Shown here: piece after piece, positions 1-64,000 of the stretch
Layout of the letters: each line of letters opens with the position of its first letter
Numbering within the stretch: position 1 is the first letter of the stretch
Assembly (NCBI RefSeq): GCF_006385175.1
Contig: NZ_VFIY01000006.1
Span: 186,001 to 250,000, forward strand
DNA length: 64,000 nucleotides
DNA from: Emcibacter nanhaiensis
Lineage (GTDB): Bacteria > Pseudomonadota > Alphaproteobacteria > Sphingomonadales > Emcibacteraceae
Direction of reading: 5' to 3'
Program-made: the position numbers and the translations under genes
The notes under the pieces: generated by a model
Database searches by the model: none
What the model was told of the DNA's origin: nothing
Seen by the model: only the letters and a program-made list of their open reading frames with translations

Positions 1-1
1 C

Positions 2-760
2 GAAGGATCTGCGCTTGGCTGGGACGGGACGCCGCTACCGGGCACTATTCACCAAACCGCCGAGGAAATTACTGCGGCTGGCGGCAAGGGTATTGCAGTC
101 GCCTGCGATCACAGTGATGACGATCAGGTGGCAGCTTTATTTGAACGGATCGCCCGGGAGGAAGAGGGGCTCGATATCCTGTTCAACAGCGCCACCTACA
201 TGCATCCGCAGCTGATCGAGGATAAGCCCTTTTATGAGAAGGAGCTGGCGGCGGTGGAGATCCTCAATGTGGGATTGCGCTCCGCCTATGTAGCGAGCTG
301 GCACGCGGCGCGTCTGATGGTGCCGCGGGGACGGGGCCTGATTGCGTTCGGCTCGTCGTTCGGGGCCACCTGCTATATGCATGGGCCCGGCTATGGCGCC
401 CAGAAGGCGGGCCTCGACAAATTCGCCCATGACATGGCGGTGGATCTGGACGGCACCGGCGTGCGCACCGTTTCCATCTGGATGGGGCCGTTGCTCACCG
501 AACGGGCGAGGATCGCCGCCGAACTTCATCCCGAGCTCTATCGGGAGTTTCATGCGATGGCAGAAACGCCGGAGTTCACCGGCCGCATTGTTCATGCCCT
601 TGCCAGTGATCCCGAGGGGGGAGAGCTGAGCGGCCAGACGTTGATCGGGGCGGAAATCTGTAACCGCTACGGTATTACTGACCGCGACGGCAGGGTGCCG
701 CCGTCCCATCGGGATATGCTGGGCGCGCCTTTGAATTTCAGTCCGGCGATCGTCAGGTAA
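2..760 (+). CDS. SDR-family oxidoreductase, 5' end missing
   Basis: Short-chain dehydrogenase/reductase, an NAD(P)-dependent cytosolic oxidoreductase of unknown substrate. The reading frame is open to the left edge, so the start and the N-terminal TGxxxGxG nucleotide motif lie outside the window; 252 residues remain. Seen: the NSA segment (ILFNSAT), which corresponds to the NNAG region, a Ser in FGSSFG, and the catalytic YxxxK (YGAQKAG). The overall pattern is closest to the DHRS1-like branch of classical SDRs. It is convergent with the next gene with only 2 bases between the stop codons, and no terminator is visible between them. The family is certain, the substrate is not inferable. Confidence 0.85.
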   Translation, partial: EGSALGWDGTPLPGTIHQTAEEITAAGGKGIAVACDHSDDDQVAALFERIAREEEGLDILFNSATYMHPQLIEDKPFYEKELAAVEILNVGLRSAYVASWHAARLMVPRGRGLIAFGSSFGATCYMHGPGYGAQKAGLDKFAHDMAVDLDGTGVRTVSIWMGPLLTERARIAAELHPELYREFHAMAETPEFTGRIVHALASDPEGGELSGQTLIGAEICNRYGITDRDGRVPPSHRDMLGAPLNFSPAIVR

Positions 761-762
761 AT

Positions 763-2130
763 TTAGCCGAGCGGCAGGGAAACCTCCCGCACTTCCATCC
801 AGTCGACGATGAGGCTGCGGCGCCTGAAAAGCCAGTTCCCGTCCTTTTGCTCGAAACGATCCTGATAGCGGATGTTCCAGGTCATGACCCGGTCCGGCTT
901 GCCCTTCTCAGGAAACAGGATGTGGTTCGCCGTGCAATAGGTTTCGGCGATACCGGAATCCCCGGAGATTTCGCCAAGCTGCTGCGAAACCACATGCTGG
1001 GTCTTGAGATAATACTGGCCGAGCGCATCGGTGATGCCGAGGACGTCTTTCCGTCCTTCAAGCCTGAAGCCCGGTCCTTCAATGATCACATCATCGGTGA
1101 TCACACTATCGAGGAGTTTGGCATCTTTGCTGTCGACCGCCCGGGCGTAAATGTCTGCGAGCCGGTGGAAGTCCGGGATATCCGCTGCATCCGGGCCGAG
1201 TGTCACCGGTTCGATGGTGCCCAGTTGTCGGTCCAGGTCAGCCACCAGATCGGCGATTGTGGCGGCAATATCATGGCGCCGGTAACCAAGCAGGCGGGCC
1301 TGTTCCGGATCGGGCTCATAGGAAATGATGTTGCCGCGGCCCTGGATGATGGCATAGTCGGGCAGCATCGGGTGTTCCTCGTCCAGGGAGGGGACCTCCA
1401 CTTTGTTGCCGACGGCATCGAAAAAGATCTTGAAATAGTCGGCAAAGGACAGGTTTTCGTCACCGAGCAGATAGGAGGTGCCGCCGACCCCGCGCTCCAG
1501 CGCGCCTGAGATTGCTTCGGACAGGGAGTTCGTCGAGATAAAATTGGTCGCCCCGGCCGGGCCGAACGGCTTGATCTGGGGATAGAGATTGCGCGCGTAG
1601 CCGATATAGGCGGCAAACATGTCATTCTTCATGCCTTCCGGGCAACCGACCACGAAGGGGGCATTCAGGCTCATCGCCCGGAAGCTGTCGTCGGAAAGGG
1701 CGCAGACGCCCTGGTCAGCAAGATAGCGGGAGCGCACATAAGCGTCGCTTTCAATCTTTTCCGGCAAGACCTGCGGATAAAAGCTGCCGATATGGATAAA
1801 GGTGGAAACCCCGGAGTTCTTGGCGAGCGCAGCGAAGGCCGGTACCAGTTCGCCATTGGCCCACAGGAAGTGGGTATCAGCTTCGGCGTCCAGGGGGACA
1901 TGGCGCAAATCGCTTCCGGCGGCAAAGACAATAGCATCGAAACCGCGAAGGTCCGCTTCGCGATAGCTGCCCTCCAGATAGTTGCCCGCCAACCAGTCAA
2001 GCTTTTCAAGACCTGTTCCGGGCTTTGGGGGATTGCGCGAAGAGATAACGACGTCATGGCCTTCAGACTGCAGATGCAGTGCAGCGTGTCCGCCAATGGG
2101 CCCCGTGCCGCCGATGATCAGGATTTTCAT
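763..2130 (-). CDS. NAD-dependent epimerase-like protein fused to a SnoaL/NTF2-like domain
   Basis: A 455-residue protein of two parts. Residues about 1-305 form an extended-SDR/epimerase-like Rossmann domain opening with GGTGPIGG (residues 7-14), followed by a typical first-strand end, VVISSRNP. Residues about 320-450 look like a SnoaL/NTF2-like alpha+beta barrel: a region beginning VDSKDAKLLDSVITDDV, then GRKDVLGI, then a strand-rich C-terminus. NTF2-like barrels are used by small cyclases, isomerases and dehydratases, so the fusion may couple oxidoreduction with an isomerase or dehydratase step. Inference only: substrate unknown. ATG start at 2130, preceded by a GGGGAA-like ribosome site. 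It is convergent with the SDR gene. Confidence 0.8.
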   Translation of the reverse strand: MKILIIGGTGPIGGHAALHLQSEGHDVVISSRNPPKPGTGLEKLDWLAGNYLEGSYREADLRGFDAIVFAAGSDLRHVPLDAEADTHFLWANGELVPAFAALAKNSGVSTFIHIGSFYPQVLPEKIESDAYVRSRYLADQGVCALSDDSFRAMSLNAPFVVGCPEGMKNDMFAAYIGYARNLYPQIKPFGPAGATNFISTNSLSEAISGALERGVGGTSYLLGDENLSFADYFKIFFDAVGNKVEVPSLDEEHPMLPDYAIIQGRGNIISYEPDPEQARLLGYRRHDIAATIADLVADLDRQLGTIEPVTLGPDAADIPDFHRLADIYARAVDSKDAKLLDSVITDDVIIEGPGFRLEGRKDVLGITDALGQYYLKTQHVVSQQLGEISGDSGIAETYCTANHILFPEKGKPDRVMTWNIRYQDRFEQKDGNWLFRRRSLIVDWMEVREVSLPLG

Positions 2131-2940
2131 GCTGTTTTCCCCGGCTTGGTCATTTTTTGTTTTCCTTACCTTATATTGCTTTGGCGCTGTTGGCTTTGCA
2201 CGCTATTTGTTCGCATTCTCGGATATTGATGCGGTCCATTTATTTGGGTTTGGAGGGCCTCCCTCAAAGCGACGCTTGTATTTTCTATTTCTACAGGAGT
2301 TATCACAAAAAATACGAAAAAGACAATAAATATATTATTTATATTATATTAAGCGTAAAATATATCAATATACAGTACGCATAATGTTTTTTGAGGCCGG
2401 TGAGGTTTGGCCCAAGTCTCAGGTGACCTGGATGTATCCAGAGCTATAGGGCAGTGTTTTCGCGTCAGGCGGCGCAGGAAATAATCTGCCCGTTGCGTTT
2501 TGAGCGGTATAGGCAATATTGTCGGGCCGAATTCGCTGTTGATGTTGATAACCCTCGAGCCACCCCGGATAGTCGTGAGGTCCGCTTTGCCGGATTGACC
2601 GGTCCACATCGCTTTTAACTGATATCAGGCGGATATTTTTTCTTCAATCCTGAACCGGGAAATCCCTTGTGAGGGACCTTCCTGAAGCCCTGTTTTATCC
2701 ACTTCCCGCATCACATATCCAGATTGCGCGCATAAAGTGTTGTCCGGCATCTTCATAAATAAATTTTTAAGGAATTGAGCAAAAAAATAGCTGGTATGCA
2801 TTATTAGAAAAATAAAAAATAATTAACTAACATGCAGAAATAAAAAGAAAAATCCATTCATGCCGTCAGGTTAAAGATATAAAAATGCAGAATGGAAAAA
2901 AGATTGTTTTAGATCGAATAAGTAGTAGGGCAGAAGTATC
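2131..2940. other. 810-bp AT-rich spacer upstream of the chemotaxis operon
   Basis: This holds the 5' region of the leftward epimerase gene and of the rightward STAS gene. Two strongly AT-rich stretches stand out (about 2285-2390 and 2755-2880), with ordinary base composition between. Short open frames here (for example 2349-2609 on the minus strand) have no recognisable protein features. A short perfect inverted repeat (2428-2441) is the only structure found. I cannot place a promoter with confidence; the AT-rich block before 2941 is the natural place for the che operon promoter. Confidence 0.5.
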
Positions 2941-3300
2941 GTGAGTGTGCGAAAAGAGGCTATAGTTACAATTGAAGGCACTTTGGGTGTCAAAGATTCT
3001 AAAGATATTGGCCAGCGCCTATATGAGGCACTCGATAAGCACGAATGTGTCACCATTGATGTGCATGAGCAGGCAGAGTGCAGCATCGGCATAGTGCAGA
3101 TCATAATCTCGGCGCAGCGTACAGCGCGCCATCTTGGCCGCGAGCTCAGACTCGCCGACACGCCATCCCCTGCATTTAAAACAATTCTCATCCGGGCGGG
3201 GTTGCTCTCGCCCGATGGGGGTGCCCGTACGGAAGAGGAACAATTCTGGGTTTCCTCTGCTGCTGAATTGGACAGAGAATTGGACGGAGTGACATCATGA
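2941..3300 (+). CDS. STAS-domain protein heading the chemotaxis operon
   Basis: A 119-residue single-domain protein of the STAS (SpoIIAA/anti-sigma antagonist) fold. Strand-helix spacing is typical, with a conserved region about residues 35-60 (CVTIDVHEQAECSIGIVQ) where antagonists carry the phosphorylatable Ser; here Cys and Ser occur at that loop (EQAECSIG). In rhizobial che operons a small protein at this position (CheS) helps CheY dephosphorylation by binding CheA, so a regulatory role on CheA or CheY is plausible but inferred. The start is GTG at 2941; a second GTG two codons on is an alternative. Its stop overlaps the cheY start in an ATGA junction, so translation is coupled. Confidence 0.8.
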   Translation: MSVRKEAIVTIEGTLGVKDSKDIGQRLYEALDKHECVTIDVHEQAECSIGIVQIIISAQRTARHLGRELRLADTPSPAFKTILIRAGLLSPDGGARTEEEQFWVSSAAELDRELDGVTS

Positions 3301-3665
3301 GCAAGACGATTTTAACCATCGACGATTCCGCGTCGATCCGCCAGTTGATTTCCCTGACCCTGGGCGGGGCTGGCTATAATGTTATCGAAGCAGAAGACGG
3401 TGCGGAAGGGTTTGAGAAAGCCAAAAGCAATTCTGTCAATGCGGTGATCACGGATCTCAACATGCCTGTGATGAATGGTATCGAGTTCATCCGCAAATTC
3501 CGCGGCGACCCGTCCAGCACCGGCGTGCCGGTTCTCTTTCTCACCACGGAATCCTCTGATGACGTGAAACGAGAGGCGAAGGAAGCCGGCGCAACTGGAT
3601 GGATTACCAAGCCTTTCAATCAGGAACAGCTCCTTGCCGTAATTAAAAAGGTCGTTGGCGCATGA
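3297..3665 (+). CDS. cheY: CheY single-domain response regulator
   Basis: A 122-residue receiver domain without an output domain. Seen: the acidic pair at residues 9-10 (TIDDSAS), phosphoacceptor Asp53 in ITDLNMP, the switch Thr in FLTTES and the conserved Lys in TKPFN. It is expected to take phosphate from the CheA encoded just downstream and to act on a flagellar motor or another output. It overlaps both neighbours by 4 bases (ATGA at each end). No CheZ or CheD phosphatase is visible in the operon. If the motor is not encoded nearby, the output target cannot be told from the window. Confidence 0.95.
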   Translation: MSKTILTIDDSASIRQLISLTLGGAGYNVIEAEDGAEGFEKAKSNSVNAVITDLNMPVMNGIEFIRKFRGDPSSTGVPVLFLTTESSDDVKREAKEAGATGWITKPFNQEQLLAVIKKVVGA

Positions 3666-5677
3666 CAACTCCCGATCCCACAGAGGTATTTCTTCAGGAA
3701 GCGCGCGAACTGCTCGATACTCTGGAACAGGCACTTCTTGATCTTGAACAGTCACCGGACAACCGCGATTTGGTCGACAGCGCCTTTCGGGCCCTGCATA
3801 CCATCAAAGGGTCCGGCTCAATGTTTGGTTTCGATGACGTCGCGGGCTTTGTGCACGAATTTGAGACGGCTTTTGACCGTGTTCGCAAAGGAGAGGTTGC
3901 TCCTTCTGCAGGTCTCATCGCTGTGGCGCTTTCTGCCAAGGATCATGTGCACCGGCTGATTGAGGAACCTGACCGGCATGTGGCGGCAGGGGAACCCATC
4001 CTCAAGGCGCTGCGTCAGATTGTTGAATGCGGAAACGAGGAGGAAATATCGGAAGATATTGCCGCGGAACAACCCGGGGAGATGGAGACCGGCCTTCAAA
4101 CCTGGCATATTGTTTTCCGCTTGCCGGCAGATGCCCTGGCGCTGGGGACGGACCCCCTGTTGCTGTTGGATGAGCTCCGCGAACTCGGCAGCTGTGAGAT
4201 CATGGCATTGACGGACGGCGTTCCGCTGCTGGATGAGATTGACCCCGAGATCTGCCATCTTGCCTGGGACGTGACCCTGACCACAAGCCAGCCGCGTCAG
4301 GCCATTGAAGATGTTTTCATGTTTATTCTGGATGACATGGAGCTGACCATCGAGCACGTTACCGGACAGGAAACGTCGCTGGGCGCTGGTGAGGGACAGG
4401 TGATGCGGGATGATGCCGCCACCGCTGAGGTTGCCCAGGCGAATGCGGCACTCCGGAAGGAGGGCAGCAACGGGGCGGTTGAGAAAACCGTTTCCTCCCT
4501 GCGGGTTCCTGCCGAACGACTGGACGAACTCATGGACCGGGTGGGTGAACTGGTGATTGCCCAGGCCCGCCTGTCGCAGATTGCCGTAACCAGCGAAGAC
4601 CTTACTCTCAAGGCGGTTGCCGAAGAGCTTGAACGCCTGTCCTCTGGCCTGCGTGACACAACGATGGGAATTCGTATGGTGCCCATCGGGACGTTGTTCG
4701 GTCGCTTCAAGCGCCTGATTTTTGATCTGTCGCGTGAGCTCGACAAGGAAATTGAATTTCTTACCTCCGGCGAGGAAACCGAGCTGGACAAAACCGTCAT
4801 CGAACGCCTCGCCGATCCGCTGGTTCATATCATTCGCAATGCCGTGGACCATGGTCTGGAGGCGCCGGAGAAACGCACACAAGCCGGTAAAGCCGCCCGA
4901 GGTACCGTTCGTCTTGCTGCCGTTCATTCCGGTGCGGAAGTGGCTATTTCCATTATTGATGACGGCGCCGGACTGGATGCAGCACGCATTCGCGCCAAGG
5001 CGGTGGATGCAGGACTGATTGAGGAAGATGCGCAGATCCCGGATCAGGAGCTGTACCAGTATATTTTCCACCCCGGCTTCTCGACCGCGGCTGAAGTCAC
5101 GTCTTTGTCGGGCCGGGGCGTAGGCATGGATGTCGTCAAGCGTACCATGGATGCCCTGCGCGGCAGTATTGACGTGGCCTCGACCCCTGGTGAAGGGACG
5201 ACGGTGACCCTTCGGCTGCCGCTGACGCTGGCGATCATTGACGGCATGCTCGTGCGGGTCGGGAATGCGCGCTATTCCATCCCGCTGTCAACCGTTGAAG
5301 AATGCGTCGAATTGCCCGCCTCTGCAGAGGCCGGCGACACGGGCCGCAATTTCCTTAATATCAGGGGCAGTCTTGTGCCGTTCCTGCGACTGCGCGAACT
5401 GTTCAACGTTGATGTGCCGCCGGACCTCCATCAAAAAGTTGTAGTGGTTTCTTCCGGTGACTTCCGCGTTGGTCTCGTCGTTGATCAGATCATTGAAAAC
5501 AGTCAAACCGTTATCAAGTCGTTGAGCAAGTTTCATGCAGATGTGGAGACCTTTTCCGGGGCGACAATATTGGGCGACGGTACAGTGGCCCTGATCCTTG
5601 ACGTTGGACATCTGGTGAGTTTTGGCCAGACCTTTGAAAGTCGATTTCGCACAGACAATGCGGGGAGGGCGGCATGA
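3662..5677 (+). CDS. cheA: CheA chemotaxis histidine kinase
   Basis: A 671-residue cytoplasmic kinase that phosphorylates CheY and CheB in response to receptors. Domains: N-terminal HPt with phosphoacceptor His46 (RALHTIKGSGS); a variable P2-like region about 135-260; the dimerisation helices about 280-340 (LRVPAERLDELMDRVGEL); the ATPase with its N box near residue 388 (IIRNAVDHGLE) and G box near 486 (GRGVGMDVVKR); and a CheW-like regulatory domain from about 530 to the end. Length is normal for the family. The frame overlaps cheY and the following cheW by 4 bases each. Confidence 0.97.
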   Translation: MTTPDPTEVFLQEARELLDTLEQALLDLEQSPDNRDLVDSAFRALHTIKGSGSMFGFDDVAGFVHEFETAFDRVRKGEVAPSAGLIAVALSAKDHVHRLIEEPDRHVAAGEPILKALRQIVECGNEEEISEDIAAEQPGEMETGLQTWHIVFRLPADALALGTDPLLLLDELRELGSCEIMALTDGVPLLDEIDPEICHLAWDVTLTTSQPRQAIEDVFMFILDDMELTIEHVTGQETSLGAGEGQVMRDDAATAEVAQANAALRKEGSNGAVEKTVSSLRVPAERLDELMDRVGELVIAQARLSQIAVTSEDLTLKAVAEELERLSSGLRDTTMGIRMVPIGTLFGRFKRLIFDLSRELDKEIEFLTSGEETELDKTVIERLADPLVHIIRNAVDHGLEAPEKRTQAGKAARGTVRLAAVHSGAEVAISIIDDGAGLDAARIRAKAVDAGLIEEDAQIPDQELYQYIFHPGFSTAAEVTSLSGRGVGMDVVKRTMDALRGSIDVASTPGEGTTVTLRLPLTLAIIDGMLVRVGNARYSIPLSTVEECVELPASAEAGDTGRNFLNIRGSLVPFLRLRELFNVDVPPDLHQKVVVVSSGDFRVGLVVDQIIENSQTVIKSLSKFHADVETFSGATILGDGTVALILDVGHLVSFGQTFESRFRTDNAGRAA

Positions 5678-6183
5678 CAGCGATGAATGAGAGCCAGGTT
5701 GCAGATACTGCCATGACAGCGCTGACTGTCGGCTTGCAGGGAGAAATCTTTGCTATTGAAGCGGAGAGCGTGCGGGAAATCCTGGACGTGGTGCCGATCA
5801 CGGAAGTGCCCAATGCCCGGGCCTTTGTTGGCGGTCTTATCAATGTGCGTGGCCGCGTGGTGCCGCTGGCTGACCTGCGGGTGATGTTCAACATGGACCG
5901 GCCGCCGCCGGACGAGGACACCCGCATTGTGGTTATTGAAATTGATCTGGACGGCGAACCCACCATCACCGGGATTCTTGCTGACAAGGTTCACGATGTT
6001 ACGGATATCGATGCGATCTCCGTTGAAGAAGCGCCGAAAGTCGGGATGCGCTGGCGTCCCGAGTTTATCCGAGGAATCGGTAAACGCGGTGAAGATTTTA
6101 TCATAATCCCAGACATGGGGCGAATATTTGGCGAAAAAGTGGGCGATACAATGGCCCCGAGTTCGGATGAAAGGACTGAGTAA
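5674..6183 (+). CDS. cheW: CheW coupling protein (first copy)
   Basis: A 169-residue CheW-domain adaptor that links receptors to CheA. Typical motifs: a strand with FAIEAESVREIL near residues 25-36, then VRGRVVPLADLR near 58-69, then the C-terminal GMRWRPEFIRGIG segment and DMGRIF. It overlaps the cheA stop by 4 bases, and its TAA is followed directly by the ATG of the receptor gene. A second, divergent CheW lies 2.1 kb downstream, so this operon may build arrays with two kinds of coupling protein. Confidence 0.95.
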   Translation: MTAMNESQVADTAMTALTVGLQGEIFAIEAESVREILDVVPITEVPNARAFVGGLINVRGRVVPLADLRVMFNMDRPPPDEDTRIVVIEIDLDGEPTITGILADKVHDVTDIDAISVEEAPKVGMRWRPEFIRGIGKRGEDFIIIPDMGRIFGEKVGDTMAPSSDERTE

Positions 6184-8307
6184 ATGAGACTTACACTGAA
6201 GGTTAAACTGGGGGCGGTGTTTGCCACCATTGTCGTGCTTTCGGCCGGCGGCATGCTTCTTGGCATCAATAACCTTGGAAGCATCAAGGATAGTTATGAC
6301 GGTGTGATCAACAACCAGATCGCCCGCATCAGGCTGATCAACCAGCTTGATGCGACCGCCGTGCGCATCGACAGGGACGAAAAGGATATCGTTCTTGCTT
6401 CGGATGAGGAGACCGTCAACAAAGTTGCCGTCTCCATCGAACAGAGAAAGTCAGAGGTCGATGATCTCTATACAAAAGTTTACGCGCTTTCCGGGGCGGA
6501 AGGCCGTGCCAACCTTGATGCTTTCAAGAAACAATGGAACAAGTTCCTGGAGAGCGATCTCAAAGTACAGAAACAGGCCCGGCTGCAATCCGCCGAAAAG
6601 GCGCGCCGCCTGGCGCAGGGCGACACCCGGAAAACCTACGATGCTGTCCTGAATAAAGTGAACGCGCTTGAAGAACATCTTCAGGCAAATGTAACAAAAT
6701 CCAGGGACAGTGGTGCAATGCAACGGTATGTGGCCGTCTCTGATGTTACCGATTTCGTGCTGCGTGTTCGCGCAAATATGCTCAACGTGCTGGTATATCT
6801 GAATGATCCGGCGCAGCAGGAGCGGTTCGCGGAGATCGCCAATACGCGCATTTCTGAGCTTAATATGCAGATTGCAAAGGCTGAGGGACTGCTGACAGGG
6901 ACTGACCTGGCTGCCCTTCGTGAGGTCAAGATGGCTGTTGACGCCTGGACGCCGCTGGTCAAGGAGACAGTGGCCAAGGGTGTGGAAAATGGCAGCTACT
7001 ATGCCGGTGTTGCCGGTACTGAAGGTGCGCAATATCGTCGCGAGGCATTCAATATCCTCGGTGACATGACGGTTCGCATGCGTGAAGCGATCGTACAGGC
7101 GCAAGCCGACAATGCTGCCGCTTATGACTCCGCGCGCACATTCATGCTGGGTCTGCTGATCGCCATATCATTGATCGCGGCTATCTCAGCGACCTGGATC
7201 GTGCTGAATATTTCCCGCGCGGTGACCAGTGCGGTGAATCTTGCCCGCTCCGTCGCTGACGGGGACCTGAACGCCGTTGCGGAAGTCAAGTCCAATGATG
7301 AAATCAAAGACCTGATTGATGCCTTGAACTCAATGGTGGCAAAGCTGAAAAATATCGTCGGCGAGGTGACCGGTGCAACCCGCAATGTTGCAGCCGGCAG
7401 CCAGGAAATGGCCGCCGCAGCCGAACAGCTGAGCCAGGGTGCGACCGAACAGTCATCTTCAACAGAAGAAGCCTCTTCCTCTGTTGAACAGATGGCGGCC
7501 AACATCAAGCAGAATGCGGACAATTCCGGGCAGACTGAAGAAATTGCCCGCACCGCAGCAGTTGATGCCGAGAAATCTGGGTCGGCTGTGGCCGATGCGG
7601 TCAAGGCCATGGAGACCATTGCAGAGAAAATCCTGATCGTGCAGGAAATTGCCCGCCAGACCGACCTGCTGGCCCTCAATGCGGCTGTGGAAGCAGCCCG
7701 CGCGGGTGAACATGGCCGCGGCTTTGCGGTCGTGGCCTCCGAGGTCCGCAAACTGGCGGAAAGAAGTGCAGCCGCTGCCGAGGAAATCTCGGGTCTTTCC
7801 GGTGATACAGTAAAGGCAGCCCAGAGCGCAGGCGAGATGCTGTCCAAGCTGGTGCCGGATATCCAGAAGACCGCCGAGCTGATCTCCGAAATTTCTGCGG
7901 CCAGCAACGAACAGAATGCGGGGGCAAGCCAGATCAACGCCGCGATCCAGCAGCTTGACAAGGTCACCCAGCAGAATACGTCAGCAGCCGAGGAAATGTC
8001 CTCGACAGCTGAAGAGCTGGCCAGCCAGGCAGAGCAGATGCAGCAGACCATCAGCTTCTTCAAGCTGGATGAAAATGAGATGCGAGGCACTCGTTCGACC
8101 CCTGCCAGCCGCCGTCAGGCTGCTGTCTCCCCACATGCCGCACAACTCGACCATCTGGCTGAACAGCTGCGCCATGGCTTCCCGACCGGAAGGGGGACCG
8201 CGAGTGATCGTGGTGAGGCAGCTTCCACAGGTGGCTTTGCTTTGGACATGGGGGATGGCAAAGATGCGCTTGATGGCGAATTCACCCGCACGAAAGGCGT
8301 GGCATGA
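6184..8307 (+). CDS. Methyl-accepting chemotaxis protein, transmembrane
   Basis: A 707-residue receptor. TM1 is at about residues 7-28; a roughly 290-residue all-helical periplasmic sensor follows, long enough for a two-bundle (HBM-like) domain; TM2 is at about 318-340; HAMP comes next ([17 protein letters not shown]); then the long cytoplasmic coiled coil with the canonical hairpin tip ([18 protein letters not shown], continuing [15 protein letters not shown]). Ligand unknown. The C-terminus is a flexible tail of about 80 residues ending in TKGVA and has no NWETF-type CheR/CheB tether. It starts directly after the cheW stop and overlaps the second cheW by 4 bases. Confidence 0.95.
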
Positions 8308-8810
8308 GCAGGGACGTCGCCATAACGGATGCGGCCCAGTATGTAACCCTCGGTATCGCGAGCGAATTGCTCGCGGTGCCGGTGGAACGGGTGCAGGAGA
8401 TCCTGGAATCGCGGCAGGTCAGTCGCCTGCCGCATGCGCCTGAAAGCCTGCTGGGGCTGATTGACGTCAGGGGCATGAGCGTACCGGTTGTCGATCTGAG
8501 GCTGAAGCTTGGCTTTCCCCAGTCGGAAGATACGCACGACACCCGGATTGTGGTGTTGTTTGTTGAAATGAACGGACGGCAACTGACATTTGGGCTCAAG
8601 GCCGACCGGGTGTTCGAGGTTACGGTGCTGGACAGCAGTGAACTTGAAGCGTCGCCGGAAGTCGGGATGGAATGGCAATCTGAATGTATTGCCGGCATAG
8701 GCCGCCGTAACGGCAACTTCGTCACTGTACTCGATCTGGACAGCCTGTTCGACGGCGCCGAGGCATCGTTTGGCGTCCTGACTGAAACAGACAATGCGGA
8801 AGTTGCCTGA
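8304..8810 (+). CDS. cheW: CheW coupling protein (second copy)
   Basis: A 168-residue CheW-domain protein. It shows [19 protein letters not shown] near residues 23-41, [19 protein letters not shown] near 51-69 and a C-terminal DLDSLFDG. It shares the fold with the first CheW of the operon but differs through most positions, so it is not a recent tandem duplicate. The ATGA overlap with the receptor suggests it is translated with that receptor and may be its dedicated adaptor. A gap of 119 bases, the largest in the operon, separates it from cheR. Confidence 0.93.
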
Positions 8811-8820
8811 CCCTGTCGAT

Positions 8821-8843
8821 GCGTAATGGCGTTTGCCATTCGC
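8821..8843 (+). other. Hairpin in the cheW-cheR gap
   Basis: The sequence GCG-T-AATGGC-GTTT-GCCATT-CGC can fold into a stem of nine pairs with one bulged T and a GTTT loop. No T run follows, so it is not a standard terminator. It sits just after the second cheW, in the only sizeable gap of the operon, where an RNA-processing or stability element would separate the array genes from the adaptation genes. Role inferred. Confidence 0.35.
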
Positions 8844-8929
8844 TCCCATGTCCGGGAGAGGCAGGGAACAGTACCAGCAAGGAGTAAGGTCGGACCCTTT
8901 TATCAGGCCGGCTGACAGAGGAACATCTT

Positions 8930-9808
8930 ATGGGGCACGTCGAAACGAGTGCAAAGGCTGCGACGGAAGCGAAAAATCGCCTGTCCGATGAGACCTACAT
9001 GCGCATCGCCAGCATTATAAACAAGCATTCCGGCATCAAGCTACCGCCAGCCAAGCGTCTTATGGTGGAAGGTCGTTTGCGAAAGCGCGCGCAGATCTGT
9101 GGTCACAACAGTCTGGACGACTATTGCAGTTATCTGTTTGAAAACGGTGGGTTGGACGACGAGTTTGTTCACCTGGTAGATGCAATTACCACCAACAAGA
9201 CGGACTTTTTCCGGGAGCCGGATCACTTTACACTGCTCAGGAACAGCCTCCTTCAGTCGTTAATCGGTCTGCGTCGGAGCGGCGCCAGAGCCAAGCTGAA
9301 AATATGGAGCGCGGCAAGTTCCAATGGTGCGGAAGCCTATACCATCGCGATGGTAATGGCGGAGGAAATGGCCCGGCATGGAAATATGGAGTTTTCTATT
9401 CTTGGAACCGATATTTCCTCGGCGATGGTCACCGCTGCGCGGCGGGCAATCTATCCGACCGAGATGATCACCCCTGTATCGGAAGAGCTGCAGGAAAAAT
9501 ATATTATGCGGGCTCGAATTCCGGAGCGGCAGGGCCAGGTTCGCATCGTCCCTGAATTGCGGCGTCGGGTGCGCTTTGAACTCCTGAACCTGATGAATGA
9601 GTCTTACGCCTATGATCGCGACGTGGACGTGATTTTTCTGCGCAACGTATTGATTTATTTCGATAAACCGACACAGGAGGCGGTGACATGCCGAATGATG
9701 GAGCATTTGCGGCCCGGAGGCTACCTCTTTCTCGGCCATTCTGAGTCTATGATTGGGACCAATCTCAGGCTGCATCAAGTGGCGCCGGCGGTGTTCCAGA
9801 AGGTTTAA
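8930..9808 (+). CDS. cheR: CheR receptor methyltransferase
   Basis: A 292-residue S-adenosylmethionine-dependent glutamate methyltransferase for receptor adaptation. The N-terminal helical domain covers about residues 20-85 ([20 protein letters not shown]). The SAM domain contains [18 protein letters not shown] near 124-141, where the usual motif reads close to SAGCSTGEEPYS, so the loop is slightly divergent. The family signature [11 protein letters not shown] is near 237-247, and [12 protein letters not shown] is near the end. A ribosome site (GAGGAAC) precedes ATG 8930. Confidence 0.95.
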
Positions 9809-9830
9809 AATCCAGAGGGTGAAAAGCGAT

Positions 9831-10955
9831 ATGGCAAATAGTTCTTTCCATTCCGCAAAAAACAGGAAAATCCGGGTGCTGATCGTGGACGATTCAGCGA
9901 CCGTGCGTCAATGCCTCAGCGAGATTATTGCCAGCGACCCCAATCTGGAGGTCATGGCAACCGCGTCGGACCCTTATGTGGCAGCGGAGCGTATCCGGAA
10001 AGAAATTCCTGACGTTATGTTCCTCGATATTCAGATGCCGCGCATGGACGGCCTGACGTTTTTGCGCAAGATCATGGCGCAACGGCCCATTCCTGTTGTG
10101 ATCTGTTCGACATTGACTGAAGAGGGGTCAGCAGCCTTTCTGCAGGCTCTGGAAGCCGGGGCGGTTGATGTCATTACCAAGCCCCGTGTCGATACGGCTC
10201 ATGCCCTGAGTGAAAGCCGGACCATGATTTGTGATGTGGCGCATGCTGCTGCTCAGGCGCGACTGCCGCGACACCGACGGGCGCTGGAACCGGTCAAGGT
10301 TGAGCCCAAGCTGACTGCCGACGCCATTCTGCCGTCCAGCCGCTTTCGCCGGACAGCAACAGCCGTTAGCAATCAGATTGTCTGTATCGGCGCGTCCACA
10401 GGCGGAACCGAAGCCCTGCGCGTCATTCTGACGGCGCTGCCCGCCAACTGTCCGGGCATCGTTGTCGTCCAGCATATGCCCGAGAAATTCACTGCAGCGT
10501 TTGCCAAACGTCTCGACGGCATATGCGCCGTAAGGGTCAAGGAAGCCGAGACCGGGGATTTAATCCTGCCCGGACAAGTGCTGATCGCCCCCGGCAACCA
10601 GCACATGCTTATCGAACGAGTGGGGGGGAATTTCCGGTCTGTCATCAAGGGAGGACCGCAAGTTTCGAGACACCGTCCTTCTGTTGATGTGCTTTTCCGC
10701 TCTGCCGCACAACAGGCCGGGCCCAATGCGTTGGGCATTCTCCTGACCGGGATGGGAGATGATGGTGCCAATGGTCTTCTGGAGATGAAAACGGCCGGTG
10801 CACAGACGGTGGCTCAGGATGAAGAAAGCTGCGTCGTTTTCGGTATGCCTAAGGAAGCGATCGAGCGGGGGGCGGCCGATAGAGTTGTCGGACTCGACCG
10901 GATTGCCCATGTGATTATGGGAGCCGCCGTCGGGCAGTCAGGATGCGCGTCATGA
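9831..10955 (+). CDS. cheB: CheB protein-glutamate methylesterase/deamidase
   Basis: A 374-residue response-regulator esterase. The receiver domain has acidic Asp20-Asp21 (LIVDDSA) and phosphoacceptor Asp66 (MFLDIQMP). A linker of about 50 residues leads to the CheB esterase with nucleophile Ser in [11 protein letters not shown], His in VVQHMPEKF and Asp in [11 protein letters not shown]. The open frame reaches back to 9753, but that ATG lies inside cheR. ATG 9831 gives a clean receiver N-terminus and lies 22 bases after the cheR stop, so I chose it. Confidence 0.95.
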
Positions 10956-12712
10956 TGCCAGCTGCCATTCCAGATACGTCTTTCCAGCCTTTGTCTGCCG
11001 GCGTGCAGGAAACCTGCACAAAGATTGAGGAGCGGCTTGCAGCCTCCCGGTCTGTCATTGAACAGGATTTCTCGGATATGGGAGCCAGGCTCGCCGACAG
11101 TGCGCGACTGTTGAACGAGATTTCGGCAACCCACGCCAACACGGCGGCTACCCTGGAAAGCGAGGAGTTCAAGCGGGCCATATCCCAACTCAGGGGAATC
11201 CGCGACAAAATACTCGAAATGATCCAGCCGGTGGCAGACAGCCACGATTACCTGGGGCATCTGGCAAATATGGCTGCAGCCATCTCCAAGCCCATTTCAA
11301 ACCTGTGCAGGACTGTCAAGACAATCGGAATCGTCGCTGTCAACGCCCGGATTTCGGCGGCAAGCCTGAATGCCGGTAAAGAAGACTTCGAAGTTTTCAC
11401 CATGGGCATGACAAAGCTGGCTCTGAGCGCGGCAGACGCGGTCCAGGCGCTTTCGACATCATATGATGAAATGAGCAGCAGCCTGGCAATGGCCCGTACC
11501 GCCAATGCCGACCTCTCTGCCCGACAAAGCAGCAGCGTGAATCAGATACTGACCCGGCTCAACAGTCATCTGGAGGTGCTTGAGGAACAAAACGCCCGCG
11601 CCGCTACTAAATCTGTCGAATATGCGCAACTCCTTCGCCAAATAACCAGTCGCATCGGCGCTGCTGTTTCCGCACTTCAGATCGGCGACACCACACGCCA
11701 GCGGATTGAGCATGTAGAGCAGGCCCTGGCCACGTTGCGTACACATGAGAATGACAGTCATGATGGCGGCGGGCAGGAGGCGATTATCGCTGTGGTATGC
11801 AGTCTGCAGGTTGAGCAACTGGAGGATGCGGTTTCTGAATATGATGGCCGGATCGCTGACCTTATTGCGACCTTGCGGGCGCTGACCAGTGATGCCTCGG
11901 TTCTGGTTCGGGAAAGTGATAATAGCGCCGACAGTCTGCTGTCCTCCGGCGGGACGGCTCTCGCTGATCTGGTGGACGACCTGCATCGTCTTCATGCTTT
12001 GTTTGCGGAGGTCCGGGACACCAGGGCAGGCCTGGCAGATGTTGCCGAAAAGGTCATGCGAACCTTTTCCGTCATGACCACCCATATCGATGCCGTCCAC
12101 AAGATTGAAGAAGACATGCGGCTGGTCAGCCTGAATACAACAATCCAGTGCGGACGACTGGGGACGGAAGGGCGCACCTTGAGCGTCATTGCCCAGGAGT
12201 TGCACGGCTTGACAGGGGAAACGGTGACCGCCGCCAGCGCCATTATGGAAATTCTTGCTGATGCGGATGGCATGATCAAAGAAACAGTGGCAGAAGAGGA
12301 AGGCTCTGAAGGGCTTGATCTTGAGACGGTGGAGACAGAGGCGTCATCTGCCACGGAGGTGCTTGAAGCCATCGTAAGCCGTACCCATGAAGCCGTAACC
12401 AATGTGGGACGTCAGGCACCGCATGCAATCGGCCTGATTGAGGAGACGGTAAATAGTGTGATTTTGCGTCAGGAGCTCAGCGGGAACTGGCGCTGGGCAA
12501 AAGGCGAACTTGAGGCGTTGTCCGCAACAAATATCGAGTGGGCGGGTACTCCTGCCGCGCTTAACCTCCTGTCAGAGTTACGCGCTCGCTATACGATGGA
12601 TAGCGAGCGGAATGTCCATGATCGTCTGCTGGGGGAACCCTCCGACGTGGCATCTGGTGACCCGGGGAATGCTACCGCCCTGGAAATTGATGTGGAAGAC
12701 TTGTTATTTTGA
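10952..12712 (+). CDS. Unassigned soluble coiled-coil protein with two degenerate MCP-tip motifs
   Basis: A 586-residue, almost entirely helical protein without signal peptide or membrane segments. Two stretches resemble the hairpin tip of chemoreceptors. One is at about residues 125-165 ([18 protein letters not shown]). The better one is at about 388-428 ([20 protein letters not shown], then [15 protein letters not shown]), which follows the receptor pattern LNxxIxxxRxGxxGRxxxVIAxE. Between them is [15 protein letters not shown]. Neither has the exact canonical tip. As the last gene of the operon, overlapping the cheB stop in an ATGA junction (the reason for choosing 10952 over 10943), it is probably a chemosensory component: a cytoplasmic receptor, scaffold or phosphatase. 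No named function is justified. Confidence 0.75.
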
Positions 12713-12929
12713 AAAAGATGATTATATAACACTATATAAATGTACTAATTATATATAATAAAACAGATATTTATATAATAAATTAGAATAATTCTATCAT
12801 TTATGCTTTCTGCCGTGACGTGATTTTTGCGCAGGTAATCCGGATGAAAAGCGGCATTTAATACCCCGGACTGATTGGAGTCTGACTTCATCCCAAGAGC
12901 AATATTCAATTGTTGTAAGTTGCGAACTT
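12713..12929. other. AT-rich spacer after the chemotaxis operon
   Basis: 217 bases, with a very AT-rich stretch at about 12720-12805 made of TATATAA-like runs. It must hold the 3' end of the che transcript and the promoter of the AraC gene. I see no convincing intrinsic terminator and no clear operator. Confidence 0.4.
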
Positions 12930-13958
12930 ATGGAAATTTTGAACAATATTTTGTCTAGCTCCAGCAGCTCCTTACCCTTCTATGGGCCACCTGAGCAGGG
13001 CGGGCAGGGAGTAGAGACTGTTCGATCTTTTTTTCATTCTTATATTCCCTGTTTGACGATAGACACATTGCAGCCACAAAAGCAGTTCACCTGGCGGGTT
13101 GACCGGGCTGCGACCGATAGCGTCGGTACCTGGAGATCGCGCTACAGCCATGATTGCGCTGCGCGGATGGAATGTGAGGAAGATATGCTTTTCATACTCT
13201 TTCCTCTGGTTGGGGCTGTTGAACTGGTTTCCGGGGGGCGTGAAACTGCTGTCGCAACACCGGGAAAAGCGTCTCTGATTTCAGTGAAGAACGTGGAGGA
13301 AGTCAGACTATATAGCAAAGAGGCTTACGCCCATGTGTCGCTCCAGTTTAATGCCGGCATGGTTTCCCGGACGCTGAATTCGATGTTTGGTCAGGGCTCG
13401 TTGAGCCAACTTGCCCTTGAGCCCAACGTCGATCTGTCTTTGCCTGCCGGACAAACCCTCAAGTCGCTGGCTGAAACAATTGTATCAGGCATGTACGGAG
13501 CCGGCGTGGTCAGGAAGTCGGCCCAGATGAGTGAGCTACTGGCGGACTCGATGTTACGCTTGATATTCGAGAATGTTCCTCACAGACTTAGCGGCAAATT
13601 GGAAAACAATGCCGCCGGCATTGCGCCGCGTCATGTGAAGGCAGCAATGGACTTTATGCAAGCCAATCTGCACTCCCCGCTGAGCGTTAGCGATATTGCG
13701 CAGCAGGTTGGCGTGAGCGTACGGTCATTGCAGGAGGGCTTTCGCAGGTTTATGGACATAACGCCAACAAGTTACCTGTGTCAGATCAGGCTGGAAGCGG
13801 TTCATGCGGAATTGTCGTCGGCTGAAAACAGGCTTCCAATTTACGAAGTTGCAACGAAATGGGGGTTTTCCCATCTCGGTCGGTTTTCCGCTCTTTATCG
13901 CAAGACATACGGCCGGCTTCCGTCGGAGACTATCAGTCAGGCCCACCGCTCTGCTTGA
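12930..13958 (+). CDS. AraC-family transcriptional regulator
   Basis: A 342-residue regulator. The N-terminal half (about 40-215) fits the AraC-binding-like sensor domain found in regulators of aromatic and oxygenase genes. The C-terminal 100 residues carry two helix-turn-helix units: SPLSVSDIAQQVGVSVRSLQ near 250-269, and the second ending with the family signature region VATKWGFSHLGRFSALYRK near 308-326. It stands alone between the che and efflux operons, so its target is not evident. The start at 12930 is an ATG; an internal ATG at about residue 59 is a less likely alternative. Confidence 0.9.
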   Translation: MEILNNILSSSSSSLPFYGPPEQGGQGVETVRSFFHSYIPCLTIDTLQPQKQFTWRVDRAATDSVGTWRSRYSHDCAARMECEEDMLFILFPLVGAVELVSGGRETAVATPGKASLISVKNVEEVRLYSKEAYAHVSLQFNAGMVSRTLNSMFGQGSLSQLALEPNVDLSLPAGQTLKSLAETIVSGMYGAGVVRKSAQMSELLADSMLRLIFENVPHRLSGKLENNAAGIAPRHVKAAMDFMQANLHSPLSVSDIAQQVGVSVRSLQEGFRRFMDITPTSYLCQIRLEAVHAELSSAENRLPIYEVATKWGFSHLGRFSALYRKTYGRLPSETISQAHRSA

Positions 13959-14013
13959 CCTGAATAGGTTTGTTCCCCTGTAGCAGGAGATTGGCAGCAA
14001 AGGGCTGCATAGA

Positions 14014-14038
14014 GTGCGCCTGCGGCGCGCAATTTTTT
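14014..14038 (+). terminator. Probable intrinsic terminator after the AraC gene
   Basis: GTGCGCC-TGC-GGCGCGC forms a seven-pair stem (one G-U pair) with a three-base loop, followed after two bases by TTTTTT. It lies 55 bases after the AraC stop and ahead of the efflux operon, so it probably separates the two transcripts. Confidence 0.6.
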
Positions 14039-14169
14039 ATCTAACCTGCTGTTTTTTGCTGACATTCCGGTGCCTCCCGGCGGCACTATTTCTCATCATG
14101 TTTGTCATTTTCCAAAAAATAGATGTAGATTTTCAGTTTCGTTTCAGCTTGGTCTGTTAGGGAAGGCTC

Positions 14170-15447
14170 ATGGTTTATCGGAGCACTAACATGCAGTTGA
14201 ATCTGAAACTTATTGGCGCGGCTTTCTGGTTTCTGCTTCTTATGGGGCCGGGTGCGGCTTTTGCTGAAGAGCATGAAGGCGAGCATGTCAAACTGGTCCC
14301 GGACCAGGCCCTTTCACTGGGTGAGGTAATTGACCGGGCTGCAGAGCTGGCCCCGGATCGTTTTATGGTCGACGCCCGGAACAAGACCGGCAAGGCCTAT
14401 GGTCGCAAGGCGTCGAGCTTCTTTGCCGGCGCCCCCGAAATATCCGTGCATCACCAGAATGATTTCCTGATCTCGGACCAGGGGCTTCGGGAATGGGAGG
14501 GCCGGCTGGATCTTCCCATCTGGATGCCGGGGGAAAAACGGGCCTGGAAAGACCGGGCCCGGGCGGCAGGGTCTGAGGCGGATGCCTTTCGCAACCAGCT
14601 GGTCTGGGCTGTCGCCGGCGAAGTCCGCGACCTGGTCTGGCAGGTGAAGCTTGCCGAAGCCTCGCTTGACGAGAGCCGGGCAGCACTGGAGACAGCGGAA
14701 AAGCTTCTGGACGATGTGGAAAAACGCATCAGGGCCGGCGACCTTCCCAAGAACACTGTTCTCCTCGCCCGCCAGGAACTGGCCGGCCGCCGCATCGCCA
14801 TCAAGGGTGCGGAACGGGACTATGTGGACAGTGCCATGATGTACAAGACTTATACCGGCCTCGACCGGATCCCAACCAATATTGCCGAACAGAGACAGGA
14901 AGTCGAGGATGACTATGCCGTCCCGCCGGTGATCTATGCCCGGCGACAGATGGACTATTACCAGGCGGAATATGACAGCGAGCGGGCAAGCTGGTCCAGT
15001 TCACCCACCATTACCGTGGGCGTGAAACGGGAGCGCGGCGGTTATGACGACCGTTCCATCGATTCCGTCAGCTTCGGGCTGACGGTCCCCCTGGGGAGTG
15101 CGACTCATTCGGCCCCGCGCCGGGCCGAGGCAGCTGAGAAGCTGGCCAACGCCGAGCGTGAACTGGCCATGGCCATGCGGGAACAAAAACTTGCCCTGCA
15201 TGAAGCGGAACATGAACTGGAAGTGTGCCTGATCCAACAGGAGATCACTGACGAACATTTCCGCATGGCTTCCGAAAACCTGCGTCTTGCCGAGCGGGCC
15301 TTCGAGCTTGGCGAGAGCGACCTCATGGACCTGCTCAGGGTCCGGGAACAATATTTTCAGTCCTCCGGTGTTCACAGCCGACAGAAACTGCAATGCAGTC
15401 TCGGCGTGGCCCGCTATAATCAGACCAAGGGGATTCTTCCGCAATGA
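14170..15447 (+). CDS. TolC-like outer-membrane factor of a metal efflux system
   Basis: A 425-residue outer-membrane efflux protein of the CzcC/CusC type. The N-terminus is a signal peptide (hydrophobic core FWFLLLMGPGAAFA) followed by a His/Glu-rich EEHEGEHVK. The rest shows the two TolC-type helical repeats, with coiled-coil segments around residues 120-215 and 310-400. It forms the exit duct for the adaptor and pump encoded directly downstream (4-base overlap with the adaptor). ATG 14170 has AGGGAAGG in front; ATG 14191 is an in-frame alternative that gives a more compact signal peptide. Confidence 0.85.
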   Translation: MVYRSTNMQLNLKLIGAAFWFLLLMGPGAAFAEEHEGEHVKLVPDQALSLGEVIDRAAELAPDRFMVDARNKTGKAYGRKASSFFAGAPEISVHHQNDFLISDQGLREWEGRLDLPIWMPGEKRAWKDRARAAGSEADAFRNQLVWAVAGEVRDLVWQVKLAEASLDESRAALETAEKLLDDVEKRIRAGDLPKNTVLLARQELAGRRIAIKGAERDYVDSAMMYKTYTGLDRIPTNIAEQRQEVEDDYAVPPVIYARRQMDYYQAEYDSERASWSSSPTITVGVKRERGGYDDRSIDSVSFGLTVPLGSATHSAPRRAEAAEKLANAERELAMAMREQKLALHEAEHELEVCLIQQEITDEHFRMASENLRLAERAFELGESDLMDLLRVREQYFQSSGVHSRQKLQCSLGVARYNQTKGILPQ

Positions 15448-16544
15448 TCAGACTGTTGAGTATCGCCACCGTTGCCGCAGCACTGGCTTACAATCCTGTA
15501 ATGGCCGAGGAGACTATCTCACTCGATCATGCGCGATTGAAACCGCTCGGTATTGAAACCGCAACACCCGAACCGGTCGACACCACCTGGAGTATAGCCT
15601 GGCCGGCAAAAGTGGTCATTCCCAATAACCGCATTGAAATCGTCACTTCGCTTTATCCGGGGCTGGTCAAGGCCCTGCATGTGGCAGAAGGCGACCGGGT
15701 AGCAGCCGGCGATAAGCTGGCAGATATTGCGAGCCCCGCTTTCCTCGAGGCCCAACAGGATTATCTGGATGCCCTGGCGGCGCTGGAGATGGAGCGTAAA
15801 AATTTCGCCCGGGACAAGATGCTGCTTGAGGAAGGCATTATTTCTGAAAAACGCTTTCAGGCGGCCAGGGTTTCCCTGAGCCAGGCGGAAAACGGTTATG
15901 CCCGGCAAAAGCAGGCGCTGCTGTTCGCCGGCATGGATGCCGCCCGGGTGGCAGAACTGGACCGGACGCGCCGGATTAGTCCGACACTGGAGCTCAGGAC
16001 CTCGCTTGACGGGACCGTACTTGAACAGATGGTGCGCACGGGCGAGCCTGTTGACGAGGCGACCGCTCTTTACAGTATCGGCCGCACCGATGTGCTGTGG
16101 CTGGAAATTCATGTCCCCGTCAGCCGTATGGGGCGGGTCAGTACGGGTGCCCGGGCGCGGCTTGAGGACACGGATGTGGAGGGCAAGGTGATTTCCATCG
16201 GCCGAATGATCCATGACGAGGACCAGGGTGTGCTGGTCAGGGCCTCTGTCACGGAAAAGACGGACAGATTGCTTCCCGGCCAGTTTGTGACCGTCAAGCT
16301 GGAACAGAAATTTTCCAACGGCAATGGCTACCGGGTGCCGCGGCAGGCGATTTTCCGGGATGCTGAGGGGGCCTATCTGTTTCGCCAGATCAGTGGCGGC
16401 TTTGCCCTGCTGCCGGTCGACATCATAGCCGAAGAGCAGGATGCTGTGGTGATCCGGGCGGATATTGCCAAGGGTGATCGCGTGGCTGTCAGCGGCATCA
16501 GCGTGCTTAAGGGGATCTGGCAGGGTCTGGGGAGCGACGAATAA
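15444..16544 (+). CDS. RND periplasmic adaptor (CzcB/CusB-type)
   Basis: A 366-residue membrane-fusion protein with an N-terminal signal sequence (AAALAYNPVMA). Order: a barrel-sandwich half with AEGDRVAAGDKLADIASPAF near residues 77-96; a helical hairpin about 98-165; the second lipoyl half (GTVLEQMVRTGEPVDEAT near 188-205); a beta-barrel with LLPGQFVTVKLE; and a membrane-proximal domain. It bridges the pump and the outer-membrane duct. It overlaps the upstream gene by 4 bases and the pump gene by 1 base. No methionine-rich metal-binding N-terminal tail like that of E. coli CusB is visible. Confidence 0.9.
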   Translation: MIRLLSIATVAAALAYNPVMAEETISLDHARLKPLGIETATPEPVDTTWSIAWPAKVVIPNNRIEIVTSLYPGLVKALHVAEGDRVAAGDKLADIASPAFLEAQQDYLDALAALEMERKNFARDKMLLEEGIISEKRFQAARVSLSQAENGYARQKQALLFAGMDAARVAELDRTRRISPTLELRTSLDGTVLEQMVRTGEPVDEATALYSIGRTDVLWLEIHVPVSRMGRVSTGARARLEDTDVEGKVISIGRMIHDEDQGVLVRASVTEKTDRLLPGQFVTVKLEQKFSNGNGYRVPRQAIFRDAEGAYLFRQISGGFALLPVDIIAEEQDAVVIRADIAKGDRVAVSGISVLKGIWQGLGSDE

Positions 16545-19500
16545 TGCTGAAAAAGCTGATACAGTTTTCCCTGACCCAGCGCCTGATGATTTTGCTGGTC
16601 AGTTTGTTGCTGGTCGGTGGCGGCTGGTCGGCGTTCCGGGCCACGCCCATTGACGCCTTTCCGGATGTCTCCACCACCCAGGTCAAGATCATCCTCAAAG
16701 CCCCGGGCATGACACCCGAGGAAGTGGAATCCCGCATTACCGCCCCGGTGGAGGTGGAAATGCTGGGACTGCCCAACCAGAGCATTCTGCGCTCGATCAC
16801 CAAATATGCCCTGACCGACATTACCATCGATTTTGAGGAAGGGACCGATATTTACTGGGCCCGGCAGCAGGTGTCCGAACGCCTTGGCGCCATTATGGAG
16901 GACCTGCCCGACGGGGTGAGCGGCGGTATCGCGCCCATGACCACGCCGCTGGGCGAAATGTTCATGTTCAGCATTGAAGGTGACGGCATGAGCCTGATGG
17001 AAAAACGCTCCCTGCTGGACTGGGTGATCCGCCCGGCGCTGCGGACAGTACCCGGGGTGGCCGACGTCAATGCCCTTGGCGGTCTGGTGCGCAGTTTCGA
17101 GGTGGTGCCGGACAACAAGGCACTGTCGGCCCATCGTATTCCCCTGTCCGACCTGATTGACGCGCTGGAGCGCAACAATCGCAACGACGGCGCAGGGCGT
17201 CTGGACGAAGGGGAAGAAGTGCTTCTCGTCCGGACCGGCGGCAGCATCAACACCCTGGAAGATGTGGAAAATATCGTGGTCAAGGCTCATGCCACCGAAC
17301 CGATCCGGGTGCGGGATCTGGCGACGGTCCAATTGGGCGCCATAACCCGTTACGGCGGCGTCACCGCCAACGGCACGGGAGAAACTGTGGAAGGGCTGGT
17401 GCTGGGTCTGAGGGGCGCCAATGCCCAGGATGTGGTGGAAGGGGCGCGGGAGCGGCTTGCCGCCATCGAACCGAGCCTGCCGGAAGGCGTGAGCCTCAAT
17501 ATCTTTTACGATCGCGGCAAGCTGATCGACAAGGCCATCACCTCCGTCTCCAAGGCGCTGATGGAAGCCATCGTTCTGGTGCTGATCCTGCTGGTGGTGT
17601 TTCTGGGGGATCTGAGGGCAGCACTTACCGTGGCCCTGATCCTGCCACTGGCGGCACTGGCGACCTTTATCCTGATGAACCGGTTCGGCATGTCGGCCAA
17701 CCTGATGAGCCTCGGCGGACTGGCCATTGCCATCGGCATGCTGGTGGATGCGGCCGTGGTGGTGGTGGAGAATATCGTGACCCACCTGAGCCATAAAAAG
17801 GATGGTCGGCAGCCGCGCCTGCATATCATTTACCGGGCGGTGAGCGAAGTCTCCCTGCCGATGGCGTCGGGGATTTTCATCATTATCATTGTGTTCCTGC
17901 CGCTGTTGTCCCTGCAGGGACTGGAAGGGAAACTGTTCGTACCGGTGGCGCTGACCATTGTCTCCGCCCTGTCGGCTTCCCTGATCCTGTCTCTGACGGT
18001 GATTCCGGTGATTGCCTCCTTCCTGTCCTTCAAGACGGAGCATGAGGAAACCTGGCTGGTGCGCAAGCTGCAGAAAGGCTACAAGCCTCTGCTGGCCTGG
18101 GCGCTGGAAAATACCAAATCTGTTGCCGTCATCTCGGCGGCGCTGCTGCTTGCCGCGGCAGTGACCTATACCCAGGTCGGCAAGACCTTCATGCCGGTGA
18201 TGGACGAGGGCGATATCATCCTGCAGGCGGAAAAACTGCCCTCGATCTCCCTTGAGCAATCGCTGGAAATTGACGTCCTGACGCAAAGGAAACTGATGGC
18301 GGAAGTGCCGGAAGTGATCGGCTATGTCTCCCGCGCCGGCTCGGATGAACTCGGTCTTGATCCGATGGGATTGAACGAAACAGACGGCTTTCTGGTCCTC
18401 AAGCCGCGGGAGGAATGGAGTGTCGACAGCAAGGATGAGCTGATTGAAAAGATCCAGGAAGTGATCAAGGACATTCCCGGCGTCGGCTTCAACTTTACCC
18501 AGCCGATTGACATGCGGGTGTCGGAAATGCTGACCGGGGTGCGCGGCGATATTGCCATCAAGATCTTCGGCGAGGACCAGGACCAGCTCAACCGGATCGG
18601 CGAACAGATTGTGGGCCTGATGAACGGCATCGACGGCGCCGGCAATATTTACAAGCCGGCCAATGACGGCGCCCAGTATCTGCAACTGACCGTCGACCGG
18701 CTGGCGGCAGGACGGCTGGGGCTTAATGTGGATGACCTGACCCGGGCGCTCCGGGCCCAGGTCGAGGGCATCACCATCGGCACGGTCTACGAAGGCGCCC
18801 GGCGTACACCGTTGCTGGTGCGCGGGGCCGCTGATCTGCGCGACAATCCGGCCCGCTTCAGCAACCTGACTTTGCCATTGCCCGACGGCCGCAACATCCC
18901 GCTCACCCAGGTGGCAAAGATCGAGCGTATCGAAGGACCGGTATCGATCAAGCGCGAAAAGGGCTCCCGTATGGTGGTGGTGATCGGCAATGTGAAGGGC
19001 CGCGACCTGGTTGGCTTTGTTGACGAGGCCAAACAGCTTGTGGCGGAAAGACTGTCACTGCCGAGCGGCTATTATCTGGAATGGGGCGGGCAGTTTGAAA
19101 ACCAGCAGCGCGCCTCCAAGCGACTGGCGCTGGTGGTGCCGGTGGCGCTCGGCCTGATCTTCCTGCTGCTGTTTTCCACCTTCCGCTCGGTGCGCCAGGC
19201 CTTGCTGGTGCTCAGCAATATTCCCTTTGCCGTGACCGGCGGCATTATCGCCCTGTGGCTCAGTGGTGAATATCTGTCGGTGCCGGCGTCGGTGGGCTTT
19301 ATCGCCCTGCTGGGGATTGCGGTGCTCAACGGGGTGGTGATGGTGACTTATTTCAATCAGCTTAAGGAGATGGGCCGGAGCATGCATGAGATCATCACCG
19401 AGGGCGCCAGCCGCCGTCTGCGTCCCGTGTTGATGACGGCCAGTATTGCCGCTTTCGGGCTGGTGCCGCTCTTGCTGGCTACCGGCCCCGGTTCGGAAAT

Positions 19501-19618
19501 CCAGCGCCCGCTGGCGATAGTGGTGATCGGCGGGCTGTTTACTTCAACCCTGCTGACGCTGGTGCTGTTGCCGATCCTTTATCGTCGATTTGCCTTTGCC
19601 GAAACCAAGGGAGTCTAA
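16544..19618 (+). CDS. Heavy-metal efflux RND pump (CzcA/CusA family)
   Basis: A 1024-residue proton-driven inner-membrane transporter with the usual twelve membrane segments and two large periplasmic loops. Seen: TM1 about 12-30; the HME-RND N-terminal pattern TPIDAFPDVSTTQVKI near 30-45; the TM4 region AIAIGMLVDAAVVVVEN near 396-412; and DELGLDPMGLNETD in the second porter half. The TM4 segment lacks the DFG of Czc-type zinc/cobalt pumps and is nearer the AIGxxVDAA pattern of copper/silver pumps. I treat this as a hint, not proof. Length is standard. Confidence 0.93.
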   Translation: MLKKLIQFSLTQRLMILLVSLLLVGGGWSAFRATPIDAFPDVSTTQVKIILKAPGMTPEEVESRITAPVEVEMLGLPNQSILRSITKYALTDITIDFEEGTDIYWARQQVSERLGAIMEDLPDGVSGGIAPMTTPLGEMFMFSIEGDGMSLMEKRSLLDWVIRPALRTVPGVADVNALGGLVRSFEVVPDNKALSAHRIPLSDLIDALERNNRNDGAGRLDEGEEVLLVRTGGSINTLEDVENIVVKAHATEPIRVRDLATVQLGAITRYGGVTANGTGETVEGLVLGLRGANAQDVVEGARERLAAIEPSLPEGVSLNIFYDRGKLIDKAITSVSKALMEAIVLVLILLVVFLGDLRAALTVALILPLAALATFILMNRFGMSANLMSLGGLAIAIGMLVDAAVVVVENIVTHLSHKKDGRQPRLHIIYRAVSEVSLPMASGIFIIIIVFLPLLSLQGLEGKLFVPVALTIVSALSASLILSLTVIPVIASFLSFKTEHEETWLVRKLQKGYKPLLAWALENTKSVAVISAALLLAAAVTYTQVGKTFMPVMDEGDIILQAEKLPSISLEQSLEIDVLTQRKLMAEVPEVIGYVSRAGSDELGLDPMGLNETDGFLVLKPREEWSVDSKDELIEKIQEVIKDIPGVGFNFTQPIDMRVSEMLTGVRGDIAIKIFGEDQDQLNRIGEQIVGLMNGIDGAGNIYKPANDGAQYLQLTVDRLAAGRLGLNVDDLTRALRAQVEGITIGTVYEGARRTPLLVRGAADLRDNPARFSNLTLPLPDGRNIPLTQVAKIERIEGPVSIKREKGSRMVVVIGNVKGRDLVGFVDEAKQLVAERLSLPSGYYLEWGGQFENQQRASKRLALVVPVALGLIFLLLFSTFRSVRQALLVLSNIPFAVTGGIIALWLSGEYLSVPASVGFIALLGIAVLNGVVMVTYFNQLKEMGRSMHEIITEGASRRLRPVLMTASIAAFGLVPLLLATGPGSEIQRPLAIVVIGGLFTSTLLTLVLLPILYRRFAFAETKGV

Positions 19619-19620
19619 TA

Positions 19621-19932
19621 ATGTCTCTTTGCCTTCTGACTGTCATCACACCCGTAACGCTTGAGGATACATTTGTCGACTGGCTCATGGACCACTCACA
19701 AATTGACGGTTTTACCAGCATACCGGTCTCGGGCCACGGCGCGTCAGAAAGCCGGATGACACTGGCGGAAAGGGTTTCGGCCCGGTCGCGTCGGGTCATG
19801 TTCCAGCTCCATCTCGAGCAGGCGGCGGCGGAGCAGGTGCTTGCCGACATTAAGAGCGGCTTTGCAGGCACCGACCTGCATTACGTGCTGTCCCCGATAC
19901 TGGAGGCGGGTCATCTTGAACAGAATGATTAG
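19621..19932 (+). CDS. DUF3240-family small protein of the efflux operon
   Basis: A 103-residue soluble protein of ferredoxin-like (PII-like) appearance: alternating strands and helices, with FVDWLMDHSQIDGFTSIPVS near residues 19-38 and LHLEQAAAEQVLADIKSGFA near 61-80. Members of DUF3240 are regularly found beside HME-RND pumps; a regulatory or metal-binding role has been suggested by that association only. It starts 2 bases after the pump stop, and its final codons overlap the next start. Confidence 0.75.
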   Translation: MSLCLLTVITPVTLEDTFVDWLMDHSQIDGFTSIPVSGHGASESRMTLAERVSARSRRVMFQLHLEQAAAEQVLADIKSGFAGTDLHYVLSPILEAGHLEQND

Positions 19933-20281
19933 AAAATGCTTTTCCCTGACCGGCCTGTGGCTGGTGCTGTCACTGGCGCCCTTGGGGGTGAGCGGTGCCG
20001 TATATGCCTTGTCAGAACCGGAAGAATTATACCGGTCCCATCACCTCAGTCCGGAACAACTGATTAAACTCCAGCAGGAGGGGGACATCCTCAGCCTGGA
20101 GGAAATCATCAGATTATTGAAGCGCAGTGGAGACGACCGGTTGCTTGAAGTGGAACTTCTGGAACGAAAAGGCTATCTTTTCTATAAGGTAGAGATTCTC
20201 GAAAAGTCGGGAATTGTCAAAAAATACATGCTGGATGCCCGAACCGGACAACCGGTCACCCGACATGATCAGGGAGAATGA
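19925..20281 (+). CDS. Exported PepSY-domain protein
   Basis: A 118-residue protein with a signal peptide (LTGLWLVLSLAPLGVSGAVYA) and one PepSY domain (LSLEEIIRLLKRSG near residues 58-71, then VELLERKGYLFYKVEILEKS and a final DARTGQ). PepSY proteins are periplasmic and are frequently encoded next to PhoQ/CusS-type kinases and metal efflux genes, where a modulating role on the kinase is plausible. An upstream ATG at 19841 lies inside the DUF3240 gene and would destroy the signal peptide, so I chose 19925. The next gene starts immediately after the stop. Confidence 0.8.
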   Translation: MIRKCFSLTGLWLVLSLAPLGVSGAVYALSEPEELYRSHHLSPEQLIKLQQEGDILSLEEIIRLLKRSGDDRLLEVELLERKGYLFYKVEILEKSGIVKKYMLDARTGQPVTRHDQGE

Positions 20282-20950
20282 ATGCGTCTGCTGCTGGTGG
20301 AAGATGATCCGAAACTAGGTCCGCAACTGCAGAAGGATCTGCAGAACCGCGGCTATGCGGTGGACCTGACGGCGTCGGGCGAAGAGGCTGAATTTATGGG
20401 GGCAGAGGTTCCCTACGGCATCATTATCCTGGATCTGGGTCTGCCTGACAGGTCGGGTATCGAGGTTTTGAAAGCCTGGCGCCGGGAAAATATGACGGTG
20501 CCGGTTCTGATCCTGACCGCCCGGGACAGCTGGCAGGAAAAGGTCGAGGGGTTTCAGGCCGGGGCCGATGATTATCTGGCCAAACCTTTTCATTTCGAGG
20601 AACTTGTGGAGCGGCTCGGGGCGCTGATCCGCCGGGCCAGCGGTCTCGCGTCGCGGACGCTGGAGGCCGAGGGTTTTGTGCTGGACCAGGACAATCAGGC
20701 GGTGGTCCTGGCGGATGGAAGTTCCCATGTCCTGACCGGGACCGAATATCGGCTGCTGCATTATCTGATGCTGAACCCGGGTAAGATATTGTCCAAAACC
20801 ACTCTGACGGAACATGTCTATGAGTTCGATGCCGACAAGGACAGCAATGTGATCGAGGTCTATATCCGCCGGTTGCGGCGCATTCTGCCTGACGGGCTGA
20901 TCCGCACCCTGAGAGGGCAGGGCTATATTTTCGGGGGAGGAGGCAGATGA
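20282..20950 (+). CDS. OmpR/PhoP-type response regulator
   Basis: A 222-residue regulator with a receiver domain (acidic residues in LLVEDDPK, phosphoacceptor Asp51 in IILDLGLPD, Lys in LAKPFHF) and a C-terminal winged helix (LTGTEYRLLHYLMLNPGKI, then SNVIEVYIRRLRRIL and the RTLRGQGYIF end). With the adjacent kinase it forms a two-component system that most likely controls this efflux operon. It follows the PepSY gene without a gap and overlaps the kinase start by 4 bases. Confidence 0.93.
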   Translation: MRLLLVEDDPKLGPQLQKDLQNRGYAVDLTASGEEAEFMGAEVPYGIIILDLGLPDRSGIEVLKAWRRENMTVPVLILTARDSWQEKVEGFQAGADDYLAKPFHFEELVERLGALIRRASGLASRTLEAEGFVLDQDNQAVVLADGSSHVLTGTEYRLLHYLMLNPGKILSKTTLTEHVYEFDADKDSNVIEVYIRRLRRILPDGLIRTLRGQGYIFGGGGR

Positions 20951-22275
20951 AGAGTCTCCGGGACCGCCTGACCCTCAATGTACTGATCACCTCGATCCTG
21001 TTTTTCGTCTTCATGATCGCTTTCAATATCTATTTTTTCAACCGGTTCGGAGAGAATTTTGTCAAAGCCCGTCTCGAACATGATATGGAGGCGCTGCTGA
21101 CGGCACTGGAAGTTAATCCGGAAACTGGTGACCTCACCCTGGATGACCGTGCTGTCAATCCCATATTCAAACAACCCTATTCCGGCCATTATTTTCGCAT
21201 CGATGCCGGCGTCCAGACCTTTCTGTCCCGTTCGCTGTGGGACTATCAGATGCAGCCTCACCATCATGAGCTTGGCACCCTGGATGTGCACCATATTCCC
21301 GGCCCCCAGGGGCAGTCGCTGCTGCTTCTGGAGGGAAGTTACCGGATTGAAGGAAAAGATGTCCTGATTTCGGTGACGGAAGATTATTCCCCCATCAGTG
21401 ACAACCTCACCATGCTTGGCCTGTTGATTACGTCGCTCGGCGCGGGAATCATCATTGTGCTCAGTTTTATGCAGCGCTGGATGGTGGTTCGCGGGCTCAG
21501 CCCGCTGACGGAAGCCCGCCAGGAACTGAGTAATCTGGAAAAAGGCAAAGCTCCCCTGCTGAAAGAGGAGGTGCCGGAGGAAATCAAGCCGCTGGTTCAG
21601 GAAATCAATCAGCTTCTCGTGCTGGCGGACAACCGCATCAAGCGGTCCGCGACGGCCATCGGCAATCTGGCCCATAGCCTGAAAACGCCGCTTTCGCTGC
21701 TTGAGCAGATGCTCAGCAGTGCGGACAACAGCCTCGATGAGTCCAGACGGAAGGATATGAAAAAGGCCCTGGAGGATATTCGTTTTTACCTGGACAGCGA
21801 ACTCAGGAAAGCCCGCATCATCGGCACGCCGACCCGGGGACAGAAAATATCTGTGTTCCAGTATGTGTCGCCGTTGGTTGAAACCCTGAAAAAGGTATAT
21901 TTCACCAGAGGCCTCAAGTTTGATATCCACCTGCAACATTATGCGGTTTTTACCGGCGACAGCCATGACCTGATGGAGCTGGTGGGCAACCTGATGGACA
22001 ATGCCTGCAAATGGGCGGAGAAAACAGTCAGGCTTCACATCCGGCAACCGGAAGACGATGTCCTGGTGATTGAGGTCAGCGACGACGGTCCGGGTGGAAC
22101 GCCGGAAGTTTTCTCGATGCTGGAGAAGCGGGGTATCCGGCGCGATGAATCCGGTGACGGCCACGGGCTCGGCCTCTCCATTGTGCGGGAGATTGTCGAC
22201 CTTTATGGCGCAGAAATCGAATTTTCCCGCTCGCCGGATCTTGGCGGTCTGAGGGTCAGGATAATATTTTCCTGA
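20947..22275 (+). CDS. PhoQ-like sensor histidine kinase with His-rich periplasmic loop
   Basis: A 442-residue inner-membrane kinase. TM1 is about residues 10-31, the periplasmic sensor about 33-153, and TM2 about 154-175; a HAMP-like linker, the H box with His243 (NLAHSLKTPL, as in PhoQ), the N box LMDNACKWAE and the G box GDGHGLGLSIV follow. The sensor contains MQPHHHELGTLDVHH at about residues 102-116, with five histidines and one methionine in 15 positions, suggesting direct metal sensing. It is the last gene of the efflux operon. Confidence 0.92.
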   Translation: MKSLRDRLTLNVLITSILFFVFMIAFNIYFFNRFGENFVKARLEHDMEALLTALEVNPETGDLTLDDRAVNPIFKQPYSGHYFRIDAGVQTFLSRSLWDYQMQPHHHELGTLDVHHIPGPQGQSLLLLEGSYRIEGKDVLISVTEDYSPISDNLTMLGLLITSLGAGIIIVLSFMQRWMVVRGLSPLTEARQELSNLEKGKAPLLKEEVPEEIKPLVQEINQLLVLADNRIKRSATAIGNLAHSLKTPLSLLEQMLSSADNSLDESRRKDMKKALEDIRFYLDSELRKARIIGTPTRGQKISVFQYVSPLVETLKKVYFTRGLKFDIHLQHYAVFTGDSHDLMELVGNLMDNACKWAEKTVRLHIRQPEDDVLVIEVSDDGPGGTPEVFSMLEKRGIRRDESGDGHGLGLSIVREIVDLYGAEIEFSRSPDLGGLRVRIIFS

Positions 22276-22299
22276 ACCGGGGTGCCGGTATTCTGCGGC

Positions 22300-23187
22300 C
22301 TATTCTTTCGCCAATGAAGAGGGACAGCGGTCGAGGGGGCGGGTCAGGCAGGTCGGGCCGCCTTCGCCCTTGCGGCTGATTTCATCACCCTTGTAGGTCT
22401 GTACCCGGCAGCCGGCTTCCTCGAGGCGTTTTTTTGTCTCCGGCAGTCTGTCCAGCATCACAAGGTCCCTGGGCCCGAGGGCCAGCACGTTGCAGCCCAT
22501 GGGAAGGAATTCCTCCTCCGGCACGTCCACAAAGCCGATGCCCCTGCCTTCCAGCCAGGTGAGGAAACTTTCCGGCATCAGCGGCCTGTAGATCAGGGCC
22601 AGATCCCGGTCCAGCGGGGAGATCATGCTCATCAGGTGAAACACATCCTCGGCATCATCCGGGGCGGGCAGGGGGACCACATGGACCTCCGTGTCTTCCC
22701 CGAGAAGGGATTTAAGCTGCCTGATGCCCTCGTCATTGGTACGGGGGCCGCGGCCTACGGCGCAGGTAGTTTCATCAAGCCAGATAAAATCCCCACCCTC
22801 CATGGTGCCGGGCGCGGAAATTTCACCCAGAATCTTCTCTCCGGCCTGTTCCAGGACGCGGGCGTTGACGGCCGGTTCGCCGCGCCGGCTGGCGCGTCCC
22901 ATATGGCACAGGATCAGGCCGCCCGGCGTTGCCAGAAGGGCGTCCCGGGTATAGATGGCATCCAGGGTCAGGGCTTCCCCGCCGGGCAGGTCGATAATCG
23001 AGGCCCCGCCTTGGGCAAGTATGTCCCGGAAGGCGTCATATTCCTTCACCGCATCGCTGTAGTCAGGCCTGGAATGGAAGCGCAGTGCCTGCCACTGGCT
23101 GGTGATTTTATCGTCATTTTCAAAAGAGGCGGCAGGCGGTCTGATGGCGATGCGCCTGATCTTTCCATACTCATTGAAGCCCGTCAT
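22300..23187 (-). CDS. Dimethylargininase-like amidinohydrolase (DDAH/arginine deiminase superfamily)
   Basis: A 295-residue cytosolic enzyme of the guanidine-modifying superfamily. Seen: the substrate-binding EGGD near residues 128-131 (TMEGGDFIWLD), the catalytic His in DVFHLMSMI, and the nucleophile Cys in TCLTRPLDRCP near the C-terminus. Together these make a complete catalytic triad. Known relatives convert N-omega-methylated arginines to citrulline plus methylamines, or deiminate arginine; which substrate applies here is open. The start overlaps the permease stop by 4 bases (ATGA), so the pair is translationally coupled and probably imports and hydrolyses an arginine derivative. Confidence 0.85.
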   Translation of the reverse strand: MTGFNEYGKIRRIAIRPPAASFENDDKITSQWQALRFHSRPDYSDAVKEYDAFRDILAQGGASIIDLPGGEALTLDAIYTRDALLATPGGLILCHMGRASRRGEPAVNARVLEQAGEKILGEISAPGTMEGGDFIWLDETTCAVGRGPRTNDEGIRQLKSLLGEDTEVHVVPLPAPDDAEDVFHLMSMISPLDRDLALIYRPLMPESFLTWLEGRGIGFVDVPEEEFLPMGCNVLALGPRDLVMLDRLPETKKRLEEAGCRVQTYKGDEISRKGEGGPTCLTRPLDRCPSSLAKE

Positions 23188-24512
23188 TCAGCGACTTCCC
23201 CCTGGGTTTCTTCTGTGACATGGACATGCAGCCAGGCATAGACGGGCATCCCCGCCAGCAGCAGAATAAAGCCCCAGAAGACCGTTTCATATCCCGATCC
23301 GGCAATGACCCAGGTTGTGTAAACAAAGGCGGCCAGGGAGAGAAGGGTGGTTTGCAGGGGGGCGGCCTTGCCCACTTTCCTGAGCAACACCAGCTCCGCT
23401 ACAGCTGAAAAGGCATAGGGGATCAGGACCGACAGGGTGGAAAGAAGCAGCAGGAATTCAAAAGCCCCGCGCAATCCCTTGGTATAGTTCAGGAGCAATA
23501 GCACGGTGGCAAGGAGGCCCAGCACAATGAGGGAAAAAAGCGGCGTTCCATTTCTGGACATCTTGGCAAAGCTGAGCGGGAATAATTTATCCCGGGCCGC
23601 GGCCATCGGGGTCTGGGCCCCTACCAGGACCATGGCGTTCAGGGCGCCAACCATGGAAATCATGGCGCCTATGGCGACAAATTTTGCACCAAAGGGGCCC
23701 ATCACTGCCGTCGCGGCGTCAGAAAACGGGCTTGTGGAGGTGGCCAGAACTTCAGCCGGAACCACCAGCATGACCCCAAAGGTGGAAACCAGATATACAA
23801 GAGTGACGGTTACGGCGCCCCAGAACAGAACCCTGGGAATGGTCTTTTCCGGCTCGATGACATCCTCGGCGGGAATGGTGGCGCATTCGATGCCGACAAA
23901 GGCCCACATGGTCAGGATTGCCGCCGCTGACAGGGCTGAAAGGGGATTTCCGCCAGTCGGGTTCACTTCGGGCATATAATCCACGCCCTGATGGAAAAAT
24001 CCCAACCCGCCAATCAGGAGGAGAGGCAGTATTTTCAGGATTGTGGTAATCAACTGGAAGCTGCTGGATTCCTGCACTCCCTTAATGTTCAGGGCGACGA
24101 AAGCCCAGACAAGGCTTAAGCTGACCGCGAGGGACCCTAAGGGGTCGGCGGCAAGTCCCGGGACAAAAACATCCAGATAGCCAACAAAGCCAACAGCCAC
24201 TGCCGCCACTGCCGTCCAGATGGAAAGGGAATATCCCCACATGGTGAGGAAGGCGGCAAAGTCACCAAGCCCCTCCCGGGCATAGGCGTAGGGACCGCCG
24301 ACTTTGGGAATGACCTTGGTCAGGCGTGACAACATCAGGGCAATCAGTAATGTCCCGCCGCCGGTAACGAGGATGCTCATCAGGCCCAGTCCGCCGAAAG
24401 GTGCCAGCAGGGCGGGCATCATGAATATGCCGGACCCGATCATCATGCCGACCCCCAAGGCCCAGGTCCGCCAGAAACCCATACAAGGCTTTGGGGTAAC
24501 ATTTTCTGCCAT
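23184..24512 (-). CDS. APC-superfamily amino acid/amine permease
   Basis: A 442-residue transporter with about twelve hydrophobic segments. The APC signature is in TM1 (GVGMMIGSGIFMMPALL near residues 16-32) and GGPYAYAREGLGDFAAF near 72-88; VGIECATIPAEDVIEPEKTIP near 206-226 is the conserved TM6-loop region. It is preceded by a strong AGGAGG ribosome site. The gene is divergent from the TetR gene across 152 bases containing a TGTACA palindrome, so regulation by that TetR protein is likely. The substrate is probably the guanidino or amino compound used by the coupled hydrolase. Confidence 0.9.
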   Translation of the reverse strand: MAENVTPKPCMGFWRTWALGVGMMIGSGIFMMPALLAPFGGLGLMSILVTGGGTLLIALMLSRLTKVIPKVGGPYAYAREGLGDFAAFLTMWGYSLSIWTAVAAVAVGFVGYLDVFVPGLAADPLGSLAVSLSLVWAFVALNIKGVQESSSFQLITTILKILPLLLIGGLGFFHQGVDYMPEVNPTGGNPLSALSAAAILTMWAFVGIECATIPAEDVIEPEKTIPRVLFWGAVTVTLVYLVSTFGVMLVVPAEVLATSTSPFSDAATAVMGPFGAKFVAIGAMISMVGALNAMVLVGAQTPMAAARDKLFPLSFAKMSRNGTPLFSLIVLGLLATVLLLLNYTKGLRGAFEFLLLLSTLSVLIPYAFSAVAELVLLRKVGKAAPLQTTLLSLAAFVYTTWVIAGSGYETVFWGFILLLAGMPVYAWLHVHVTEETQGEVAE

Positions 24513-24547
24513 TTGCGATCCTCCTTTTGACTCAGTATATGTAGAAT

Positions 24548-24565
24548 ATTGTACAATTGTACAGG
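24548..24565. promoter_or_regulatory. Candidate TetR operator, site 1
   Basis: ATTGTACA-AT-TGTACAGG: the core TGTACAATTGTACA (24550-24563) is a perfect 14-base palindrome. It lies between the divergent permease and TetR genes. Near-identical half-sites occur at 26937-26954, and a variant occurs at 45964-45981. This is the expected layout for an autoregulating TetR repressor. Confidence 0.6.
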
Positions 24566-24664
24566 ATCAATTTCGCCAGGCTGGTCTGTTGGTGGAGAAT
24601 GATGCTTTGCGCCGACCTGTCAGGTTGCTATAAACGATAAATTGAAACACTGTCTGGGTGGAAG

Positions 24665-25318
24665 ATGAAAAAGGAAAAAAGTATCTACAAGGTTGACCCT
24701 AAGACCGGGGACAAGAAACAGCTTTTCATAGATGCGACCATCTGTGCCCTGGCGGAATATGGGTACAAGGGCACCACAGTGCGCAAAATTGCGGAAATCG
24801 CCAAGGTGGCGCCCGGGCTGTTGACCCATTATTACAGCGGCAAGGAAGTCCTGATTGCCGAAAGCTATAAATATCTGGCCTATAAGTTCCTGGACCTGTT
24901 CCGGGAAAGGGTTGCTGAACATAAGGACAATCCGCTGGAGGCGTTGAATATTTTTTTCCTGAAAACCTTCGAGCGGGGAAATATGGATCCCCGGCTGCTG
25001 AGGATTTGGCTGTCCTTCTGGTCACTCACCCTGTTGCGCAGGGACCTTGGCCATATTCATCGGGAAACCTATCAACAGTATATCGAAGCGATAGAAGAAA
25101 TGTTGAGTAAGGCCTATGAACTGGCCGGCCGGCAACTGGAACGGCAGAAAGTTCGCCATCAGGCCATTGGCGTCAATGCGCTGCTGGACGGCCTGTGGCT
25201 GGAATGGTGTCTCAACCCGGATACTTTCTCCCGCGAAGACGGGTTGAGCATTGTCTATGATTTTGTCGAAAGTGCCACTGGTCTTGTCCTGGAAAAGGAT
25301 TTGTCCCGTCTCGACTGA
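24665..25318 (+). CDS. BetI-like TetR-family repressor
   Basis: A 217-residue regulator. The N-terminal helix-turn-helix is about residues 20-66 (GTTVRKIAEIAKVAPGLLTH, then YYSGKE). The C-terminal ligand domain has the pattern of the BetI group (LLRIWLSFWSLTLLRRDLG near 104-122 and LLDGLWLEWCLNPD near 176-189). BetI itself responds to choline, and relatives often control uptake and breakdown of amines. It is divergent from the APC permease, and a TGTACA palindrome sits about 100 bases before its start. It is convergent with the flavoprotein gene, 2 bases between stops. Confidence 0.88.
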   Translation: MKKEKSIYKVDPKTGDKKQLFIDATICALAEYGYKGTTVRKIAEIAKVAPGLLTHYYSGKEVLIAESYKYLAYKFLDLFRERVAEHKDNPLEALNIFFLKTFERGNMDPRLLRIWLSFWSLTLLRRDLGHIHRETYQQYIEAIEEMLSKAYELAGRQLERQKVRHQAIGVNALLDGLWLEWCLNPDTFSREDGLSIVYDFVESATGLVLEKDLSRLD

Positions 25319-25320
25319 TC

Positions 25321-26895
25321 TCAGTTATCCCGGATGATTTCCCTGGCCGCATTATGACCCGGCGCCCCGGTGACGCCGCCGCCCGGATGGGTGCCTGATC
25401 CGCACATATACAGCCCCTTGATCGGGGAGCGGTAGTTGCCATTGCCAAGCAGGGGGCGGGCGCTGAACATTTGGTCCAGGGTCAGGTTGCCGTGCATGAT
25501 GTCGCCGCCGACCAGGCCAAAGGTGCGCTCCAGGTCAAGTGGGCTGTTGATCTGGCGGCCAAGGATGCTGGCCTTGAAGCCGGGCGCGAATTTTTCCACC
25601 TGATTGATGATGGTGTCGGCGGCTTCCTCCCGGTGCTTGTCCCAGTCCACATTGGGATCGAACTGCTGGCAGAACAGGCTCGCCACATGCTGTCCCGGGG
25701 GAGCGAGGCTGTCGTCCAGAGTGGACGGGATCAGCATTTCGACGATCGGTTCCCGGGACCAGCCGTGGTCCATGGCGTCACGGTACGCCCGATCCAGATA
25801 AGCCATGGTCGGGGCAATGACGATGCCGCCGGTCAGGTGATCCGGGGTCGCCCGGGCCTGTTTTTCCAGGCAGGTAAAGCGCGGCAGTTCGGACAGCGCC
25901 ACATTCATGCGGAAGGTGCCGGACCCGTTTTTGTAATGTTTCATGCGGCGGCTGAAATCTTCCGGCAGATCGCCGGCGGCAACCATTTTGTTGTAGAGCA
26001 GGGATGGATTGACGTTCGCAGCGATAATATCGGCATGCAATTCTTCGCCGCTCTCAAGCCGCACACCGCGGGCCTTGCCGTCTTCCACGATCACGTCCGC
26101 CACCGGACTGCCGGTGCTGATTTCAACGCCTTTTGCCCGGGCGGCGCTGGCCATGGCCTGGGTAATGGCGCCCATGCCGCCGATGGCGTGGCCCCAGACC
26201 CCTTTCTTGCCGTTCACTTCCCCAAAGGCATGATGCATCAGCACATAGGCGGACCCGGGGGTTTTGCTGTCCGCATAGTTGCCGACCACGCCGTCGAAGG
26301 CGAAGGCGCCCTTGACATAGTCGTTCTCGAAATAGAGATCGAGGAAGTCGGCGACGCTTTTGGTGAAGATGTCGAGGACAATGCGCTCATCCTCGAGGGA
26401 AAGTTTCCTGAGGCGGTTACCCATCTTGAGCGCGCCGAAAATGTCCCGCAGTCCGCCGCCCACATTGGGCGGGGTTTCCAGCAGGAAGTCCCGGATCAGG
26501 TCGGCGACCATCTCGATATCCCGGAAATAGCGGTCCAATGCCTCGGCGTCATTCCTGGAAAAGAGGGCGATTTCCTGCTTGAGGTTTTCGCCGCCGACGA
26601 CAAAGGAAAGATAGTTGCCGTCCTCGTGCGGCCACAGGTTATTGACCCGGCGCTCAACGATCTTCAGGCCATGGTCATGCAGCTTCAGGTCATTGATCAC
26701 TTTGGGATTGAGCAGGCTGACTGTATAGGAGGCGACGGAGTTTTTGAAGCCGGGGTGGAATTCCTCGGTCACCGCGGCGCCGCCGACCACATCCCGGCGT
26801 TCCAGAACGCGTGTCTTGATGCCGGCATCAGCCAGATAGTTGGCGCAAACCAGTCCGTTATGTCCGCCGCCGATGATGAGTGCCGTTTTTGTCAT
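25321..26895 (-). CDS. FAD-dependent oxidoreductase, PYROXD2/phytoene-desaturase-like
   Basis: A 524-residue flavoprotein of the COG1233 type. The N-terminal FAD fingerprint is IIGGGHNGLVCANYLADAG, then RRDVVGGAAVTEEF. The C-terminal signature is YMCGSGTHPGGGVTGAPGHN. No signal peptide. Substrates of this branch are largely unknown. The frame opens at 26919, but ATG 26895 gives the FAD motif directly and has AGGAC in front; the extra eight residues would be odd. Divergent from the Rieske oxygenase gene with an operator-like inverted repeat between them, so the two are probably co-regulated. Confidence 0.88.
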   Translation of the reverse strand: MTKTALIIGGGHNGLVCANYLADAGIKTRVLERRDVVGGAAVTEEFHPGFKNSVASYTVSLLNPKVINDLKLHDHGLKIVERRVNNLWPHEDGNYLSFVVGGENLKQEIALFSRNDAEALDRYFRDIEMVADLIRDFLLETPPNVGGGLRDIFGALKMGNRLRKLSLEDERIVLDIFTKSVADFLDLYFENDYVKGAFAFDGVVGNYADSKTPGSAYVLMHHAFGEVNGKKGVWGHAIGGMGAITQAMASAARAKGVEISTGSPVADVIVEDGKARGVRLESGEELHADIIAANVNPSLLYNKMVAAGDLPEDFSRRMKHYKNGSGTFRMNVALSELPRFTCLEKQARATPDHLTGGIVIAPTMAYLDRAYRDAMDHGWSREPIVEMLIPSTLDDSLAPPGQHVASLFCQQFDPNVDWDKHREEAADTIINQVEKFAPGFKASILGRQINSPLDLERTFGLVGGDIMHGNLTLDQMFSARPLLGNGNYRSPIKGLYMCGSGTHPGGGVTGAPGHNAAREIIRDN

Positions 26896-26936
26896 AAAAA
26901 GTCCTAGCCAGAAAAACAAATTCAGTTATTATTGGT

Positions 26937-26954
26937 ATTGTACAACTGTACAAT
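26937..26954. promoter_or_regulatory. Candidate TetR operator, site 2
   Basis: ATTGTACA-AC-TGTACAAT: two perfect 8-base inverted half-sites around a 2-base spacer, matching site 1 (ATTGTACA-AT-TGTACAGG). It lies in the divergent control region between the FAD oxidoreductase and the Rieske oxygenase. It overlaps the frame upstream of ATG 27007, which argues for the shorter Rieske protein. Confidence 0.6.
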
Positions 26955-27006
26955 AATGTCAACAGACAAATGGAATTTGAGTTTTAAAGTGCAAAGGAAG
27001 TCGGGC

Positions 27007-28224
27007 ATGGCGGCCGCAGAATGGAACGGGGACAATCGGACAATCGAACAGCTGATCGAAGACTATCAGCCGGGCTATTCGATGGAGCAACAGTTCTACC
27101 GGGACCCGGAAATCTACCAGCGGGAAATCGAGAATATTTTCCTGAAACACTGGATTCTGGCGGGGCATGTCAGCCAGATCCCCAACGCCGGGGACTTTTT
27201 CCTGTTCGAGATGGACAGGGAATCGGTCATCGTCATCCGCACCCGGGACGGCGAGGTCAGGGCCCACCTCAATGTCTGCCGCCACCGGGGATCGCATATC
27301 TGCCTGGAAAAGCAAGGCAACGCCAAGCTGCTGACCTGTCCCTATCACGCGTGGTCCTTTGATCTGGATGGCAATCTGGTTTCGGCGCGGCTGATGGCGG
27401 AGGATTTCGATAAATCGCAAAACGGCCTGCATGCCGCCAAAGTAGAACTGGTCGGGGGCCTGATATTTATCAGCCTGTCCGACAATCCGCCGTCGCTCGC
27501 CACCATGCGCAAGGACCTTGGCGATGTGTTCGACACTTTCGGCTTCGATCACATGAAGCTTGCCGCCAGCAAGACTTTTCCCATCGCCGCCAACTGGAAG
27601 CTCGCGGTGGAAAACTACCAGGAATGTTATCACTGCACGCCGTCGCATCAGGAATATGCCAAGATTCATGCTTTGGCCCTGGCGCCGGAAAAATTCGCCG
27701 AGCTCAAGGAGGATTATCTCGCCGCCAGCGACGGTTCTGTTCGCCAGGAAGAATCCTCCTGCTATTTTGATCGGGCGAAGCCCGGCGACGAAGGTTATCA
27801 GTATGGCCGCAATCCTTTGCTCAAGGGGATGAAAAGCGGTGCACTTGGCGGGGAGGCGGTGGCGCCGCTGCTTGGTAAACTCAAGCGACATGACGGTGCG
27901 GCGTCGGAGTTCATGGTCGGTCCCCTGAGCTTCTTCCTGATCTACAACGACCATATGGTCGGCTACCGCTTCGTGCCCAATTCCCATGAGACCTGCAGCT
28001 GTGACGTCTTCTGGTTTGTGCGCGACGACGCGGTGGAAGGCCGGGACTATGATCTGGAAAAGCTGACCTGGCTGTGGGACATCACCACCCAGTCCGACGA
28101 GGAAATCATTGTCAATAACCAGAAGGGCGTTGATTCCCATTTCTACCGGCCTGGCCGGCTGTCCAAGATGGAATATTTTGAGCAGAGCTTTCTGAACTGG
28201 TATCTTGCGGCTTTGAAGGGATGA
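27007..28224 (+). CDS. Rieske non-heme iron oxygenase, GbcA/CntA-like alpha subunit
   Basis: A 405-residue oxygenase component. The Rieske 2Fe-2S ligands are CRHRGSH and CPYHAW (about residues 90-115). The catalytic domain carries ENYQECYHCTPSHQEY near 204-219, with the two His of the mononuclear iron site; the bridging position reads E-N, as in glycine-betaine and carnitine oxygenases rather than the D of naphthalene-type enzymes. An Asp in the C-terminal part probably completes the triad. Expected reaction: hydroxylation or oxidative N-demethylation of a small amine. No reductase or ferredoxin gene is next to it. The frame extends to 26932, but ATG 27007 has AAGGAA in front and lies beyond the operator. 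Confidence 0.85.
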   Translation: MAAAEWNGDNRTIEQLIEDYQPGYSMEQQFYRDPEIYQREIENIFLKHWILAGHVSQIPNAGDFFLFEMDRESVIVIRTRDGEVRAHLNVCRHRGSHICLEKQGNAKLLTCPYHAWSFDLDGNLVSARLMAEDFDKSQNGLHAAKVELVGGLIFISLSDNPPSLATMRKDLGDVFDTFGFDHMKLAASKTFPIAANWKLAVENYQECYHCTPSHQEYAKIHALALAPEKFAELKEDYLAASDGSVRQEESSCYFDRAKPGDEGYQYGRNPLLKGMKSGALGGEAVAPLLGKLKRHDGAASEFMVGPLSFFLIYNDHMVGYRFVPNSHETCSCDVFWFVRDDAVEGRDYDLEKLTWLWDITTQSDEEIIVNNQKGVDSHFYRPGRLSKMEYFEQSFLNWYLAALKG

Positions 28225-28254
28225 CCGTCAATTCGAGTAAAAAAGGGGTATGAA

Positions 28255-29556
28255 ATGTTGCGGAATTTTCTGATGACTTCCCTGCTTCTGCTGATCGCCG
28301 CCTGCGGTCAGGGGGAACAGCAAAGCAAAATGGCCGATGTCGGTCTGGTCTATGTCCATGCCGGTCACCTGATTGACGTGGAACAAGGCATGGTGCTGGA
28401 TGACCGGCTGATTGTCATCAAGGGAGAGCGCATCATCGATGTCAAACCATGGACCGAAGAAGCTGCACTTTCCGACGTCATCGACTGGTCGGCGTATACG
28501 GTGATGCCGGGCATGATCGACGGCCATACCCATCTGGTCGGCGATATCCAGTCAGAAGACGTGCTTGCCCCCCTGAAAATTTCCTTTGACGAAGATGTGG
28601 CGATGGGAGAGGTCAACGCGCTCAAAACCCTTGAGGCCGGTTTCACGACGGTCATTGATGTGGGAGTCTACCAGGTCTTCACCGACGTGGCCCTGCGGGA
28701 CAAGATCAACAGTGGCGAGGTGCCGGGGCCGCGCATGATGGTGGCCGGCGCCTATATCACCAAACCCTGGGGCGGCGGTGAAGTGGTTGGCAAAGACGCC
28801 GGTGTGGATATTCCTCCACAATTTAGGGCCGGAGTGGTCACCAGTCCGGAGGAAGTACGCGAAAAGGTGCGCTATCTGCTGGACGGCGGGGCGGATTTCA
28901 TCAAGTTGATTGCAACCGGGGCGGTTCTGACCGTGGGCACTGAGCCCGGTGAACCCGAACTTAGTGAAGAAGAAATGCGGGCCGCAGTGGAAGAAGCGGC
29001 GAAAAGGGGCAAATATGTGACCGCCCATGCCCATGGGGCGGAAGGGATCAAAATGGCGGTCCGCGCCGGGGTGCGCTCGATCCAGCATGGCTCTCTCGCG
29101 GATGAGGAAGCGCTGCAGATGATGAAGGAGCACGGCACCTGGCTGGTGGCCGATATCTATAACGGTGACTATATCAACGACGTAGGCACCCGGGAAGGCT
29201 GGCCGGAAGAAACCATGCGCAAGAACAGGGAAACCACGGACACCCAGCGGGCCGTTTTCCGCCGCGCGGTGGAGCTCGGTGTTAACATCGCTTACGGCAC
29301 CGACAGCGGAGTCTATCCTCACGGCGATAATGCCAAGCAGATGCCTTACATGGTGCGCTATGGCCTCTCTCCCATGCAGGCGATCCAGTCCGCCACCATC
29401 TGGGGCGCACGTTCCATGTCCCTGGAAAAGGATGTCGGTTCGATCGCGCCCGGGAAATATGCGGACATGATCGCGGTTAGCAACGAGGTGCTTGAGGACG
29501 TCAGCGTCCTGGAGCATGTGGATGCAGTAATGAAAGGCGGAAAACTGGTTCCCTAG
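28255..29556 (+). CDS. Lipoprotein metal-dependent amidohydrolase (imidazolonepropionase/prolidase-like)
   Basis: A 433-residue amidohydrolase-superfamily enzyme with a lipoprotein signal (LLLLIAACG), so it is probably anchored in the envelope. Metal ligands: GHTHL near residue 90, the bridging Lys in FIKLIATGAV near 221-230, His in THAHGAE-type AHAHGAEG, His in SIQHGSL, and Asp in GTDSGV. The closest named group comprises Xaa-Pro dipeptidases and related exported amidohydrolases that cleave N-acyl or dipeptide substrates. It begins 30 bases after the Rieske stop with AGGGG in front, so it is probably in the same transcript. Confidence 0.85.
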   Translation: MLRNFLMTSLLLLIAACGQGEQQSKMADVGLVYVHAGHLIDVEQGMVLDDRLIVIKGERIIDVKPWTEEAALSDVIDWSAYTVMPGMIDGHTHLVGDIQSEDVLAPLKISFDEDVAMGEVNALKTLEAGFTTVIDVGVYQVFTDVALRDKINSGEVPGPRMMVAGAYITKPWGGGEVVGKDAGVDIPPQFRAGVVTSPEEVREKVRYLLDGGADFIKLIATGAVLTVGTEPGEPELSEEEMRAAVEEAAKRGKYVTAHAHGAEGIKMAVRAGVRSIQHGSLADEEALQMMKEHGTWLVADIYNGDYINDVGTREGWPEETMRKNRETTDTQRAVFRRAVELGVNIAYGTDSGVYPHGDNAKQMPYMVRYGLSPMQAIQSATIWGARSMSLEKDVGSIAPGKYADMIAVSNEVLEDVSVLEHVDAVMKGGKLVP

Positions 29557-29568
29557 AATCCGCTTTCC

Positions 29569-31077
29569 CTAGTTATTGACCTGCTCGGTGTTGACGGCTT
29601 CGAGAATCTCTTCCTCAAGTTCCTCTACCAGCGGCGTGATCCGGATATTGAACAGGCCATAGAGGATGGCAATTGCCGGGTTGAACAGGTTGAGGAAGGC
29701 ATAGGGCAGATAGGCGAAGGTGGGCACGCCCAGGGTCGTCGCCATGAAGGCCCCGCAGGTATTCCAGGGCACCAGCGCCGATGTCATGGTGCCGGCGTCC
29801 TCCAGTGTCCGCGACAGGTTTTCCGGGGCGAGGCCGCGGCGGCGGAATTCCATCTGGTACATGCGGCCCGGCAGGACGATGGAAATATACTGGTCCGCGG
29901 CAATGATATTCATGCCGATCGAGGTGAAGACGGTGGTGATCACCAGCGAGCCGGTGCTGTTTACGCCTTTAAGCGCAGCCTGCACAATCCGGCCCAACAG
30001 CCCGGTGTGCTCCATGGCGCCGCCGAAACACATGGCGGAAATAATCAGCCAGACCGTATTCAGCATACTGCTCATGCCGCCACGGGACAGCAGGCGGTCG
30101 AGAACCTCGTCGCCGATGCTGGATTGATAGCCGGTGGAAACGGCAACCCACAGCCCCTTTACGATTGCAAGTCCGTTGGAGATTTCCTCACCTGAGCTGC
30201 CGAAAGCGATGGTGGCATCGGTCTGGTAAAAGGCGGCAACCAGGCCCCCGGCGATGGCGCCGATGGTGATGGTGGGGAGGGCGGGTACCTTGGCGATGGA
30301 AAGGCCAAGCAGCAGAAGAAGGGGCAGGAATACGGGCAGGCCGAGCCGGTAATTCTGTTCCAGCAGGGTTCGCGCTGCATCAATGGCGCCGGTATCGGTT
30401 ACAATTGCCGCATTCTGCCAGCCAAGCCAGGTGAAGAGCAACAGAGACAGGATAAAGGACGGTGTGGTGGTCCAGAACATATGCCGGATATGCACGAACA
30501 GGTCGGCGCCGACCATGGCCGGGGCCAGGTTGGTGCTGTCCGACAGGGGCGACATCTTGTCGCCGAAATAGGCGCCGGAGATTACCGCGCCGGCGGTGAT
30601 TTCGATGGAAAGGCCCAGGATATGGGCGATGCCGATCAGGGCAAGGCCGACTGTTGCTGCGGTGGTCCAGGAACTGCCGATGGAGACCGCGACAAGGGAA
30701 CAGACCACCATGGTGGCGGGATAGAACCAGGCCGGATCAAGCACGCCGAGGCCGAGGTGAATGATCGCCGGGGCGGTGCCGGACAGCATCCAGGCCCCGA
30801 TCAGGGAGCCGATCATCAGCAGGATCAGGCAGGCGTGCATGGCCAGCATGATGCCCTCGATGATAGAGGTCTCCAGTTCCTTCCAGCTTTGACCGCGCAG
30901 GACGCCGATCAGACAGGCGACCCCGGCGGCCAGCATCAGGCCGATCTGGTTGGGGCCGGAGGAGGCGCCGTCGCCGAAGATATAGACCGCGCCGCCCAGC
31001 AGGCCCATGAGGAAGAGGAGCGGGATCAGGGCAAGCCACAGGGGAATGCTTTCCGCTTTGACAGTGGTGGGGATCAT
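29569..31077 (-). CDS. nhaC: NhaC-family Na+/H+ antiporter
   Basis: A 502-residue membrane protein with about twelve segments. NhaC features: SIGSSWTTAATVGLALIGIA near residues 152-171, then AYFGDKMSPLSDSTNLAPAM and the C-terminal region WNTCGAFMATTLGVP. Family members exchange sodium and protons; some are thought to exchange organic substrates. The gene overlaps the upstream deacetylase gene by 4 bases and ends the LysR-led operon, so it may move a substrate or product of that pathway rather than serve general salt balance. Confidence 0.88.
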   Translation of the reverse strand: MIPTTVKAESIPLWLALIPLLFLMGLLGGAVYIFGDGASSGPNQIGLMLAAGVACLIGVLRGQSWKELETSIIEGIMLAMHACLILLMIGSLIGAWMLSGTAPAIIHLGLGVLDPAWFYPATMVVCSLVAVSIGSSWTTAATVGLALIGIAHILGLSIEITAGAVISGAYFGDKMSPLSDSTNLAPAMVGADLFVHIRHMFWTTTPSFILSLLLFTWLGWQNAAIVTDTGAIDAARTLLEQNYRLGLPVFLPLLLLLGLSIAKVPALPTITIGAIAGGLVAAFYQTDATIAFGSSGEEISNGLAIVKGLWVAVSTGYQSSIGDEVLDRLLSRGGMSSMLNTVWLIISAMCFGGAMEHTGLLGRIVQAALKGVNSTGSLVITTVFTSIGMNIIAADQYISIVLPGRMYQMEFRRRGLAPENLSRTLEDAGTMTSALVPWNTCGAFMATTLGVPTFAYLPYAFLNLFNPAIAILYGLFNIRITPLVEELEEEILEAVNTEQVNN

Positions 31078-32105
31078 TTGCCGCCCTCCCTGAAGCCGTT
31101 GAGGAAACTTGCCAGGTTAAGGCCCAGTTCGTCACAGAGATAGCCGCCTTCCTGGATGATAACCGTGGGTCCGGGGAGACGTTCGGCGATCGCCCTGCCG
31201 ATTTTGCCGAACCCTTCGGTGCTGACACCAAGCCCGGCGAAGGGATCACTTTCGAAGGCATCGAGGCCGAGGGCGATGACCACGGCCTCGGGGGCAAAGG
31301 CCGCGAGGCGGTCCAGCGCCTTGTCGAGGGCGGCCAGATAGTCGTCGTCCCTGGTGCCGCGGGGCAGGGGGAAGTTGAGGTTATAGCCAAGGCCCGGACC
31401 TTCGCCACGCTCGGACGCATGACCCCAGAAAAACGGATAGAAGCGGATCGGGTCGGCATGCAGAGAAACGGTCAGCACATCATTGCGGCGATAGAAAATA
31501 TCCTGGGTGCCGTTGCCATGGTGCAGGTCCACATCCAGGATGGCGACGGAGGAATATTTCCGGCGCAAATTCTGGGCGGCAATGGCGGTGTTGTTGAGGT
31601 AGCAGAAACCACCGGCCAGATCCGCACCGGCATGATGTCCCGGCGGGCGACAGAGGGCGTAGGCGGATTTCTCCCCGGCCAGCAGCAGTTCGCTGGCGTG
31701 GATTGCCGACCAGGCGCTGTGCAGGGCGCTTTCCCAGGTATCCCCGGTGATCGGGGCGCTGGCGTCCGCCATATGGTATCCGGCCTGGGCCACGACTGAC
31801 GCCGGATAAGCGCCGTCGCGGTTGGTGGGATGGATGTTGGGGGTGATTTCAGCAGCGGCTCCGGGTATGCGTTGCCAGCGTTTATAAGCGTTCTGCAGGA
31901 AGTCCAGATATTCCGGGGTATGAATGCGGGCGATCGGGCCGAGGCCGTAGTCCTTCGGCGTGACCATTTCCAGACCCAGGTCGTCGGCGCCTTCCAGCAG
32001 TTTGTCAATCCGGCCCGGCATTTCCGGGTTTTTCTCCCTGACTCCGTTGACCAGGAAGCTTTCCGGATAATGTTTGTGCTGTGGGGCGGAAAAGACGCAT
32101 TTCAT
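31074..32105 (-). CDS. Class II HDAC-family deacetylase (acetylpolyamine amidohydrolase type)
   Basis: A 343-residue zinc deacetylase. Motifs in order: RPPGHHAG near residues 153-160 with the tandem catalytic His, GGFCYLNNTAIAA, the zinc ligands in ILDVDLHHGNGTQ near 188-200, Asp in ALGLDAFESDP, and EGGY near the end. The sequence resembles bacterial acetylpolyamine amidohydrolases, which release acetate from N-acetylated polyamines. Association with a class III aminotransferase supports an amine-catabolic role. It is 15 bases after the aminotransferase and overlaps the antiporter gene by 4. Confidence 0.88.
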   Translation of the reverse strand: MKCVFSAPQHKHYPESFLVNGVREKNPEMPGRIDKLLEGADDLGLEMVTPKDYGLGPIARIHTPEYLDFLQNAYKRWQRIPGAAAEITPNIHPTNRDGAYPASVVAQAGYHMADASAPITGDTWESALHSAWSAIHASELLLAGEKSAYALCRPPGHHAGADLAGGFCYLNNTAIAAQNLRRKYSSVAILDVDLHHGNGTQDIFYRRNDVLTVSLHADPIRFYPFFWGHASERGEGPGLGYNLNFPLPRGTRDDDYLAALDKALDRLAAFAPEAVVIALGLDAFESDPFAGLGVSTEGFGKIGRAIAERLPGPTVIIQEGGYLCDELGLNLASFLNGFREGGK

Positions 32106-32120
32106 GGGGTGGTCCCTTTT

Positions 32121-33449
32121 CTAGCGGGGCAGGTTCAGGATCGTCGCCAATTCATCAAGGCTGTCATCAAGGATGGCCAGGATGTCGGCGATCTGCTCGG
32201 AGGTGGTGATCATCGGCGGACAGACCAGGAAATGGTCGCCCTCGACGCCGCCGCGGGAGCGGCGGGAATAGATGATCAGGCCGCGCTCATAGGCAATGTT
32301 CACAAGCTGGCTGAAGGCATTGAGGTTGCGGTCCAGCGGGGTCATGGTTTCCCGGTCGCTGACCAGTTCAAAGGCGGTCAGCAGGCCCTTACCGCGCACA
32401 TCGCCGATAAAGGGGTATTTGTCCATCAGCCGGCCAAGCCCGGCCAGCAGCTCGCCGCCCACTTTTGTGGTGTTTTCCATCATGTTGTGGCGGAAGATTT
32501 CCTCGATCACGGCAAGTCCCGCAGCACAGGCGATGGGATTGCCGGCATAGGTATAGCCGTGCTGGAACCCTCCGGCGTCAAGGATCTTATCGACGATATG
32601 CTGTTTTGCTGTCATGGCGCCAAGCGGCACGTAGCCGGCGCCGAAGCCCTTGGCTGTGGCGATGATGTCCGGGTTGATGTTCCAGTGTTCGCAGGCGAGG
32701 AATTTTCCGGTGCGGCCGACACCGGTCATGACCTCGTCATAGATCAGCAGGATACCGAACTTATCACAGATTTCCCGGATGCGGCCGTAATAGCTTTCGG
32801 GGGCGACAAGGGCGCCGGTCGAGGCGCCGCCAACCGGCTCCATGATAAAAGCGAGCACGCTGTCGGGGCCTTCCTCGATGATCCGGTCGCGCAGCATGTC
32901 CGCATAGCGCAGGCCACGTTCCTCGTCACTGAGATTGTCCCGGTCCAGGTAGCAGCGCGGCGCCGGAATCTTCGGCATCGCCGTGACCATCGGTTTGAAC
33001 GGCGCATTCAGCGGTTCATAGGAGGTGAGCGCCAGCGCCCCGAGGGTTGCACCGTGATAGGAGGGCGAGCGCGAGATGATCTTCCAGCGGCTGTCCTGTC
33101 CGCTGACAAAGGCATATTGCCGGGCCAGTTTGACGGCGCTTTCCACAGATTCCGAGCCGCCGGACACAAAAAACACCTTGTCATGTCCCTCGGGACTGAG
33201 TTCGGCGACCTTTGCCGCCAGGTCTTCCGCCGGGGCGTTTTCGAAATGCAGGCGATAGCCAAAGGTGGATTTGTCCATCTGCGCCCGCATGGCGGCGAGG
33301 ACGTGGGGATTGCTGTGACCGATATTGGACACCATGGCGCCGCTGGAGCCGTCAATGTAGCGTTTGCCGTTGACATCCCACATGTAGATACCTTCCGCCC
33401 GGTCGAGAAGCGGACGGCGGTCACGGGTTTGATAAAACAGATGCGACAT
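32121..33449 (-). CDS. Class III (omega) aminotransferase, PLP-dependent
   Basis: A 442-residue aspartate-aminotransferase-fold enzyme. Seen: FFVSGGSESVESAVKLAR near residues 90-107 (phosphate cup), SPSYHGATLGALALT, the Asp of LIYDEVMTGVGRTGKF, the catalytic Lys in ATAKGFGAGYVPLGAM near 264-279, and GYTYAGNPIACAAGLA. Likely amino donors are diamines, omega- or beta-amino acids. The frame is open to 33566, but the upstream residues overlap the LysR gene and look non-coding; ATG 33449 (MSHLFYQT) starts the homologous part. It lies 13 bases after the LysR stop. Confidence 0.88.
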   Translation of the reverse strand: MSHLFYQTRDRRPLLDRAEGIYMWDVNGKRYIDGSSGAMVSNIGHSNPHVLAAMRAQMDKSTFGYRLHFENAPAEDLAAKVAELSPEGHDKVFFVSGGSESVESAVKLARQYAFVSGQDSRWKIISRSPSYHGATLGALALTSYEPLNAPFKPMVTAMPKIPAPRCYLDRDNLSDEERGLRYADMLRDRIIEEGPDSVLAFIMEPVGGASTGALVAPESYYGRIREICDKFGILLIYDEVMTGVGRTGKFLACEHWNINPDIIATAKGFGAGYVPLGAMTAKQHIVDKILDAGGFQHGYTYAGNPIACAAGLAVIEEIFRHNMMENTTKVGGELLAGLGRLMDKYPFIGDVRGKGLLTAFELVSDRETMTPLDRNLNAFSQLVNIAYERGLIIYSRRSRGGVEGDHFLVCPPMITTSEQIADILAILDDSLDELATILNLPR

Positions 33450-33462
33450 CTTGTGATGAACC

Positions 33463-34485
33463 CTAAAGAGGTTGAGGATAAGGGGTGTTGCCGTAGGTGC
33501 GCTCGGCCAGCGGGGTCTCCCGGACATTCCGGTCCAGCAGCTTGAGAAATTCTTTTTCTGCGGCATTCAGGACGGCGCGGGGATTTTGCAGGGTGTAGAC
33601 GTCGACCGCCGGGGCTTTTTCCACCGGCAGCAGCGGCCACAGCCGTCCCATCAGGATATCCCGTTCCACCACATGGATGGGCAGCGGACCGATCCCGAGC
33701 CCGGCCATGATCATGCGCCGGACCTCTTCCAGATTGTTGGAGACGCCGGTAACCGCATCACTCAGCTGAGCCTGCCCCCGCAACACTGCAATCGGATGAA
33801 GGACATCGCCGAGCCGGTCGGTATAGAAGGTCACCCGCTGCTCGCCCCTGAGATCGGCAAGGGTGATGTTCTTGCGCCCGAAAAGGGGATGGTTGCGGCC
33901 GCAGAAAAAACCGAAATGCTCACGATAGAACAGCCTGGCGTCCAGACCTTCCATCTTGTCCCGGATCAGGCAGATGCCCAGGGTGCCTTCCTTGGCCTGG
34001 ATCGCCTCGATCACCTCCTGGCTGCCTTTGACGGAGATGGAAAAGGTCGCTTTGGGATTGTTTTCATGGAAGCTGCGCAGCGTGTCGTCCAGCAGCGGCG
34101 TGATCACATGGCTGGTCATCAGGATCTTGATATGGCCGCGCACGTTGTCGTGGACATCCTGGATGATATTGGGCAGGCGTCCGACGGTGCCGAACATTTC
34201 CTTGCATTCCTGGAACAGGGCTTCGCCGTGGTGGGTGAGGGCAAAACTGCGCGGACCGCGTTCAGCAAGCTGGCACCCCAGGGTCTCTTCCAGGCGCCGG
34301 AGGGCGTTGCTGACGGACGGCTGCTTCTGGTTCAGTTGCCGGGCCGCCCGGGTAATGCTCTGTTCCTGGGCGATGACCATGAAGGTGCGCAGCAAATTCC
34401 AGTCCAGATCCCAGGCGATGGTATTCAGTCCGGTGCCGCCTGAATCCGGTTGTTCCGGTTCCGGCATGTCATTCTCATCAAACAT
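33463..34485 (-). CDS. LysR-family regulator heading an amine-catabolic operon
   Basis: A 340-residue regulator with an N-terminal extension of about 25 acidic residues before the helix-turn-helix (WNLLRTFMVIAQEQSITRAA, then RQLNQKQPSVSNALRRLEE). The C-terminal periplasmic-binding-like effector domain spans about 115-320. It is the first gene of a leftward operon (aminotransferase, deacetylase, NhaC) and is divergent from the BKACE operon across 136 AT-rich bases. LysR proteins typically control such divergent partners, so it may govern both operons. The effector is unknown. Confidence 0.9.
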   Translation of the reverse strand: MFDENDMPEPEQPDSGGTGLNTIAWDLDWNLLRTFMVIAQEQSITRAARQLNQKQPSVSNALRRLEETLGCQLAERGPRSFALTHHGEALFQECKEMFGTVGRLPNIIQDVHDNVRGHIKILMTSHVITPLLDDTLRSFHENNPKATFSISVKGSQEVIEAIQAKEGTLGICLIRDKMEGLDARLFYREHFGFFCGRNHPLFGRKNITLADLRGEQRVTFYTDRLGDVLHPIAVLRGQAQLSDAVTGVSNNLEEVRRMIMAGLGIGPLPIHVVERDILMGRLWPLLPVEKAPAVDVYTLQNPRAVLNAAEKEFLKLLDRNVRETPLAERTYGNTPYPQPL

Positions 34486-34621
34486 AATATCATTCAGTAA
34501 AACTATAATTGATTTTCTATTTATTGTTTATAAGAATGTAATCTCGAAATCATTATTCGGCAAGATGAAAAATTTACGGCTGCTGCGGAGGCCGCTGCTT
34601 GCCACCGTGAAAGAGATACGA
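34486..34621. promoter_or_regulatory. AT-rich divergent control region, LysR/BKACE
   Basis: 136 bases between the divergent starts, very AT-rich at about 34495-34560. It must hold both promoters. I cannot single out a LysR box among the many T-N11-A matches that AT-rich DNA gives by chance. No TGTACA repeat is present here. Confidence 0.45.
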
Positions 34622-35560
34622 ATGGGAAGAAAAGTCGTCATTACCTGTGCCGTTACCGGTTCCATATACACGCCAACGATGAGTCCGCATCTGCCCGTGA
34701 CCGGATCAGAGATTGCCAGGGCGTCTATTGATGCCGCGGAAGCCGGGGCCGCCATTATTCATCTACATGCCCGTGATCCGGAGAATGGCAAGCCGAGTGC
34801 TGACCTGGCCCATTTTTACGGTTTTATTCCCCGGATTCATCAGGCCTGCGATGCGGTGCTCAATATTTCCACCGGCGGCAGTTCGGTAATGAGCCTCGAT
34901 GAACGGCTGGCGCCGGCGCGGGCAATCAAACCGGAAATGTGCTCACTGAACATGGGGTCCATGAACTTCGGTATTTTTACACTCAAGAAAAGATACAAGG
35001 ACTGGAAACACGAGTGGGAGCCGGCTCTGCTGGATGCGACCAAGCATACAACCTTCCGAAATACCTACGAGGATATTGAGACCATACTTTCGGAATTGGG
35101 ACAGGGGGACGGCGCCCGGTTCGAATTTGAGTGCTATGATCTCGGCCATATTGAAACTCTCGCTTTTTACCTCCGCCAGGGATTGGTCAAACCGCCGCTG
35201 TACGTGCAGTTTGTCCTCGGCGTCATGGGCGGCGTTGGCGCATCGCCGGAGAACCTTATGGCCATGAAGGCCTCGGCGGACCGGTTACTGGGCGACAACT
35301 ACCAGTTTTCCGTCCTTGCCGCGGGTGCCCACCAGATCCCGCTGGCGACCATGGGAGTTATCCTGGGCGGTAATGTGCGGGTCGGGCTGGAGGATAGCCT
35401 GACCGTGCCGCCGGGCAGATTGGCTGAGAGCAATGCGGAGCAGGTGCGGGCAATCCGCACCGTGATTGAGGCCCTGGGGCACGAGGTGGCCACGCCGGAG
35501 GATGTGCGCAGCGGGCTTGGCCTCAAGGGCCGGGACCAGATCAAGGCGCATGCGTCATGA
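34622..35560 (+). CDS. BKACE (DUF849) beta-keto acid cleavage enzyme
   Basis: A 312-residue zinc TIM-barrel enzyme. Family reaction: beta-keto acid plus acetyl-CoA gives acetoacetate plus a new acyl-CoA. Seen: AAIIHLHARDP near residues 41-51 with the two metal-binding His, LNISTGGSS, FECYDLGHIE near 166-175, and LGVMGGVGAS. Start ATG 34622 (MGRKVVITCAV) was chosen because upstream codons in the open frame lie in the LysR region. The specificity-determining residues do not let me name a substrate. A thioesterase in the same operon fits release of the acyl product, as in the carnitine pathway. Confidence 0.88.
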   Translation: MGRKVVITCAVTGSIYTPTMSPHLPVTGSEIARASIDAAEAGAAIIHLHARDPENGKPSADLAHFYGFIPRIHQACDAVLNISTGGSSVMSLDERLAPARAIKPEMCSLNMGSMNFGIFTLKKRYKDWKHEWEPALLDATKHTTFRNTYEDIETILSELGQGDGARFEFECYDLGHIETLAFYLRQGLVKPPLYVQFVLGVMGGVGASPENLMAMKASADRLLGDNYQFSVLAAGAHQIPLATMGVILGGNVRVGLEDSLTVPPGRLAESNAEQVRAIRTVIEALGHEVATPEDVRSGLGLKGRDQIKAHAS

Positions 35561-36024
35561 CGGAAATTACCTACAGACTGGCGGCAAGCGGGGATGCAGG
35601 CGTGTTATATGACATGCTGCGCCTGCTCGCCCATGACCTGGGTAAGGAACATGAGTTTTCCGGGTCGAGGGAAGCGCTGCTGAAATACGGCTTTTCCGAA
35701 ACGCCTGCCTTCGAGGCGATCATTGCCTGGCGGGGGGAGGAGCCGCTGGGCTTCATTTTGTATTTTTACGAATTTTCCACCTGGCGCGGCGCGCCCGGGA
35801 TCTACGTCCAGGATCTCTATGTAAAGCAAGAGGCCCGGGGGCTCGGGCTTGGTCATCGTCTCACCTGTGCGGCGATGGCGCTCGCTAAGAAGCGGGAGGC
35901 GGTCTATATGCGCCTGATGGTGCACGGGGACAATCAGGCCGGTTTCGGATTTTACAACGCCATTGGCTTCAAGGCCGTGGAGGGCGAAACCGTTATGCTC
36001 CTGGAGATGAAGGATATTGACTGA
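35557..36024 (+). CDS. GNAT-family N-acetyltransferase
   Basis: A 155-residue acetyltransferase. The acetyl-CoA loop is seen as VKQEARGLGLGHRLTCA near residues 89-105 (R-x-x-G-x-G/L type), preceded by the strand GIYVQDLYV and followed by NQAGFGFYNAIGFKAVEG. The pattern resembles diamine (spermidine/spermine-type) N-acetyltransferases. It overlaps the BKACE stop by 4 bases. Together with the acetylpolyamine-type deacetylase across the divergent promoter it suggests acetylation and deacetylation of an amine group in this pathway (inference). Confidence 0.88.
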   Translation: MTEITYRLAASGDAGVLYDMLRLLAHDLGKEHEFSGSREALLKYGFSETPAFEAIIAWRGEEPLGFILYFYEFSTWRGAPGIYVQDLYVKQEARGLGLGHRLTCAAMALAKKREAVYMRLMVHGDNQAGFGFYNAIGFKAVEGETVMLLEMKDID

Positions 36025-36036
36025 GAGGCATCAGAG

Positions 36037-38595
36037 GTGGCGAAAATGAAGTTTGTAAGCGGGGTTGCCTGTGCGTTTCTGCTGCTCCTGAGCCAGGCAG
36101 CGGCCGAGGGAGTGACGGAACGAGTACCGGTTCTGTCCCATATTTCACATCCCCATACCTATTACTGGCGCGAACTCTATATGCCGCAACTGACCAGCGG
36201 CCCCTCCGGCGCGACCTGGTCGCCGGACGGCAAGTCGGTCATTTACAGTATGCAGGGCTCGCTGTGGCGTCAGGACATCGGCAGCGATACCGCCCGGCAA
36301 CTGACGGCGGGGCCCGGATACGACTATCAGCCGGACTGGTCGCCGGATGGGCGCCATGTGGTTTTCACCCGTCATCACCATGACGCCCTCAATCTTTACC
36401 TGCTTGACCTGGAAAGCGGCCGGGAAATTCCCCTGACCGCGGAAAACTCCGTCAATGTGGAGCCGCGCTGGAGCCCGGACGGTAGCAAGCTGGCCTTTGT
36501 CTCCAGCCGGCAGGGCGGATTTTTCGGCATCTATGTGGCTGAGGTATCGGGTGAAAAACTATCCCGTCTCCGCCCCTTGGTGACGGGCCATGTCAGCAAG
36601 CGCGACAGATATTATTATTCCCAGGAAGACCACGCGATTAATCCGTCCTGGTCGCCGGACGGCAGGACCATCTATTATGTCTCCAATCCGGAGACCGCCT
36701 GGGGCACAGGCGGGATCTGGGCCGTCGAGGTGAAGAACCCCAATAAACGCAGGCTGATTGTCAATGAAGAGACAAGCTGGTCCGCCCATCCGGAAATGGC
36801 CGGGGACGGCAAGAGGCTGCTGTTTAGCAGTTATGCACGCCGCCAGTGGCATCAGCTGTGGCTGACCACGCCGCAGGGACTTTCGCCGTTGCCGCTGACC
36901 TTTGGCGACTACGACCTGCAGAATGCGCGCTGGTCGCCCGATGACCGGCAGCTGCTCTATACCAGTAACGAAACCGGCGGCCTTACCCTGTGGCGGCACA
37001 CGGTGATCGGCGGCGCCCGGGAACAGATTGTCGCCCGCCAGAAAATCTATAAGAAACCCGTGACCGAGCTTGCGATCTCGCTGACGGACGAAACCGGCGC
37101 ACCACTTTATGGCCGGCTGATGGTTCTGGCGTCCGACGGACGGCATTACGGTCCGGATGACGCCAGGATGCATGCAGATGATTATATTGATGTGAAGCGC
37201 TCTGATCAGGAAAACCATTATTTCCATTGCTTCGGCTCCTGTACGCTGATGGTGCCGGAAGGGGAGCTTTCCATCATGGCCTCATCCGGCTTCACTCATG
37301 AAATGGCGGATCAGACGATCAAGGTTTCGGGCAAGCGGCAGGAAATGAAACTGGCCCTTGCGTCCCTTGCTCTGCCGGAAAAATACGGCAAATTCATCAG
37401 CGCCGATATGCATGTACATATCAATTACGGCGGCAAATACCGCCAGACCCTTGAGACATTCGCCAGGGAAGCCAGAGCCGAGGATATGGACGTGATTTAT
37501 AACCTGCTGGTGAACAAGGAGCAGCGCATCCCCGACATCAGCATGTTCAAGACCACTTCGGACACCATAGAGGGGGTGACCATCTACCAGGCGCAGGAAT
37601 TTCACACCAGTTACTGGGGGCACCTGAGTTTTCTCCATCTGGGCGACCATCTGGTGACCCCGGACTTCGCCAGCTATCGCCATACGGCGCTGGCTTCACC
37701 CTATCCCAGCAATGCGGTGGTGGCAGACCTGGCGCGGGAGCAGGGGGCGGTGACCGGCTATGTTCATCCCTTTGATGAGGCGCCTGATCCCGCCGCGAAG
37801 GGCCGCTTGAGCCACAGCCTGCCGCTGGATGTGGTCAACGGGAAGACGGACTTCATGGAAGTGGTTGGCTTTTCCAACCATCAGGAAACGGCAAAGGTCT
37901 GGTATAGATTCCTCAATCTCGGCTACCGGCTGCCGGCGGGCGCCGGGACCGACGCCATGACCAACTATGCCTCGCTGCGTGGTCCGGTGGGACTGAACCG
38001 CGCCTATCTGCAGGCCAGGGCGGATGATCCGGCCTCGCTCAAGCAGGCGATCAGGCTGGGGCATGGATATGTCACCGACGGCCCCAATGTGGGAGTGTTG
38101 GTCAAGGGCGGCGACCGGGACGGTGCGGTGGGACCGGGTCATGAAATCCGCTTCGGGGAACAGGGCGGCACGATCCGGGTGGAATTTTCCCTGAGGTCGC
38201 CGGTGCCGGTGGAACGGCTGGAGCTTGTGCAGAATGGAAAGGTCATTTATCAGGCCGATCTGGCGGACGATCCCTTTAATGCGGATATGACCCTGAACCT
38301 GCCGGTGAAGGAAAGCGGCTGGTTATTGCTCCGCGCCGTGAACGAAAAATCCCACCCCATGATCCAGGATCTTTATACCTATGCCACCACCAACCCGGTG
38401 TGGCTGACAGTTGAAAACAAACCGCAATACGCAGCGGAGGACGCCCGCTATTTTCTGGACTGGATCGCAAAAATAGAAGAGCATCTCGCTACACGCGGGG
38501 AAGACTTCAATGCCGACTGGGAGAAGGACGCTATTATGAAAGATATCAGCGCTGCCAAAAAGGCGCTCGAGGAGAAAATAAATGCTGCACCATAA
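36037..38595 (+). CDS. Exported TolB-like propeller fused to CehA/McbA-type metallohydrolase
   Basis: An 852-residue protein with a signal peptide (GVACAFLLLLSQAAAEG). Residues about 50-345 contain repeated WSPDG/WSPDD motifs (at least five) of a TolB/S9-type beta-propeller. A carboxypeptidase-regulatory-like linker follows; from about 450 a PHP-type CehA/McbA hydrolase begins (ISADMHVHINYGGKYRQTLE), with later His/Asp sites in YVHPFDEAPD and AGTDAMTN. CehA and McbA hydrolyse carbamate esters, but most homologues are uncharacterised. A periplasmic hydrolase of an amide- or ester-containing substrate is likely. It starts 12 bases after the GNAT gene and overlaps the S9 peptidase by 14. Confidence 0.82.
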   Translation: MAKMKFVSGVACAFLLLLSQAAAEGVTERVPVLSHISHPHTYYWRELYMPQLTSGPSGATWSPDGKSVIYSMQGSLWRQDIGSDTARQLTAGPGYDYQPDWSPDGRHVVFTRHHHDALNLYLLDLESGREIPLTAENSVNVEPRWSPDGSKLAFVSSRQGGFFGIYVAEVSGEKLSRLRPLVTGHVSKRDRYYYSQEDHAINPSWSPDGRTIYYVSNPETAWGTGGIWAVEVKNPNKRRLIVNEETSWSAHPEMAGDGKRLLFSSYARRQWHQLWLTTPQGLSPLPLTFGDYDLQNARWSPDDRQLLYTSNETGGLTLWRHTVIGGAREQIVARQKIYKKPVTELAISLTDETGAPLYGRLMVLASDGRHYGPDDARMHADDYIDVKRSDQENHYFHCFGSCTLMVPEGELSIMASSGFTHEMADQTIKVSGKRQEMKLALASLALPEKYGKFISADMHVHINYGGKYRQTLETFAREARAEDMDVIYNLLVNKEQRIPDISMFKTTSDTIEGVTIYQAQEFHTSYWGHLSFLHLGDHLVTPDFASYRHTALASPYPSNAVVADLAREQGAVTGYVHPFDEAPDPAAKGRLSHSLPLDVVNGKTDFMEVVGFSNHQETAKVWYRFLNLGYRLPAGAGTDAMTNYASLRGPVGLNRAYLQARADDPASLKQAIRLGHGYVTDGPNVGVLVKGGDRDGAVGPGHEIRFGEQGGTIRVEFSLRSPVPVERLELVQNGKVIYQADLADDPFNADMTLNLPVKESGWLLLRAVNEKSHPMIQDLYTYATTNPVWLTVENKPQYAAEDARYFLDWIAKIEEHLATRGEDFNADWEKDAIMKDISAAKKALEEKINAAP

Positions 38596-40576
38596 AAAAC
38601 TCTTTCTTGTTGCCGCCCTGGTCGCCGGATCGTTCCAGACGGCCGTCGCGGCGAACAGGCTTTTTCAGATTGAAGATTTTCATAACATCCAGGACGTCAG
38701 CGCACCGGCGCTTTCTCCCGATGGCAGCAAGGTGGTCTATTCAGTCAGCAGCAACAACCTGAAGATCGATGCCGCCACAAGCGACATCTGGCTGGTTCCC
38801 TACAAGGGCGGCAAGCCAAAAAATCTCACAAAAACTAAAAAGAAGAGTGAATGGGACCCCCGGTTCAGCCCGGACGGGCGCCATATTGTATTTCTGGGGG
38901 AGGATAAGAAAGACGGCAGCAGCCAGCTTTTCCTGATGAAGGCAAAGGGAGGGTCAGTAAAACAAATCAGTCATGTGGACGGCGGCATCAATGAATATGA
39001 CTGGTCCCCCGACGGCAAGCATATTGTCTTTACCGCCTTTGTCGGCGGCGGAAAACCGAATGAGGCCGGCACGCCCGCGCCGATTGTGATCGACCGCTTC
39101 CAGTTCAAGGAGGATTGGGTCGGATACCTGGCCGGCGCCCGCCGGCATATCCACATTCTGGACGTGGCCAGTGGGAAAGCAACCCAGATCACCTTCGGCG
39201 AGCAGGATCACTGGCTGCCGATGTGGTCTCCCGACGGGAAATGGATCGCCTATGTGTCCAAGGACCGGGGCGATGCGGACCGTAACATGGATTCCGACGT
39301 CTTCATCATGAAGCCGGAAAAGGACGGCGAGAAAAAGCGCATCAGCACGTTCAAAGGGACCGATGTTGATCCCTACTGGGTGTCCCCGCCGGAATGGTCG
39401 CCGGACAGCAAAAAGCTTCTGTGGCTGGCCAGCGGGGAAAGCAAATGGATTTACTATGCCCCGTGGCAGATAATGATCGGCGATATCGAAAGCGGCGAAG
39501 TGCGCCCGCTGGCCCATATCGACCGCTGTTTCTATGTCCCCAAATGGTCGAAGGACGGCACCTCCGTCTACGCCCTTGTGGAACTGGACCGGACAACCCC
39601 GATGGCGAAAATAGATGTGGCGAGCGGTGAGATCACCTATCTCAGCGAAGGTGATATTTTCGGCCTGTCCTTTGATGTGGCGGGCGACGACCATGTGGTC
39701 GTGCAGCAGGCAGACGACAACACCCCCTTTGAGCTGGTGGCGGTGGATGGGAAAGACCGTGTCCTGACCCGGCATAACGCCTGGCTTGATGACTACAAGC
39801 TTGCCACAACTAAGGAATTTGACTTCGAGAGCGACGGCCATGAAATCGGCGGGCTGATCGTCTATCCGCCTGATTATGACAGCAGCAAGGCCTATCCGGC
39901 CATTTTCCGGCTGCATGGCGGTCCGGTTTATCAATTCTCCCATGAATTCATGTATGACTGGCAAATTTATGCCGCAGAAGGCTATATCGTGGTCGGCATC
40001 AATCCGCGCGGGTCCTCCGGCCAGGGGTTTGACTTTTCCAAGGCCATTTACGCCGACTGGGGCAATGTGGATTCCCGGGATATCATCGCCGGGGCGCATT
40101 ATCTGGCGGACAAGGGAATTGTCGATATCGACCGGCTTGGCACCGGCGGCTGGAGCTATGGCGGCATGCTGACCAACTATGTGATCGCGACCGATACCCT
40201 GTTCAAGGCGGCCGTCAGTGGGGCCGGGACGGCCAACATGTTCGGCACCTACGGCGACGACCAGTACAGCCGGGAATATGAACTTGAACTCGGCACGCCG
40301 TGGGAAAATTTCGACGCCTACAAGCGGGTCAGCTTCCCGTTCCTCAATGCGGACCGGATCACGACGCCGACCCTCTACCAGTGTGCCGGCCTGGATTACA
40401 ATGTGCCCTGCATCGGGGCGGAACAGATGTATCAGGCCCTGCGCTCCACGGGGGTGGAGACCCGGTTTGTGATTTATCCGGATCAGCATCACGGTATTGT
40501 CATCCCCAGCTACCTGGAGGACCGGATGCGCCGGAACCTGGCCTGGTATGACAAACACCTGAAGCCGGGCGAATAA
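38582..40576 (+). CDS. S9-family prolyl-oligopeptidase-like peptidase, exported
   Basis: A 664-residue serine peptidase with a signal peptide (LFLVAALVAGSFQTAVAA). An N-terminal TolB-like propeller (repeated SPDG motifs, residues about 35-320) is followed by the alpha/beta hydrolase domain: RLHGGPVYQ (oxyanion region), nucleophile Ser in GGWSYGGMLTNY near residue 526, and the final His in PDQHHGIV near 640. The Asp should lie in the LDYNVPC region. These enzymes release dipeptides or N-acyl amino acids from short peptides. Directly upstream of an APC permease, it fits outside-in peptide use. Confidence 0.9.
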   Translation: MLHHKKLFLVAALVAGSFQTAVAANRLFQIEDFHNIQDVSAPALSPDGSKVVYSVSSNNLKIDAATSDIWLVPYKGGKPKNLTKTKKKSEWDPRFSPDGRHIVFLGEDKKDGSSQLFLMKAKGGSVKQISHVDGGINEYDWSPDGKHIVFTAFVGGGKPNEAGTPAPIVIDRFQFKEDWVGYLAGARRHIHILDVASGKATQITFGEQDHWLPMWSPDGKWIAYVSKDRGDADRNMDSDVFIMKPEKDGEKKRISTFKGTDVDPYWVSPPEWSPDSKKLLWLASGESKWIYYAPWQIMIGDIESGEVRPLAHIDRCFYVPKWSKDGTSVYALVELDRTTPMAKIDVASGEITYLSEGDIFGLSFDVAGDDHVVVQQADDNTPFELVAVDGKDRVLTRHNAWLDDYKLATTKEFDFESDGHEIGGLIVYPPDYDSSKAYPAIFRLHGGPVYQFSHEFMYDWQIYAAEGYIVVGINPRGSSGQGFDFSKAIYADWGNVDSRDIIAGAHYLADKGIVDIDRLGTGGWSYGGMLTNYVIATDTLFKAAVSGAGTANMFGTYGDDQYSREYELELGTPWENFDAYKRVSFPFLNADRITTPTLYQCAGLDYNVPCIGAEQMYQALRSTGVETRFVIYPDQHHGIVIPSYLEDRMRRNLAWYDKHLKPGE

Positions 40577-40577
40577 T

Positions 40578-41873
40578 ATGAAACGTGAACTGGGCCTTGC
40601 CGGTGTGGTTGTTACGGTTGTCGGCTATGTGATCGGCGCGTCGATTTTTGTCCTGCCCGGTCAACTGGCCGGCGCCACCGGTCCGGCCGTGGTTCTGGCT
40701 TACGGTCTGGCGGCGGTGATTGCGGTCTTCTCCTGTATCGTCGCCGCCCAGCTCGGCAGCGTCTTCCCGAAAACCGGGGCCGGTTATGTGGCCATCGCCC
40801 GGCTGGTCTCTCCCATGGGCGGCTTTGTCACCATCTGGCTGATGCTGGCGGTCTATATCCTCGCCATTGCCCTGATCGCCAGCGGTTTTGCCGACTATTT
40901 CACCCGGCTTTTTCCCGCCGTCAATAGCACCGTCGCCGCTTATGGCGTAGTCCTGTTTTTCGGGATCATCAACTTGGGCGGGGCACGCCGCCTGGTGAAC
41001 CTGCAGACCCTTCTGGTGCTGATTTTCATGGTCGCCCTGGTGGCGGTTTCCCTGGGCGGGATCGCGGCGGTCAAGGCGGAAAATATCACACCGTTCCTGC
41101 CGCTCGGCATGAAGCCGGTGATGCAGGCGGTCGTGCCCGCCTTTTTCTCCTATGGCGGATTTATGGTGGTGATGGAGCTTGCCGGTGAAATCCGCAAGCC
41201 CGCCCGCACCATTCCGTTTGGTCTGTTGCTCAGCTTTGTCGTGGTGCTCGTCACCTATCTCTGCCTGTCGCTGGCGCTGGTGGGGTCCATTCCCTGGCAA
41301 ACCCTGGCCACCCTCAGGGCGCCGGTCAGTCATCTGGCGGAAATCCTGTTCGGGGAATGGGGCGGCACCTTTGTCGCCATTGCCGCAGTGGGGGCCGCCG
41401 CCACCTCGGTCAATGCCCTGATCCTGGTGGCGTCGCGCGATATCATTGCCCTGGCTGAGGCCGGCATTTTTTCCGAAAAACTCCGGGACGGTGACGGCGG
41501 GGAAAGCCGGGCCCGAAACAGCGTGATCCTGGTCGTCTTCTTTTCCGTCGTCGCGCTCATGCTGGGGCAGACGGTGATGGAATATGCGGTCTGGGTGTCC
41601 GGAGTGACCCTGCTGTACCAAGTGATCATCGGTGTGGCGATGTTGAGAATTCTCGCCCGCGAACCGGAGGCCTATGCCGCCGCCGGGTTCAAGCTTGGGA
41701 AGGCAGGGCTTCTTGCCGGCGGGGTCGGCGTGATCCTCATCTCCGGGCTGTTTCTCTATTTTGTGCTTGAAGGCAGCGAACTGAGGATTTTTGCCGCTCT
41801 GGCATATCTGATAACTGGGATTTCCTATTATCTGCTGCGTAAAAGAAAAGTCGGCATCGAGGGCTGGGTATGA
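40578..41873 (+). CDS. APC-superfamily amino acid permease
   Basis: A 431-residue transporter with about twelve segments. TM1 carries the APC motif VGYVIGASIFVLPGQLAG near residues 14-31, then KTGAGYVAIARLVSPMGGF near 65-83; the TM6 region has FFSYGGFMVVMELAGEIRKP near 194-213. It starts 1 base after the peptidase stop and overlaps the thioesterase by 4, so it is part of the operon. It likely imports the amino compound freed by the exported hydrolases. It is not closely similar to the permease at 23184-24512. Confidence 0.9.
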   Translation: MKRELGLAGVVVTVVGYVIGASIFVLPGQLAGATGPAVVLAYGLAAVIAVFSCIVAAQLGSVFPKTGAGYVAIARLVSPMGGFVTIWLMLAVYILAIALIASGFADYFTRLFPAVNSTVAAYGVVLFFGIINLGGARRLVNLQTLLVLIFMVALVAVSLGGIAAVKAENITPFLPLGMKPVMQAVVPAFFSYGGFMVVMELAGEIRKPARTIPFGLLLSFVVVLVTYLCLSLALVGSIPWQTLATLRAPVSHLAEILFGEWGGTFVAIAAVGAAATSVNALILVASRDIIALAEAGIFSEKLRDGDGGESRARNSVILVVFFSVVALMLGQTVMEYAVWVSGVTLLYQVIIGVAMLRILAREPEAYAAAGFKLGKAGLLAGGVGVILISGLFLYFVLEGSELRIFAALAYLITGISYYLLRKRKVGIEGWV

Positions 41874-42277
41874 TCGAAACGTACAAAGGTGTTGTCCATC
41901 CCGTCCTGTGCGATGTCATGGGGCACATGACGACGCGGCATTATGCCGCCGCCTTTGACGATGCAAGTTACCATCTTGCCCATGCCTGCAACCTGCCGGT
42001 CGATGACAAAAACGGGTTTGTGGATCTGGAACTGACTCTAAAGTTCCTGGCTGAATTACGTACCGGCGATATTTTTGTTATCCGCAGTGCCATCACCGGG
42101 ATCGGCAATTCCTCCTTCGGCGCCCGGCATAAAATGGTCAATTGCATGAACAATAGCGTTGCCGCCGTTCAGGAGGCGACCTACGCCTGTTTCGATCTTG
42201 TGAAAAGAAAGTCTGTCCCGCTCCCCGACGCGTTCCGGGAAAGGGCTGAAAGCTTGTTGATTTCAGAATCTGATTAG
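41870..42277 (+). CDS. Hotdog-fold acyl-CoA thioesterase (4HBT-like)
   Basis: A 135-residue single hotdog domain. The start is typical: CDVMGHMTTRHYAAAFDDAS near residues 15-34, with the catalytic Asp and the GHM of this group, then ELTLKFLAELRTGDIF near 54-69. Relatives in carnitine operons hydrolyse betainyl-CoA made by the BKACE enzyme. Here a BKACE gene lies in the same operon, so release of an acid from the new acyl-CoA is the most economical role. Overlaps the permease by 4 bases. Confidence 0.82.
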   Translation: MIETYKGVVHPVLCDVMGHMTTRHYAAAFDDASYHLAHACNLPVDDKNGFVDLELTLKFLAELRTGDIFVIRSAITGIGNSSFGARHKMVNCMNNSVAAVQEATYACFDLVKRKSVPLPDAFRERAESLLISESD

Positions 42278-42284
42278 GAAGTAA

Positions 42285-43694
42285 ATGATGAAAAAAATTC
42301 TGACGGCTATTTTGGGAACAGTCCTGGCTGCAGGGCAACTGGCTACTTCTGTTTGTGCGGCTCCCCAAGAAAGCCAGCCGTTTCAGGACAAGGCCCTGGA
42401 AATGCTGAAAACAACCGTTGCGATCCGGTCAGTGGAAGGATCGGGACTGGTGAAAGATGTCGCGGAATATGTGGCCGGTGAATTCCGCAAGGCAGGTTTC
42501 CCGGAACAGGATATTCACCTCCTGCCGATCGGTGATACGGTCGCCCTGGTGGTGCGCCTGCGCGGGGATGGTCGCCTGGGTAAAAAACCTATCCTGCTTT
42601 CCGCTCATATGGACGTTGTCGATGCCCTGCCGGAGGATTGGGAGCGGGATCCCTTCACCCTGATCGAGGAAAACGGCTATTATTTCGGCCGGGGCTCCAG
42701 TGACAATAAATTCGGCCTGTCGGTGCTGTCCGCTACCCTGATGCGTCTCAGGGCGGAGGGATATGTGCCGGGCCGGGACCTGGTGCTTGCTCTATCCGGC
42801 GATGAAGAGAGCCTGATGGCGACAACCCGCGCCCTGGCCACCACCTACCGCAATCTTATCGACGCGGAGTTTGCCCTGGTTGCCGATGGCGGCGGCGGGC
42901 AACTGAATGAAGACGGGGTGGCTGTCTCATACACGGTGGACAGTGCCGAAAAAACCTATGCCACCTTCGAGATGAAGGCGACAAACCCCGGCGGGCACAG
43001 TTCGCTGCCGCGCCGGGACAACGCCATCAAGGATCTGTCCGACGCCCTGAACCGGATATTCGCCTTCGAGTTTCCGGTGATGTCCAGTGAACTGACGCGG
43101 GCCTATTTCTCCAGGACGGCCCCCCTGGTCGGGGGAGAGGTCGGCGACGCTATGGAGCGCTTTGCCGAAAACCCCGATGACGGGGAAGCTGTGGCTCTGC
43201 TGCGCAGCCGCCCTGAATATGTGGGTTCCACGGGCACCACCTGTGTGCCGACCATGCTGCGCGGAGGGCATGCGGAAAATGCGCTGCCCCAGTCTGCCGT
43301 CGCCACCATCAACTGCCGGATTTTCCCCGGTGTTGGCGTGCAGAAAACCCTTGAAGCCCTGAAACAGGTTGTCGGCAATGATGCGCTGGAATGGACGGTG
43401 CTGGACGAGCCGCTGGAAAGTGATGCGTCTCCCATCCGCGACGATGTGTTCACGGCGATCACCAACGGGGTGCATGCATCCTATCCCGGCCTGCCGATCA
43501 TTCCCCATATGGCGTCCGGCGCGTCCGATGCCCTGCATTTCCGGGCCGTTGGCATCCCAAGCTATACCTTTTCAGGTATCTTCATGAAATCTTCCGATGA
43601 ATATGCCCATGGCCTGAATGAACGGGTGCCGGTGGCAACCCTGCCGGTGGCGATGAAAATGTGGCATTCCATACTGACCGAACTTACCCAATAA
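42285..43694 (+). CDS. M20-family metallopeptidase, exported
   Basis: A 469-residue zinc peptidase with a signal peptide (LTAILGTVLAAGQLATSVCA). Metal ligands of the family: SAHMDVVDA near residues 102-110, GRGSSDNKFGLS near 136-147, SGDEES near 172-177, VADGGGG and the dimerisation lid MKATNPGGHSSLPRRDNA near 230-247; a final His lies in the EYAHGLNERV region. Such enzymes cleave dipeptides, acyl-amino acids or carnosine-like peptides. It is the last gene of the seven-gene operon and is followed by a strong terminator. Confidence 0.9.
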   Translation: MMKKILTAILGTVLAAGQLATSVCAAPQESQPFQDKALEMLKTTVAIRSVEGSGLVKDVAEYVAGEFRKAGFPEQDIHLLPIGDTVALVVRLRGDGRLGKKPILLSAHMDVVDALPEDWERDPFTLIEENGYYFGRGSSDNKFGLSVLSATLMRLRAEGYVPGRDLVLALSGDEESLMATTRALATTYRNLIDAEFALVADGGGGQLNEDGVAVSYTVDSAEKTYATFEMKATNPGGHSSLPRRDNAIKDLSDALNRIFAFEFPVMSSELTRAYFSRTAPLVGGEVGDAMERFAENPDDGEAVALLRSRPEYVGSTGTTCVPTMLRGGHAENALPQSAVATINCRIFPGVGVQKTLEALKQVVGNDALEWTVLDEPLESDASPIRDDVFTAITNGVHASYPGLPIIPHMASGASDALHFRAVGIPSYTFSGIFMKSSDEYAHGLNERVPVATLPVAMKMWHSILTELTQ

Positions 43695-43713
43695 CAAGCA
43701 GTCAGGCAGAGCG

Positions 43714-43740
43714 AAAAAGGGGCCTCCGGGCCCCTTTTTT
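43714..43740. terminator. Strong bidirectional intrinsic terminator
   Basis: AAAAAGGGGCC-TCCG-GGCCCCTTTTTT: an 11-pair stem counting the A/T flanks, with a T run on both strands. It lies between the convergent M20 peptidase and TPR-sulfotransferase genes and can serve both. Confidence 0.9.
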
Positions 43741-43749
43741 GCGTTCTTT

Positions 43750-45762
43750 TCAGTCGATGGGATAACGGTCCAGCACCGGGCCCAGGGCGTCCTTCAGGGG
43801 ATCGAGCCAGGGTTCAAAATTGCGCCACTGCTCGAGCCCGCCCTTGTAGATGGGCTGGCGGACCTGTTCCGCGCTAGGCGTGCGGACCGCCCGGTCGGTT
43901 TCATAGAACTTCAGGCAGGAGTCTTCGAACTCCAGACCGCAATAGTCCAGTAACGCCCGGATCTGGTTTTCCGTATCCGCCACCATCTCTTCATATTGCA
44001 CACGGTGAATTCTGCCGGGAAGGACCTCGTCCCAGTGATCCATCAGCTTCACATAATCCCGATAATAGTAGCCGATGTCCTGCAGGTCATAGGTGAAGGT
44101 CTGGCCGCGGGCGAAAAGCTGTTTGAAGCCGGCGAAACATCCGCCCATGGGATGCCGGCGGGCGTCGATGATCTTGGCATTGGGCAGGATCGAGTGGATC
44201 AGGCCGATATGCTGGAAATTATTCGGCATCTTGTCGATGAAACAGGGGGCCTCCGTGTTGCGCTGGATGCTGGAGGTTTCCAGGTAGCTTTCCCCCATTT
44301 CGCGGAAGGTTTCTTCGTCATGTTCGCGCATGATTTCCGGATAGTCGGACGCCGACTTGATCCGTTTTTTTCCGCCAAGTTTTCTGGACAGCGCGATGAT
44401 GTCTACAAGCTCTGTCGTCCCTTCCACCTGTGAATGGCTGGCCAGGATCTGCTCGAGCAATGTCGAACCGGCGCGCGGCAGGCCGACGATGAAAATCGGG
44501 TCCGGGGCAGGGCTGCCCCAGCCCTGCCGGGCCGCAAAATACTCCCGGTCAAAACACTTGATCTGGCGCACCGTGTCATAAATGTTGATCTTGGCGTCAT
44601 AGGGGTGGCCGAGACGCCTTATACCGTTGCCGCGCTTGTAATATTTGAAGGCGTTTTCATAGTCTTTCCGGTCTTCAAAGGCCTTGCCGAGAGCGAAGGC
44701 GAGATGGGCCTGGTCCTCCGGATCGCCGCCTTCGGAGGTGACCCGGGAGATCATGTCCTCAATATCTTCATCACTGAACTTGAAGGTTTTCAGGTTGGCC
44801 AGAGACCAGTAGATTTCCCCGGCCTTGTCACTTAATTCGATGGATTTCCTGTAGGCGGAGACAGAGTCGTCCAAACGTCCCACCGTTTTCAGTGTATGGC
44901 CATAATAGAGATAGGACTGAGGCTGATCAGGCCTCTTTTCCGCAATCTCTTCATATATTTTCAAGGCCTCGTCATGATCCCCCTTCTGGACGAGAACCAT
45001 GGCTTTCAGAGACATGAACCGAGTATTGTCCGGATCGTCTTTCAAAAGGATTTCAGTCTGTTCCAGGGCTTCGCGAAGTTTCTGGCTGCGGTAGAGCGCC
45101 ATGACGTAGGAAGTACGGGCGTGATGATATTGCGGTGCAAGTTCCAGGCTTCTTTCGAGGAGTGCCCGGGCATCCTCGAACTGCCCCAGCTTTGCGCCGA
45201 TTTCGGCCAGCAAGCGCATCGCCACCACATTGGCAGGTTGCTGTTTCAAGAAATCCCGGGCGCGTTTTTCCGCCTCCGGAATTTTTCCCTGGCGAAAGAG
45301 GTCCGAGATAGTTGCGAGCTCCCGGTTGCGGCTCAGCAAGGAAATATATTTATCCGTGGCTTTTACTGCGGCCGGGCCGTCGCCGGCGAGGGACAGCTGT
45401 TCAGCCAGAACCCGCCATGATTCCGCATGTTCCGGGTCAAGGGACACCGTCTGACGCAGGGCTTTGATGGCATCGGCTGTTTTTCCTGCAGCGGCCAAAA
45501 CAAGCCCGTATTCAAGCCAGATCGGAGCGGAAAAGGGAAGCTTGTCCTTCAGAGGTTTTATGATCTCGAGGGCGTCCGGCAGTTTTCCCTGTACCCTGAG
45601 GGCGGCCCCCAGAATATGGTTTGCCGGATCCAGGTCCGGGATGACTTTCAATATCTCCCGGGCCTGTTGTTCGGCCAGTGCAGGTGAATGCTGCAACAGG
45701 CTGGCGGCATGGTTCAGGGCTGTTTTCAGGTCCCCCTGCGGGTCAGTGTTTGTCGACGACAT
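43750..45762 (-). CDS. TPR-repeat sulfotransferase-family protein
   Basis: A 670-residue protein. The N-terminal about 390 residues are TPR repeats (for example YGLVLAAAGKTADAIKALRQ and YLYYGHTLKTVGRLDDSVSA). The C-terminal domain is a P-loop sulfotransferase: IFIVGLPRAGSTLLEQILAS near 425-444 (5' PAPS loop), IDARRHPMGGCFAGFKQLFA (3' phosphate region) and YEEMVAD. Such proteins are widespread in marine alphaproteobacteria, usually without known acceptor. The frame opens at 45867, but ATG 45762 (MSSTNTDPQ) is the more natural start. It is unrelated in orientation and family to the peptide operon beside it. Confidence 0.85.
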   Translation of the reverse strand: MSSTNTDPQGDLKTALNHAASLLQHSPALAEQQAREILKVIPDLDPANHILGAALRVQGKLPDALEIIKPLKDKLPFSAPIWLEYGLVLAAAGKTADAIKALRQTVSLDPEHAESWRVLAEQLSLAGDGPAAVKATDKYISLLSRNRELATISDLFRQGKIPEAEKRARDFLKQQPANVVAMRLLAEIGAKLGQFEDARALLERSLELAPQYHHARTSYVMALYRSQKLREALEQTEILLKDDPDNTRFMSLKAMVLVQKGDHDEALKIYEEIAEKRPDQPQSYLYYGHTLKTVGRLDDSVSAYRKSIELSDKAGEIYWSLANLKTFKFSDEDIEDMISRVTSEGGDPEDQAHLAFALGKAFEDRKDYENAFKYYKRGNGIRRLGHPYDAKINIYDTVRQIKCFDREYFAARQGWGSPAPDPIFIVGLPRAGSTLLEQILASHSQVEGTTELVDIIALSRKLGGKKRIKSASDYPEIMREHDEETFREMGESYLETSSIQRNTEAPCFIDKMPNNFQHIGLIHSILPNAKIIDARRHPMGGCFAGFKQLFARGQTFTYDLQDIGYYYRDYVKLMDHWDEVLPGRIHRVQYEEMVADTENQIRALLDYCGLEFEDSCLKFYETDRAVRTPSAEQVRQPIYKGGLEQWRNFEPWLDPLKDALGPVLDRYPID

Positions 45763-46162
45763 AATAGAGTAATTTTTCCGTTTATATGGTCCTGCAGCAT
45801 AAATCACACCGCATTTACTTCTGGCATATTCTCTCAAATTAAAGGGGGAAACAAAAGGCAGAGTCAAGGCGGTATCGGGTTTATGACGTCATTCCCTGAA
45901 ATGATGGTAGCAAATAGCATTAAAAAAATAATATAACTATTTATAATTAAAGGATAAAAAATAATTGTTCATTTGTACAAAAATCTCCATTTCGGGGGTT
46001 GTCAACTTGTCTGAAAGATGTGAAGATGTTTGTCTGGAGGCCGCATTCGTCAGGAGAAGCATACAAACATCACACTGGTTCTCGATTACGGCATAACAAT
46101 AAAATCCGAAGCTGTGCGCGAGGGCATCCAGTCACTAAAAGAAAAGGAAGGGAGTGAAATAT
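45763..46162. other. 400-bp control region upstream of the TonB receptor
   Basis: AT-rich at about 45905-45965, with more ordinary composition after. It holds the 5' end of the leftward sulfotransferase gene and the promoter of the receptor. The only recognisable element is a TGTACA-type inverted repeat at 45964-45981. No open frame here looks coding. Confidence 0.5.
45964..45981. promoter_or_regulatory. Candidate TetR operator, site 3 (variant)
   Basis: ATTGTTCA-TT-TGTACAAA: same half-site length and 2-base spacer as the site at 26937-26954, with one change in each half-site. It lies about 180 bases before the TonB receptor start. Chance occurrence is possible in AT-rich DNA, but its match in spacing and length supports one shared regulator. 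Confidence 0.45.
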
Positions 46163-48508
46163 ATGAAAGGTAAATATCGGGTTTCGAAGTCGGCCCTGAT
46201 GACTTCGACGATATTGTTGTCCGGAATTATGTCCGCGCAACAGGCAGTCTACGCTGCAGAAGAAGGGGAAGCGGTTCTCGAAGAGATCATCGTGACTTCC
46301 CAGAAACGTGAATCCAGCCTTCAGGATGTATCCCTGTCAGTTCAGGTTCTGGGCAACCAGCAACTGGAAGATCTGAACGTCAATGCCTTTGAGGATTATA
46401 TCCAGTTCCTGCCGACGGTATCTTTCCAGAATGCCCGGCCGGGTGTGGCGCAGATCTATATGCGCGGTATTTCCAGTGGTGGTGACGGCAACCATTCTGC
46501 TTCCATGCCGAGCGTAGGTGTCTATCTTGACGAACAGCCAATCACCACGATTAACCAGATACTCGACCTGCATGCCTATGACATCGCCAGGATTGAAACC
46601 CTGTCCGGGCCGCAAGGAACCCTGTTCGGCGCCAGCAGCCAGGCCGGTACCATGCGGATCATCACCAATAAGCCGGTCCTGGGCGAGTTCGAAGCGGGGT
46701 ATGATGTGGCGGCAAATGTGGTGAAAAGCGGCGAACCCGGCTACACCCTGGAAGGCTTCGCCAATATTCCGGTTTCCGACAAGGTCGCCATTCGCCTGGT
46801 CGGCTGGCATGAAGATGACGGCGGCTACATTGATAACGTGCCGGCATCCATCACCTATGCGGCCAGCGGCATCGTGAAGGATAATGCCGATATCGTTGAA
46901 AAGAACTTCAATGATAATACGGTGACCGGTGGACGGGCGCTGCTGCGTATTGACCTTGATGACAACTGGACCATTACCCCCGGCCTGACTTATCAGAACC
47001 AGAAGTCAACCGGTTCCTTCACCCATGATCCGGAAACGCTCGGCGACTTGCTGGCGCAGGACTTTTTCCCGACTGAATATGATGAAGACTGGTATCAGGC
47101 AACCCTGACGGTTGAAGGCAAGATCGGCAACCTGGATGTGGTCTATGCCGGCGCCTATCTGCACCGCAACGTGGACAGCATTTATGATTATTCCGGATAT
47201 GCGGAATATCTGGAAAATGTGTATGCAGCATATGGTTATGATTGCGTTTACTACACTGCCGGCGGCGAATGTGCGGACCCGTCCCAGTATGTGACCGGCG
47301 ATGAATTGTTTGAACGCCAGAGCCACGAATTGCGCGTCCAGTCACCCCAGGAAAACCGCCTGCGGTTTATTGCCGGCCTGTTCTACCAGCGCCAGGTCCA
47401 TGACTTTGACCTTCAGTGGGTCGTTCCTGATATGAATCCCGCAAATTCCGTCATTCCTGACGGGCATACGACCTGGCAGACCAAACAGGTCCGCATCGAC
47501 CGGGAATATGCCGCCTTCGGTGAGGTCAGCTATGATATTACCGAACAACTGACCTTGCTGGCCGGTATGCGCTACTATAAATACAAAAACAGTCTCTATG
47601 GCTTCAATGGCTTTATCGGGCACTGTACCGGCTTCTATGTAGACGGTGAGTTTGTTCAGGATCCGGATGGCACACCCCAATATCCCTGTTTTGATACGCG
47701 GATACTGGATGGCCTGGAGGAAAATACCGGCCAGACCTACAAGGTCAATCTGAGTTACCGGATTGATGATGATAAAATGGTCTATGCCACTTTCTCCCAG
47801 GGGTATCGCCCCGGCGGCGTGAACCGGGCGCGCGTACCAGGTATCCCGGGATACAAGGAAGACTTTGTCGACAACTATGAGATCGGCTGGAAAACAAGCT
47901 GGATGGATAACCGTCTCAGGTTCAATGGCGCCGTCTATTATGTGAGCTGGGATGATGTGCAATTCAGCTTCCTCGATTTCTCCGTATCCAACCTGACGAT
48001 CATTCAGAATGTTGGTGGTTCACGAACCTATGGTGCTGAATTCGACCTGATGTTTGCAGCCTCTGAAAATTTGACGCTTTCATTGTCGGCTTCCTACAAT
48101 GACGCCAAACTGACGGATGACTACAGAAGGGCTGCGGATGGTCCAATCCTGGCGCCAAAGGGGACAGAGATGCCATTTGTGCCCAAGCTGCAGTTCACCG
48201 CAATTGCCCGCTATGAGCAGGAAATCGCCAATGTGCCTTCTTTCTTCCAGGCGGCATATTCTTATACCGATGACAGTTGGAATAATCTGGAGCTTGATCT
48301 CAGGGAAAAACAGCATGCCTATGGTCTGCTCAATCTTTCCGCCGGGGTGAGCGGGGACGGTTGGACCTTCAGTGTCTTTGCCGACAACGTGACGGATACC
48401 CGGGCGGAAATCGCCAAATATTATCCCGGTTATCCCAGCGAGATCGATACCACGACGGCTACCAACCGCCCACGCAGTTTCGGGGCTCGTTTTGGTCAGC
48501 GTTTCTGA
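46163..48508 (+). CDS. TonB-dependent outer-membrane receptor
   Basis: A 781-residue receptor: a signal peptide ending near AVYAAEEG; a TonB box/plug start EEIIVTSQKRESSLQDVSLS; the plug domain with TLSGPQGTLFGASSQAGTMR near residues 148-167; then a 22-strand-type barrel ending in RFGQRF with the terminal Phe of outer-membrane proteins. The family imports scarce, bulky substrates; this branch (EEIIVTAQKRE-type) is common in marine and sphingomonad-like bacteria with catabolic clusters. GTG 46154 is in frame, but ATG 46163 has GGGAG at proper distance. It is followed by its own terminator. Confidence 0.93.
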   Translation: MKGKYRVSKSALMTSTILLSGIMSAQQAVYAAEEGEAVLEEIIVTSQKRESSLQDVSLSVQVLGNQQLEDLNVNAFEDYIQFLPTVSFQNARPGVAQIYMRGISSGGDGNHSASMPSVGVYLDEQPITTINQILDLHAYDIARIETLSGPQGTLFGASSQAGTMRIITNKPVLGEFEAGYDVAANVVKSGEPGYTLEGFANIPVSDKVAIRLVGWHEDDGGYIDNVPASITYAASGIVKDNADIVEKNFNDNTVTGGRALLRIDLDDNWTITPGLTYQNQKSTGSFTHDPETLGDLLAQDFFPTEYDEDWYQATLTVEGKIGNLDVVYAGAYLHRNVDSIYDYSGYAEYLENVYAAYGYDCVYYTAGGECADPSQYVTGDELFERQSHELRVQSPQENRLRFIAGLFYQRQVHDFDLQWVVPDMNPANSVIPDGHTTWQTKQVRIDREYAAFGEVSYDITEQLTLLAGMRYYKYKNSLYGFNGFIGHCTGFYVDGEFVQDPDGTPQYPCFDTRILDGLEENTGQTYKVNLSYRIDDDKMVYATFSQGYRPGGVNRARVPGIPGYKEDFVDNYEIGWKTSWMDNRLRFNGAVYYVSWDDVQFSFLDFSVSNLTIIQNVGGSRTYGAEFDLMFAASENLTLSLSASYNDAKLTDDYRRAADGPILAPKGTEMPFVPKLQFTAIARYEQEIANVPSFFQAAYSYTDDSWNNLELDLREKQHAYGLLNLSAGVSGDGWTFSVFADNVTDTRAEIAKYYPGYPSEIDTTTATNRPRSFGARFGQRF

Positions 48509-48536
48509 TCCAGACTTGAAATGCAATATAACTCTC

Positions 48537-48565
48537 AGCGGGCAGGAAACTGTCCGCTGTTTTTC
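48537..48565 (+). terminator. Intrinsic terminator after the TonB receptor
   Basis: AGCGGGCAG-GAAA-CTGTCCGCT: nine pairs (one G-U) closed by a GAAA tetraloop, followed by GTTTTTC. It starts 28 bases after the receptor stop, so the receptor is probably monocistronic and the aminotransferase downstream has its own promoter or relies on read-through. Confidence 0.85.
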
Positions 48566-48663
48566 TTCCCATTTGATCGACTGTTTGACGTGGAATGGCA
48601 ATGCCATGCTGCGTCGTCGCCAGCCGGAAATTCAATGATCGGGCCTGACAGGAGGGCTTTAAG

Positions 48664-49938
48664 ATGACCAATGCAGAACTCTGGGCGCGCCGGGAGCAGG
48701 CGGTGGCCCGTGGTGTGGGCACCATGCACCAGCGCTTTGCCGCGCGGGCCAAAAATGCCGAACTGTGGGATGTGGAGGGCAAGCGCTATATCGACTTTGC
48801 CAGCGGCATCGCGGTAAATAACACCGGCCACAGCGATCCGCGGATTGTCGAGGCGGTGAAGGCGCAATTGGACAACTTCTCCCACAGCTGTTTCCAGGTC
48901 AATCCCTATGAAAGCTATGTTGCGCTGGCGGAGAAGCTCAATGCGGCGGCGCCGGGGCCGAGCCCCAAGAAATCCATCTTCCTCACCACCGGGGTGGAAG
49001 CGGTGGAGAATGCGGTCAAGATCGCCCGGGTGGCGACCGGACGGCCCGGCATCATCGCCTTTAAGGGCGGCTTTCACGGCCGCACCATGATGGGCATGGC
49101 GCTGACCGGCAAGGTGGCGCCCTACAAGGTCGGCTTCGGGCCGTTCCCGACCGATATCTACCATGTGCCTTATCCTGTGGCCTATCATGGGGTGACCGAG
49201 CAGATGAGCCTCGAGGCGCTGGACGGACTGTTCAAGGCGGATATTGACCCGAAACGGGTGGCGGCGATCATCCTCGAGCCGGTGCAGGGCGAGGGTGGCT
49301 TCTATGCCGCAAGCCCCAGCTTCATGCAGGCGCTGCGCAAGCTGTGTGACGAGCATGGCATGCTGCTGATCTGCGACGAGATCCAGACCGGCTTTGCCCG
49401 TACCGGTAAATTGTTTGCGACAGAATATAGCGGCATTGAGCCGGACCTGATGACGGTGGCCAAGGCTATGGCCGGCGGCTTCCCGATCAGCGGTGTGGTC
49501 GGCAAGGCGGACATCATGGATGCGGCGGCGCCGGGCGGCCTCGGCGGCACCTATGGCGGTTCACCACTGGGCTGTGTAGCCGGTCTCAAGGTGATGGAGA
49601 TCATCGAGCAGGATAACCTTTGCGGGCGGGCCGTTGAGATCGGCGAACTGTTCAAGAGCAGGCTGTTACGAATGAAAGGTAACGGCATGAGCTCAATCGG
49701 CGAAGTGCGCAACCTGGGCGCCATGATTGCCATGGAGCTGGTCATGGACGAGGAGGCCGACCGGCCGGACCCGGAACTCACCGGCCGGATCGTCAGGGAC
49801 GCAGCCGAGAAGGGACTGACCCTGCTCAGCTGCGGCATCCGCGGCAATGTGATCCGCTTCCTGCCAGCGCTCACCGCCAGTGACGATATCCTCAACGAGG
49901 GGCTCGATATCCTCGAGGAAGTGATGTCTGCTGACTAA
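48664..49938 (+). CDS. gabT: 4-aminobutyrate-type aminotransferase (class III)
   Basis: A 424-residue PLP enzyme with the pattern of GABA/5-aminovalerate aminotransferases: FASGIAVNNTGHSDPRIVEA near residues 41-60, FLTTGVEAVENAVKIAR, FKGGFHGRTMMGMALTGKV, ILEPVQGEGGF near 201-211, the Asp in LICDEIQTGFARTGKLF, and the catalytic Lys in TVAKAMAGGFPISGVV near 263-278. Probable reaction: GABA or a similar omega-amino acid plus 2-oxoglutarate to the semialdehyde plus glutamate. No succinate-semialdehyde dehydrogenase gene is adjacent. AGGAGGG lies just before ATG 48664. Confidence 0.88.
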   Translation: MTNAELWARREQAVARGVGTMHQRFAARAKNAELWDVEGKRYIDFASGIAVNNTGHSDPRIVEAVKAQLDNFSHSCFQVNPYESYVALAEKLNAAAPGPSPKKSIFLTTGVEAVENAVKIARVATGRPGIIAFKGGFHGRTMMGMALTGKVAPYKVGFGPFPTDIYHVPYPVAYHGVTEQMSLEALDGLFKADIDPKRVAAIILEPVQGEGGFYAASPSFMQALRKLCDEHGMLLICDEIQTGFARTGKLFATEYSGIEPDLMTVAKAMAGGFPISGVVGKADIMDAAAPGGLGGTYGGSPLGCVAGLKVMEIIEQDNLCGRAVEIGELFKSRLLRMKGNGMSSIGEVRNLGAMIAMELVMDEEADRPDPELTGRIVRDAAEKGLTLLSCGIRGNVIRFLPALTASDDILNEGLDILEEVMSAD

Positions 49939-49964
49939 AAGCTATTACTGACACAGGCTAAACT

Positions 49965-49988
49965 GGACCCCGGAAGGGGGCCTTTTTT
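49965..49988 (+). terminator. Intrinsic terminator after gabT
   Basis: GGACCCC-GGAA-GGGGGCC forms a GC-rich stem with an A-G mismatch and a GGAA loop, followed by TTTTTT. It lies 27 bases after the stop and separates gabT from the convergent sigma-54 activator gene. Confidence 0.75.
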
Positions 49989-50143
49989 GTTTCATTCAGA
50001 CTTGTGAGTTATGTTTGTGCGAAAAATATGCGCAACCTTGTCTTTAACCTGTTGGAAAAAACAGTTTTCCGCTACCTCTCGGCCGCACCATGTCACGGAT
50101 ATCCTTCCGCCCTTTGCATCCTTGCCTGAACAAGGCCATCCTG

Positions 50144-51946
50144 TTAACCGGAAATGTCAGTCTTTTTCAGGCGATAGGCCAGTTGCGGGCGGGTAATTCC
50201 CAGGCTCCTGGCGGCGGCCGACAGATTGCCGTCGGCTTTCTCGACCGCGGCTTCCAGGATCTGCTGTTCCAGTTCATCCAGCGACACGTTGCGGTCAATG
50301 ATATGTTCCGCAATATCCCGGTAGTTGTTGCTGTGCTCTCCCGACTGGCACAGTCCCTGATCCGGCTGGAAATTCAGATTGCCATCCTTGCCCAGCCCGA
50401 GCAGGGCATTGGAAAAGTCCTCGCCGCAGGTGAACAGGTGGCTGAGGTCGATGGCGCCGTCGTTGGGCGCCAGAATGACGCCCCGCTCCACCAGGTTTTC
50501 CAGTTCCCGGATATTGCCCGGCCAGTCGTAATTCAAAAAACCGTCAATGGCCCGGGAGGTGAAACCGGCGATGCTCTTGTCATATTTCTGGCTGTATTTG
50601 AGCAGGAAATGGTTCATGAGCAGCGGTATGTCCGCTTTTCTGTCCCGCAGCGGAGGAATATGGATCGGGAAGACGTTGAGCCGGAAATACAGATCCTGGC
50701 GGAATCGCCCGGCTTTGACCTCGGCCTGAAGGTCTGCGTTGGTCGCGGCAATGACGCGGATATCGATATCCTGGGTTTTCTTGCTGCCGACCCGTTCGAT
50801 CTGGTGTTCCTGCAACACCCGCAGCAGCTTGCCCTGGGCGGACAGGGAGAGGGTGCCGATCTCATCCAGGAAAATGGTGCCCGTGTCTGCCCGTTCGAAC
50901 CGTCCGGCCCGGGGTTCCACAGCGCCGGTATAGGCGCCTTTCTCGACACCGAATAATTCGGCTTCAAGCAGGTTTTCCGGAATGGCGGCACAATTGACCG
51001 CGACATAGGGTTGATCTGCCCGTTTGCTGATCTGTTTCAGGGTCCGGGCGAACATTTCCTTGCCCACGCCGCTTTCGCCGAGGAACAGGACCGTGGCGTC
51101 AGTTTGCGCCACCTTGTCGAGCATGTGACAGGCTACGTTGAAGGCCGCAGAAGCCCCGACCATATTGGCAGAGAGTTTTTCCTGAAACTGGCTGTTGACC
51201 GGGCTGCCTTCCGGAACATGGACATGCTCGGACGGATTCTGGGCGCTTCTGATGGTCTGGGCGTTGGCAAAGGCCTGCGGCTGCATGAAGGCCAGCTCTT
51301 CCTCAATATCGCTCCATTCGGAGATGGGCTTGCCAACAATGCGGCAGTTGCTGTGGCCCATGGCGCGACACTCCACTTCCTTGAACACCACCGGCCGGCC
51401 CATGAAGACGGAGGTATAGCCGCTGGCGTAGCCAATCTGCATCCAGCACACCGGATCGGCGCCAAGGCCGTACCGTTCGATATGGACTTCATCCTCGATG
51501 CTGTCTTTCCACAGGAACTCGCCGTAAAAATGACCCTTGTTGGTATCCGCATCCAGCCGGATGGGCTCCACATTGACAATGCCTTCCAGGGAATGCAGTT
51601 GCGGCCCCACGGAAAAAACGTCGAAAAAGTCGGCGCCGCTGCGAAGTTTAAGGGCAAGTTCCGCATCCTTGGCGCCGGACACATAGCCCATACGTGTGAG
51701 AAGCGCCCGGGCCTTGTCGACACCGAGGGATTCAATCATTTCATTCCGCAATGCGCCAAGCGACGTGGCATGCAGCATCATCATGCGCATGTTGTCCAGC
51801 CAGATGCGGCCTTCCTTGGGGGCAAATTTGAGCCTGGCGGAAAGGTCCATATAGTCCGGCAATTCCGGAATAAGTTTTATTTTCTCATTCAGGTCCTCCG
51901 GCTGGCCCAAGGCGGTTTTGCCGGTATATTTCAAAGTCGTCGTCAT
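50144..51946 (-). CDS. dmpR: DmpR/XylR/MopR-type sigma-54 activator for phenolics
   Basis: A 600-residue enhancer-binding protein. The N-terminal XylR_N plus V4R sensor covers about residues 25-215, with Cys167, Glu190, Cys193 and Cys201 at the same mutual spacing as the structural zinc site of the phenol sensor MopR. AAA+ domain: Walker A GESGVGKE (290-297), GAYTGA (337-342, the common variant of the sigma-54-contacting GAFTGA), and Walker B TIFLDE. The C-terminal Fis-type helix-turn-helix is [20 protein letters not shown]. Preceded by AGGGAGG. It is divergent from the YCF48-MMPL operon and most likely activates it and the phenol hydroxylase. Confidence 0.92.
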
Positions 51947-52053
51947 ACTAGGGCCTCCCTATATTATATTTTGTGCCCGAGATGAGATTTTGCTCATCTA
52001 CACCAGTATACACCGGTTTTCCAAGTTTAGCTCAGATAAACACACAGATCATC

Positions 52054-52069
52054 TGATGATTTGATCAAT
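52054..52069. promoter_or_regulatory. XylR/DmpR-type upstream activating site
   Basis: TGATGATTTGATCAAT contains GATTTGATCAA, the reverse complement of TTGATCAAATC. This matches the half-site published for XylR (TTGANCAAATC, from memory). The identical 16 bases recur at 60484-60499 before dmpK. It is about 200 bases upstream of the -24 element, compatible with DNA looping. Confidence 0.65.
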
Positions 52070-52260
52070 AGATGAAACAGGTCCGGGGCTTGATTTTATC
52101 ATTTCGGAAACCCGCGAAACGCCCCGCAAGCCCGGTTTTTCATCAGCAAGTGATGGATGAAAAAATAAACTGACAACAAGCAAGTCACTGAAACTACAAC
52201 CGGAAATTTCCTCTTCTTTTAGTCGTTCTAAAAACGACATCTCTGCCACTAGCGCAGAAT

Positions 52261-52276
52261 TGGCACACCGTTTGCA
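52261..52276 (+). promoter_or_regulatory. Sigma-54 (-24/-12) promoter of the YCF48-MMPL operon
   Basis: TGGCAC-ACCGT-TTGCA is a complete match to the sigma-54 consensus TGGCAY-N5-TTGCW, with the invariant GG and GC correctly spaced. Transcription would start near 52288, about 64 bases before the GTG start of the first gene. Confidence 0.85.
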
Positions 52277-52351
52277 ATTTCGGAGATGCCGCCTGTCGGA
52301 TGATGAAGAAAAAACAAAACCGGCGCGGCGAGAATATAGGGAGTAGGGAAA

Positions 52352-53326
52352 GTGTTGAAACACGACAAGCGAAAGACTCGGAATCCGTTCGCAGGCGTCA
52401 TGCTGATTTTTCTGGCCGTTCTTGGTGGCTGCGAAGCAAAGCTGGACCTGTCCGGAGTGGAAAAATCAGAACAACAAGCCGTCAAGCGAAGCGACCAGTT
52501 TTTGGCCGCAGCTGAAAATGATCAGGCTCTGGTCATCGTCGGGCGTCGGGGCGTTGTCCTGACCTCATTCGATCGGGGGGAAAGCTGGCAACGTCAACAG
52601 CTGACCGGAGATACGGTCGTCGACCTGCCAAACCTCGTCGATATTACCGCTTGTCCCGATGGCAATTTCATCGCACTCGATACCAACCGAAAGATCTGGC
52701 TGGGCGGCGCGGATGCCAGGACCTGGACGTCAAAAAAGATCGATACCCCGGAAGAAGTGGTTGACCTCGCCTGTGATGCGACAGGCGCCTATTGGGTTGT
52801 CGGAAGTTTCACCCTGATCCTTAAGAGCCAGGACCAGGGGCAGAGCTGGCAGGACATGTCCATTGGTGAGGACGCCTTGCTGTCACGCATTCAGTTTGTC
52901 ACACCGGAGCATGCCGTCATAACCGGCGAGTTTGGCGTGGTCTATACCAGTGAAGACGGCGGCAAGTCCTGGTTTCCAACCGGACCCGTGCCAAACGAGT
53001 TTTATTCCGCCGCCAGCTATTTCCGGACCAGCCAGCAGGGCTGGGTAGGGGGATTGCAGGGCATCATCCTGTACACCGAAGACGGCGGCAAAAGCTGGAA
53101 CCGCCAGAAGACCGGCACCTCTTCCCCGATCTACCGGATATTCGAGAATGGAAAGTCTCTCATCGCCCTGGGCGACCAGGGAACAATTCTCAGCCTGCAC
53201 GAAAACGAGTGGCGGCCACTGACGGTTGAAGGGCTGGGATTTGGCTACCTCCGCGCGGCGGTGCCGCTGGAGGACGGGCAATTCCTGGTCGCCGGCGGCA
53301 ACGGATTGCTCCGAACCATTCACTGA
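52352..53326 (+). CDS. YCF48/BNR-repeat lipoprotein
   Basis: A 324-residue envelope protein: a lipoprotein signal ending in LAVLGGCE, then a beta-propeller of photosystem-assembly-factor (YCF48) type with repeated DGGKSW-like turns (DRGESWQR, DQGQSWQD, EDGGKSWFP, EDGGKSWNR). Such proteins are often encoded just before MMPL/RND transporters in clusters for hydrophobic compounds; a periplasmic partner role is inferred. The start is GTG 52352 with AGGGAG 8 bases upstream; TTG 52355 is possible. First gene after the sigma-54 promoter. Confidence 0.85.
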   Translation: MLKHDKRKTRNPFAGVMLIFLAVLGGCEAKLDLSGVEKSEQQAVKRSDQFLAAAENDQALVIVGRRGVVLTSFDRGESWQRQQLTGDTVVDLPNLVDITACPDGNFIALDTNRKIWLGGADARTWTSKKIDTPEEVVDLACDATGAYWVVGSFTLILKSQDQGQSWQDMSIGEDALLSRIQFVTPEHAVITGEFGVVYTSEDGGKSWFPTGPVPNEFYSAASYFRTSQQGWVGGLQGIILYTEDGGKSWNRQKTGTSSPIYRIFENGKSLIALGDQGTILSLHENEWRPLTVEGLGFGYLRAAVPLEDGQFLVAGGNGLLRTIH

Positions 53327-53381
53327 ATTTCTGCCAACGGGCAAATACGCAAACAGATTAAAGACACTATAGGGACGAAAT

Positions 53382-55775
53382 ATGTCTAGGTTTACCCATT
53401 TTCTCAAAGATATTGATGATCATCTCTTTGCCTATCCCAAACTGATACTTTCCGTATTGCTGGCAATTACGGTCTTCTTCGCCGCCCAGATTCCGGCCGT
53501 GCAGATGTATTCCGACTTTTCGGACCTGTTGCCCCAGGAACATCCCTACATCCAGCTGCACAACGAAATCAGGGACAATTTTGGCGGCGCCAATGTTGTT
53601 GTGGTCGGTATTGAGGTTGAAGAGGGAACCATTTTTGACAACAGGACCCTGGCGCTGATCCACCGGCTGACCCAGGATGTGGATAACCTGCCCGGTATCA
53701 ACCATAACCTGGTGACAAGCCTGACCCATCGCACCACCCGTAAAGTGTGGCTGTCGGAGGAAGGCTCCGTTCTGTCCGAACCCTATTATGATCCGACCAA
53801 AAAACCGACCCTGACCGAGCTGGAACTGGAGGAACTGAAAACCGCCGTGCTGGCCAATCCGCGCGTCTACGGCCTGATGGTGTCTCCGGACCTCAAGTCA
53901 GCCCTGATCAAGGGACAGCTCAATGAAGGGGCGCTGGACTACCAGAAAACATTCGAGCAGATCCAGGAATTTCGCGACCGGGAACAGATGGAAGGCGTTA
54001 AAATCCATGTGACCGGACAGCCTATGCTGGTGGGCTGGGTCTATACCTATATCCCGCAGATCGTGCAGATTTTCCTGTTCACCATCCTGTTCATGTTCGT
54101 CCTGCTGGTGGTCTATTTCCGCCGCCTGTACGGCGTGCTGATCCCGATGATGGGGATTGCCGTTTCCGCCATCTGGGGCGTCGGTATTCTGTCGCTGCTG
54201 GGTTTCAACCTTGACCCGCTGACACTGGTTATTCCGTTCCTGATTTCTGCCCGGGCCATGTCCCACGGTATTCAGCTGGTGGAGCGCTATTATGGCGAAC
54301 TCTCCCTTGAGGGGGATAGCCACAAGGCGGCCCGCAATACATTTGATAGCCTGTTCCGTCCGGGATCCCTGGGCGTGGTGTCGGATGCGGTGGGCCTGCT
54401 GTTGATTTCACTGGGCTCGATCCCGATCAATACCAAGCTGTCCTATTACGCGTCCCTGTGGGCCATCTGCGTGATCATCAATGTTTTGCTGCTGGTGCCG
54501 CTGCTGCTGTCGGTGCTGCCGCAGCCGAAGAAAATCGAAATCAAGCATGGCGGTATCCAGAAGATGCTGTCCCGGGTCGGTTTTCTGGTTTCCGCGCGCT
54601 CCGGGGCGATCGGAATCCTGGCTATCGTTGCCGTGTGTTTCGTGGTCGGTGGCTATGGCAGTAGCTTCGTGCAGATCGGTGAGTCCGAACCGGGCAGTCC
54701 GCTGCTGTACCCGGACCATGACTACAACCTGTCGTCAAAGGCCATCAATACCAGTTTCCCGGGCTCCGAGGAATTATACATCGTCGCCCGGACTGAAGAG
54801 AAAGGCGGCCTCAAGAAGCCGGAAGTCATCAAGTCGCTTGAAGACCTTCAGGCGCATATGCTGAACGACCCGGAAATGGGCGGGGCCAAGGGCCTGCCGG
54901 ATCTGGTCAAGCAGATGAACCGTCTGCTCCACAACAATGATCCGAGATACAACCAGGTTCCCCACGATGAATATTATGTCGGCGGGCTGATGTTTGCCTA
55001 TATGGCGTCGAGCCCCATACCGGGGGCGCTCAAGGAGTTCGTCAATCCGGAAGAAACCGACGCCAATATGATCTTTTACTACAAGGATCATCAGGGCGGC
55101 ACCATCCGCCGGGCCATTCACATGGTCAAGGACTGGATTGCCGAAAAAGGCGATGCCGTTGACGGGCTGAGTTTCCATCTGGCCGGCGGCATTGTCGGGG
55201 TAACCGCAGCCATTAACGAGGCGGTGTTTGAAACCAACCGGCTGGTGATCCCCATGGTGCTCGGTCTGATTTTCCTGTTTGTCATGTTCTTCTACGGCTC
55301 GCTGCATGCCGGCTGGCTGATGTTCCTGTCCATGTCCTTCGCCACCATCCTGAGTTACGGCTACATGGGCGCCATGAAAATCGGCATTAACGTCAATACG
55401 GTGCCGATCATTGCCGTCGGAATCGGCGTGGGCATCGACTATTCCATTTACATCATGGACCGCATCCGGGAGGAAATGCTCCGCTGCCGGACTCTTGAGG
55501 AAGCCGTGATCCGGGCGATCAGCACGACCGGACTGGCCGTCTGCGTTACCGCCGGCGCCCTGATCCTTGGTGTGGTCATGTGGGTCTTTTTGTCTGACCT
55601 CAGGTTCCAGGCGGATGCCGCCCTGCTGCTGGTCATGATGCTGGTCTTCAATATGGTTGCGGCGCTCTTTGTGGTGCCAAGCTGGATAACCCTCTTCAAA
55701 CCGAGGTTTATCACCGACATTCAAATGGTAGACGGCGTTATCGCCGAAAAATCGGCTATGGAGGCAGCCGAATAG
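53382..55775 (+). CDS. MMPL/RND-superfamily transporter
   Basis: A 797-residue inner-membrane protein with two repeated halves: TM1 about 18-38, a periplasmic domain about 40-220, TM2-6 about 225-385, TM7 near 407-425, a second periplasmic domain, and TM8-12 about 625-780. Seen: VDYSI-like GIGVGIDYSIYIMDRIREE in the TM10 region, the typical proton-relay area of MMPL proteins. It is of the short lipid/hopanoid-transporter type, not the drug or metal pumps. With the YCF48, DUF1302 and DUF1329 partners it probably moves a hydrophobic compound between membranes; direction unknown. Confidence 0.88.
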   Translation: MSRFTHFLKDIDDHLFAYPKLILSVLLAITVFFAAQIPAVQMYSDFSDLLPQEHPYIQLHNEIRDNFGGANVVVVGIEVEEGTIFDNRTLALIHRLTQDVDNLPGINHNLVTSLTHRTTRKVWLSEEGSVLSEPYYDPTKKPTLTELELEELKTAVLANPRVYGLMVSPDLKSALIKGQLNEGALDYQKTFEQIQEFRDREQMEGVKIHVTGQPMLVGWVYTYIPQIVQIFLFTILFMFVLLVVYFRRLYGVLIPMMGIAVSAIWGVGILSLLGFNLDPLTLVIPFLISARAMSHGIQLVERYYGELSLEGDSHKAARNTFDSLFRPGSLGVVSDAVGLLLISLGSIPINTKLSYYASLWAICVIINVLLLVPLLLSVLPQPKKIEIKHGGIQKMLSRVGFLVSARSGAIGILAIVAVCFVVGGYGSSFVQIGESEPGSPLLYPDHDYNLSSKAINTSFPGSEELYIVARTEEKGGLKKPEVIKSLEDLQAHMLNDPEMGGAKGLPDLVKQMNRLLHNNDPRYNQVPHDEYYVGGLMFAYMASSPIPGALKEFVNPEETDANMIFYYKDHQGGTIRRAIHMVKDWIAEKGDAVDGLSFHLAGGIVGVTAAINEAVFETNRLVIPMVLGLIFLFVMFFYGSLHAGWLMFLSMSFATILSYGYMGAMKIGINVNTVPIIAVGIGVGIDYSIYIMDRIREEMLRCRTLEEAVIRAISTTGLAVCVTAGALILGVVMWVFLSDLRFQADAALLLVMMLVFNMVAALFVVPSWITLFKPRFITDIQMVDGVIAEKSAMEAAE

Positions 55776-55835
55776 GGGAGGGGTTATGTGTCGGGATAAA
55801 CCATTTGTTGGATCCTTTAAAATGGGAGGACATAC

Positions 55836-57803
55836 ATGAAAGAGAAAACACGCATACAACAACTACTGGGCGGGGCGGCGCTTGCGACCGCACTGTCCCT
55901 GGCCGGGGCTCCCGGCGCCCAGGCCTATACGTCCGATGACGGAACATTTGAACTCTATGGCTTCGTGGAGAACGCCACATTTGTGCGCAAGGACAAAGGA
56001 CTCTCCAAGTTCCGCAATACCCTGCAGGTGGAAATGACCAAACGCTTCAACGTGGGCGGCCTGTTTGACAATCTGTCACTGAATACTACCCTGCGCGGCT
56101 CCTATGACGGTGTTTACGACCTGAATAGCGATGAATACGGCAAGGATGCCGGCGGTTCCATCATGCTGGAAAGCACCTTCAGCGGCGGTCCGGCTGCCGT
56201 GCCGCATGGCGGCGGCATTGTCTCGACCGGCCTGGCCTTCTTTGGCTTTGACACGGCGGCCAATCCCAATGCAGGCCTGATTGTCCTGGGGGAAAATACC
56301 CACGCCACCGAGGGCGGTGTGGCCTTCGGGGTGCCGGTCCGTCCCTGTGATGTGGATAACCGGGGCTGTATTGCCGGTTATATGGACGCCTCCCTGGATG
56401 AGTTGCGGTTCCCGGAATTCAACGACCGCCTCGACTTCCTCCGGGAATTCTATCTGGATGGTGACATCGGGTTTGACAATGGCGATGTCCTGAACATCCG
56501 TCTCGGCCGCCAGCAGGTGGTCTGGGGCCGGACTGACCTGTTCCGTGTTCTCGACGTGATCAACCCGGTCGATTACTCCCGCCATAATATTTATGACGAA
56601 CTGGAGGATATCCGTATTCCGCAGTGGATGCTGACGGCGGAATACCGCTTGGGGGCCGCTGCCGGGTTCGAGGACCTGAACTTTAGTGTGGTCTGGAACT
56701 TCGACAGGTTCCGGCCCAGCAACCTGGGTCAGGGAGGAACACCCTATCAGATCCTGGCTGCCGGTGAATTCTTCCGCGGCATGAAAAACTGCTGGGACTA
56801 TGGCTGTACGGTTGCCAACTTTGCCGGGCTGCCGGTGCCGGATACTACCGGTCTGGCGGCCACTGACTTCGCCCCGCATTCCATCGGGATCCGCCAGGCG
56901 AACCTTCCGGAGTGGAAGCTGGACAATACCCAGATCGGCTTCAAGGTTGAAGGTGTGTTCAAAGAGATTGGCTTCTCCCTGAACTATCTGTCCTACCTGG
57001 CCCAGCTGCCGTCCCTGCATGGCGGCAGTGTCGGTCCGGCAGCCATGAACAACTTTACCGGTGAAGTCCAGCAGTGGCCATATCTTATTGCCTTTGATAT
57101 CGAGTTCCCGCGCATTCACCTGTTCGGTGGCTCACTGGATATTTATTCCGACAGCCTCAAGTCTGTGTTCCGTATCGAGGCGGCCTATACCACCGGCGAG
57201 GAGTTCGCCAATACCCTTCGTCCTGAACTCTACTCCAAGTCGGATGTCTTCCGGTATGTCATCGGCTGGGACCGGGATACATTCATTCCGTTCCTCAATG
57301 ACGAGAAGGCGTTCCTGATCTCGGCCCAGATTTTCGGCCAGCATATCCTGGATCATGAACTGGAAGACACAGCAGGTTCCCTGGCCGGGGCGCCCGGATT
57401 TGGCAAGGCCGGTATCCCGGACTGGAAAGACAACTGGATTGCCACCTTCCTGCTCAAGGGCTGGTGGAATCAGAACCGTCTCAGCCCGCAGCTGCTCGCC
57501 GCCTATGACTTCCGGGCCCAGACCGCGGTGGTCTCACCGTCTGTTGACTGGTTGATCAATGACAGCTGGCGGCTGGTTGTCGCGGCCAACTTCAAATTCG
57601 GCGCCGGCGCCAAGAAGTTTGACGATTGCCGGAGCTGTAACCCCTGGGCACCGTTTACGGCCACGCCGTTCCACACCGATCCCACTCAACCCGGTTCTGT
57701 CGGTCTTGGCGGTTTCGAGCCGTTGGGCAGGTTCCGGTCCGGCCCGATCGGCATGGCAGAGGCTGAAGACGAGATCCAGGTCACCCTGCGGTATCGCTTC
57801 TGA
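55836..57803 (+). CDS. DUF1302-family outer-membrane protein
   Basis: A 655-residue protein with a signal peptide (ALATALSLAGAPGAQAY), beta-rich throughout, ending QVTLRYRF with the C-terminal Phe of outer-membrane barrels. DUF1302 proteins occur almost always next to DUF1329 proteins in bacteria that use steroids, aromatics or other hydrophobic substrates; a channel or binding role at the outer membrane is inferred from that. GGGAGG stands 7 bases before ATG 55836. It lies 60 bases after the MMPL gene. Confidence 0.85.
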   Translation: MKEKTRIQQLLGGAALATALSLAGAPGAQAYTSDDGTFELYGFVENATFVRKDKGLSKFRNTLQVEMTKRFNVGGLFDNLSLNTTLRGSYDGVYDLNSDEYGKDAGGSIMLESTFSGGPAAVPHGGGIVSTGLAFFGFDTAANPNAGLIVLGENTHATEGGVAFGVPVRPCDVDNRGCIAGYMDASLDELRFPEFNDRLDFLREFYLDGDIGFDNGDVLNIRLGRQQVVWGRTDLFRVLDVINPVDYSRHNIYDELEDIRIPQWMLTAEYRLGAAAGFEDLNFSVVWNFDRFRPSNLGQGGTPYQILAAGEFFRGMKNCWDYGCTVANFAGLPVPDTTGLAATDFAPHSIGIRQANLPEWKLDNTQIGFKVEGVFKEIGFSLNYLSYLAQLPSLHGGSVGPAAMNNFTGEVQQWPYLIAFDIEFPRIHLFGGSLDIYSDSLKSVFRIEAAYTTGEEFANTLRPELYSKSDVFRYVIGWDRDTFIPFLNDEKAFLISAQIFGQHILDHELEDTAGSLAGAPGFGKAGIPDWKDNWIATFLLKGWWNQNRLSPQLLAAYDFRAQTAVVSPSVDWLINDSWRLVVAANFKFGAGAKKFDDCRSCNPWAPFTATPFHTDPTQPGSVGLGGFEPLGRFRSGPIGMAEAEDEIQVTLRYRF

Positions 57804-57850
57804 GCGCCATGTCCAGACGTGAAAAAAGATTTTCTGAAAGGAATTTTGAC

Positions 57851-59164
57851 ATGAAATCAAAAATTGTAACGGCTCTTGCCGCACTGACCATCGGACTTGG
57901 CGCCCTGCCGGCCCAGTCCCAGGATATGAATGTTGTAGACAACAGCTTCTATCCCTACAAGAACCAGGTGCCGACCTATGAAGGACTGACACCCGGCATG
58001 ACCATCAACCAGACCAACGTCGACCAGTTCAAGGAAATTCTTGACGAAGGCATGTATGAGTTCATCAAGCGGGGCTGGACCGAGATGAAGGTGGGGGAGA
58101 CCATGCCCTTCACTCTCAACGAAGGCTATATCAATGCCACGCGGGAAGGTCTGGGCAAGGTTTCTCTGGGGGAGAAACCGGGGCAGATCAACGGCTTTGT
58201 CGCCGGACGTCCGTTCCCGCAGGAACCGGACATCAACGACCCGCGGGCCGGGGAGAAACTGGCCTGGAACTATAAGTTCGGCTATAACTGGGGGGATAAC
58301 GCCGCCATCTATCCCTTCTACTGGAAGTTCAGGGACCTGAATTCCGGCAAGATTGAACGGACCATCAAGTTCAACTTCCACTTCCTGAACCTGAAGCACC
58401 GTGTTGGTGATGATCCCAAGCCGGACCTGCCCAACAACCCGGGCGATCTGTTCCGTGCCATCTATGTGCAGGTGCTGGAACCGTTCGATGTGCGCAACAC
58501 CCAGCTGCTCATGCATCTTTATGATGATGACCTGAAGAAGGCAGATGCCTGGCTGTACCTTGGCTTCCAGCGCCGGGTACGCCGTCTGGCCACCGGTCAG
58601 ACCACGGACTCCTTCCTGGGTTCGGACCTGATGATCGAGGATTTCGAGGGCTATAACGGCCGGATTTCCGACATGAAATGGACCTACAAGGGGACCCGGA
58701 ATGTTCTGCTGCCGTTCTACAAGCACAATGAACTGGTGCTGAGCGAGGAAGACAAGGAAGGCGATGGCTACCAGTTCGTTGATTTTGGCGGCCAGGGCGG
58801 TTGTTTCCCGAATATTACCTGGCAGCTGCGCAAGGTCTATATCCTGGAATCCGAACCGGTTGACGAGAACCATCCCATCAGCAAGCGCGTTCATTATGTG
58901 GATGCAGAAACCTTCACCCTGCCGCGGACTGTGATCTACGACCGCAAGGGCGATCTGTGGAAGACCTTTGTCATCGGACAGGCGCACCCGGACTATCACC
59001 TGCCCAAGAACAAGGGCAGCGGGGTGTCGATCGATGACTCCTTCATGATGCTGGATGTGCAGGGTGAGCATTGCACCACCGGTCACTTCAAGGGACAAGT
59101 GGATCCCAAACTGAACCCGCGTAACAAGTTTACCGTTCAGAACCTCCGGGTGACCGGCAAATAA
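57851..59164 (+). CDS. DUF1329-family periplasmic protein
   Basis: A 437-residue protein with a signal peptide (IVTALAALTIGLGALPAQSQ). The mature part is beta-rich, with the family-typical segments AWLYLGFQRRVRRLATGQTT near residues 235-254 and PRTVIYDRKGDLWKT. The fold is thought to resemble lipoprotein-sorting (LolA/LolB-like) proteins, fitting binding of a hydrophobic ligand in the periplasm (family-level inference). The frame opens at 57809, but ATG 57851 has AAAGGA in front and starts the signal peptide. A strong hairpin follows the stop. Confidence 0.85.
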   Translation: MKSKIVTALAALTIGLGALPAQSQDMNVVDNSFYPYKNQVPTYEGLTPGMTINQTNVDQFKEILDEGMYEFIKRGWTEMKVGETMPFTLNEGYINATREGLGKVSLGEKPGQINGFVAGRPFPQEPDINDPRAGEKLAWNYKFGYNWGDNAAIYPFYWKFRDLNSGKIERTIKFNFHFLNLKHRVGDDPKPDLPNNPGDLFRAIYVQVLEPFDVRNTQLLMHLYDDDLKKADAWLYLGFQRRVRRLATGQTTDSFLGSDLMIEDFEGYNGRISDMKWTYKGTRNVLLPFYKHNELVLSEEDKEGDGYQFVDFGGQGGCFPNITWQLRKVYILESEPVDENHPISKRVHYVDAETFTLPRTVIYDRKGDLWKTFVIGQAHPDYHLPKNKGSGVSIDDSFMMLDVQGEHCTTGHFKGQVDPKLNPRNKFTVQNLRVTGK

Positions 59165-59170
59165 TCAATA

Positions 59171-59199
59171 GTGGCCGGATGGGCAGCCCATCCGGCCAC
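59171..59199 (+). other. Perfect 14-bp inverted repeat after the DUF1329 gene
   Basis: GTGGCCGGATGGGC and its exact reverse complement are separated by a single A. It is GC-rich but not followed by a T run, so it may be a factor-dependent terminator or an RNA 3'-end stabiliser. It separates the envelope module from the isomerase/GST/hydroxylase genes. Confidence 0.6.
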
Positions 59200-59224
59200 C
59201 ATTCTCTGAAAAAGGTTTAATAAG

Positions 59225-59818
59225 ATGCCTGAACCAACTGATATAAAAGTATATTTTAACTTTAGAAGTCCGTACTGCTATCTGGTCTCCAAGGTGCTTT
59301 ACAACATCTTCGAGGATTACCACGCCAAGATGATCTGGCGGCCGCTTGGGGGGTGGTCCGGTCGATCCAATCCGGATCGGGCCAAGGTAAAAATTCCAGT
59401 CGTGCGCCAGGATGTGGCGCGCTTTACCAGAAGGCTAGGCATCCCTTTTACACCGCCACCGATTGAAACAGATCCGACACTGGCCGCCAAGATTTCCCTG
59501 GCTGCCGAACAGGAAGGCCTGCTGCACAAATATATCGTCGAGGTTATGCGCCAGGAATGGGCCGAGGGACGCAATATCGGCGACATGGATGTCCTGTTGG
59601 CAGTGGGGGAAGAAATCGGGCTCGGCCGCGGGGTCATCCAGCGGGCCGCTGAAAATGCCGACTTCGACAAGCAGCTTGAGCAAAACTGGCACGAGGCGCA
59701 GCAGGATCATGTGATGGGCGTGCCGTCCTTTGTGGTTGGGGACCAGGTTTTCTGGGGCAACGACCGGGTTGATTTCCTGCGCGAACATCTGCACGACCTG
59801 CGCCTGCGGCGGCTCTAG
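59225..59818 (+). CDS. DsbA-family HCCA-isomerase-like protein
   Basis: A 197-residue thioredoxin-fold protein without signal peptide, of the 2-hydroxychromene-2-carboxylate isomerase/DsbA kappa-GST group. Seen: YFNFRSPYCYLVSKVLYNI near residues 10-28, where the Ser of SPY is the glutathione-activating position, and GVPSFVVGDQVFWGNDRVDF near 165-184, the family end motif. True HCCA isomerases act in naphthalene and related pathways. It lies 11 bases before the GST gene, so the two may act together in a glutathione-dependent step on an aromatic intermediate. Confidence 0.85.
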   Translation: MPEPTDIKVYFNFRSPYCYLVSKVLYNIFEDYHAKMIWRPLGGWSGRSNPDRAKVKIPVVRQDVARFTRRLGIPFTPPPIETDPTLAAKISLAAEQEGLLHKYIVEVMRQEWAEGRNIGDMDVLLAVGEEIGLGRGVIQRAAENADFDKQLEQNWHEAQQDHVMGVPSFVVGDQVFWGNDRVDFLREHLHDLRLRRL

Positions 59819-59829
59819 GGGACTATCCG

Positions 59830-60477
59830 ATGATCAGGCTTTTCCACCGCACAGATTGCCCCTTTTGCTGGAAGGTGAGGATTGCCCTGTTTGAATTGGG
59901 CGTTCCGGTTGAAGAGACTGTGTTGGCTTTGGGTGAAAAAAGCCGTGAGGTCCGGGACCTTAACCCAAACAACAGTGTGCCGGTCATGATCACGGACAAG
60001 GATACGGTGATCTGGGAGTCCGCAGCGATGGTGGAATATGTCGCAGAACGCTTCGGTGCCGGCAGGTTGTTCGAGGGCAGCGCCGAAGATCGGGCCCGGA
60101 TCCGGCAGTTGCATATTTTTTCAGATAACCGCGTTGGCAAAGCTGTGTTTCCGATCGTCCGGGAGCGCAGAAATAATCCGGGCAGGGAAGTCCCTGAAGA
60201 ACTGCTGCGCAGGATTACCGCGGAGTGGACCGGGTGCCTGAGCGTCCTGGAGAGGGAGCTTCGGGACAGGGAGTTTTTCGGGGGAGAGTCCTTCTCTGCT
60301 GCCGACTGCGCCCTGATGCCGCGATTTACCCTGGCTGAAGTGTACGGCCTCCCCGTGCCGGACACCTTTCCGAAAGCTGCCGACTGGTATCGGCGGACCT
60401 CGCGCCGCGCTTCCGTGATTCAGGCGAGGCCGGATAAGTTTCCCGGGGTCAATGATTTGGTGAAATCGGCAGAATAG
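59830..60477 (+). CDS. Glutathione S-transferase-like protein
   Basis: A 215-residue cytosolic protein with an N-terminal glutaredoxin-like domain (LFHRTDCPFCWKVRIAL; CPFC near residues 9-12; NSVPVMI cis-Pro; WESAAMVEYVAERF) and a helical C-terminal domain (FFGGESFSAADCALMPRF). The CxxC is unusual for classical GSTs and suggests dithiol or omega-like chemistry. It is followed directly by the control region of the phenol hydroxylase operon, whose probable second activator site lies inside its last codons. Confidence 0.85.
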   Translation: MIRLFHRTDCPFCWKVRIALFELGVPVEETVLALGEKSREVRDLNPNNSVPVMITDKDTVIWESAAMVEYVAERFGAGRLFEGSAEDRARIRQLHIFSDNRVGKAVFPIVRERRNNPGREVPEELLRRITAEWTGCLSVLERELRDREFFGGESFSAADCALMPRFTLAEVYGLPVPDTFPKAADWYRRTSRRASVIQARPDKFPGVNDLVKSAE

Positions 60478-60499
60478 AGGATTTGATGATTTGATCAAT
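60454..60499. promoter_or_regulatory. Paired XylR/DmpR-type activator sites before dmpK
   Basis: GATTTGGTGAA (60454-60464, one mismatch to GATTTGNTCAA) and GATTTGATCAA (60488-60498, perfect) lie 34 bases apart, about three helical turns and in the same orientation. The second sits in the same 16 bases as the site at 52054-52069. Centre to predicted transcription start is about 130-165 bases, within the usual range for this activator family. Confidence 0.6.
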
Positions 60500-60592
60500 G
60501 TCGCTCTACAAGTCTGGTCGGGATGCAGTTTGGAGCGAAAAAAAATATTAAAAAACAATTACTTAGAATATTTTTATGGGGAATGAGGAGAG

Positions 60593-60608
60593 TGGCATGC
60601 TCCTTGCT
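60593..60608 (+). promoter_or_regulatory. Sigma-54 (-24/-12) promoter of the phenol hydroxylase operon
   Basis: TGGCAT-GCTCC-TTGCT fits the sigma-54 consensus fully. Transcription should start near 60620, ahead of ATG 60637. An AT-rich stretch (60537-60576) between the activator sites and the promoter would suit IHF-assisted bending. Confidence 0.85.
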
Positions 60609-60636
60609 ACACAGGGAAGAAAACAGGGAGAAACGA

Positions 60637-60912
60637 ATGGGAAGGCTTCCGCCTGAAGAGAGAGATCATCTCGCTGAGTATGAAAAGACCGCCCAAGTGA
60701 CGGGGGTCCGGCGCAACCGCTTCATCGAGTTTGATTTTACCGTGGGCGCGCCTGAGCTGACTGTGGAACTGGTGATGCCCATGCAGGCCTTCGTAGAGTT
60801 TTGTGAACTAAACCATGTCCGGACGGTGACGGTCCTGGCGGATGTAAAAAAAGACTATGAACAGCTTTTGTGGCGTGAAGGACGCGGCAGGGATGTTCAG
60901 GCGTCGAAATAA
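60637..60912 (+). CDS. dmpK: Phenol hydroxylase P0 / assembly subunit (DmpK-like)
   Basis: A 91-residue protein with the signature of the Pfam phenol-hydroxylase-subunit family: NRFIEFDFTVGAPELTVELV near residues 27-46, then MPMQAFVEFCELN. DmpK is needed for assembly of active hydroxylase, probably for iron loading, but is not part of the catalytic complex. The frame extends upstream to 60523; that part would contain the sigma-54 promoter, so ATG 60637 with GGGAG in front is the real start. First gene of the operon. Confidence 0.88.
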   Translation: MGRLPPEERDHLAEYEKTAQVTGVRRNRFIEFDFTVGAPELTVELVMPMQAFVEFCELNHVRTVTVLADVKKDYEQLLWREGRGRDVQASK

Positions 60913-60923
60913 GGAGACTTCAT

Positions 60924-61937
60924 GTGAGTTTGGATATCAAGACAAATGTGATCGAGCCCCGGCGGCAGACCTATAGCCATGTCGCCAGACGGCTGGGCAG
61001 CGACAAGCCGGCAAGTCGTTACCAGGAAGGCACCTGGGACCTGCAGGCCACCGAACATTTCCACTATCGGCCGACCTGGGCGCCCGACCGCGAGCTGTAT
61101 GACACCAGTCTGACGGCCATCGAGATGCAGGACTGGTACGCGTTCAACGATCCGCGCCAGTTCTATTACGGGACCTACACCATGGCCCGTAACAAGATGA
61201 TGGAGACCGAAGAGGCCAATTTCAAATTTGTCGAAAAGCGCGGCCTTCTGGATCAGGTGGACCCCGCCTGGGTGAACAAGGTGAAACATTACCTGCTTCC
61301 GCTGCGGCATTTTGAATGGGGCGGCAATATGAACGGCTGCCACGCGTCAGACAGGGCCTACGGCACGGCTGTCTCCCAGACACTGTTGTTTGCGGCGATG
61401 GACCGGCTGGGTATCGCGCAGATCATCAGCCGGATTGGCCTGCTTATCGACGGGAACTCCGGTGAAAGTCTCGATGAAGCCAGGTCCGACTGGCTGGAGC
61501 ATGGCAACTGGCAGCCTTTGCGCCAGATGGTGGAGGACACATTTGTGCTCGATGATTGGTTCGAGCAGGCGGTGGCCCAGTATTTTTGTATGGACAGCGT
61601 CATCTTCCCGCTGGTGTACGATCATTTCGACCGGGAAGGCGCCCGGCATAACGGGGCGGCCATGTCCATGCTCAGCGAATTTATGATCGACTGGTTTGCC
61701 GATGAATGCCGGTGGGTTGATCAGTTGCTTAAAGTGACGGCTTCTGAAAGTGCCGGGAATGCCGAACTTCTCGGTTCCTGGGTGGAAAACTGGACAGTGC
61801 GCACCATCGATGCCCTCCGGCCGCTGGCGGCAGACGTCCTCGGGGACGGGGCAGACGCTGTGCTCGAAGAGATTGACGCAAATATTCAGGCCCGGGCCGC
61901 CAAGGCCGGGATCAAGGCACAGGGAGCGGGTAAATGA
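60924..61937 (+). CDS. dmpL: Phenol hydroxylase P1 (beta) subunit
   Basis: A 337-residue ferritin-like subunit that supports the diiron subunit in the (alpha beta gamma)2 hydroxylase. Typical segments: HFHYRPTWAPDRELYD near residues 46-61, DWYAFNDPRQFYYGTYTMAR near 69-88, and FEWGGNMNGCHASDRAYG. It lacks the diiron ligand set, as expected for the beta subunit. The start is GTG 60924, with AAGGAG upstream; the ATG two bases earlier is out of frame and followed by TGA. Overlaps dmpM by 4 bases. Confidence 0.92.
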   Translation: MSLDIKTNVIEPRRQTYSHVARRLGSDKPASRYQEGTWDLQATEHFHYRPTWAPDRELYDTSLTAIEMQDWYAFNDPRQFYYGTYTMARNKMMETEEANFKFVEKRGLLDQVDPAWVNKVKHYLLPLRHFEWGGNMNGCHASDRAYGTAVSQTLLFAAMDRLGIAQIISRIGLLIDGNSGESLDEARSDWLEHGNWQPLRQMVEDTFVLDDWFEQAVAQYFCMDSVIFPLVYDHFDREGARHNGAAMSMLSEFMIDWFADECRWVDQLLKVTASESAGNAELLGSWVENWTVRTIDALRPLAADVLGDGADAVLEEIDANIQARAAKAGIKAQGAGK

Positions 61938-62203
61938 GCAGAAACGTATCCATCACTCTGCAGAACAATGACGAGGCCCGGCCGATTATCGAGGCCATTG
62001 AGCAGGACAACCCTGACGCCACCGTCAACATCTATCCGGCCATGGTCAAGATCGACTGCGACGGCCGGTTGATTGTCAAACAGTCCACCGTCGAGGAGCT
62101 GATCGGCCGGGACTGGGATGTGCAGGAGCTGCATCTCAGCGTTATCAGCCTGGCCGGCAACGTGGACGAAGAGGATGATTATCTGGAACTGAGCTGGGGA
62201 TAA
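61934..62203 (+). CDS. dmpM: Phenol hydroxylase P2 coupling/effector protein
   Basis: An 89-residue cofactor-free effector of the MmoB/DmpM family, which binds the hydroxylase and promotes oxygen activation. Seen: VSITLQNNDEARPIIEAIEQ near residues 5-24, a central AMVKIDCDGRLIVK, and an acidic C-terminus (NVDEEDDYLELSWG). Length matches DmpM. It starts within the last codon of dmpL. Confidence 0.93.
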   Translation: MSRNVSITLQNNDEARPIIEAIEQDNPDATVNIYPAMVKIDCDGRLIVKQSTVEELIGRDWDVQELHLSVISLAGNVDEEDDYLELSWG

Positions 62204-62243
62204 CGGCGCCTTCCGGAACTACAGGGAATATACGGAGACAGTT

Positions 62244-63767
62244 ATGACACAGAAGAAAGCAAAGAAACTTGGCCTCAAACAGCGTTATGCGATGATGACC
62301 CGCGGGCTCGACTGGGAAACCACCTATCAGCCGATGGAGAAGGTCTATCCTTACGACAAATACGAAGGCATCATCATCAACGACTGGGATGCCTGGGAGG
62401 ATCCGTTCCGGCTGACCATGGACGCCTACTGGAAATACCAGTCGGAAAAAGAACGCAAGCTCTATGCGGTGATCGACAGTTTTGCCCAGAATAATGGCCA
62501 TCTCGGCGTCACCGATGCCCGCTATGTCAATGCCATCAAACTGTTCCTGACCGGGGTATCCCCGCTGGAATACCAGGCGTCGCGCGGCTTTACCCATGTG
62601 GGCCGTCATTTCCAGGGCGCCGGGGCAAGGGTCGCCTGCCAGATGCAGGCGATTGACGAACTGCGCCACGCGCAGACTCAGGTTCATGCCATGAGCCACT
62701 ATAATAAATATTTCGACGGCATGCACAGCGGGCCGCAGATGCTGGACCGGGTCTGGTATCTTTCCGTGCCGAAATCCTTTTTCGACGATGCCCGGACTGC
62801 GGGGCCGTTCGAGTTCCTGACTGCGATTTCCTTCAGTTTTGAATATGTGCTGACCAACCTGCTGTTCGTGCCCTTCATGTCCGGGGCGGCCTATAACGGC
62901 GACATGGCGACGGTGACGTTCGGATTTTCCGCCCAGTCCGATGAAGCCCGCCATATGACGCTGGGTCTGGAAATCATCAAATTTATGCTGGAGCAGGATG
63001 AACGCAACATCCCGCTGGTGCAGCAATGGATGGACAAATGGTTCTGGCGCGGCACCCGCCTGCTGGCGCTGGTGGCCATGATGATGGACTATATGCTGCC
63101 GAAACGGATCATGTCCTGGAAGGAAGCCTGGGATATCTATTTTGTCGAGGCCGGCGGGGCTCTGTTTGAAGATCTCGCCCGCTATGGCATCAAGCCGCCG
63201 AAACATGCCGAAACGGCAACCCGGGAAGCGGAACATATCAGCCACCAGGCCTGGGGTATTTTCTACAACTATACCCACGCCGCCGGCTTCCACACCTGGA
63301 TTCCGGAAGATGAGGAACTGGACTGGCTGTCCGAGAAATACCCCAACACTTTCGATAAATATTACCGCCCGCGGTTTGAGTACTGGCGCGAGGAAGAGAA
63401 GGCCGGCCGCCGGTTCTACAACAACACGCTGCCGATGCTGTGCCAGACCTGCCAGATCCCCATGGGCTTCACCGACATGGATGATCCGACCACCGTGGTG
63501 TTCCGCAATTCCACCTACAAGGGGGATCAGTATCACTTTTGCTCCGACGGCTGTAAGGAAATCTTCGACAACGAGCCGGAAAAATATGTCCAGGCCTGGC
63601 TGCCGGTGCACCAGATCTATCAGGGCAATTGCGGCGGCGCCGACATTGAGGATGTTCTGAAATGGTATGGCCTCAACCTCGGTTCCGACAATCTGGATTA
63701 CAACGGTTCTCCGGAACAGAAACTGTGGAACGAATGGCAGGCCGCGCGCATCAGGGCGGCAGGATAA
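62244..63767 (+). CDS. dmpN: Phenol hydroxylase P3 (alpha, diiron) subunit
   Basis: A 507-residue catalytic subunit that hydroxylates phenol or alkylphenols to catechols. Diiron ligands are visible as two ExxH motifs: AIDELRHAQTQ near residue 139, and SDEARHMTLG near 234, with further Glu in the preceding helices. The C-terminal part carries a YHS domain with paired cysteines (CQTCQIPMGF and YHFCSDGCKEIF), as in other phenol hydroxylases. Length is normal. It is 40 bases after dmpM with GGAGAC upstream. Confidence 0.95.
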   Translation: MTQKKAKKLGLKQRYAMMTRGLDWETTYQPMEKVYPYDKYEGIIINDWDAWEDPFRLTMDAYWKYQSEKERKLYAVIDSFAQNNGHLGVTDARYVNAIKLFLTGVSPLEYQASRGFTHVGRHFQGAGARVACQMQAIDELRHAQTQVHAMSHYNKYFDGMHSGPQMLDRVWYLSVPKSFFDDARTAGPFEFLTAISFSFEYVLTNLLFVPFMSGAAYNGDMATVTFGFSAQSDEARHMTLGLEIIKFMLEQDERNIPLVQQWMDKWFWRGTRLLALVAMMMDYMLPKRIMSWKEAWDIYFVEAGGALFEDLARYGIKPPKHAETATREAEHISHQAWGIFYNYTHAAGFHTWIPEDEELDWLSEKYPNTFDKYYRPRFEYWREEEKAGRRFYNNTLPMLCQTCQIPMGFTDMDDPTTVVFRNSTYKGDQYHFCSDGCKEIFDNEPEKYVQAWLPVHQIYQGNCGGADIEDVLKWYGLNLGSDNLDYNGSPEQKLWNEWQAARIRAAG

Positions 63768-63786
63768 CGGGAGTCGGGAGAAAATC

Positions 63787-64000
63787 ATGTCAGTAAAAGC
63801 GATCGGAAAATATGAATTCGAGCCCAAGGACACCGAGGACAAGTTCCACGGCAACCAGCTGGTCTATATCAACTGGGAACATCACCTGATGTTTTGTTCC
63901 CCGGTCTGTCTGCCGTTGCCGCCCGACATGCCGTTCAAGGCGCTGGTCGGGGAGGTGCTGCCCGGGGTGTACAGCCAGCATCCGGATTTCGAAAAGATCG
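63787..64000 (+). CDS. dmpO: Phenol hydroxylase P4 subunit, 3' end missing
   Basis: The first 71 codons of a DmpO-like protein run off the window. Seen: KFHGNQLVYINWEHHLMFCS near residues 19-38, then PLPPDMPFKALVGEVLPGVY near 43-62, the hallmark of the family (about 119 residues when complete). It starts 19 bases after the dmpN stop. A dmpP-type reductase and catechol-cleavage genes would be expected to the right. Confidence 0.92.
   Translation, partial: MSVKAIGKYEFEPKDTEDKFHGNQLVYINWEHHLMFCSPVCLPLPPDMPFKALVGEVLPGVYSQHPDFEKI

Follow-up and report, generated by a model that had tools for sequence, protein, structure and literature searches.

A candidate receptor-derived CheY~P phosphatase with two chemoreceptor-type hairpins in a che operon of Emcibacter nanhaiensis

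Introduction

The closest described systems to the protein considered here are CheZ, the chemoreceptors (MCPs) and CheT. CheZ (PF04344; E. coli structure 1KMI) appears in passages of one paper as a dimer whose C-terminal helix is separate and which has a region that binds CheY (PMC7750401), and in passages of another the D and Q of its DxxxQ helix coordinate the water that attacks CheY~P (PMC3510030). CheT of S. meliloti is described in a review as having a DXXXQ motif and enhancing dephosphorylation of one CheY~P (PMC12654446), which shows that DXXXQ proteins besides CheZ occur in rhizobial che operons. Two receptor subunits have been joined per chain in engineered single-chain Tsr receptors (PMC4692393). 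Excerpts of two papers class the Che2 system of R. leguminosarum as F8, with 34H receptors (PMC8429497; PMC7617929), and the second reports that this F8-type system affects nodule maturation and not free swimming. Among the titles and abstract openings listed for open-licence papers we found no description of a receptor with a CheZ site.

Here we describe P0001, a protein encoded in a 64,000-nucleotide window of the Emcibacter nanhaiensis genome (the window being the whole stretch of DNA that was analysed). Like CheZ, P0001 carries DxxxQ on a helix that follows a hairpin turn, and has a flexible linker followed by an acidic C-terminal peptide (...SQDQVDDLL.. in E. coli CheZ, ...DVEDLLF in P0001), but it reads IGDTTRQ where CheZ reads FQDITGQ, and it comprises two MCP-type hairpins in one chain, whereas no receptor tip was noticed in the 26 CheZ proteins used here. 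A counterpart of the DxxxQ helix is present, and a counterpart of the CheY-binding region is possible. Like MCPs (PF00015; Tsr and the soluble T. maritima receptor), it has a hairpin with an LN....C.RLG..GR...V.A.E. tip; unlike them, it is without sensor, HAMP and membrane part, and has two hairpins, a CheZ-like motif and a ..LF tail. Single-chain Tsr was made in the laboratory, and P0001 would be its natural and diverged parallel. Like CheT, it is an extra che-operon protein with DXXXQ; the probable R. leguminosarum CheT differs in being 129 aa long, in belonging to an F7 system and in showing no receptor tip that we noticed.

Results

The gene and its operon

The original prediction was of a 586-residue ORF closing a che operon, and ORF translation and the + strand order bear this out: P0001 ends the run STAS-cheY-cheA-cheW-mcp-cheW-cheR-cheB.

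2941..3300, + strand: STAS-domain protein, the operon's first gene (PF13466, E 8.7e-8)
3297..3665, + strand: cheY (ORF reading)
3662..5677, + strand: cheA (Hpt, H-kinase_dim, HATPase_c and CheW domains)
5674..6183, + strand: first cheW (PF01584, E 2.9e-31)
6184..8307, + strand: membrane MCP of the operon (PF00015, E 2.1e-31; 4HB sensor, HAMP)
8304..8810, + strand: second cheW (PF01584, E 5.9e-30)
8930..9808, + strand: cheR (PF01739, E 2.5e-58)
9828..10955, + strand: cheB, start codon uncertain (PF01339, E 1.7e-68; Response_reg)
10952..12712, + strand: P0001, the protein in question, 586 aa (ORF translation, alignment, AlphaFold2)

An alternative in-frame ATG at 10943 would give a protein of 589 aa, and the next larger + strand ORF, starting at 12930, is AraC-like by reading. 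The cheY gene at 3297..3665 encodes the sole stand-alone receiver in the operon, and its product was the CheY query in both neighbourhood surveys reported below (P0001 family and single-hairpin loci). Rfam gave no match at gathering level in window positions 1-22000. The CheA of this operon shares 54.6% identity with that of a locus of R. leguminosarum 3841 (L111) with the che2 gene order, where the P0001 ortholog occupies L111:5947-7689 (NC_008380, about 4268100-4269842), and because of this identity and the order of the genes we infer that the window operon is F8-like. It had been argued that P0001 might be a CheZ-like phosphatase since no CheZ or CheD is encoded here; this reason carries little weight, since two CheZ genes and a CheD gene lie elsewhere in the genome, outside the window.

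Family and genomic neighbourhoods

A plain protein scan of the contig collection with P0001 returned no relative, and an alignment was required instead. Family sequences came from G049, four further genomes of the class, 15 plasmid records (9 fetched) and 349 relatives in genome contigs, of which 80 were kept. Duplicate loci (L005, L041-L045), a broken one (L039) and matches of 100 bits or less were left out before alignment, and removal of sequences more than 75% identical brought 95 sequences down to the 56 of alignment A3. A class-wide search with this 56-row alignment, on an even draw of the class with three candidates scored per genome, gave matches in 174 of 385 genomes. Five of the 385 hold members by score, at 197 bits and up (the source genome included; the copy in G399 is incomplete), and below them the matches listed fall to 78 bits or less, nearly all being MCP matches to the C half.

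The labels found on relatives are hypothetical protein, chemotaxis protein and type VII secretion target. The last label we take to be a coiled-coil artefact, EspC and WXG models matching just 7 or 8 of the 56 members; NCBIfam matches across the 56 are mostly to MCP and coiled-coil models, and Pfam annotates P0001 with an MCP match only, below threshold. The suggestion that the gene always stands last in its operon does not hold across 94 loci (a few genomes counted twice): the nearest recognised che gene is a cheB that it follows on the same strand in 31, a cheB on which it converges in 16, and a STAS or cheY gene from which it diverges in 27, with 5 other arrangements. No recognised che gene lies within the stretch examined in the remaining 15, and the neighbours in three of these che-less loci (L077, L085, L112) look unrelated by reading.

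Two chemoreceptor-type hairpins in one chain

In agreement with the predicted helical protein without membrane segments, AlphaFold2, run with 49 family members in the alignment, models P0001 as nearly all helix (mean pLDDT 86.3, pTM 0.66), with long helices at residues 14-68, 71-138, 143-241, 243-268, 275-330, 336-452 and 454-524. No membrane segment was seen by reading the sequence, and no sensor or membrane input domain matched in Pfam at E 0.1 or better.

10991..11755, + strand: N-terminal hairpin, residues 14-268 (AlphaFold2; single-hairpin profile match, 99.2%, E 1.4e-19)
11333..11398, + strand: decayed N-terminal tip, residues 128-149 (tip-to-tip MCP profile alignment, 60%, E 8.7e-5)
11774..12523, + strand: C-terminal hairpin, residues 275-524 (hhalign with MCPs, 96.6%, E 5.9e-10; AlphaFold2)
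12125..12205, + strand: C-terminal tip, LN....C.RLG..GR...VIA.EL, residues 392-418 (MCP profile match; Tsr tip superposition)

The two receptor-tip-like stretches, expected about 260 residues apart, are separated by 264 (N131 to N395). The second is an MCP tip, as proposed: PF00015 matches residues 380-435 alone at E 3.6e-6, and the family profile matches a T. maritima receptor at this C-terminal tip with E 2.2e-21. The same profile check fails for the first stretch, residues 120-170 alone having no Pfam match, and the N half reaches the MCP profile (7 sequences only) in a tip-to-tip hhalign alignment at 60%, E 8.7e-5, with reversed controls of 0.4% and 0.9%. The two halves match each other at 93%, E 3.4e-7, against reversed controls as high as 44% and 25%; all hhalign values given here are single comparisons. 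Both P0001 as a whole (27.1 bits) and its C half alone (33.4 bits) miss the PF00015 gathering cut-off of 34.6, and 52 of the 56 members match this model at E 1 or better.

The hairpins foreseen at these positions are partly recovered in the models. The N-terminal turn is at residues 139-142 in the full model, and the C half modelled alone (AlphaFold2, mean pLDDT 79.3) breaks and turns at residue 403, but DSSP finds no helix break at the second tip of the full model. The C half alone superposes on the Tsr tip over 92 residues at 1.6 Å with 20% identity and Z 11.2, a Z no higher than that of unrelated bundles among the same matches, so that the MCP case for the C half rests on sequence. Foldseek with the P0001 model has no match at E 0.001 or better; its top 50 include MCP chains (probability 0.96 to 1.00), pore-forming toxins and TTYH channels, VIA-align ranks long helical bundles first, and with only the C half as query de novo bundles outrank the MCP rows. 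We did not accept the toxins, TTYH channels or other such bundles as relatives.

Both tips have decayed. Asn131 of the N tip is conserved in 33 of 56 members, four tip residues are absent from 24 of 56, and the tip Glu of ordinary MCPs (E385 in Tsr) has given way to Lys or Arg in 45 of 56 members and to Gln in P0001, a replacement that makes normal receptor function doubtful. The proposed cytoplasmic tandem receptor thus stands as anatomy and is questionable as a working receptor, and P0001 is almost certainly two MCP-type hairpins with decayed tips in one chain.

A CheZ-like DxxxQ motif between the tips

11675..11719, + strand: CheZ-like motif [15 protein letters not shown], residues 242-256 (conservation; hhalign with CheZ; helical wheel)

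The motif that had been placed between the tips is present there, as quoted at residues 243-257, and this stretch, [14 protein letters not shown], rather than either tip, is the most conserved of the family. Q243, G245, D246, Q250, R251 and H254 are invariant in all 56 aligned members, a count that is partly selected, most members having been picked with a pattern containing the motif; D246 and Q250 are intact in 15 of the 15 members picked independently of that pattern (P0001, G049, four class genomes, plasmid records and a second ORF in L121). We propose D246 and Q250 as a putative catalytic pair. Judged by helical wheel alone, both point away from the hydrophobic side, like the CheZ pair. 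Each of the two CheZ proteins of the source genome reads FQDITGQR at the motif.

CheZ was compared as a profile of 26 sequences from the same class (187-396 aa). The whole family aligns with it at 70.7%, E 3.8e-5, placing DITRQRI on DITGQRI, against 8.3% and 21.4% for reversed controls, 8.8 to 8.9% with the motif columns shuffled (5 of 5) and at most 0.2% with the CheZ columns shuffled (10 of 10). For the N half the value is 82.7% (reversed, 1.6% and 2.2%). The C half gives no signal, at 18.6% versus 21.1% and 41.8% for its reversed controls, and no conserved D...Q pair was found at its corresponding place. Pfam CheZ (PF04344) gives no match to P0001 up to E 1 and is absent among the best 25 of 172 families for the 56 members, and CheZ is likewise absent among the Foldseek and VIA-align matches listed for P0001 and the C half. 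A CheZ window matrix ranks the motif window top in 51 of 56 members; the motif within one sequence is weak evidence for CheZ likeness because 79 of 3306 background ORFs reach the P0001 score, two being CheZ themselves, and the other top background ORFs listed are MCP segments in which D matches and Q does not. HisKA_3 kinases also use DxxxQ, so the similarity to CheZ could be convergent.

The D of the motif keeps a fixed distance from the tip Asn. In P0001 the spacing from N131 to D246 is 115 residues, and across the 56 members it is 115 in 31, 111 in 24 and 116 in 1. We considered whether DxxxQ was derived in place from the EQ..GI.QIN segment of MCPs and rejected this, as MCP and CheZ profiles (20.4%; reversed, 4.4% and 1.3%) are not aligned at the pair. 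In Tsr we take this segment, by hand count on the sequence, to lie about 90 residues from the tip, nearer than DxxxQ.

C-terminal tail and RYTM block

12590..12619, + strand: RYTMxxERxxH block, residues 547-556 (Y, T, M, E and R each in 53-55 of 56)
12683..12709, + strand: acidic tail ...DVEDLLF, residues 578-586 (proposed docking peptide; family ends)

An [LF]F ending is found in 49 of 55 members, 47 of them with at least two acids in the eight residues preceding the last, and the same type of tail occurs in 2 of 1580 other six-frame ORFs of at least 250 aa. The CheD of R. leguminosarum ends SIEFF, and the next gene, probably CheT, ends DFDFF; with similar tails on these two proteins, the P0001 tail need not bind CheY.

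Single-hairpin relatives

With only the N half as query, a search of 299 genomes from the phylum returned family members, ordinary MCPs and proteins with one hairpin. The last are about 330-530 aa long, with a canonical tip, mostly [LM]QF[QEG]DxxxQ, and a C-terminal [EDT][LF]F. Aligned, 21 of them match both halves of P0001: the N half at 99.2% (E 1.4e-19) and the C half, tail included, at 98.6% (E 7.3e-16), with reversed controls for the two halves at or below 2.7%. Their part after the tip matches CheZ at 89.0%, E 2.3e-6, at the pair (reversed, 0.9% and 0.2%). D and Q are present in 21 of 21, a count biased by a search profile that itself contains the motif. From tip Asn to D the spacing is 115 in 22 of 24. 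Among 118 distinct MCP-tip ORFs, 24 have motif and tail, 93 have neither and one has the tail only, this last consisting of two fused units, the second of which carries the motif; because these ORFs are related to one another, a Fisher test overstates the association. In ordinary MCPs with a canonical tip the motif is found in 0 of 95. By a crude pattern a hydrophobic stretch precedes the tip in 9 of 25, so some single-hairpin relatives are not soluble.

Their neighbourhoods were examined at 14 loci (L220-L233, in unannotated genomes) and on two named plasmids, and all 16 lie in che operons. On one side, the closest che gene that could be recognised is cheY-like in 15 of 16 and cheB in one; the cheY-like gene is less than 200 bases away in 9 of the 15 and 392 to 2056 bases away in 6, a gap with space for another gene. 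The CheZ profile has no match in the 16 loci. A seventeenth locus (L189) is without a che neighbour. The genes of Aeromonas sp. BC14 (L234) and Pseudomonas sp. HR96 (L235) are annotated methyl-accepting chemotaxis protein, and the order at both is receptor-like gene, response regulator, STAS, CheA, MCP, CheW. A second che operon of the source genome has a single-hairpin protein (L237; QYQDRSSQ, tail GIEMF) directly after cheB. This is also the position of P0001 in the window operon. In a distant genome a 674-aa fusion (L236) appears to carry the tip and motif halves in the opposite order to P0001.

P0001 resembles the single-hairpin proteins in motif, 115-residue register, kind of tail and che operon setting, whereas they have one hairpin and a canonical tip. 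It has their tip, their D at a distance of 115 residues from the tip Asn, the Q four positions further on and an acidic ..[LFM]F tail, and judged from these sequences it is the tandem form of the single-hairpin relatives.

Discussion

We propose, with a probability of roughly 0.6, that P0001 is a soluble phosphatase, derived from a chemoreceptor and tandem in build, that acts on the CheY~P of the F8-like operon to which it belongs, the product of the operon's cheY being the predicted substrate. Of the three options originally offered for the protein, a CheZ-like phosphatase is the best supported, through the likeness of the motif to the CheZ DxxxQ helix. The two hairpins would pack as a single-chain version of the four-helix bundle of a receptor or CheZ dimer, and D246 and Q250 on the bundle surface would enter the active site of CheY~P and orient the attacking water in the manner of CheZ. 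The flexible C-terminal tail might catch CheY~P, or else dock on CheR, and the remaining tip may position the enzyme at the array. We propose that a duplication was followed by a split of roles: the active site stayed in the N half, whose tip largely disappeared, and the C half retained tip and tail and lost DxxxQ.

Other readings account for parts of this evidence. P0001 could be an array scaffold or decoy receptor, tuning the array from within the CheA/CheW lattice, which it would enter by the tip it still has; the helix with D246 and Q250 would then be a protein contact instead of an active site; the MCP ancestry of the C hairpin, and of the N hairpin at profile level, is consistent with this, as is a che gene within the stretch examined in 79 of 94 loci, and a docking site would likewise show an invariant motif. 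We nevertheless consider it unlikely, given that 45 of 56 members have Lys or Arg in place of the tip Glu and that the N tip has decayed far, yet DxxxQ is conserved, and that the CheZ match is residue for residue at D and Q. Somewhat less probable again is an adaptor of the CheT kind, which would dock on CheR or CheB by its acidic ..LF tail and use its hairpins to present receptors or CheY, with catalysis absent or secondary. The DFDFF and SIEFF ends of the probable CheT and of CheD in R. leguminosarum fit such an adaptor, as do the 31 of 94 loci where the gene comes after a same-strand cheB, and S. meliloti CheT, which has DXXXQ, is reported in a review to bind CheR (PMC12654446). But single-hairpin relatives with the same tail lie closer to cheY than to cheR in 15 of 16 loci, and the membrane MCP in the second operon of the source genome ends DWSEF, unlike the GIEMF of the single-hairpin relative there.

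A degenerate cytoplasmic receptor without enzymatic role, its CheZ resemblance a convergence on a common helical pattern, seems to us very improbable. Scores on the motif alone do overlap those of ordinary MCP segments, but the 115-residue register is common to P0001 and the single-hairpin relatives, the motif is missing from all 95 ordinary MCPs with a canonical tip, and D and Q are intact even in che-less copies such as L077 and L085.

Beyond the phosphatase reading of P0001 itself, we see about an even chance that there is a widespread, so far unrecognised class of CheY~P phosphatases built on a chemoreceptor hairpin and annotated as receptors, with P0001 as a tandem member. Such proteins would sit at or near the array as an off-enzyme 115 residues from the kinase-contact tip, and array contact could gate dephosphorylation. 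Within this class the hairpins of P0001 would share out tip and catalysis between them, and those of L236 would do likewise in reversed order.

If P0001 is indeed a phosphatase, the off switch of F8-type systems such as Che2 would be a gene that at present goes under the names hypothetical protein, chemotaxis protein or type VII secretion target. Relatives annotated as MCPs would be off switches too, and counts of chemoreceptors would include phosphatases. CheZ-type catalysis and receptor hairpins would then have a common scaffold, and the origin of CheZ would become testable.

Conserved features of P0001 outside the phosphatase-like motif

Two features of P0001, the 586-residue tandem-hairpin protein encoded last in the che operon, are conserved in its family outside the CheZ-like DxxxQ motif:

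12590-12619 (window), + strand: RYTMxxERxxH block near the P0001 C-terminus, nearly invariant in the family
12149-12151 (window), + strand: Cys 400 of the C-terminal tip, kept in 49/56 family members

We did not see a counterpart of the RYTMxxERxxH block in the single-hairpin sequences that we inspected, and the MCP tips compared here have Ala where the family has the tip Cys.

Family copies and genomic surroundings

The family gene is present as two tandem copies 3' of cheB in Sphingomonas sp. JC676 (L121:4119-5864 and 5911-7662). The motif is still intact in two Agrobacterium copies (L077 and L085), whose neighbours include no recognised che gene and whose surrounding genes look unrelated. 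In another genome (L039, G399) the open frame stops after 374 aa, retaining the N hairpin and motif, and there are two in-frame TGA codons within the longer match; this copy is either truncated or a pseudogene.

Downstream of P0001, at window 14170-22275, we read from the ORFs only genes for an outer-membrane factor, a fusion protein and an RND transporter; beyond these come a short CutA-like reading frame and a pair encoding a response regulator and a kinase. The stretch looks like a metal efflux operon.

Single-hairpin relatives and acidic aromatic tails

A second che operon of the same genome encodes a single-hairpin, receptor-like DxxxQ protein immediately 3' of cheB (L237:8499-9692, C18), and the coordinates of this genome's CheD place it between cheR and cheB in that operon. 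Acidic aromatic tails are alike on several che accessory proteins: R. leguminosarum CheD (L158:1345-1899) ends in SIEFF, and the product of the next gene (L158:1916-2305), which is probably CheT, ends in DFDFF.

Single-hairpin units also occur in pairs. The first gene of one tandem pair (L218:227-1213 and 1237-2250) has FEEPITQ in place of FEDMVTQ and is without the tail. In a distant genome, two units share a 674-aa open frame (L236:2779-4800), where the motif of unit 1 has decayed and unit 2 has an intact QFEDMVTQ and tail. The intact motif lies in the second unit of this fusion but in the first half of P0001, the opposite order.
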